Origin: a virus
Length of the DNA: 21,766 bases
IMG/VR virus record: IMGVR_UViG_3300017963_000805
Coordinates: 1-21,766 of that record
Reading direction: 5' to 3' (one strand)
Positions 1 to 21,766 of the stretch are shown here, one piece after another (positions within the stretch are counted from its first letter, which is position 1; each line of letters opens with the position of its first letter). Below the pieces are notes generated by a model. The model did no database searches. It saw nothing but the letters and a program-made list of their open reading frames with translations, and had not been told where the DNA came from. Both the position numbers and the translations under genes were made by a program.

Positions 1-156
1 AGGGGCCGCCTCTTGGGCCGACCGCATCACGAGCAGAGTGGCGCGCCCCATGGCGTCATAGAAATGGCGACCAAACAGATTTTTGGCAGCCTCCGCCATG
101 CGGGCTTGCTTCTCGCGAAGCTGTTGCATCTCGACGTTGATGTCTAGATCGCTCAT
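1..156 (-). CDS. Partial HK97 gp10-like neck/tail-completion protein, N-terminus only
   Basis: The first 52 codons of a minus-strand gene run off the left window edge. The ATG overlaps the stop of the connector gene by 4 bases (ATGA), so the two are probably translationally coupled. The visible protein starts MSDLDINVEMQQLREKQ, is predicted helical, and continues with a YDAMGRATLLVMRSAQEAAP-type stretch. This resembles the N-terminus of gp10-like proteins, whose early helix usually ends at an 'APVDTG' site; only the 'AP' is visible before the edge. The position directly after a gp6-like connector is the usual place for this family. The assignment rests on context plus a short N-terminal resemblance. 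Confidence 0.6.
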   Translation of the reverse strand, partial: MSDLDINVEMQQLREKQARMAEAAKNLFGRHFYDAMGRATLLVMRSAQEAAP

Positions 157-845
157 CGCAGCAACCATATCGGGCGCTTGAACCCCGAATCCTTCAGCAT
201 GCCCTCTACGTCCGGGTCGAGACGCATGGTATAGAGCATCTGGCCAAGCTCTCCGGAGGCCAAGGTATCGCTCATGCCACTTTGCAGCCGCTTATACCAC
301 CGCACCGCCACCATGACCGTGGCCAGCTTGATAGTGTCCGGTACCGTAGTGGCATATCCCCACTTGGCCGTTACCTGTACCGTCGGATAGCCCCGCTGGC
401 GATACTGCTCGGGGTCCGGCCTGAACCCACCCTTCCACGACCAACGTCCACTCAGGAAGGAAGAATAGTCACCGTCGGCGGCACATACGAGCAGCGTATA
501 AGGAGTGTTATTAAAGTCCGGGTCTTTGGGGTCGCCCCGCGCACTGATATAATCCGTGGAGTCCCAGCTTGTGTACGAACTGGCCGTGATAGAATCCTTG
601 ACAGCGACCGCACTTATCTCGGCACATTCGGGGATGCGTTGGACTGGGCTGCCGGACCCCACAAAGGTGCGGGCGCTAGCCGTAGAGTCAGCGACAAACA
701 TGCCCGACTCACGCCCACAGTACGTGTCTACTCGGGCGGCTGCTGCGTCAAGACAGAGGATCATAGAAAGCTCCTCTTCCTGAGTCCACTTGCTTTTTTC
801 CATCACCCGCAAAGCGTCATCGGGGTCAGCATAGTTGTTGGCCAT
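153..845 (-). CDS. Head-tail connector protein, gp6-like
   Basis: 230 residues. The start is fixed by ACGGAGGCACC just upstream of the ATG. The N-terminus (AARVDTYCGRES) and the C-terminal helices (IKLATVMVAVRWYKRLQSG), with a WGYA strand before them, match the general pattern of phage gp6-like/DnaT-type connectors: an early helix, a beta-rich middle, and a final helical 'P..ik.A.l..a..ly' region. Such proteins form the ring under the portal that seals the packaged head and receives the tail. Downstream it overlaps the gp10-like gene. Upstream it is separated from the glycan cluster by a 30-bp perfect palindrome. It is somewhat longer than typical members because of the beta-rich middle. Confidence 0.7.
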   Translation of the reverse strand: MANNYADPDDALRVMEKSKWTQEEELSMILCLDAAAARVDTYCGRESGMFVADSTASARTFVGSGSPVQRIPECAEISAVAVKDSITASSYTSWDSTDYISARGDPKDPDFNNTPYTLLVCAADGDYSSFLSGRWSWKGGFRPDPEQYRQRGYPTVQVTAKWGYATTVPDTIKLATVMVAVRWYKRLQSGMSDTLASGELGQMLYTMRLDPDVEGMLKDSGFKRPIWLLR

Positions 846-865
846 GGTGCCTCCGTAAAGCGCAA

Positions 866-895
866 CAGCGCACCCGAGGCGCCTCGGGTGCGCTG
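866..895 (-). terminator. 30-bp perfect palindrome between cargo cluster and connector gene
   Basis: The bases from CAGCGCACCCGAG to its exact complement form an uninterrupted 30-bp palindrome. It lies between the methyltransferase stop (936) and the connector ribosome binding site (about 850). No U-run follows on the minus strand (TTGCGCTTT), so it is not a classic intrinsic terminator. It could be an attenuator, an RNA-processing or stability element, or a protein-binding palindrome. A second small stem (GACGG/CCGTC, 902-916) lies just upstream in the same leader. Confidence 0.5.
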
Positions 896-924
896 CAAAT
901 GGACGGTCTGGCCGTCTACTCTAG

Positions 925-930
925 ATTATA
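925..930 (-). promoter_or_regulatory. Possible extended -10 promoter before the connector gene
   Basis: On the minus strand the sequence reads TGCTATAAT, a consensus -10 hexamer with the TGn extension. The position 17 bp upstream (948-953) reads TGGCGC, which is not a -35 box, so any promoter would depend on the extended -10. It would put the 30-bp palindrome in the 5' leader of the connector transcript and let connector genes be expressed apart from the cargo cluster. Confidence 0.35.
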
Positions 931-935
931 GCACG

Positions 936-1535
936 TTACGCGCTATCGCGCCAGCTCTCCCCCGGATAGCGCCGAATCCCGGCCATGCCTATTCCTGCGT
1001 CGTCAAGCAATACAAAATCGGGCGCCTCTCTCCCCAAGCTTTCTGCCATTCTATTGACGGCATCAAAGACTGGGGGACACGCCGCTGGCGAATAGTCGTG
1101 GAAGAGAATCGTGCCGTTGGGTAAAAGAGAATTAAACCAGACAAGATCACGCACAACCCGCTTGTGGTCCCCGTCCACAAACACCAGGTCTACCGCCCCG
1201 ACCTCGGCGGGGTCCACGTCCCAAGACGCCATGTGCCACACAGACACCCCTTTATGAGGGGCCAAGTAGAGAAGCGCCTCTTGATACTCATGCACAGACG
1301 GGTTGCATGTTACAATCCGCGCATCCGGGTTGGCCGTAGCCATAATGGCCGCCGAGCAGCCTACAAACGTTCCTATCTCAAAGATACTTTGCGCGTCCTT
1401 GGCGTGATAGCACAAGGCTAACCGTTGCCAAGGCAGCATTTGGCTCGGAATATGGCTCGTCAGGTCAAGCACCTCTGGTCCCTCGGGGCATAGATCGGCC
1501 AGATACTGAAACAGCTCTTCGGGAGTTTGGGTCAC
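936..1535 (-). CDS. Class I SAM-dependent methyltransferase (Methyltransf_24-like)
   Basis: 199 residues, GTG start overlapping the upstream stop (GTGA). The Rossmann motif I is clear (IFEIGTFVGCS, about 51-61), followed by an acidic/polar strand end (RIVTCNP) and motif IV-like VDLVFVDGDHKRVVRDL, then LLPNGTILFHDY. The DGDH...HD pattern is typical of the family that includes TylF/MycF-like sugar O-methyltransferases and cephalosporin hydroxylase-type proteins, where these acidic residues bind a metal. As the last gene of the sugar-transferase cluster, methylation of a glycan is the simplest guess, but the substrate cannot be read from the sequence. Family call is strong; substrate is inference. 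Confidence 0.8.
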   Translation of the reverse strand: MTQTPEELFQYLADLCPEGPEVLDLTSHIPSQMLPWQRLALCYHAKDAQSIFEIGTFVGCSAAIMATANPDARIVTCNPSVHEYQEALLYLAPHKGVSVWHMASWDVDPAEVGAVDLVFVDGDHKRVVRDLVWFNSLLPNGTILFHDYSPAACPPVFDAVNRMAESLGREAPDFVLLDDAGIGMAGIRRYPGESWRDSA

Positions 1536-2710
1536 TTTCGCACCGCCAATGCAACCAGAATAGAGTTGCCTGCCTTGTCAAGACGGGCCTCGTCCTTGAT
1601 GCGCCACTTGTAGGGGGTCAGGAAATCGTTTTCCCTGCCAAGTTTAGTGTCCGGGTCAAAGTTGTCGAACGTCCGCAAGTCCCAGCACCAGTAGTGTGTC
1701 GGGTCGCGGTGAGCAATTGGGCTGTCCCAGTAGGGCGCTCGAATGGCCACATGCCCACCGGGCGCTATGATGCGCCACAGCTCATTCATCGTGACCACAA
1801 GGTCTTGGGGGATGTGCTCTAGCACTGACCGAGCCGATACGAAATCGAAGGAGTTATCCTCCCACGGCCAAGGCATCTCTTTTAGGTCCCAGGCAATGTC
1901 AATAGCCGGGTGATGCTTGAAACGGTCGTGGTTGACAGCGCCCTCTATAATGCGATGCCCCGTCCCAAGGTTCAGCACGCGACGCCTTCTTACCGACATA
2001 GGGTTCTCCTCACGCAAATACTCGGCATAGGGCGAGTCAGCAAACGCTCGCCGCAACTCCTCCCAGTTAACAATCACTTGAGACAGAGGGGCCGGATTGA
2101 CTCTGCGCACCCGACAGGTCAGGGGGCGATAGGGCACATCCAAGAACCGGCAAAGCATACGCGCCGCACCCTCTTGAACGGCAGACACATCTTGCCCGCC
2201 CGTTATATCATCATAGGTCAGCTCAAAGGTGGGAAGGCCGTGTGGAGGCGCGAGTCTTGTGCGCTCCTCAAGAATGTTCGTAATAGCGAGGCGTACATCT
2301 GGTGGGTGCACCGTTATACGGGGTACATGGTCCGACCGCTCATACCTCTGTGTGGGATAGTCCGCTCCGGCGCTTTGGGCCTGCTTGCGCAACTGTATAC
2401 TCACTACCGTTTGGAGGGGATTCCGTGTCAGATGGATAATCCGCCCCCCCTTGAGCCCCAGATAGTGCCACATCTCGGGCGTCGCCTGGCTATAGGTCAC
2501 CTTGCATCCTGTCGCCACATAACCCGGCTGCTCCCAGTACAACCCCATGAGGTCGCCCTCTACCCGCCTCATGGTGTGCTCTTCTGCCCGGAAAGGCTCG
2601 TGCCGGGGCATAAAAATGTCCGGGTGAGAGTCTAGGCAGTGGGCCAAAAACGTCCCGCCCGTGCGGATGTACGAGTACAGGACAAAAGGCCTTGGGCTAC
2701 TGAGCACCAT
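1532..2710 (-). CDS. Sulfotransferase-methyltransferase fusion
   Basis: 392 residues. The N-terminal part (about 1-235) is a PAPS-dependent sulfotransferase: SYIRTGGTFLAHCLDSHP (13-30) is the 5'-phosphosulfate loop at the N-terminus, and RIIHLTRNPLQTVVSIQ (90-106) is the 3'-phosphate-binding region with R96. The C-terminal part (about 243-392) is a Methyltransf_11-type SAM methyltransferase: RVLNLGTG (244-251), DLKEMPWPWEDNSFDFV (275-291), LEHIP and LWRIIAPGG. ATG follows GGGGGTAC and overlaps the upstream small membrane gene by 14 bases. An internal ATG at 1999 with its own GAGGAG site could yield the methyltransferase alone. Each domain is confident; joint action on one glycan is inference. 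Confidence 0.82.
   Translation of the reverse strand: MVLSSPRPFVLYSYIRTGGTFLAHCLDSHPDIFMPRHEPFRAEEHTMRRVEGDLMGLYWEQPGYVATGCKVTYSQATPEMWHYLGLKGGRIIHLTRNPLQTVVSIQLRKQAQSAGADYPTQRYERSDHVPRITVHPPDVRLAITNILEERTRLAPPHGLPTFELTYDDITGGQDVSAVQEGAARMLCRFLDVPYRPLTCRVRRVNPAPLSQVIVNWEELRRAFADSPYAEYLREENPMSVRRRRVLNLGTGHRIIEGAVNHDRFKHHPAIDIAWDLKEMPWPWEDNSFDFVSARSVLEHIPQDLVVTMNELWRIIAPGGHVAIRAPYWDSPIAHRDPTHYWCWDLRTFDNFDPDTKLGRENDFLTPYKWRIKDEARLDKAGNSILVALAVRK
1999..2011 (-). promoter_or_regulatory. Internal ribosome binding site at the methyltransferase domain
   Basis: The minus strand reads GAGGAG, six bases (AACCCT), then an in-frame ATG at residue 238 of the fusion, just before the methyltransferase domain (MSVRRRRVLNLGTG). 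The spacing is as good as at genuine starts in this window, so a separate methyltransferase of about 155 residues may be made from the same gene. Confidence 0.5.
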
Positions 2711-2843
2711 GTACCCCCATAGCTATCACGTTCAGCACCGCCAGAAGAACAAGCAAAGAGACGCCCAACCAGGGAGGGACCACGCCAAAAAGCATTATGG
2801 CTAGCACACCCCAGAATAATATGGCCACTACCTTGCCTAGCAT
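2697..2843 (-). CDS. Small hydrophobic membrane protein, 48 residues
   Basis: An uninterrupted 48-codon gene between the zinc-ribbon protein and the sulfotransferase. Its ATG overlaps the upstream TAA (TAATG) and its 3' end overlaps the next start by 14 bases, so it is fully integrated in the operon. The protein starts MLGKVVAILFWGVLAIM and is almost entirely apolar. A PPW near residues 23-25 likely breaks it into two short membrane helices (about 5-22 and 26-43). It has few charges and a short GVHGAQ tail. I do not recognise a family. A membrane anchor or partner for the neighbouring sugar-transfer enzymes is possible, and a holin-like role cannot be excluded. Confidence 0.6.
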   Translation of the reverse strand: MLGKVVAILFWGVLAIMLFGVVPPWLGVSLLVLLAVLNVIAMGVHGAQ

Positions 2844-3145
2844 TACTTGGTCTCTAGCTCTTTCCCGACAGCATTGGATATAGAGCGCGACAAATCATCC
2901 AAGGTACAGGAAATCTCACTGGCAATCTCCGCCGCATTTGTGACGGTTATGTTTACACCGCCCTCTTCATACGGCCTGAAACAGGCCGCACACACACTCA
3001 AGCCCGGAGCCACCGAATTGCCACATCTCGGACACAGCCACCCCCACGGTTCCTTGTTCCGTGGGTGCCTGATGCACGTCTCTTTGTGGTAATACGTCCC
3101 GCTTGTGTCAGGCACAACCCCACAAAACTTACACGGCATATCCAC
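2843..3145 (-). CDS. Double zinc-ribbon protein, unknown role
   Basis: About 100 residues, with two Cys-rich units. The first is CKFCG...H.ETC..H, a C2-H-C-H pattern. The second is CPRCGNSVAPGLSVCAAC, a CxxC-10-CxxC zinc ribbon. The C-terminal third (NAAEIASEISCTLDDLSRSISNAVG) is predicted to be an amphipathic helix. The start is uncertain: GTG at 3145 is six bases after GGAGG, and ATG at 3139 is a possible alternative; either overlaps the upstream glycosyltransferase stop. No enzymatic motif is visible. It is co-transcribed with glycan genes, so a binding or assembly role is possible, but function is unknown. Confidence 0.65.
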   Translation of the reverse strand: MDMPCKFCGVVPDTSGTYYHKETCIRHPRNKEPWGWLCPRCGNSVAPGLSVCAACFRPYEEGGVNITVTNAAEIASEISCTLDDLSRSISNAVGKELETK

Positions 3146-3992
3146 CAAAGACCTCCTCAAACAGACCCCCTATACGTCTGCACCACTTGGGCACATCCAT
3201 GCTCGACACTGTATCACGCAACACCGCAGGGTCATAACGGTCGTCCAGCACACGCATAAGCGCCCGCGTCATATCGTCCACATCGCCCTTGCGATAGTGC
3301 CGAACCCCCGCCGTCTCGGGCAGCTCGTCCATCATACCCACGCCCCATGGAATAACCACAGGCACCCCACAAGCAAGGGCTTCCAGGGGGCCAAGAGGCC
3401 CGCCCTCCACAAGGGAGGGACATACATAGGCCGACAGGCGATGGTAGAATGAGGGCATTTCCGCCCACGAACACGGCGTCATTGTCACTGGCCAGCCACG
3501 CCCAGAGGCTACAAAGTTGAGCCCCTTGACCTCCGGGCGCTTGACCAGCTCCCCTATAAGGGCCTCCCCCTTGCGACCGTCCGGCACTACGTACCCGCCC
3601 ATGCCGATGATGCCGTATATGGGCAGCCTTTTTCGGAGGGAGAAACGGCGTAGCTCTACGGGTGACCCAACAGCGGCGCTTCTGCCGAGGGGAGTTAGCA
3701 GTTGCTCGTATAACCGACATTGGGTCACCCGTAGAGCCACGCCGTGGGCCGCCCTGTCCCACAGCGTGGCTTTAGGGGGGGAAGGATCATAGTGCGTGAA
3801 CCACGCAGCCGTGTTGCCAGAAATGTTGGCATATCGGCTCCATCCGTCTGCATAGTTCACCAGAAAGTTGACGTCGGCCTCAAGGTTGGGGTGGTCGTCA
3901 TAAGTCCAGCCCAAATGCTTGTTCATGTACCGTGCCCAGCGCGGCAACACTCGGTCTGCGTGGGGACGCATAACCACTACATGAACCCTCAC
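3129..3992 (-). CDS. GT4-like glycosyltransferase
   Basis: 287 residues. GTG start overlaps the previous stop (GTGA) and has GGAGGCGAAT before it. It is a GT-B fold retaining glycosyltransferase: an N-terminal Rossmann half (MRVHVVVM...), a nucleotide-sugar half with SGRGWPV, and the EX7E motif in SLVEGGPLGPLEALACGVPVV, where the two glutamates are the usual donor-site residues. It is clearly related to the N-terminal half of the next gene upstream (shared MRVHVV start, AWFTH/TWFTH, GRKGEAL, EGGP...EALA.GVPVV), so the two arose by tandem duplication. A 26-bp inverted repeat lies within it at 3645-3745. Donor and acceptor are unknown. Confidence 0.85.
   Translation of the reverse strand: MRVHVVVMRPHADRVLPRWARYMNKHLGWTYDDHPNLEADVNFLVNYADGWSRYANISGNTAAWFTHYDPSPPKATLWDRAAHGVALRVTQCRLYEQLLTPLGRSAAVGSPVELRRFSLRKRLPIYGIIGMGGYVVPDGRKGEALIGELVKRPEVKGLNFVASGRGWPVTMTPCSWAEMPSFYHRLSAYVCPSLVEGGPLGPLEALACGVPVVIPWGVGMMDELPETAGVRHYRKGDVDDMTRALMRVLDDRYDPAVLRDTVSSMDVPKWCRRIGGLFEEVFGGYAV
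3645..3745. repeat. 26-bp inverted repeat inside a glycosyltransferase gene
   Basis: Arms at 3645-3670 and 3720-3745 are complementary at 25 of 26 positions, with a 49-base loop. Both arms are coding: on the minus strand one specifies GVALRVTQ and the other VGSPVELRR. The paralogue has GVSMRLSQ and VPAPVDLEH at the same places but I saw no comparable complementarity in its DNA, so the repeat is specific to this gene copy. Confidence 0.85.
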
Positions 3993-5620
3993 ATTCGCCT
4001 CCGCTTCTCCCAGCGTGACACGGCACGCCAAGCCGTAACCTCATCCAGGCGCCCATCTACCACCCCCTCCCACCGACGCGCTTGGGTTTGGTGGTGTAGT
4101 ATTCCCGCCGAACGCTGAGCCGGAAGGTACCGTGTAGATAGATTCCACTCGTTACCTAGCAGCAACATACGAACGGGGTTTGCGTACATCGCCCGAAGCA
4201 GTGCTCCTTGATCTCGCTTGCCCCACCGTTGCCACTCTCTGTGCCATGCCTCGAAAAATCGCTTGGTGCGCTCGTTGCGCCGGAAGGCAATCACCCCGCC
4301 CTGTAGTTGCACCACCTCCGGCGTCCCTATCTCCGACCATGTGACCCTGCACTCGTCTAGGTTGTCAGGGCGCTTCATCTCCCGTGCAACATGATACTTG
4401 CCGGGATTGACACAAATGAGTAGGTCCCAGCCGTCTTGAAGGGCGTCAAAAAAGAAGGGAATAGGAGCGATGGTCTCCGTGTCGGCGTCAAGGTAAAGGA
4501 TATACTCCCACTCCGCAGGAGCAAGGTCGTATATCCGCGTCTTGGCCGACCGACCGCCTATGTCGTTCTTGCCAGGCCCATCCTCGTGCTCAATAAAAAT
4601 GTCCTCCGCACCAACCGGGTGGTCAGACACCACAGCAACCGGGACGTCGGGCATGTGCTCCTTGAAGGATTGCACAGCCTTGACGGCACATCGGCGCGAC
4701 GGTGCCCCAAAGGCCACGATATAGCATCCTGCCCGCTCCCGCCAGTCGGAAGGAGTGGGCTCAACCTCAGCCTTGGGCGCATCGAGCACCTCGGCTATAG
4801 CCTCGCTCCACTCTCTACGCCAGCGGTCCGGAGAATACTCCTCAGCCACCTCGCGCAGCGCGCGCCGGTTGACCCGTGTGTCTAGAGCCTCTGCGATTGC
4901 TCGCTCCATCCCAAGAATGTCTCCGGCGGGATAGCGGTAGATGCCCGCCATCTCGGGCAGGGCGTCTATCATGCCAACATGCCGAGGCACGACAACCGGC
5001 ACCCCCGTCGCGAGCGCCTCAAGCACGGTAACTGGTCCGCCCTCTATGCTCGATGTGCACAAAAACACATCCAGAAGGCGGTAAAAGTCGGGCATGGTCG
5101 CCCACGTGTGCCTCTCCATGGGGATGGGCCAGCCGCGCCCGGTCGCCTTGACCGTCCACTCAGGCCGTCTCTGGGCAAGCTCCGCCGCGAGGGCCTCTCC
5201 CTTGCGACCAGACTCATAAACAAAGCCAGCAACACCAATGACGGGTGTTTTGTGCCTCGGGGCGCGGGCAAGAGCAAAATGCTCCAGGTCGACGGGCGCG
5301 GGCACCCACTTGTTTGGGCGGGGCAGAGAATCAAGGTACATCGGCGACTGAGAAAGCCGCATCGACACCCCCTTGGCCGCCTCATCCCACATCTTCACCT
5401 TGCCAGCCGTCATGTCTTCGCGGTGGGTAAACCAGGTAACGGTTGGCGTGTCCTTAAAGCTTGTGCGGCACCACAACAAATATAGCGCAAAGAGGTTTAC
5501 GTCAGCGCTTGCGTCCGGCCCCTCGCCCGACGTCCAACCTGTCCCATCAACCAGCTCTCGGGCGAGTCGCGCAATCACCCAATCCGATGACCAGTCATTC
5601 GACACAACATGAACTCTCAC
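3989..5620 (-). CDS. Bifunctional glycosyltransferase: GT4 domain plus GT-A (GT8-like) domain
   Basis: 543 residues, GTG start six bases after GAGGAG. Residues 1 to about 280 are a GT-B/GT4 enzyme (TWFTH 62-66, SGRKGEAL 137-144, ATGRGWP 159-165, SSIEGGPVTVLEALATG 190-206 with E193 and E201 as the EX7E pair). Residues about 295-540 are a GT-A enzyme with a DXD metal site in YILYLDADTET (373-383), a GGVIAFRRN stretch and a late WN.....P region, as in GT8-like and nucleotide-diphospho-sugar transferases. The C-terminal half resembles the free-standing GT at 6538-7143 (LYLDADT, QGG.M.FR, FEAW..EW, DQGA..RA). The fusion suggests two successive sugar additions on one acceptor (inference). Confidence 0.85.
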   Translation of the reverse strand: MRVHVVSNDWSSDWVIARLARELVDGTGWTSGEGPDASADVNLFALYLLWCRTSFKDTPTVTWFTHREDMTAGKVKMWDEAAKGVSMRLSQSPMYLDSLPRPNKWVPAPVDLEHFALARAPRHKTPVIGVAGFVYESGRKGEALAAELAQRRPEWTVKATGRGWPIPMERHTWATMPDFYRLLDVFLCTSSIEGGPVTVLEALATGVPVVVPRHVGMIDALPEMAGIYRYPAGDILGMERAIAEALDTRVNRRALREVAEEYSPDRWRREWSEAIAEVLDAPKAEVEPTPSDWRERAGCYIVAFGAPSRRCAVKAVQSFKEHMPDVPVAVVSDHPVGAEDIFIEHEDGPGKNDIGGRSAKTRIYDLAPAEWEYILYLDADTETIAPIPFFFDALQDGWDLLICVNPGKYHVAREMKRPDNLDECRVTWSEIGTPEVVQLQGGVIAFRRNERTKRFFEAWHREWQRWGKRDQGALLRAMYANPVRMLLLGNEWNLSTRYLPAQRSAGILHHQTQARRWEGVVDGRLDEVTAWRAVSRWEKRRRM

Positions 5621-5623
5621 CCG

Positions 5624-6541
5624 TCACTCCTCAAAATATGACCTGAATCGTGCCAGCCATGCCTCGGGGCTGATATGCGCCTTGGCCCACCTGTACCCCA
5701 CCCAACCCATCGCCACAAGCGCCCCCGCACCCATCGACCGAAGGTCGCACAGGGTGGCACGGAGTTTTTCTGCATTGTGCACGCTTATAACAGGAGGATA
5801 GTCCCATGGGGTAGTTTCCGTAACCTCTTTGTCATACATGTGTGACAGAACCACCGCGCCTCGGGCGAGCCCCTCCTCACCGTTCATGCCGAGCCCGTGC
5901 GTCCATCCCTTGGCCGGTATCTGATCTATCACGATATGTGCCGAGTCCTTAAAGGCCAGCGACTGCGCATGGGACAGGCCCACAATCTCACGATACAGCA
6001 CTCCCGGCACGTCCTTTATGACGTGCCGAATCATCGCCGAGCCCTTCTGCACCCTCTTTTTTTCTGTGCCGGGCGCGTGGACGACAGTAATTACGTCGGT
6101 GCTCTTGCGGGGCGGGACGTCGGGGACCACAACCGGCTGAAGAATGGGAATTGCCCCCGCTGGAGCCTTGGGGGCTAGATTGGGCAGCACAAAAACCCGC
6201 CCTATTCCCATATCCTCCATCAGCTCGTTGGTCTGACGAGAATAGCGCCAGTACGCCTGGTCCATCAGGAACGCGGAAGCACCTCGCCACGCCCGCAGAT
6301 CGCTCTCCAACTTGGCCAAGAGGTGAAGGCCCGAAACACCTATCGCAATAACCTCATCTGCGCATGCGACGAGCTCGCGCGCGCGAGCCATATTCTCAGG
6401 GGTGAGCACGAGACCGGGGTCCCATTCGCGCCACCCATCCGGTTGGGCACAGAGAAGATGCGTCTCGTCCCACTCTTGCATAACAGGCACCATGTTATAG
6501 GCGGCACCCATGGAGGGGTTATCTGCAACGAGCACAATCAT
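5624..6541 (-). CDS. GT-B type glycosyltransferase
   Basis: 305 residues. The ATG overlaps the previous stop (ATGA) and is preceded by GGGAGGGCGCGACA; longer upstream reading has no ribosome binding site. The N-terminal half begins MIVLVADNP and contains ADEVIAIG. The C-terminal half carries the pattern seen in polysaccharide glycosyltransferases: VVHAPGTEKKRVQKGS (153-168), IVGLSHAQSL, AHIVIDQIPAKGWTHGLGMNGEEGLARGAVV (201-231). In this motif the D206-Q207 and the GLGMNGEEGLA segment line the donor site. The family call is good; sugar donor and acceptor cannot be told. It belongs to the same translationally coupled run as its neighbours. Confidence 0.75.
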   Translation of the reverse strand: MIVLVADNPSMGAAYNMVPVMQEWDETHLLCAQPDGWREWDPGLVLTPENMARARELVACADEVIAIGVSGLHLLAKLESDLRAWRGASAFLMDQAYWRYSRQTNELMEDMGIGRVFVLPNLAPKAPAGAIPILQPVVVPDVPPRKSTDVITVVHAPGTEKKRVQKGSAMIRHVIKDVPGVLYREIVGLSHAQSLAFKDSAHIVIDQIPAKGWTHGLGMNGEEGLARGAVVLSHMYDKEVTETTPWDYPPVISVHNAEKLRATLCDLRSMGAGALVAMGWVGYRWAKAHISPEAWLARFRSYFEE

Positions 6542-7143
6542 TGTCGCGCCCTCCCAAAGAGATGGGCGATAGCAGTCCCACCATTCCAGGGCGACCCCAC
6601 GGCCCACATTTTTACAGGACAGAACATAAGCGCTCGCATAAACGCGCCTTGATCTTGGTCCTCAAACTGCGCCCACTCACCCCGCCACGCCTCAAACAAC
6701 CGATGCACAGCCTCCGTCTTGCGGAAGCACATCATCCCCCCTTGATACTGCGGAATACATGGCCCCACCACCCTCGCGGTTATTTGGCGCTCTGCATCCG
6801 ATACGTGCCACAGCCAATCCTTGCCATGCTGGTTGCTTGATAGAGCCATAGCCATATCCCATCCCGCCTCGACCCACTCAAAAAGAGGCGCCACACTCTC
6901 ACGCACTCGCGTGTCTGCGTCTAGGTAGAGTGTAGGGTCAAACGGAGATAGCTTGTCCAGCGAAATCTTCGTCCATCGCCCGCCCTTGTCGTGCTGGGGC
7001 ACCCGTTTGCTCCGAACGTCCGCCATGGGTTCGCCTATCACGCAGACTTGTAGGTCAGGGTTATTATGGCGCAGACCCTCGATTGAGTACCGCGCCTGTT
7101 GATAGGCGTTTCGCCCATACACGACATAGCATACCCCCCTCAC
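6538..7143 (-). CDS. GT-A glycosyltransferase (GT8-like)
   Basis: 201 residues. I chose the GTG at 7143, which overlaps the upstream stop as GTGA. Upstream ATG codons (7167, 7188) have no ribosome binding site, and the first beta strand (GVCYVVYGRNAYQQARYSI) begins just after the GTG. The DXD metal and nucleotide-sugar site is in PTLYLDADTRV (70-80), followed by GWDMAMAL, a QYQGGMMCFRK segment and LFEAWRGEW. These match the C-terminal half of the 543-residue fusion at 3989-5620 and show duplication in the cluster. Role: addition of a sugar to an unknown acceptor. Confidence 0.75.
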   Translation of the reverse strand: MRGVCYVVYGRNAYQQARYSIEGLRHNNPDLQVCVIGEPMADVRSKRVPQHDKGGRWTKISLDKLSPFDPTLYLDADTRVRESVAPLFEWVEAGWDMAMALSSNQHGKDWLWHVSDAERQITARVVGPCIPQYQGGMMCFRKTEAVHRLFEAWRGEWAQFEDQDQGAFMRALMFCPVKMWAVGSPWNGGTAIAHLFGRARQ

Positions 7144-7757
7144 TGGGGCACATCTCGTCCGAGCCATGTGATAGGCAGGTAACAACACAAGGGCTTAGAC
7201 CGCCACAGGGCGCGCGCGAGGGCATGATAGGGGTCTCCTTTCTCCGCGCTCCAGGCAGCCACAAAGGCCCGCCCCCTTGGAGAGTCCTTTACGAACACAG
7301 CGCCAGGCTCGAAGGCCAAAACGCGTAGGTCACCCAGAAGGCGACGTGAGGCAATGCGCTCCTCTGCCTCACCTATGTCACAGAGAAGCTCGTCATAATC
7401 ATGTATGGGGACAGCCATGTCCCATTGGTCAAGAAGGTTGAACCCCACAGGGATAAGCGCGCGGACAAGGGGAATGTCAGGGACCAGAAACAGGGTGCGG
7501 GGGTAGACGAGGCGTTTTTCCGTAAGAACGGTTACCTCCCAGCCGGGAGGCAGTGAGGCGGATTCCATGGGTGCGACAATACCACACCCCCTTTCGAGTT
7601 CTTCCTTCTGTGTGCCAAGGGCCTCCGCCTTGCCCTCTGCAATCCATCGGGCGGCTTCCATCTTGGTGGCTTGTATCCAGTCGCCGGGTTGGTACCTTTT
7701 GAGTAGTCCCCGCTCCTCTTTGTGCACAACCCCAAGCAGCCGCACCCAAATGGGCAT
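7140..7757 (-). CDS. Glycosyltransferase-like protein with N-terminal 'PGDW' domain
   Basis: 205 residues, first gene of the cargo cluster. ATG follows GGAGGGGAGAT. Residues 20-46 (KRYQPGDWIQ...EAARWIAEGKA) form a small domain of a kind I have seen in front of phage-encoded sugar transferases. The remainder has the outline of the neighbouring GT-A enzymes (LFLVPDIPLVRALI in place of the LYLDAD strand, QWDMAVPIHDYDE like GWDMAM, and DSPRGRAFVAAWSAEKG like TEAVHRLFEAWRGEW) but lacks a DXD. It may be an inactive or diverged glycosyltransferase acting as a partner. Only weakly recognisable, so the functional label is tentative. Confidence 0.45.
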   Translation of the reverse strand: MPIWVRLLGVVHKEERGLLKRYQPGDWIQATKMEAARWIAEGKAEALGTQKEELERGCGIVAPMESASLPPGWEVTVLTEKRLVYPRTLFLVPDIPLVRALIPVGFNLLDQWDMAVPIHDYDELLCDIGEAEERIASRRLLGDLRVLAFEPGAVFVKDSPRGRAFVAAWSAEKGDPYHALARALWRSKPLCCYLPITWLGRDVPQ

Positions 7758-7771
7758 ATCTCCCCTCCATT

Positions 7772-7795
7772 AGGGGCGGGATTTCTCCCGCCCCT
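7772..7795 (-). terminator. Strong hairpin between decoration gene and cargo cluster
   Basis: A 10-bp perfect stem (AGGGGCGGGA/TCCCGCCCCT) closes a GAAA tetraloop on the minus strand. It sits between the decoration-protein stop (7814) and the ribosome binding site of the first cargo gene (about 7762). There is no U-run, so full termination is unlikely. It could lower transcription into the cargo genes or protect the 3' end of capsid mRNA. Confidence 0.55.
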
Positions 7796-7813
7796 CTCTT
7801 CACAGCCTCGCCG

Positions 7814-8242
7814 CTAGTCGGTCACCTCATCGAGTCCGTGGGTCACGGGCGGATAGCTGGGGCAGACGCCCCAAATGTTGACGTAGAAGATGCCCGCACC
7901 CGCCGGAGTCACCTCGATATTGATACAATCGAATCCACCAGACACGTCCAACTCCGCCGTCTCGATCTCGATACCAGAGACGGTGTTGTTGTCCGTGGTG
8001 GCCGTCTTGGTCATGTCGTGGCCGCCGCTGTCGAACGTCTTGGCCCCGGTGCCACTCGTGTCGGAAGCCTGCTCCACGTCAACGTCTAGGTTGCCTCCGA
8101 TGACGCCACAGCCGATCTCGACAAAGGCGCGCGCATAGTTCGCCAACGACACGTACCCGGTATTCTGCTCCGTATTGTAGGATGCAGGGTCGATGCTCGC
8201 CAACAGGGCGTGCCGCTCAGAAAAACGCTCAGTGTAGCTCAT
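7814..8242 (-). CDS. Putative capsid decoration/head protein
   Basis: 142 residues, with ATG after AAAGGAGGTATCTC, one of the strongest ribosome binding sites in the window, as expected for an abundant virion protein. The N-terminus (MSYTERFSERHALLASIDPAS) and the YVSLANYARAFVEIGCGVIGGNLDVDVEQASD segment resemble a recurrent phage structural protein found just after the major capsid gene. The rest is beta-rich with Ser/Thr/Gly stretches (TSGTGAKTFDSGG, TATTDNNTVSG) that could be exposed on the head surface and accept sugars. Decoration or head-stabilising role is inferred from position, size and composition. Confidence 0.55.
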   Translation of the reverse strand: MSYTERFSERHALLASIDPASYNTEQNTGYVSLANYARAFVEIGCGVIGGNLDVDVEQASDTSGTGAKTFDSGGHDMTKTATTDNNTVSGIEIETAELDVSGGFDCINIEVTPAGAGIFYVNIWGVCPSYPPVTHGLDEVTD

Positions 8243-8263
8243 GAGATACCTCCTTTACTCAGC

Positions 8264-9544
8264 CTACGTGGTCTTGTCGCCAAGGATGACGAACGGCGAC
8301 ACCTGGCTCGTGCCATCAGAGAGAGTGAAGGGAGCACTCATCCAAGGCTTGCCATCCACACGATGCACGACACGCCAACTCGTCTTGTCCTGAGACCACG
8401 CATCGTACTGCGTAGACTCGATGGTCGTCGCCTGACGATCGCCAATGACGTAGTAAGAAAAGTCGGCGAGAACGACGTCGCCAGCAGTGCCGAGGGTCGG
8501 CACCTTCTCCGAAAAGACGACCGGCATACCGAGCAATGTGTTCGGTCGCCCGGTACTCATATCGCCCCAGATTAGGTTGCCAGCGGTGTCCTCTTCCTCA
8601 AGCAGACGCGCCATACACGACTGGCTGATGATCCATACGCCCATTCGGTTGGGCATGAAGTTCATCAGCATGTCGGTCAGGTCGCCGTACTGCACATCCA
8701 TGGTCGCCGTGCGGTTGACGGTGATGGTCGCACCCGCGTTGATGATGCCAAGCGGCTGGCCCGCGCCGGTACCTCGGAGAAACGCATAGTCCTCGGTCCA
8801 GGCCACGCCTCCCGCATACTCCATCGGTCCACGGAAAAAGTCCTCAAGGCTGATGGCACTATCGCTTACAAGCTCGTCGGATGCCTGCGTGTAGCCAATC
8901 AGCTTGTGCGCGACAAGGCTCAGGTCACGGAAAGAGGCATCAGAGGCGGTCTTGGATGCGGCCTCTTCGGTCCAGTAGAAGACAAGCCCACCGTGCCAGT
9001 GGGTGCGGCCTGCGGTTGTCCCCGTCTGGTCCAGAACGGGCATCGTTACCTGACGACGCGCCATACGGATGATCTGGGCGCGCGGTCGGACAATGGCCAT
9101 CTCACCAATCGCCGACTGAAGGTCGGTACGGTGCTCGGGCGGCACAAGGAAACCTCCGCTCGCGCCCACAGACTCGACCATGACCTTTGTGTCAACGATA
9201 ACGTCCTTGACCTCATCGTACCAGCGCAACGCGCCATGGAAAGGCTCCTTCGCAAAACGCGGGTTCATGCCCTTCCAGGCAGCATGCAGAAAGCCGCCAA
9301 ACGTCTCGAAGTTGTCCTTTACGTTTGGCGTCTGCGCTAGTGGGGCCTGCGGCACATTCGCAATAGCCGCTGCGGCCGCCTCGATCTCGTCCATCTGCAA
9401 AAGCCGAGCCTTCAGCTCCTCCGCCCGCTCGCGCATGCGCGGAACCTTCTCAATATCCTCGGCAGTCGGCTCATCCGACTGAAGAATGGCACGGCACTGC
9501 TCATAGAGACCCTTGGCCTCTGCGATCATAGCTTTCCTATCCAT
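8264..9544 (-). CDS. Major capsid protein, HK97 fold
   Basis: 426 residues; ATG follows GGAGGTTCCCA and the gene overlaps the protease stop by 8 bases. Residues 1 to about 75 are a charged, predicted coiled-coil delta domain (MIAEAKGLYEQC..., RMRERAEELKARLLQMDEIEAA) that acts as internal scaffold and is normally removed by the prohead protease. The mature domain begins after the linker. GASGGFLVPPEH (127-138) is the hallmark N-arm region. TQASDELVSDSAISLEDFF, FLRGTGAGQPLGIINAG, and the late FSEKVPTLGTAGDVVLADFSYYVIGDRQ are characteristic of PF05065-type capsids. It forms the icosahedral head. Length and order with the protease fit well. Confidence 0.95.
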   Translation of the reverse strand: MDRKAMIAEAKGLYEQCRAILQSDEPTAEDIEKVPRMRERAEELKARLLQMDEIEAAAAAIANVPQAPLAQTPNVKDNFETFGGFLHAAWKGMNPRFAKEPFHGALRWYDEVKDVIVDTKVMVESVGASGGFLVPPEHRTDLQSAIGEMAIVRPRAQIIRMARRQVTMPVLDQTGTTAGRTHWHGGLVFYWTEEAASKTASDASFRDLSLVAHKLIGYTQASDELVSDSAISLEDFFRGPMEYAGGVAWTEDYAFLRGTGAGQPLGIINAGATITVNRTATMDVQYGDLTDMLMNFMPNRMGVWIISQSCMARLLEEEDTAGNLIWGDMSTGRPNTLLGMPVVFSEKVPTLGTAGDVVLADFSYYVIGDRQATTIESTQYDAWSQDKTSWRVVHRVDGKPWMSAPFTLSDGTSQVSPFVILGDKTT

Positions 9545-10895
9545 TGGGAACCTCCAATTCTCCCAGAGATAGCATTCCGTTCTCTATGGCGGCCAGCAGC
9601 TCCTTGCGGTCGCTTTCGGGATACGTGGGTGGGGCGTTCTTCCCCGGCCCGGCGTCCTCTGCGGCCTCCTCCTCGGACTCCGTGTCCGAGGATAGAGGTG
9701 CAGTTGCCTCGTAAAGCTCCTCCAGCGCGGCTAGTGCCTCTCGTACCTCGCGAGTCACACGACCAATCAGGGACCGATTGATCTGAGAAAGAACACGGCC
9801 CGCCTTTGTCTGTACATAGACCTCAGACAGAGGCGCGGGGGTGCCCTTGCCCCAGAGTTGAGCCATCATGATCTCTGCCAGAGCCTTGGGGTCGGCCCCA
9901 CGACTCTTGACCCAATCACCGGCCTGCTCGGGCGTGTACGCTTCGCGGTCAAACACAAAACACTGCACCATGGACGCGTTATCCTTGCGGCCCACCACAG
10001 CGTTGATGCCCTGGGCCAGCTCCACGGTGCGAAAACCATCAGCATCGAGCGTGTCAGGGTCCGCCACCACAACGCGAATGGTATCCTCGTCCAGCACAAG
10101 CGACATAGGCTGTTGCTTGTCGCCCTCTTCCTCTTCTTGGCCCGGCGGCTCGCGTTCGAGCTCCTCTCTGTATATCCGGGTCAGTTCGCGAATAGCCCCT
10201 TCCTTGTCCGGCCCCTCATAGACGTTGCCACGGGAGCCTTCATGCAAAGCCGCCCACGCAGCGCCACAAAGCCGGGGCTCCGGATTGCCGTCTGCGTCTC
10301 TGACTGGAAGATGCCACGTGCTCGGGGTGTCCTCGTCCTCAACCACCAGAAAACTAGAGGCGGGGAGGTCTTGGCCTGCCGCTCGCTTGGTCGGCTCGCC
10401 CTCAGCCTTGTCCTCTTCCGGCTCGTCTTCTTTCACAGCAGTAACGCGGGCCTCCTCGTTGGCGGGGAAGGTAACCACACTGACCTCGTGCAGACGAACC
10501 TCGCGCAAGTGGCGAACGTCCTTTTCGCCCTCATGGCTGTAGTCGTAAACGAGGGGCTCGTATCCAATAGAGAGCCCCTCAATCGCCCCGTCCTTCAGGA
10601 GGGCCAGCACATCCTTGCCGCGTCGCGTCTCACTGACAACTCCGGCAATCTCCAGCCCCTCGGGCGTCTCGCGCATCGCCTTGATCTTGCCCAGGGGCTC
10701 ACGCGGGTCGTGTTGCCAAAGAAAGCGGACCCTATCACCACGCTCTACCAGAGTCTTGGTGAAGGCGCCCTTGTGGATAATATCATCCACGCGATCTAGG
10801 TTACCGAACGCTGCCGCAAGACCCTCGAAGGTTCGCCCCTCCTCGTCCAATGCCTTGACGATAAAGGGAATTGCCTTTGTTTCGCGGTCACCCAT
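9537..10895 (-). CDS. Prohead protease with C-terminal scaffold-like region
   Basis: 452 residues. I placed the start at the ATG at 10895, seven bases after GGGAGG; a longer GTG reading would run through a hairpin. The N-terminal domain is an HK97-type U35 serine protease: FEGLAAAFGNLDRVDDIIHKGAF (23-45), FLWQHD with catalytic H62, GAIEGLSIGY with S109, then VRLHEVSVVTFPANEEA. After about residue 165 there is an acidic linker, a STWHLPVRDADG...GAAWAALHEG domain, a VQCFVFDREAYTPEQAGDWVKSRG segment and a GRVLSQINR helix, all familiar tails in phage proteases. The region is presumably an assembly scaffold. It matures the capsid by cutting the delta domain. Confidence 0.9.
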   Translation of the reverse strand: MGDRETKAIPFIVKALDEEGRTFEGLAAAFGNLDRVDDIIHKGAFTKTLVERGDRVRFLWQHDPREPLGKIKAMRETPEGLEIAGVVSETRRGKDVLALLKDGAIEGLSIGYEPLVYDYSHEGEKDVRHLREVRLHEVSVVTFPANEEARVTAVKEDEPEEDKAEGEPTKRAAGQDLPASSFLVVEDEDTPSTWHLPVRDADGNPEPRLCGAAWAALHEGSRGNVYEGPDKEGAIRELTRIYREELEREPPGQEEEEGDKQQPMSLVLDEDTIRVVVADPDTLDADGFRTVELAQGINAVVGRKDNASMVQCFVFDREAYTPEQAGDWVKSRGADPKALAEIMMAQLWGKGTPAPLSEVYVQTKAGRVLSQINRSLIGRVTREVREALAALEELYEATAPLSSDTESEEEAAEDAGPGKNAPPTYPESDRKELLAAIENGMLSLGELEVPNG

Positions 10896-10918
10896 GCTTG
10901 CCTCCCACACAGCAAAAC

Positions 10919-10958
10919 ACCCCTCCAGGTGCCTCGCGGGCACTAGAAGGGGCGTCTC
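10919..10958 (-). terminator. Terminator-like hairpin upstream of the protease gene
   Basis: On the minus strand CCCCT and GTGCC pair with GGCAC and AGGGG around a CGCGA loop, with a small internal loop, and TGTTTTGC follows directly. This is a plausible intrinsic terminator or attenuator between the accessory genes and the capsid operon. A second small stem (GCGTC/GACGC) lies just upstream at about 10951-10968. Nothing else is evident in the 139-base gap 10896-11034. Confidence 0.5.
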
Positions 10959-11034
10959 TAGACGGACGCTCTATTCTGTTCTCTAGCGAATAACGATTAA
11001 GACACGATCCTTACCCAGTTCATCGGGAAGAGAA

Positions 11035-11238
11035 TCAACCTTCGTCGGCTGCTTCTTGGGGTGCCTTTCTTGTTCTGCGCCTGGCGGGCGCTTCCGCCTC
11101 GGCTCGTTGTAGGTAGAAGACATCATAACGCCTCCTGCTGGTCACGGTTAGCAGCTCAAACCCCTCTGCTAGTCGCTGACACAGCAACTCCATGCCTTCT
11201 CCGTGTGGCCCCACCTCGACGCGCTCCAACGTTACCAT
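11035..11238 (-). CDS. Small basic-tailed protein, unknown function
   Basis: 67 residues from the ATG at 11238; a GTG at 11244 is an alternative. No ribosome binding site precedes either codon, but a consensus TATAAT lies immediately upstream (11245-11250), so the message may be leaderless. The N-terminal part (MVTLERVEVGPHGEGMELLCQRLAEGFELLTVTSRRRYDVFYLQR) looks like a compact alpha/beta fold, and the tail (APARRRTRKAPQEAADEG) is basic then acidic. I do not recognise the family. It is the last accessory gene before the capsid operon. Confidence 0.55.
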   Translation of the reverse strand: MVTLERVEVGPHGEGMELLCQRLAEGFELLTVTSRRRYDVFYLQRAEAEAPARRRTRKAPQEAADEG

Positions 11239-11244
11239 AATCAC

Positions 11245-11273
11245 ATTATAGCAGAAGCGCGTGACAATTGCAA
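11245..11273 (-). promoter_or_regulatory. Possible sigma-70 promoter giving a leaderless transcript
   Basis: The minus strand has TTGCAA (11268-11273), a 17-base spacer and TATAAT (11245-11250) with a TGC extension. Transcription would begin near the ATG at 11238. The sequence GGATAGC before the -35 recalls the GGATAGGC of the repeated promoters at 14.8-15.9 kb, so this may be a diverged relative. Confidence 0.5.
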
Positions 11274-11274
11274 G

Positions 11275-11484
11275 CTATCCTCTTTCGTCCTCAAGTGGAG
11301 CAAACTGAATCCCCTGATCGCCGGGATATGGCTCGCGATGCGCATTCTCCGCCTCCCATATCTCCAGTGGGATTTCCTGAAAGGCGGCACATTGCCGGTG
11401 CGCGAACTGGTCCCAATGCGCACAAAAGATACACGTCGGACTGTATACGGACTCCTCAACCTCACGGTCATCTATGACAGGCAT
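11275..11484 (-). CDS. Small Cys-rich phage protein
   Basis: 69 residues, ATG after AGGAGGCATT. The protein has CIFCAHWD, a later single Cys in QCAAF, and a conserved-looking tail IPLEIWEAENAHREPYPGDQGIQF. The pattern C-x2-C...C.AFP..IP..I..G...H..P.PGD.G..F is, from memory, a recurring small protein encoded near phage head-morphogenesis genes; its function is not established to my knowledge. Metal binding by the three cysteines and the histidine is likely. It lies nine bases after the zinc-ribbon protein and is probably co-expressed with the methyltransferase. Confidence 0.65.
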   Translation of the reverse strand: MPVIDDREVEESVYSPTCIFCAHWDQFAHRQCAAFQEIPLEIWEAENAHREPYPGDQGIQFAPLEDERG

Positions 11485-11492
11485 AATGCCTC

Positions 11493-11708
11493 CTATTGTA
11501 AACTGACCTCCGCACAAGCAAGTTGTCCCTCACACCATGGGCACTCAACAAGAACAGGACACCGGGTGGCGATAGGTGGCTCAAAAAGGAACACCCCCGA
11601 GCACCCTGAGCAGTGTACTATATATACCTGTACTAGCTTGTCTCGAATGTCGGGCACATACCATGTGGGAAAGGAAAACACTGGCGTAACCGTTGCGAGC
11701 TTGCTCAC
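11493..11708 (-). CDS. Zinc-ribbon protein
   Basis: 71 residues, GTG start overlapping the methyltransferase stop by three bases, so translation is probably coupled. VHCSGCSGVFLFEP and VLVECPWCEGQLACAE give a CxxC...CxxC zinc ribbon, with a short beta-rich N-terminus (VTPVFSFPTWYV). No other domain is visible. It may assist the adjacent DNA methyltransferase or be an independent small regulator; there is no direct evidence for either. Confidence 0.6.
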   Translation of the reverse strand: MSKLATVTPVFSFPTWYVPDIRDKLVQVYIVHCSGCSGVFLFEPPIATRCPVLVECPWCEGQLACAEVSLQ

Positions 11709-13354
11709 AATAACCTCTCTTGGTCCTTTGATTCCCTCAGGATAGCGGCGGGGTCGTCAAGCTTGGTATGTTCCATGGCCCACTGCCACCACCCAAGACG
11801 TGCCTCGGCCAAACTTAGATACTCCTCGCTGATCTCTATACCCGTTATGTTCCGCCATCCCGCAAGTAAGGCGCCTATTATCTCGCTTCCCGTGCCACTG
11901 AAAGGCACCAGCAAGCGGGCCTCGTCAAGGTAGGCCTCCGGTGGGCGACACAAGCGAGCAAGCCAACGACACACAGCAAGCGGCTTGATCGTAGGGTGCG
12001 GGTTGCGCACCTCCCCTGTGGTGTTAGGGGCATGCTCCGGCGTGCCCTTCATATCACCATAGGCAGCATGTCCCCGTGTCGGCTCACGGTCGTGGAGCCC
12101 CGCCTCGCGCTCGGCCCTATCCGCTTTCTTCTGAAACAGAAACCGCTCAATAAGAAAATCGTCACCACACAACTCAAGTCTGGGAAACCAATGTGCGGAA
12201 TCGCCTATCATCGCCGATGGGCAGGCCGGTTCACAGTCCCACTGCTCAATATCCTCGTGTTTTGGCCCCCAGGGGTGATAGCCCGTCGGCCTGCCCTCGT
12301 TGTTGAACGGCCTCATGCCGTCGGTGCGATTCCACTTGCCTGTGGTTGACATACGGACAACCACGGGCGCGGAGCCGCGCCCACCACATAACTCGCAGGA
12401 GATAATCCCTATTCCGCCCTGCTTTAGCTTGTCGTACTCCTCACGCGTCCCGCCGTAATCCTTTGTCTTGGCGTACCACTCCTCCCAGCTAGCCTTAAAG
12501 GGGGGCATTTCCCCCCTGATATGTCCACGCCCCCCACAGTTGGGGCATGGTTGCGTCTGTGGGGCACATCCGGCGCTATGGGACAACAGCAAGTTGGAAG
12601 GCCATCGGCCCCGCACAGTCACCTCAATATCTTTGGCGTCCCAGTTGTCATCACGAAATACCCCCTTCCCCTTGCTAGCCTGACTCATACCGTGGTAAGT
12701 GCGCTCCTCACTCCCTACCCTGGTCCCCTCTATCCACAATGCGCCGGACCCATGCTCTATGGCCGTTTGAGCATAGGTGTCTTGGCGGGGCTTGCGGGCC
12801 AAAACGATAGGCTCCCAGCTCGGCTTAAGACCCGTACCCCACCCGTCCCAAGTATGGGCGTCAGGCGTCGCTGGGGCCGTGATGGGAAGCAAAGTCCCCA
12901 GAGGCACCCTGTTTGGGTCGGGGCCTTGTCCCGCTCGCTTGCCACTGTGGCCACGTCCGGGAGCTGGGCGAGCCGTACCGGTTGGTTTCCACGTACCCAC
13001 CACTGGACGCTCGGCCCCGGCCTCCTTGTCTATGCGCTTGCTGATATTGGTGCTTTTGGGCAAGCCTTGGCCCTGTAACCAGCATAGGGTGTCGCACAGA
13101 TCAAATCCTGCATCCTCTATGGCCGACATCAGGCGGTGAAAGGTGCGCGGCCCACCAAACGCCAGCAAAACACCCCCCGGCTTGAGAACGCGCAACACCT
13201 CAAGCCAATACGCCTCCCCAGGCACACCATGGTCCCAGGTTCTTCCCATGAAATTGAGACCATAGGGCGGGTCACAGACGCACGCCACAAAAGACTCGTC
13301 CTCATACTCCTGAAGAACCTCTATCACGTCGCCCTGTCGAAACTCTATCCCCAC
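11705..13354 (-). CDS. DNA methyltransferase (N6-adenine/N4-cytosine, beta class) with zinc-knuckle insert
   Basis: 549 residues; GTG start preceded by a G-rich site. The catalytic motif DPPYG (28-32) is near the N-terminus and the SAM motif PFSGTGSE (484-491) near the C-terminus; this IV-before-I order marks beta-class amino-methyltransferases. Between them is a very large target-recognition region. It contains two CxxCxGRG knuckles (C270/C273 and C320/C323), the type found in DnaJ zinc domains. HPTIKPLAVCRWLARL precedes motif I, as usual. No restriction enzyme is adjacent, so it is an orphan methylase, likely protecting phage DNA or regulating it. The recognition site cannot be predicted. 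Confidence 0.88.
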   Translation of the reverse strand: MGIEFRQGDVIEVLQEYEDESFVACVCDPPYGLNFMGRTWDHGVPGEAYWLEVLRVLKPGGVLLAFGGPRTFHRLMSAIEDAGFDLCDTLCWLQGQGLPKSTNISKRIDKEAGAERPVVGTWKPTGTARPAPGRGHSGKRAGQGPDPNRVPLGTLLPITAPATPDAHTWDGWGTGLKPSWEPIVLARKPRQDTYAQTAIEHGSGALWIEGTRVGSEERTYHGMSQASKGKGVFRDDNWDAKDIEVTVRGRWPSNLLLSHSAGCAPQTQPCPNCGGRGHIRGEMPPFKASWEEWYAKTKDYGGTREEYDKLKQGGIGIISCELCGGRGSAPVVVRMSTTGKWNRTDGMRPFNNEGRPTGYHPWGPKHEDIEQWDCEPACPSAMIGDSAHWFPRLELCGDDFLIERFLFQKKADRAEREAGLHDREPTRGHAAYGDMKGTPEHAPNTTGEVRNPHPTIKPLAVCRWLARLCRPPEAYLDEARLLVPFSGTGSEIIGALLAGWRNITGIEISEEYLSLAEARLGWWQWAMEHTKLDDPAAILRESKDQERLL

Positions 13355-13526
13355 ATCTGCCCCCCGCTATGAACTGCCGCGCCTCGTCCATGGTACCCGC
13401 GATATAATGCACCGTCAAGTCAGGCGAAAGCTCGGTGCCCTGGGCCACAAAAGGGCCACCTCCATCGGACACAACATAATAGCGCCTGCGCCAGATTGAA
13501 CGGTCTCGGTCACCCGCTAGGTTCAC
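13302..13526 (-). CDS. Small hypothetical protein
   Basis: 74 residues from a GTG at 13526, which has an AGGAGGACGAGC leader. The centre (YYVVSDGGGPFVAQGT...VHYIAGTMDEARQFIAGG) suggests a small alpha/beta protein. The last 17 codons overlap the start of the DNA methyltransferase in another frame, and that tail (VSTGRRDRGSSGV) is low-complexity. No family recognised. The good start context and tight packing support it being a gene. Confidence 0.5.
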   Translation of the reverse strand: MNLAGDRDRSIWRRRYYVVSDGGGPFVAQGTELSPDLTVHYIAGTMDEARQFIAGGRCGDRVSTGRRDRGSSGV

Positions 13527-13809
13527 GCTCGTCCTCCTCTATCCAGCGTTTCACATCATCACGTATAACATGGAACGCCGCCTCCTGAGCCGAGTTGGCG
13601 GGGATACGAAAAACGCGCGGCACAATCGCGCCCGGCTCCAGCCACCAAACCCGATAGACGTAGAAACGCGGGGCCTCTGCACAGATTCCAAGAAAGGTCA
13701 CCATCACCTCGCCCGCCCGACCGCTGCCGAGGTGCACAAGCTCATAGTGCGTTATCCGCCGGTCAGGCGTGGGGCGCAGTGTCCACTCAATTCCATTAGA
13801 ACCTATCAT
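13510..13809 (-). CDS. Hypothetical protein, 99 residues
   Basis: ATG at 13809 lies six bases after GGGAGG and inside the end of the upstream gene (14-base overlap). The protein is a mix of beta strands (ITHYELVHLG, EVMVTFLGI, RFYVYRVWWLEPGAIVPRVFRI) and a final helix rich in acidic residues (AAFHVIRDDVKRWIEEDEREPSG). It overlaps the next gene by 17 bases. No known motif was recognised; the compact overlapping layout is typical of phage accessory genes. Confidence 0.55.
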   Translation of the reverse strand: MIGSNGIEWTLRPTPDRRITHYELVHLGSGRAGEVMVTFLGICAEAPRFYVYRVWWLEPGAIVPRVFRIPANSAQEAAFHVIRDDVKRWIEEDEREPSG

Positions 13810-14065
13810 CACCATCCTCCCGGCGCATGTCCTCTGCCACATCCGCCTCAAGGGCGTCAAGCTCCGCACGCGCATCGTCCGTCCAGGCCATCTCTAGCTC
13901 GGCAATTATCCGGCGAATTTCCTCGCGGACCCGGCGGGTGTCATAGCCCACTGCCTCTAGATTCCGCTCCGCGTCGCGCAAGGCACAAAGCGCTATAGTG
14001 GTATACGTCCATGCCTCGGTGAGACGCGCGGAGGCGTAGTCAATTCGGCCAACGTCGGTGGTCAT
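13796..14065 (-). CDS. Helical hypothetical protein, 89 residues
   Basis: ATG at 14065 follows AGGAGGAATA. The sequence is almost entirely helical and charged: a Tyr/Thr/Ala-rich helix (ASARLTEAWTYTTIALCALRDAERNLEAVG) followed by two further helices (RRVREEIRRIIAELEMAW, ARAELDALEADVAEDMRRE), compatible with a coiled-coil or helical bundle. No catalytic residues or family signature were recognised. Two hairpins precede it at 14088-14153. Confidence 0.6.
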   Translation of the reverse strand: MTTDVGRIDYASARLTEAWTYTTIALCALRDAERNLEAVGYDTRRVREEIRRIIAELEMAWTDDARAELDALEADVAEDMRREDGDDRF

Positions 14066-14087
14066 TATTCCTCCTATGATAGAAACA

Positions 14088-14153
14088 AACGGGAGGCTTT
14101 TTCGGCCCGCCAGGCCACATGCCTCCCGTTGTGCCTTCGGGCAACCCGAAGGC
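14088..14153 (-). terminator. Paired hairpins in the gap before the helical protein
   Basis: On the minus strand GCCTTCGGG/CCCGAAGGC (14133-14153) forms a 9-bp stem with a 3-base loop. AACGGGAGGC/GCCTCCCGTT (14088-14097 with 14121-14130) then forms a 10-bp stem followed by TGTTTCT. The second is terminator-like, and its arm also contains a GGGAGG that would be hidden when folded. The arrangement could act as a terminator or attenuator. Confidence 0.5.
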
Positions 14154-14171
14154 GCCGTCCCTAGCTATAGA

Positions 14172-14187
14172 CTACATGATTCCTCCC
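14172..14187 (-). other. Start-stop element (ATG-TAG) with a strong ribosome binding site
   Basis: Directly after the TAG of the 70-residue gene, the minus strand reads GGGAGGAATC ATG TAG: a full-strength ribosome binding site at good spacing to a start codon followed at once by a stop. It may be a decayed gene start or a ribosome-holding element; no reading frame of note follows. Confidence 0.4.
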
Positions 14188-14399
14188 TACGGCGCTATAT
14201 CAATCTCCAGTGGCAAGCGCCGGTCCCTTGCCATTCTACGAGCGAGCCCTACAATCCGCTCGCGGCTCGTACTAGTGTATATCTTCCCCATAGGCTCGCC
14301 GTCATCGTAACACACGGCACACGAGAAGATTCTATACTCGTCGCCGTCGCGATTCTCTGTCACATCACCCCATGCCCAAATCACGCGCTCGGTGTCCAT
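14187..14399 (-). CDS. Hypothetical protein, 70 residues
   Basis: ATG at 14399 follows AAGGAAACAAAAGAA, a weaker site than most in the window; the longer frame upstream passes through hairpins and lacks a site. The protein (MDTERVIWAWGDVTENRDGD, then YRIFSCAVCYDDGEPMGKIYTSTS) appears as a small beta-sheet with a single CAVC, ending in a basic helix (RERIVGLARRMARDRRLPLEIDIAP). No family recognised. It lies downstream of the 83-residue gene and probably shares the minus-strand promoter at 14739-14767, with the GGCTCGC hairpin between them. Confidence 0.5.
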   Translation of the reverse strand: MDTERVIWAWGDVTENRDGDEYRIFSCAVCYDDGEPMGKIYTSTSRERIVGLARRMARDRRLPLEIDIAP

Positions 14400-14426
14400 T
14401 TCTTTTGTTTCCTTGTGTCTAGAGTC

Positions 14427-14456
14427 GGCTCGCCCTTGCGAGCCTTGCGCAAGGCT
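14427..14456 (-). repeat. GGCTCGC/GCGAGCC hairpin and adjoining palindrome (minus-strand copy)
   Basis: GGCTCGC (14427-14433) and GCGAGCC (14438-14444) form a 7-bp stem with a 4-base loop. Overlapping it, a 16-bp palindrome centred on TTGCGCAA (14441-14456) covers the stop codon of the 83-residue gene. The same 7-bp arms recur at 15241-15258 and 16204-16221, again beside stop codons. Confidence 0.7.
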
Positions 14457-14706
14457 AGGCCTTGCGAGCGTCGAGCCCACGATACGAGCCCGGACGCCAA
14501 ACGTCATAGGTCTCGCACCCAAACGCGTTTGCGTCGTGAGGCGCAATCATCTTAAACCCGCGTGCCTTGAACGCCGACTCGGCGATGAAAACATACATTG
14601 ACGCAATGTCCTCCGCGTCAACATCGCCCTTGTCCTCGGCGTGGGTCACTTGCGCCCACAACCCGTCAAGAAGGACCTTTGCGCGCGTCGCCGTCCAATA
14701 GTCCAT
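14455..14706 (-). CDS. Hypothetical protein, 83 residues, divergent from the plus-strand island
   Basis: ATG follows GGGAGGACAA. The protein is mostly helical (YWTATRAKVLLDGLWAQVTHAED, AEDIASMYVFIAESAFKARGFKM) with a polar C-terminus (HDANAFGCETYDVWRPGSYRG). No family was recognised. Its leader and promoter are a minus-strand copy of the cassette used by the plus-strand island genes, so it is probably regulated together with them although it points the other way. The stop codon lies within a palindrome. Confidence 0.6.
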   Translation of the reverse strand: MDYWTATRAKVLLDGLWAQVTHAEDKGDVDAEDIASMYVFIAESAFKARGFKMIAPHDANAFGCETYDVWRPGSYRGLDARKA

Positions 14707-14738
14707 TTGTCCTCCCTTGCCTTGACTAGCGTGCCACC

Positions 14739-14767
14739 ATTATAACACATACCGCACGCCTTGTCAA
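14739..14767 (-). promoter_or_regulatory. Sigma-70 promoter, minus-strand copy of repeated cassette
   Basis: TTGACA (14762-14767), 17-base spacer, TATAAT (14739-14744), reading left. The spacer ends GCGGTATGTGT, matching the GCGGTATGTGC of the plus-strand copies. It drives the 83-residue gene at 14706. It is an ideal consensus promoter in both boxes and spacing. Confidence 0.9.
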
Positions 14768-14776
14768 GCCCCAATT

Positions 14777-14839
14777 TTGACGGAAAATTGACGCGTGGTC
14801 GAGCGCTCGCGTCAAGAACTTTTTACGGAACGTTTACGG
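14777..14839. promoter_or_regulatory. Four operator-like heptamers in the divergent control region
   Basis: All on the plus strand: TTGACGG (14777), TTGACGC (14788), TTTACGG (14822), TTTACGG (14833). Members of each pair start 11 bases apart, about one helical turn, and the pairs are 34 bases apart, about three turns. They lie between two divergent promoters and are good candidates for sites of one repressor or activator. Between the two pairs is the palindrome CGAGCGCTCG. Confidence 0.6.
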
Positions 14840-14846
14840 ATAGGCC

Positions 14847-14901
14847 TTGACAAGGGCAAGGGTATGTGCTATAATGGTGGCATAGTCAAGACAAGGGGAG
14901 G
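14847..14901 (+). promoter_or_regulatory. Sigma-70 promoter and leader, cassette copy A
   Basis: TTGACA (14847-14852), 17-base spacer, TATAAT (14870-14875), then a leader with GGGGAGG at 14895-14901. Tandem TTTACGG heptamers lie just upstream. It drives the 114-residue gene at 14908. Confidence 0.92.
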
Positions 14902-14907
14902 CACAAG

Positions 14908-15252
14908 ATGATGACACGAGAAAGCAAAACGGCACGCGTCGAGCGGTGGGCACGCGTTCTAGACTCCATTAATGGACGCATCGCCGCGGCACGCGTCGAG
15001 CAACAAGAATTGGCGGCACGCGTCGAGCGAGGAACGCTCGACCCAACGAGCGTTGAGTATGAAATCGAAATGCACCGAGCCTACATCGCGCACGAGGCGG
15101 CCATATACGAGTACAATCTTGTGGAGCACGAGCTATCCATCGTCCGTAACGAGCCGGTTCTCGACCCGATAGACAAGATTTGGATTATTGACAACACCGA
15201 CACCGAGCCCGACGCGCTTGACATCGCGGTCGAGCGTCTCGCGAGCCGATAG
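14908..15252 (+). CDS. Coiled-coil protein, first gene of plus-strand island
   Basis: 114 residues, ATG six bases after GGGGAGG (a second ATG follows at once). The N-terminal two-thirds is a long charged helix, probably a coiled coil (ERWARVLDSINGRIAAARVEQ, then YEIEMHRAYIAHEAAIYEYNLVEHEL). The C-terminus is acidic (DNTDTEPDALDIAVERLASR). A 14-base sequence (GGCACGCGTCGAGC) occurs three times in frame at 14931, 14988 and 15015, coding for ARVE each time, which suggests growth by short duplication. Unknown function. The stop codon sits in the loop of a hairpin. Confidence 0.7.
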   Translation: MMTRESKTARVERWARVLDSINGRIAAARVEQQELAARVERGTLDPTSVEYEIEMHRAYIAHEAAIYEYNLVEHELSIVRNEPVLDPIDKIWIIDNTDTEPDALDIAVERLASR

Positions 15253-15278
15253 GCTCGCGCATGGGCGACTAGTCGCCC
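15240..15278 (+). repeat. GCGAGCC/GGCTCGC hairpin plus 16-bp palindrome at gene end
   Basis: GCGAGCC, loop GATA, GGCTCGC (15241-15258, extended to 8 bp by the flanking C and G) covers the stop codon of the 114-residue gene. It is followed by the perfect palindrome GGGCGACTAGTCGCCC (15263-15278). No U-run follows, so strong termination is not expected; it directly abuts the next promoter cassette. Confidence 0.75.
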
Positions 15279-15282
15279 GGAA

Positions 15283-15360
15283 TTTACGGAACGTTTACGG
15301 ATAGGCTCTTGACAATGCTTGCGGTATGTGCTATACTAGAGTCACACTAGACAAGGGGAG
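15283..15360 (+). promoter_or_regulatory. Promoter cassette copy B
   Basis: Tandem TTTACGG at 15283 and 15294, TTGACA (15309-15314), 17-base spacer, TATACT (15332-15337), and an ACAAGGGGAGGC leader from 15351. It is almost identical to copies A and C apart from a one-base change in the -10 box. It drives the genes at 15367 and probably 15624. Confidence 0.92.
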
Positions 15361-15366
15361 GCAACG

Positions 15367-15618
15367 ATGACAAACGCACAAATGGCCGAGAAGATTCGCG
15401 AGCAAACGCTATACCGCCTACAAAAGATTCGAGACTATGGCGACAAAATCACCTTGGCACGCGAGAACGGAACGTGGGAGGGAATTGACTATTTTGTCCA
15501 CATGCAAAATTGGAACGACACAACGCTCGGCGGCATTACCGAACTAGCCTATGCGCTCGGGTTTCGCGTCGAAATCAACTATGAAAAAATGACGGTTACC
15601 GTCAAGAAACGAGGATAA
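15367..15618 (+). CDS. Small hypothetical protein, 83 residues
   Basis: ATG follows GGGGAGGCAACG. The first 45 residues are helical (MAEKIREQTLYRLQKIRDYGDKITLAREN). The C-terminus is a helix plus two strands (GGITELAYALGFRVEINYEKMTVTVKK). The end resembles that of the 86-residue gene at 16268 (LGFRVEINY versus LGVNIHVDY), and the two share 24 identical bases across their leader and first codons, so they may be distant paralogues. Function unknown. Transcribed from cassette copy B. Confidence 0.68.
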   Translation: MTNAQMAEKIREQTLYRLQKIRDYGDKITLARENGTWEGIDYFVHMQNWNDTTLGGITELAYALGFRVEINYEKMTVTVKKRG

Positions 15619-15623
15619 CACAA

Positions 15624-15881
15624 ATGACTACAATCGCCGAGACAAAGGCGGCTCGGGGTATGATGCTTGACGCGCTCGCGCAAGGCGGCATGCCCATAGA
15701 TGAAATTGAAGCCCTATTGAAAGACAACGACACAAGGCGAGCGCTCGGTAGGCTCGCCCGTGACACCGTCGGTATCGTCAATGCTTTTGTGTCCATTGCT
15801 AGAGACAACCCGCAATGGGGTAGGGCGATTCTAGAACGCGAGGCGGAACGCGCCCGGAATTTACGGAACGTTTACGGATAG
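15624..15881 (+). CDS. Small helical hypothetical protein, 85 residues
   Basis: ATG five bases after the previous TAA with an ACGAGGATAACACAA leader, so it is co-transcribed with the 83-residue gene. It is predicted to be all helical (ETKAARGMMLDALAQGG, IDEIEALLKDNDTRRALGRLARDTVGIVNAFVSIA). The last eight codons, ending NLRNVYG, are encoded by the operator part of the next promoter cassette, and the TAG stop lies two bases beyond the second TTTACGG. The C-terminus is therefore set by regulatory DNA. Function unknown. Confidence 0.65.
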   Translation: MTTIAETKAARGMMLDALAQGGMPIDEIEALLKDNDTRRALGRLARDTVGIVNAFVSIARDNPQWGRAILEREAERARNLRNVYG

Positions 15882-15940
15882 GCCCTTGACAAGGCTTGCG
15901 GTATGTGCTATAATAGGGGTATAGTCAAGACAAGGGGAGG
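15860..15940 (+). promoter_or_regulatory. Promoter cassette copy C
   Basis: Tandem TTTACGG at 15860 and 15871, TTGACA (15886-15891), 17-base spacer, TATAAT (15909-15914), and a leader with ACAAGGGGAGGC. The upstream part overlaps the 3' end of the 85-residue gene. It drives the gene at 15947 and probably 16268. Confidence 0.92.
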
Positions 15941-15946
15941 CACAAA

Positions 15947-16204
15947 ATGGAAACCCAACAAATCGGGTTCGGTATCCAAGACGGTCCGCGACGAATATAC
16001 TCCATCACGGGCATAGGGTATCGGGAAGGCGCGCGTCTCCGGTCCGCCGGATGGGAATGGATACGCGGGTTCAAATGTCCCGGAACATGGTCAACCGAAA
16101 ATCCACGAGTGTTCGCGGATGCGGTTCGCCGGGTACGGGGCACAAAATGGTACGGTGGGATTTGGCGGATGCGGGTCGGTGGCAATTTCGAGCGTATAGA
16201 CTAG
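15947..16204 (+). CDS. Small basic hypothetical protein, 85 residues
   Basis: ATG follows GGGGAGGCACAAA. The protein is rich in Gly, Arg and Trp (GIGYREGARLRSAGWEWIRGFKCPGTW, then RVFADAVRRVRGTKWYGGIWRMRVGG) and probably forms a small beta-rich fold with one central helix. Its net positive charge would allow nucleic-acid binding or mimicry-type interactions, but nothing specific is recognised. It has its own consensus promoter. A GCGAGCC hairpin begins at its stop codon. Confidence 0.65.
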   Translation: METQQIGFGIQDGPRRIYSITGIGYREGARLRSAGWEWIRGFKCPGTWSTENPRVFADAVRRVRGTKWYGGIWRMRVGGNFERID

Positions 16205-16238
16205 CGAGCCGCAAGGCTCGCGCACGGGCACAAAGCCC
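16204..16238 (+). repeat. GCGAGCC/GGCTCGC hairpin at gene end, third copy
   Basis: GCGAGCC (16204-16210), loop GCAA (a GNRA tetraloop), GGCTCGC (16215-16221), then a smaller GGGC/GCCC stem (16226-16238). The layout equals that at 15240-15278. No full promoter follows, so transcription of the next gene must pass this hairpin unless a weak promoter was missed. Confidence 0.7.
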
Positions 16239-16267
16239 AAACCATAATAGCACAAGGGGAGGCAACG

Positions 16268-16528
16268 ATGACAAAGGCGGAAATCACGCACAAGTTAGTT
16301 GACGCACTACGGGGCGAGCTTTTGTTCCGAGACGACAAGCTAGCTCAAGCGGCGCTCGTCAAAGACGTAGACAAGACAACATACGAGGCACTAGTGCAAA
16401 GCGCTCGCTATTGCCGATCATTTTGTAACGGTATCGTCAAAGCGGGCAAGATGCTCGGTGTCAATATCCACGTGGACTATGCGCCATGGGAAGACAAAAC
16501 ACCCCGCGAGCGCATCACCGTCCTATAG
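16268..16528 (+). CDS. Small hypothetical protein, 86 residues
   Basis: ATG after GGGGAGGCAACG, the same leader as the 83-residue gene but without a promoter of its own; a lone CATAAT at 16242 lacks a -35. The protein is helical for about 60 residues (MTKAEITHKLVDALRGELLFRDDKLAQAALV, YEALVQSARYCRSFCNGIVKAGKMLG) and ends in strands (VNIHVDY, ERITVL). It probably shares ancestry with the gene at 15367. Function unknown. A clear intrinsic terminator follows at once. Confidence 0.66.
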   Translation: MTKAEITHKLVDALRGELLFRDDKLAQAALVKDVDKTTYEALVQSARYCRSFCNGIVKAGKMLGVNIHVDYAPWEDKTPRERITVL

Positions 16529-16534
16529 GCCAAG

Positions 16535-16568
16535 TGGCCAAGGGAAACAAATCCCCTTGGCCATTTTT
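16535..16568 (+). terminator. Rho-independent terminator
   Basis: A 10-bp perfect stem, TGGCCAAGGG (16535-16544) with CCCTTGGCCA (16554-16563), has a 9-base loop and is followed immediately by TTTTT. This is the one textbook intrinsic terminator in the window. It closes the promoter-cassette genes (14908-16528) and separates them from the three genes that follow. Confidence 0.92.
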
Positions 16569-16614
16569 GCAAAAAAAATCACGAAATTTCCCCAAGTCCG
16601 CACGGGAGGCGGAG

Positions 16615-17070
16615 ATGCAAAACGGGCACATTTGGGACGCAGCGTTGGCCAAGCGCCGGGCGGAACAAGCGGCACAAATCGCCAAGGAGGCCGACTGGGC
16701 CGAGACGAAAGTTTCACGAGCCGCAAAGGCATTTCGGGCTCTGTTCGGTCTGTCCATTGAGGGTGGCTATTATGATAGCGCCAGCGGCGACGTACATTTC
16801 TCCATGGGCGGATACACCAGCATTGTCTTCCAGGGGTACCGAGAGGGGTGGCGGGTAGATTGGGTCTGTAGCGAGTGTTCCGAGACGCATTCCCACCCCA
16901 TTGTCCAGGTATCCGACATCGGCGCTTTTGCGGAGGACACAATAGAGGCGCATGTGTGTCCAGAGTGGGGCCAGGTGACGAAGGTTCCCACCCCCACCGA
17001 CGCCTTTGTGGACATGCTGGTGGCGCGCGTTGTGGCGGAGGTTCGCAGAATGGCAGAGGAGGACTTGTGA
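16615..17070 (+). CDS. Hypothetical protein with possible metal-binding centre, 151 residues
   Basis: ATG at 16615 is four bases after a GGGAGGC GGAG region; the longer upstream frame passes through the terminator. Residues 1-45 are helical (AALAKRRAEQAAQIAKEADWAETKVSRAAKAF). A central beta part (IEGGYYDSASGDVHFSMGG) leads into CSECSETHSH (85-94) and HVCPEW (113-118), so C85, C88, H92 or H94 and C115 could bind zinc. The C-terminus is a helix. No family recognised. No promoter was found between the terminator and this gene. Its stop overlaps the next start by one base. Confidence 0.6.
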   Translation: MQNGHIWDAALAKRRAEQAAQIAKEADWAETKVSRAAKAFRALFGLSIEGGYYDSASGDVHFSMGGYTSIVFQGYREGWRVDWVCSECSETHSHPIVQVSDIGAFAEDTIEAHVCPEWGQVTKVPTPTDAFVDMLVARVVAEVRRMAEEDL

Positions 17071-17474
17071 TGGCTGACGGTATGGCGTATGCGCACGAGG
17101 AACAGGGGCTCGGCGCTTGGGGTTTTCCCAAGGAGACACTCCGGGACATGGAGGAGGATGTCTTGCCACTGTGCTGCGATGGGCGCGAACCGGCGGAGGC
17201 CTTCCGGTTCAGCCCCATCGGTGTGCAGGTCCCGGAGGCGGTTGTTTTCATCACACGAAAGGTAGGCCCCAACTACGACGAACTCTACAGCGCCGTCGTT
17301 GTGTTCTTTGGGGAGGAGAAATGCGAGCTGTACGGCGGCATCTCCCCTCCCGGCTCCAACATTGCGGAAAAGGCATACGAGTTTGCGGCACAGGCCTACG
17401 AGGACAGGGGATACACTCAGACCGTTGCCAAGAATCTTCTAGAGAGGTGGTCAGGTGGCCATAAGAACGCGTAG
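17070..17474 (+). CDS. Hypothetical protein, 134 residues
   Basis: ATG overlaps the previous stop (TGATG) and follows GAGGAGGACTTGTG. The sequence suggests a small alpha/beta protein: an acidic N-terminus (ETLRDMEEDVLPLCCDGREP), strands VVFITRKVG and ELYSAVVVFFGEEKCELYGG, and a C-terminal helical stretch (NIAEKAYEFAAQAYEDRG, VAKNLLERW). No motif recognised. It is translationally coupled to the 151-residue protein and overlaps the last island gene by 20 bases. Confidence 0.6.
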   Translation: MADGMAYAHEEQGLGAWGFPKETLRDMEEDVLPLCCDGREPAEAFRFSPIGVQVPEAVVFITRKVGPNYDELYSAVVVFFGEEKCELYGGISPPGSNIAEKAYEFAAQAYEDRGYTQTVAKNLLERWSGGHKNA

Positions 17475-17778
17475 GGAGCGAGATAACGAGGCCGTATTGC
17501 CCGTGAGCAAAGGGTCCGCCACAGTATACACTTTCGCTCATCGAGGGCCAGAGTGGGGATACTCGCTAGAGGTTCTTGTAAAATTGGATAACCCCTACAC
17601 CAGGACATACTTAACCATAACCCGAACGTGGCGCGGCTTTACGGAGCTCCCAGACCTTGTAGAGTGGACGGGGCACGCGAGCAACCCTTGGGAGGCAGCC
17701 AAGTATGCCGTTGCACACTGGACAGGTGTACTGGTCAAGGAAGAGGAGCCTACTCTAGAGAAAGCCGCCGATAGCTGA
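17455..17778 (+). CDS. Hypothetical protein, last gene of plus-strand island
   Basis: 107 residues from a GTG that lies inside the end of the previous gene, behind GAGAGG. The protein has beta strands (ATVYTFAHRG, YSLEVLVKLDN, TYLTITRTWRGF) and a helix with Trp (NPWEAAKYAVAHWTGVLV). The last 29 bases overlap the 3' end of the MuF gene on the opposite strand, with no terminator between the converging genes. Function unknown. Confidence 0.58.
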   Translation: MAIRTRRERDNEAVLPVSKGSATVYTFAHRGPEWGYSLEVLVKLDNPYTRTYLTITRTWRGFTELPDLVEWTGHASNPWEAAKYAVAHWTGVLVKEEEPTLEKAADS

Positions 17779-19384
17779 CGTCGTATCCAATTTTGCGCAT
17801 GGCTCGCGTGGCCATACTCCACACCTTGTGCCAGTGGTTGGCATTGGCCTCGGAAAAGGTCATTTCGCCAGACAAGATAGCCTTGATGTCTTGGCGCTTG
17901 ACCAGGCCACGCGAGCCCACGATGATCTCGGCTATATTCCGATTGTCCTCTGCCGATAGACCCCGGTCTTGCATGTTGTTCGTGAACGAGTAGCGCCATT
18001 TCTGGCCAGCGGCATCTTGGCCGGATACCCGCATTTCCTTGACACGATAGTGCAGGGCCATGGTCACATCACTCGTGCTGAGCCCGCGCCCCGATGGGTG
18101 ATTGTGCAGAATGTATCCCCCGGCAAGGCCTCGCAACTCCTCGGGGGTGAGCCGTACCTGCGTTGCCTCGCCCGCACGCTCCGTGACAACCCGCCCGTCA
18201 GAGCCCATAGCACACATGCGCTCATAGTCCAGGGGCATATACATCTGCTCGCGACGGCCAAAGACGGCATCCTTGTTGACGCGCCCCTCCGTGCTGTTCG
18301 GTGGGCCTGCAGCCTTGCTTCCCTCAGTAATGCGCTCGCGCTCCGTGATACCATAGGGGAGCATCACACACCGGCACTGTATGACCATTTCGAGGGGGGC
18401 ACCACGAGAGTCGTCGCCTGGGAATCCGACCTCGGCACCCCCCACCTTGAAGGGGGCGTCCATGGGGATGGGGCCTGGCACACCCCCCTCCGAATATTCG
18501 TACATCGCCTGGGCGTGTTCCGGGCGCTCCCGCCCGTCGATTGAGGCCAGCCACGTCTTGCGCTGCACGCCCCACTCACGCATCAGATGATACGAGCCTG
18601 CATGACTGGCCCTCATAGTCTGGTCACGCGCTATGAGCTCGCGCCGATACTCCGGCATGCGCTCCTCGTACCAGGTGAAATCCTCACGCGTCTTGTCGCC
18701 ATCCATCCACTGCTCGAATAAGGTTGTCAGGCGGTCCTGCATCATCTTGACAGACCACCCCTCGACAATGGCGTGCTTTTGCATCAGGGCGAGGCCATCG
18801 TGTGTGGTCTGGTTGATCGGCTGGGCAAAGGTCGTTGTATAATCGTTGAACCACTCGGCCGCATCTAGGTTCGCCACGTTGAACCGTGCCCCGAGGGTTG
18901 ACTGGAGCACATCCGCTTGCCCGCGAATGACGGCCCGAATACCGGGGAGAAACTCCTCGCGCCAGTTATCCCCCGCCTTCTCCAGCAAATACTTACGATA
19001 GAGCTCGCCAAAAGTCTGCCAGTCGAGTGAGGCCTTGAGGTGGAGTGATTTCTCACGCACCTCAGACAGCATAGCCAGGATGGCCCGCATATCCTTGTAG
19101 AGAGCCCGCCTGGTCGCGTCGCCCAACTCCTCCTCGTGGGAATCAGCAACGTTCAATACTTGCGCGCGATACTCCCAAGGGGTTGCCTTGCCCTCGTTTG
19201 GCTCCTCCTGCTCTACCCACAAGAGTTGGGTCAGCCCCTCCCATGTATCGTCCTCGAACCACTCGCGGAACTCACCCACAGACATGGGGTCCAGGTCAAC
19301 GATGGCACAATACCGGTCCACCGCCTCCTGAGTAAGAGCCGCCTTGGCTCGCGTAAGACTCGCCTCAAGAGAAGCCCTTACCAC
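17750..19384 (-). CDS. MuF/SPP1 gp7-type head morphogenesis protein with C-terminal HNHP domain
   Basis: 544 residues, GTG start after GGGAGG. Residues about 1-165 are helical. The MuF domain (about 170-345) is recognisable from RELIARDQTMRASHAG, MREWGVQRKTWLASIDGRERPEH, DAPFKVGG...GFPGD and the closing IQCRCVMLPY. MuF proteins bind the portal, sit in the head in few copies and can leave with the DNA. After a linker, residues about 375-540 carry a second domain with DGRVVTERAG, LTPEELRGLAGGYILHNHPSGRGLSTSD (412-439) and a C-terminal helical tail. HxHP with S436 and D439 resembles a JAB/MPN metal site, but the spacing is one residue short and the usual Glu is unclear. It may be a virion-carried enzyme. 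Confidence 0.8.
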   Translation of the reverse strand: MVRASLEASLTRAKAALTQEAVDRYCAIVDLDPMSVGEFREWFEDDTWEGLTQLLWVEQEEPNEGKATPWEYRAQVLNVADSHEEELGDATRRALYKDMRAILAMLSEVREKSLHLKASLDWQTFGELYRKYLLEKAGDNWREEFLPGIRAVIRGQADVLQSTLGARFNVANLDAAEWFNDYTTTFAQPINQTTHDGLALMQKHAIVEGWSVKMMQDRLTTLFEQWMDGDKTREDFTWYEERMPEYRRELIARDQTMRASHAGSYHLMREWGVQRKTWLASIDGRERPEHAQAMYEYSEGGVPGPIPMDAPFKVGGAEVGFPGDDSRGAPLEMVIQCRCVMLPYGITERERITEGSKAAGPPNSTEGRVNKDAVFGRREQMYMPLDYERMCAMGSDGRVVTERAGEATQVRLTPEELRGLAGGYILHNHPSGRGLSTSDVTMALHYRVKEMRVSGQDAAGQKWRYSFTNNMQDRGLSAEDNRNIAEIIVGSRGLVKRQDIKAILSGEMTFSEANANHWHKVWSMATRAMRKIGYDVSYRRLSLE

Positions 19385-19396
19385 CCACGTACCTCC

Positions 19397-19675
19397 CTAC
19401 TCAATCGCCTCATAACCCCAACAAAAATCAGCGTCCGACAGAATGTGATATTCGGATTTTGCATCGCGCACAACCAATACAAGCCACTCGCCTGGGCCAA
19501 TTTTTTTGTACCCACCCACAGTAGGAACAACACTCCACTGCTCGCTCTGCATGGCCTCAACAACCAAGGGGCGACTCCTGTACAATCCCCACTCAGCCCC
19601 ACCCCTTACGGACGCACGCCCCGGACCGAACACCAAGGGCAGCCACACAATGACCGCTGCCAATACTCCCCTCAT
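19397..19675 (-). CDS. Small secreted or membrane-anchored protein, 92 residues
   Basis: ATG at 19675 follows GAGGGGAAGTC; the frame upstream overlaps the preceding gene. The N-terminus (MRGVLAAVIVWLPLVFG) is a typical signal peptide or membrane anchor: one Arg, a 14-residue hydrophobic core and a possible cleavage site near GRASV. The remainder (about 70 residues) is polar with strands (WSVVPTVGGYKKIGPGEWLVLVVRDAKSEYHI). No lipobox cysteine. An exported protein in the head region suggests a moron, for example superinfection exclusion or a host-surface function, but there is no direct evidence. Confidence 0.55.
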   Translation of the reverse strand: MRGVLAAVIVWLPLVFGPGRASVRGGAEWGLYRSRPLVVEAMQSEQWSVVPTVGGYKKIGPGEWLVLVVRDAKSEYHILSDADFCWGYEAIE

Positions 19676-19685
19676 GACTTCCCCT

Positions 19686-20027
19686 CTACTCCATAGGCCA
19701 GCCACATAACGCGCAGACCAGAATACCATCCTGATAGCGCATCATTGAGCCGTGCTCCGTGCACTGAAACACGGCTTCCTCGGCAGGAGTGGGGACCATG
19801 CGCCTCAGATTGACATACGGCTCCAGTCCTAGCCTGCCATAAACGTCTATGTGCTCTACGATCTCATCCGGCGGACGCTCTGAAAGGCGCTCGCTGCTAC
19901 AGTAGACGTCACACATCCCACCCACATACTCAGGCAGCGCACGAATATCTGTGATGGTCACGTCGGGCGGCAGCCGCAACATGCGGGCCAACATGTAGTA
20001 ACTCAGGCGGAATCGGCGCTTACCCAC
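19686..20027 (-). CDS. Hypothetical protein with C-terminal zinc ribbon
   Basis: 113 residues. I chose the GTG at 20027, preceded by GGGAGGGGAGAGTA; the longer frame overlaps the previous gene and is its shadow. The body (LRLPPDVTITDIRALPEYVGGMCDVYCSSERLSERPPDEIVEHIDVYG...) looks like an alpha/beta fold with a CDVYC pair. The end (FQCTEHGSMMRYQDGILVCALCGW) resembles a small zinc ribbon with C, H and CxxC ligands. No family recognised. It stands between two other small genes in the run before MuF. Confidence 0.55.
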   Translation of the reverse strand: MGKRRFRLSYYMLARMLRLPPDVTITDIRALPEYVGGMCDVYCSSERLSERPPDEIVEHIDVYGRLGLEPYVNLRRMVPTPAEEAVFQCTEHGSMMRYQDGILVCALCGWPME

Positions 20028-20040
20028 TACTCTCCCCTCC

Positions 20041-20223
20041 CTACCTATCCACGTGCTTCTGTTGAGCCCACGAAACCAAACAATGGGTCGAGCAGAAAAA
20101 CAGCTTTTTGGGCACGTCCCACATGGCACCACGCTCGCCCTGCACGATAGCCTTCTCCCAGTAAACACTCACCCGCCGGTTGCGAATAAGTCCACCACAC
20201 GCCTCGCAATGTTCAGCCGTCAC
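20041..20223 (-). CDS. Small zinc-finger protein, 60 residues
   Basis: GTG start overlaps the preceding stop (GTGA), with GGGGAGGGGGA before it. The pattern CEACGG (C6, C9), about 35 residues, then FFCSTHCLVSWAQQKH matches a treble-clef, TRASH or MYM-like zinc finger (CxxC...FCSxxC). Such short fingers often bind metal or nucleic acid, or mediate protein contact. Exact partner unknown. It is translationally coupled to the two-module metallopeptidase gene, which suggests a functional link or simply compact packing. Confidence 0.6.
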   Translation of the reverse strand: MTAEHCEACGGLIRNRRVSVYWEKAIVQGERGAMWDVPKKLFFCSTHCLVSWAQQKHVDR

Positions 20224-21548
20224 TCCCCCTCCCCAAGCTCGGCCCGGCTGACCCGAGTGACTCCTCCAAGCACCTCAATAAACTCTGCGTGCCCCTCAGC
20301 GTTCTTGCGGAACATAACCACCGACCTTGGCATGCCGTCAACGGCCTTACCCAGAACCCCCACCTCGCCAACCAAATAGTCACCATATACGGAATGTCCA
20401 CTGCTCAACACGTCAGTAAAGCTGCGGCCAAAGTCACCGGCGATTTTTTCCGGTGTCCACCGTCCCCAGTCAGCCTCGTCCGAAAAGTGTTGGCCGTGAC
20501 GCGCAAAGATACGCTCCCCAATCAGCTTGGCGGCATTGTCCGTTTTAATAACCGCCGTCCCAAGCTCCCTAACGGACATACCCGTCAGGGGGGCAAGCTT
20601 GTCTCGCACATAGGACACCTCCTGCTGGTAGGTCTTGAAAGCGCGAGGACAAATCTCTTCTGTGAGGGCTTGGGTAAGACCTTCCACAAACGCGGGGGAC
20701 CCCTTGGTCAAGTCAATGCCCGCAGCATGCACAAGCTCGTGGGTTATTGTCCCTATAGGCAGCTCGTCACGAACAAGAAGCTCGCCGTCGCTCGTCAGCA
20801 CCCCGACAATATGTGCCCCGGAAGTCTTCTCTATACTCTGGAGGTGGTCGTCAATCTCCTCGCCAGAAACAACCCGCACCTCTTTCTCAGCAAACTCAGG
20901 CCCAAGAGCCTCTCCAATAATAGCCTTCTCGTAATCTACCAGAGCACCACCCTCATATAGGGGCACCCCCATCTCTTCAGACAACGCGGATGGAGGCAGA
21001 GGTTGGCTCGATAGGGCGGGAAGGCTCCCCCCTCTCCGCCCAGGTACTCCTCGATGCCCATAGTTGCCCGACCCAGGCCCACCCTTAAAGAACCTCTTCA
21101 GCCACGCCTTAATCTGCTGCCCCATCTTGTCGCGCCGGTTGTTGTACCACTTATCCAGCACCGTCTTGACGACCGGCCCCTCGCCCACGATGAACCCGTC
21201 AAGCTTGCCCCTGAACCGCAACTCCTTGTACCACTTCTCCTCGGGAAGGTCCTTCCCCTCCAGCCCTGTAAGCGCATCCTCTACAGACTTAAACTTGCGC
21301 CGTTCCTTCATGCGCTGGAAAGCATGGCGCGACAGGCGCACCTTGGCCGAGGGACTCCCCGTCCCTGGGGCACTACCCCCTCGGTTGCCCGGCACACCGA
21401 CATGGCCCCAGTTGCCCGACCCCGGCCCACCCTTCACCCATAGCCCGCGCGGGTTCAGCACAAAGGCCTCCGCCTTGCCCTTGTTGGTGGGCAGGACGAT
21501 GAGATCATAGCGCGGTGTGATGGTCCAGGTTAGGTCGGGATAGTACAT
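20220..21548 (-). CDS. Two-module protein: RNase-like domain plus HExxH metallopeptidase with twin GGPGSGN motifs
   Basis: 442 residues. ATG at 21548 overlaps the previous stop (TGATG); an upstream ATG lies inside the neighbouring gene. A 20-residue motif of form GGPGSGNxGHxGxPGxRGGS occurs at 40-59 and 156-175. After the first comes a small domain (about 70-137) with RHAFQRMKERRKF and GFIVGEGPVVKTVLDKW, reminiscent of DUF4258/RelE-like RNase toxins. After the second comes a metallopeptidase domain: THELVHAAG (269-277, zinc ligands H270 and H274, catalytic E271) with E289 in FVEGLTQALTE as a likely third ligand. A final region (about 365-442) is unassigned. It precedes MuF in the operon. Possible head-carried effector; the motifs may be linkers or cleavage sites (inference). 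Confidence 0.65.
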   Translation of the reverse strand: MYYPDLTWTITPRYDLIVLPTNKGKAEAFVLNPRGLWVKGGPGSGNWGHVGVPGNRGGSAPGTGSPSAKVRLSRHAFQRMKERRKFKSVEDALTGLEGKDLPEEKWYKELRFRGKLDGFIVGEGPVVKTVLDKWYNNRRDKMGQQIKAWLKRFFKGGPGSGNYGHRGVPGRRGGSLPALSSQPLPPSALSEEMGVPLYEGGALVDYEKAIIGEALGPEFAEKEVRVVSGEEIDDHLQSIEKTSGAHIVGVLTSDGELLVRDELPIGTITHELVHAAGIDLTKGSPAFVEGLTQALTEEICPRAFKTYQQEVSYVRDKLAPLTGMSVRELGTAVIKTDNAAKLIGERIFARHGQHFSDEADWGRWTPEKIAGDFGRSFTDVLSSGHSVYGDYLVGEVGVLGKAVDGMPRSVVMFRKNAEGHAEFIEVLGGVTRVSRAELGEGE

Positions 21549-21712
21549 CAGTCGCCCTCTTGCAAACGCTCGTGAAACTCCCTGTAGGCCGCAGTCGCCT
21601 CCTCTTGTTCCTCGGAACGATGGAGCCATTCCGCATTTTCGCGCGCGTCCTCTTCGTCCAGCATATCCACAAAATCAATCTCAACCAAGGCCTCTTCGTC
21701 TTTGTCTGTCAC
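21548..21712 (-). CDS. Small acidic protein, or C-terminus of a longer gene from beyond the edge
   Basis: 54 residues from a GTG five bases after GGGAGG. The protein is highly acidic and helical (TDKDEEALVEIDFVDMLDEEDAREN, EEQEEATAAYREFHERLQEGD). The same frame is open to the right window edge (18 more codons, ending ...LVVLDGREDN before the GTG), so it could instead be the C-terminal tail of a larger protein such as a portal, which would be expected here. A different frame ends in a TAG at the ribosome binding site, which favours a separate small gene. Its stop overlaps the next start. Confidence 0.5.
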   Translation of the reverse strand: MTDKDEEALVEIDFVDMLDEEDARENAEWLHRSEEQEEATAAYREFHERLQEGD

Positions 21713-21766
21713 GTTGTCCTCCCTACCATCCAGAACTACGAGGCGGGGGCTCTGTCCCGGTACCCC

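Follow-up and report, generated by a model that had tools for sequence, protein, structure and literature searches.

Four full-consensus sigma70/sigmaA promoters, TTGACA-N17-TATAAT with one TATACT variant, lie within positions 14739-15914 of the window (the whole 21,766-nt stretch analysed, record IMGVR_UViG_3300017963_000805, a fragment of a tailed phage), where they recur as parts of a repeated control cassette at the head of small genes. The repetition is a real arrangement, not one that is new in kind, and other phages do similar things. We consider it probable that the region forms an island of the moron type, made up of small early or accessory genes, and that most of its units are headed by one modular control cassette. 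The cassette would combine an upstream site phased at 11 bp, a full-consensus extended -10 promoter and a leader with a strong Shine-Dalgarno sequence. On this reading these would be modular 'uber' promoters, at which host housekeeping RNA polymerase starts transcription of the small genes without depending on late transcription; this would probably happen shortly after the DNA has entered the cell or, should the phage be temperate, in the prophage state. The cassette would have spread by local duplication or recombination, the genes behind it being swapped or having diverged, and the upstream site would most likely tune all copies jointly, by head-to-tail binding of a regulator or by docking of the C-terminal domains of the RNA polymerase alpha subunit. 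Repeated plug-in cassettes of this kind point to small genes that are expressed together and probably first, and genes expressed together at that stage are the usual places of host-takeover, anti-defence and superinfection functions.

The island, whose small genes are mostly on the plus strand, occupies 14.1-16.6 kb and is embedded in a minus-strand block of head genes, between the head-morphogenesis gene and the protease and capsid genes; over it GC goes down to 0.53-0.55 and the skew inverts. The minus strand of the window encodes a head-tail adaptor, methyltransferases, glycosyltransferase-like genes, the major capsid protein (MCP), the maturation protease, a DNA methyltransferase and a MuF-like head-morphogenesis protein (17750-19384), and the MuF-like, protease and major capsid genes all run leftward. 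Capsid relatives are 33-37% identical, and distant relatives have in common just the MCP and portal, at 24-37%. Two adjacent minus-strand ORFs at 3129-5620 are both weak matches to one glycosyltransferase family (phrog_2170), and together with the methyltransferases they recall the modification genes of cluster O between portal and protease.

A second record of the same virus (L005) matches window 15849-21553 with 99.95% identity across 5705 bases and extends the known gene set by portal and large terminase (TerL); both were named by sequence features and synteny, the portal being additionally backed by comparison with relatives. Cassette C and the leader-only copy (E, below) are also present in L005 and, since this record has the same DNA rightward from 15849, they are not an artefact of one contig. 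The alignment stops at window 21553 (window 21554-21766 against L005 1-3927), which therefore marks an assembly break in one record or population variation at that point. A coding repeat, GGPGSGN-GH-G-PG-RGGS, is present close to the portal protein's end and at least twice in the next protein (window 21018-21434; L005 about 3678-4450).

The core promoters, M on the minus strand and A to C on the plus strand, match the consensus at 11-12 of 12 positions and have, by sequence, every element of the sigma70/sigmaA extended -10 class (-35 TTGACA, a spacer of 16-18 nt, TGn and -10 TATAAT):

14739-14767, minus strand: promoter M, TTGACA-N17-TATAAT with extended -10 GTATGTGT, then CAAGGGAGGACAAATG
14847-14875, plus strand: promoter A, TTGACA-N17-TATAAT with extended -10
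15309-15337, plus strand: promoter B, TTGACA-N17-TATACT with extended -10
15886-15914, plus strand: promoter C, TTGACA-N17-TATAAT with extended -10

The 17-nt spacer ends in GTATGTGC in the plus copies and in GTATGTGT in the minus copy; the GTATGTG(C/T) directly 5' of each -10 is thus more than a shared spacer end, as it supplies the TG of the extended -10. No other TTGACA-N16-18-TATANT site exists in the 21.8-kb record, none appeared in 100 dinucleotide shuffles, and a scan of 13.5-18.5 kb under looser rules ranked these four at the top. The distance from the end of the -10 to the ATG is 32, 29, 32 and 32 nt across the four. More than 100 viral contigs have a -35 together with GTATGTGnTATAnT, and in some of them many promoters of this form occur. 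The core is accordingly no more than a strong promoter of host type, and GTATGTG(n)TATA(A)T is ruled out as a phage-specific feature.

Between promoter and gene stands a 13-nt leader, ACAAGGGGAGGCA, which contains the Shine-Dalgarno sequence and is exact before four plus-strand genes:

14891-14903, plus strand: leader copy A
15351-15363, plus strand: leader copy B
15930-15942, plus strand: leader copy C
16252-16264, plus strand: leader copy E, promoterless, with a CATAAT remnant alone upstream

Searches for a structural RNA leader or a tRNA found none. The control blocks are 79-96% identical in pairwise comparison, and over the 240 nt of gene that follow them similarity does not exceed that of shuffled sequence. 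Over a stretch of 66 nt, which spans the control region and not the genes, cassettes B and C are 95% identical.

The small genes served by these elements are:

14455-14706, minus strand: minus small ORF behind promoter M, 83 aa, no family match, coding score 0.50 per codon
14908-15252, plus strand: small gene 1, 114 aa, no family match
15367-15618, plus strand: small gene 2, 83 aa, no family match
15624-15881, plus strand: small gene 3, 85 aa, second in unit B without a separate promoter; operator C provides its final codons and stop (GGATAG)
15947-16204, plus strand: small gene 4, 85 aa, the sole relative found being that of the same virus in L005
16268-16528, plus strand: small gene 5, 86 aa, with leader copy E only and no intact promoter

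These ORFs are likely coding, to judge from codon scores, with unequal strength among them: the scores are positive for most plus-strand ORFs, negative for antisense shadows and zero for gene 4. Comparison of the small proteins with PHROGs, Pfam, NCBIfam and PADLOC gave no credible match, and DNA and protein searches of GenBank phages gave no relative of the five small genes queried. A single-sequence model of gene 3 is all-helical, with pLDDT reaching 82 for the best model of five and 58-71 for the others, and its predicted fold had no match in the PDB; the model of the minus small gene is of low confidence. Pairwise tests of paralogy (21 comparisons) yielded nothing significant, the best pair being genes 2 and 5 with p=0.01 before correction, and the idea that the small genes are paralogues was dropped. 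With no significant paralogy, the genes are unrelated as far as can be detected, in contrast to their cassettes with 79-96% identity. The earlier note on this DNA had described promoters with a 17-base spacer ending in GTATGTG(C/T), one of them with TATACT, a shared leader, and TTTACGG heptamers in tandem 11 bases apart in the plus copies, as control units that precede unrelated small genes inside a late operon. This description stands: the four promoters are there, ACAAGGGGAGGCA is exact in all plus copies and occurs once more at 16252, three heptamer pairs were confirmed, no relation between the genes was detected, and gene matches confirm a block of virion genes around the units. From the shared cassette we may fairly infer a coordinated expression of the genes that it heads.

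GCGAGCC hairpins tend to close the units of the island, and the rightward set probably stops at an intrinsic terminator, as suggested by the following structures:

14088-14130, minus strand: 10-bp perfect stem, 23-nt loop and tail TGTTTCT, at the left edge of the island
14427-14444, minus strand: GGCTCGC-AAGG-GCGAGCC hairpin, directly past the minus small gene
15241-15258, plus strand: GCGAGCC-GATA-GGCTCGC hairpin without a U-tract, overlapping the gene 1 stop
16204-16221, plus strand: GCGAGCC-GCAA-GGCTCGC hairpin, at the stop of gene 4
16535-16563, plus strand: predicted intrinsic terminator with a perfect stem of 10 bp and a 9-nt loop followed by TTTTT, at the right end of the island

The last of these was overlooked by a standard scan owing to the loop limit of that program, and the hairpin at 14088-14130 is likely the terminator of the leftward small genes, judging by its stem and tail. 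The GCGAGCC/GGCTCGC hairpins close three units and have no U-tracts, and most unit-end hairpins may for that reason not terminate.

By analogy, moron loci are the nearest functional concept for the island. An own promoter and an orientation antisense to the prophage lytic genes are typical of such loci (PMC7067206), and the window resembles prophage morons in its own promoters, in small, putatively accessory genes and in an orientation that in morons, too, is often antisense to lytic genes (PMC7067206). An own promoter is present here at sequence level; as for an own terminator, one good intrinsic terminator ends the rightward set, and the single units have hairpins without a U-tract. Unlike morons, the window has several units under one cassette. 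Both the position of the island and the repetition have precedents, because an 18-bp intergenic motif recurs in Microbacterium cluster EC, where one copy precedes a gene that is inserted between those for the MuF-like protein and the protease, and because four genes of cluster EJ run in reverse within the structural operon (PMC7302621); the motif of the window differs from the 18-bp motif of cluster EC in sequence and spacing. Cluster O phages have an even larger repeat family, mostly away from promoters (PMC4351075).

Upstream of the -35, the three plus copies share an identical 23-nt block in which TTTACGG occurs twice, 11 bp apart, and TTTACGGAACGTTTACGGATAGG is common to them letter for letter. 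TTTACGG is found 8 times in the window against a mean of 1.5 in shuffles, and six of the eight occurrences form the three pairs. The minus copy has no TTTACGG and carries a repeat of its own with the same period and place and a different sequence:

14772-14793, minus strand: CGTCAA direct repeat (twice, 11-bp period), upstream of promoter M
14822-14839, plus strand: operator-like pair copy A, TTTACGG-N4-TTTACGG
15283-15300, plus strand: operator-like pair copy B, TTTACGG-N4-TTTACGG
15860-15877, plus strand: operator-like pair copy C, TTTACGG-N4-TTTACGG

The distance from the start of the repeat to the -35 is 26 bp in the minus copy and 25-26 bp in the plus copies. The period and place tested at the minus copy had been set beforehand by the three plus copies, and a period-11 run of 6 or more occurs in only 1.2% of the 40-nt windows of this record. 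An 11-bp direct repeat thus lies just 5' of the -35 in all four promoters, M included (lag-11 z=5.7). An inverted repeat, TTGACGCG-N12-CGCGTCAA, lies at 14788-14815, between the divergent promoters M and A.

The phased repeats could be read as a site for a regulator or as part of a plain strong promoter, and we regard the two as about equally likely, each a tentative reading. In the first, the 11-bp direct repeats would bind, head to tail, an OmpR/PhoB-type response regulator, encoded by host or phage, that activates or represses all copies, and a regulon would then be readable straight from raw sequence. The spacing would put the half-sites on one face of the DNA, at about -60 and -49, and the 23-nt block is identical in three copies, its period and position recurring with another sequence at the minus copy; a regulon is plausible on this evidence. 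Two 11-bp direct repeat units near the -35 are the arrangement of PhoB/OmpR-type operators, a likeness of architecture only. To our knowledge, the half-site TTTACGG is no known PHO-box unit. Streptomyces PHO boxes consist of two 11-nt direct repeat units (PMC7866108), PhoB binds direct repeats (PMC10294691), and some cyanophage genes are under host PhoB control (PMC10976474), although the last study itself cautions that predicted Pho boxes in phages are unreliable. An activator would hardly be needed, however, because the promoters already match the full consensus; no regulator gene was found in the window, and in 34 bacterial contigs the operator pattern occurs as single copies, at a level that looks like chance.

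In the second reading, the phased repeats would be docking sites for two alpha C-terminal domains, similar to an UP element, and the genes would be expressed at once and strongly with no dedicated regulator. UP subsites span -45 to -37 and -58 to -45 (PMC2613000), a range in which AATTTT and AAAATT occur in the minus copy with a spacing of about 11 bp. The minus copy therefore fits, whereas the plus repeats are not A/T tracts, conserve the GG as well and are offset by about 5 bp upstream of the subsites. Upstream of the -35, several unrelated multi-promoter phages (L052, L099, L080 and L120) also have an excess near lag 11, but the test used simple letter shuffles and, because these kept letter counts only, the excess in AT-rich phages is partly due to A-tract phasing. 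T4 early promoters, described as UP/-35/TGn/-10 'uber' promoters (PMC2988021), offer a parallel: as in the window, many near-consensus host-type promoters with TGn are present, which in T4 can compete with those of the host. The window differs in that four copies are packed into about 1.2 kb of a head-gene block and have almost the same flanks and leader, and in that TTTACGG pairs stand in place of the plain A/T UP element of T4.

It is also conceivable, though we think it unlikely, that the conserved blocks are mainly homology joints for the shuffling of gene modules, their identity reflecting recent copying and not regulation. The 66 nt common to B and C, which leave out the genes, the TAG stop of gene 3 at the end of operator copy C, and the persistence of leader E with no promoter all agree with this, and the heptamers may not be under selection, as recent duplication could account for their shared sequence. 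Against it, the positions that are kept are exactly the functional ones of promoter and ribosome site, even in the more diverged minus copy.

The earlier note had likened the units to the start-associated sequences (SAS) of some mycobacteriophages. As in cluster K SAS/ESAS (PMC3203893) and Microbacterium cluster EF (PMC7302621), a 13-nt ribosome-site sequence, unusually constant for such a site, is repeated near the starts of several small genes, with additional upstream repeats at some copies (in the window, most of them), but membership is very improbable, given that the SAS consensus GGGATAGGAGCCC is at chance level in the window (9 matches at up to 3 mismatches against 8.7 expected, none at small-gene starts), that the 17-bp imperfect inverted repeats of ESAS are absent, the upstream element being a direct repeat of 11-bp period, and that the leader, different in sequence, is part of a cassette with a whole consensus sigma70/sigmaA promoter. 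Such a promoter is not described as part of SAS/ESAS (PMC3203893), and cluster K SAS is, on sequence comparison, only an analogy for the window.

The earlier note had also called for a search for more cassettes and for conservation in relatives. The window yielded the four known cassettes and zero further ones, and related records yielded none, nor did the 3.9 kb by which L005 extends past the window. The exact operator 22-mer was found in the same virus only. A looser operator followed by TTGAC matched 34 bacterial and five viral contigs, the latter including the same virus; all other matches are single-copy, promoterless and in unrelated places, about as expected by chance. The promoter and leader pattern matched the same virus and three other contigs, and the two that were inspected are AT-rich and have no upstream block. 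A search for relatives based on TerL also returned the same virus only. These searches thus found no independent relative with a conserved operator, leader or small genes, and conservation of the cassette or operator in other phages, as a candidate, was rejected, the matches being the same virus or chance-like.

Two unrelated phages have the plan in common with the window, with different sequences. IMGVR_UViG_3300028832_000236 (L011/L192) has sixteen operator-promoter units at 3000-20600 of 45591, in which a GTTAG-N6-CTAAC palindrome lies exactly 9 bp before TTGAC(A/T)-N17-TATAAT/TATACT with TG; the reversed control pattern gave 0, and most units then carry a leader and a start codon. As in the window, an operator stands at a fixed distance from the promoter in many copies before genes; unlike it, the operator is palindromic and the phage AT-rich, with 16 copies over about 16.5 kb. 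This phage exemplifies the plan on a far larger scale and would suit further study better than the window. One could imagine, although we think it improbable, that diverse phages independently hold multi-copy, phased operator-promoter-leader cassettes, each with its own operator and regulator, that plug captured small genes into one regulon; under this addressing system the window may be a small example and IMGVR_UViG_3300028832_000236 a large one. In IMGVR_UViG_3300021254_000027 (L052), 13 plus-strand promoters with an extended -10 lie in about 9 kb (record positions of about 97-105 kb), and several have TTAAC at -5, -16 or -27 from the -35, in an 11-bp phase. These TTAAC repeats resemble what we take to be the TTAACA units of Bacillus PhoP boxes.

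Follow-up and report, generated by a model that had tools for sequence, protein, structure and literature searches.

What is the role of a phage head gene that bears two copies of a single glycine-rich motif, each ahead of a different domain? The question is posed by a protein encoded in a 21.8-kb viral record (21,766 nucleotides, the whole of which is referred to here as the window), where the head genes lie on the minus strand. The original prediction described a modular format, in which one shared motif stands ahead of interchangeable effector domains with two of them here in tandem, and a survey of the motif supports this description. The protein is probably an effector or cargo polyprotein of the phage head, arranged as leader-K/motif-cargo 1-K/motif-cargo 2 (slashes marking predicted cuts), that would be cleaved by the head protease. 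The relevant features of the window are as follows.

20220 to 21548, minus strand: target gene, 442 residues, comprising leader, motif 1, cargo 1, motif 2 and cargo 2 (from the translation)
21432 to 21548, minus strand: leader, residues 1-39, last residue K39; predicted protease site K39/G40
21372 to 21431, minus strand: motif 1, residues 40-59, translated as GGPGSGNWGHVGVPGNRGGS
21084 to 21371, minus strand: cargo 1, residues 60-155, last residue K155; predicted protease site K155/G156
21024 to 21083, minus strand: motif 2, residues 156-175, translated as GGPGSGNYGHRGVPGRRGGS
20223 to 21023, minus strand: cargo 2, residues 176-442, with HELVH at residues 270-274 (20727-20741) and E289 (from the translation)
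21548 to 21766, minus strand: end of the portal gene, with the last motif residues (GVPGQ) and a tail, cut by the window edge
17750 to 19384, minus strand: MuF head protein with a C-terminal extension (from profile matches and alignment)
9537 to 10943, minus strand: S78 head-maturation protease (Peptidase_S78, E 1e-30; phrog_80, E 5e-58)
8264 to 9544, minus strand: major capsid protein (Phage_capsid, E 3e-49), predicted propeptide boundary K76/D77 (TPNVK/DNFETF)

Along the minus strand, the order is portal end, target, small ORFs, MuF, S78 protease and capsid protein. The start of the target is best placed at 21548, since the ATG at this position overlaps the portal stop. MuF is indeed nearby, as had been predicted, but small ORFs separate it from the target, and the gene lying directly upstream and overlapping the target start is the portal. 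The target itself has no MuF match in profile searches of Pfam, phrog and NCBIfam; MuF is a separate gene, matching Phage_Mu_F below the Pfam cut-off (E 7e-5) and the head morphogenesis family phrog_2468 (E 6e-26), and aligning with portal-MuF fusions of relatives. The C-terminus of this protein (17750-18310) holds HNHPSGRGLSTSD, which has a JAB/JAMM-like outline and no Pfam family match. At the other end of the head genes, the capsid gene is followed by successive ORFs that resemble glycosyltransferases and methyltransferases (936-7757), and the related contigs L187-L189 have ORFs of this kind in the same place.

Both predicted copies of the motif, with the pattern GGPGSGNxGHxGxPGxRGGS, are present in the translation, and as DNA they form a 62-nt direct repeat of 74% identity. 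A sister contig, L116, carries the target intact (3933-5261) together with the whole of the portal, which displays a third motif near its C-terminus. Every site in the window is preceded by Lys. The leader of the target resembles the portal tail ahead of the portal motif, with a local alignment score of 52 against a mean of 19.3 and a maximum of 45 in 5000 shuffles.

A degenerate DNA pattern of the motif, run on viral contigs, matched at least 119 stretches, and among the matches listed at least 200 ORFs bear at least 263 copies. The motif occurs far beyond chance and is widespread in phage head genes. After removal of duplicates, 213 post-motif segments among these matches fell into at least 117 clusters at BLAST E 1e-5, many of them toxin-like. 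The motif had been expected ahead of varied domains in phage head genes, which is what these clusters display; its confinement to one fixed structural family, the outcome named as contrary to the prediction, was not found, the segments being diverse. Pfam searches of 148 post-motif segments, again among the matches listed, returned ADP-ribosyltransferases (14), GNAT (4), Zeta toxin (3), ART-PolyVal (3) and Ntox50 (2), along with CdiA-C, topoisomerase IB, PI3/4-kinase and others. The carriers are likewise varied: among the matches listed, 67 long regions before the first motif include Phage_portal_3 (19), Phage_portal (7), MuF (6) and DUF2213 (4), and many motif genes bear short leaders that are alike within one phage. 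Cargo-like regions also stand ahead of some first motifs in this set, namely NUDIX (11), 2H/Acb1-type (anti-CBASS) and one intein match. An exact-pattern scan of bacterial genome records located the motif in Clostridia and Desulfosporosinus, where it is preceded by D, and in Terriglobus and Sulfuricaulis, where it is preceded by L or A. A motif query against phage records gave no match, the last 12 query residues being artificial and the remainder probably masked by the low-complexity filter, and this blank does not argue that the motif is missing there; one real motif protein gave no match in these records either. No earlier description of the motif, or of the release of portal- or MuF-fused effectors by a head protease, was found in the open-access literature.

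Each phage keeps to one residue directly ahead of the motif, and this residue varies between phages, with K, D, E and R-x-[L/A] as the main classes. Among the matches listed, 55 loci bear two or more copies of the motif, and in these 81% of within-locus pairs share the preceding residue, compared with 22% when shuffled (z 17.8). Position -3 ranks second among the upstream positions of the same loci (z 9.7), while -5 and -6 do not rise above background. The classes differ in what else they fix: R or K occupies -3 in 79% of the 80 sites of the L/A class, against 8% of K sites and 0% of E sites, and nearly all E sites among the matches listed are L/I-x-E in a first scan that left -3 free of selection; the -3 counts of a later E scan provide no evidence because its pattern fixed the middle base of that codon as T. 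Lys is a common residue, and the K class otherwise has nothing fixed near the site. In contig L081 (G043), Q, H and D all occur before the motif. Together with L030 (G024) it makes up a minor fifth class, in which the preceding residue is H or Q and in one case D, and which has a divergent DUF2213 and capsid protein.

Searches of whole contigs for the head-protease families revealed that the preceding residue follows the family of the protease. S77 was found only in E contigs (2) and S78, the family of the window protease, only in K contigs (3); a strong branch of DUF2213 was confined to D contigs (14 of 14), and a weak second branch occurred in L/A contigs in 10 of 12 cases, the other two being the H/Q contigs. 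No permutation of 100,000 gave an association as strong, a figure that overstates independence since the contigs are related within groups. In a replication set of new contigs, picked solely by the residue before the motif, S77 was present in three, all of the E class, and S78 in four, all of the K class and one below cut-off; DUF2213 was found in none of 40. The profile phrog_80 had seven matches among 45 contigs, every one in the K class. The head-protease search returned nothing in many motif contigs. A ClpP-type enzyme was considered as the missing head protease and rejected, having a single match, in a D contig; this contig, L006 (G004), has a ClpP-family match and returned none in the DUF2213 search. 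The head proteases of T4 and of giant phages are known to cleave after Glu (PMC5694885).

The capsid proteins of the motif phages, aligned as a separate check in which all cut positions are predicted, appear to carry the class residue of their phage at the predicted propeptide boundary. In the L/A class, all eight have R-x-[L/A] followed by S/A/G-P at one alignment column, and the two homologues from H/Q phages lack R-x-[L/A] at that column. Capsid proteins of the D class have D shortly ahead of the first conserved helix, a weaker match because the alignment is loose in this region. Those of the E class read YLTE/GLD; gp23 of T4 reads FLTE/AEIGG at residues 65/66, its known cut site. The capsid protein of the window reads TPNVK/DNFETF, with Lys near the same point in three of four others aligned, the exception being L188, an S78 relative that has no motif and no Lys at the aligned position. 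The capsid protein of HK97 is cut at K103/S104 (PMC10275583).

The original prediction had offered a linker or a cleavage motif, and its cleavage part survives in a sharper form, as a head-protease cut predicted directly before the motif. The 39-residue leader, with its relation to the portal tail, would bring the target into the procapsid, where the S78 protease would cut after K39 and K155, just ahead of each glycine-rich motif. Two effectors, each starting with the motif, would be released and ejected along with the DNA, and the portal would free one more piece in like manner. The motif would mark where a transferable cassette of cargo begins, with each phage providing a preceding residue suited to its own protease. 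We infer the packaging, cleavage and ejection of the target from the motifs, the diversity of cargo, the constant preceding residue, its match to protease and capsid protein, and a cargo block that lies between portal and MuF. Since capsid proteins are cut without the motif, cutting itself does not require it, and a guess at its job would be packing, unfolding or transit through the portal. A broader and distinctly more tentative proposal is that tailed phages in general use the motif as a tag for cargo: motif-led effector cassettes would circulate among phages with unrelated heads and be freed by the protease of each, and the exposed N-terminal motif would then perform a common job, helping the effector either to load within the packed DNA or to pass through portal and tail.

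The linker part of the prediction corresponds to a rival account, which we consider unlikely, wherein the motif is a mere flexible spacer in a protein that is never cut, and the constant residue ahead of it simply marks the lineage, having been copied with the linkers. The glycine-rich, low-complexity composition would suit a spacer, positions +15, +20 and +21 from the motif start are also alike within a phage (z 8-11), and codons are slightly similar within contigs. However, the preceding residue stands out well above these positions while -5 and -6 do not, it matches the protease family in separate contig sets as well as the capsid protein, and a plain spacer has no need of 20 nearly fixed residues.

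The identities of the two cargoes are weaker than the modular-cargo reading. Cargo 1 displays the outline HAFQRMKER...VVKTVL that had been noted, but its assignment as a DUF4258/RelE-like RNase was dropped, as there was no Pfam match up to E 10, no NCBIfam match and no meaningful PDB match. Cargo 2 has no named family in profile searches, and its AlphaFold model from a single sequence was unusable (pLDDT 37). Relatives of either cargo were absent from phage records and viral contigs, except for sister contig L116. The zinc metallopeptidase proposed for cargo 2 stands at the level of the motif: an HExxH is present with a candidate third ligand downstream, namely HELVH at residues 270-274 and the Glu of FVEG at residue 289, and cargo 2 may be a zincin-like peptidase. 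The near-identical L116, however, reads RELVH (H270R), which removes the first zinc ligand and should break the site; part of the population may carry an inactive form, or the difference may stem from an error in assembly. Among the matches listed, 14 of 207 post-motif segments contain HExxH, whereas shuffling gives a mean of 2.0 and at most 7.

If active, cargo 2 could be an embedded zincin that cuts the polyprotein itself, as self-processing by metallopeptidase domains has been proposed for polyvalent proteins (PMC5512222), and its HELVH with downstream Glu is the attraction of this idea. It is nonetheless very improbable: most motif proteins lack HExxH, so a zincin of this type cannot be the general processing enzyme, L116 retains both sites despite its RELVH, and the residue before the motif tracks the head protease instead.

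In three relatives of the portal (L187, L188 and L189; 45-50% identity), portal and MuF are one ORF with neither motif nor cargo, which places the cargo block at an interrupted portal-MuF junction. The window and L116 are 99.95% identical over 5705 nt, but their sequences part within the portal motif and stay different up to the portal stop: the portal end of the window has GGGGTACCGGGACAGAG in common with the portal motif of L116 and then diverges, the differing tails occupying 21551-21752 of the window and 3742-3930 of L116. The difference is possibly a natural swap of cargo in a region that lies at a contig end, and a switch inside the motif is what an exchange of cargo at the motif would be expected to produce. 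That the motif is kept solely as a DNA site for such homologous exchange, and not for its protein sequence, is scarcely credible: these contigs do switch inside it and codons are slightly alike within contigs (0.345 vs 0.275), but in comparisons of different contigs the Gly codons at equivalent motif positions coincide barely more often than at other positions (0.28 vs 0.26), which points to selection on the protein and led us to set the DNA site aside as sole explanation.

Should the reading of the target as a cleaved head polyprotein be true, one short pattern would flag candidate injected phage effectors at scale, including many without a known domain, and the exact mature N-termini of these effectors would follow from it. 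The cutting specificity of head proteases would become predictable, including that of the poorly characterized DUF2213 proteins, and which proteins phages inject from the head would become testable from sequence.

Among known systems, the target would work like the capsid-targeted cargo of T4, and the Glu rule of T4 is also that of the S77 motif phages. To our knowledge, the cargo of T4 lacks a glycine-rich motif. The internal proteins and Alt of T4, which have a capsid targeting sequence and are processed by gp21, would share with the target a short N-terminal leader, a head-protease cut after a defined residue (predicted for the target) and a diverse cargo injected with the DNA, as is proposed here (PMC3012670, PMC5694885). 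Unlike in T4, the motif recurs in phages whose proteases belong to S77, S78 or DUF2213, one chain can hold several cargoes, and the tails of portal, MuF and protease serve as carriers. The MuF polymorphic toxins are likewise toxin domains fused to head proteins encoded beside the portal, but they bear an N-terminal MuF domain that the target lacks, and the searched text of their description mentions no glycine motif, linker or cleavage (PMC5576092). The polyvalent proteins of phages and conjugative elements also unite several unrelated effector domains in a chain, with MuF and portal fusions and frequent zincins, but release by embedded peptidases has been proposed for them (PMC5512222), whereas here the head protease would act at a marked site. 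In phage P1, the N-terminal part of DarA is reportedly cut in the head by the prohead protease, as the target would be; it has no tandem cargo, and the searched text of that report mentions no glycine-rich motif (PMC12810830). What is new here is a residue before the motif that is constant within each phage and tracks its head-maturation protease.
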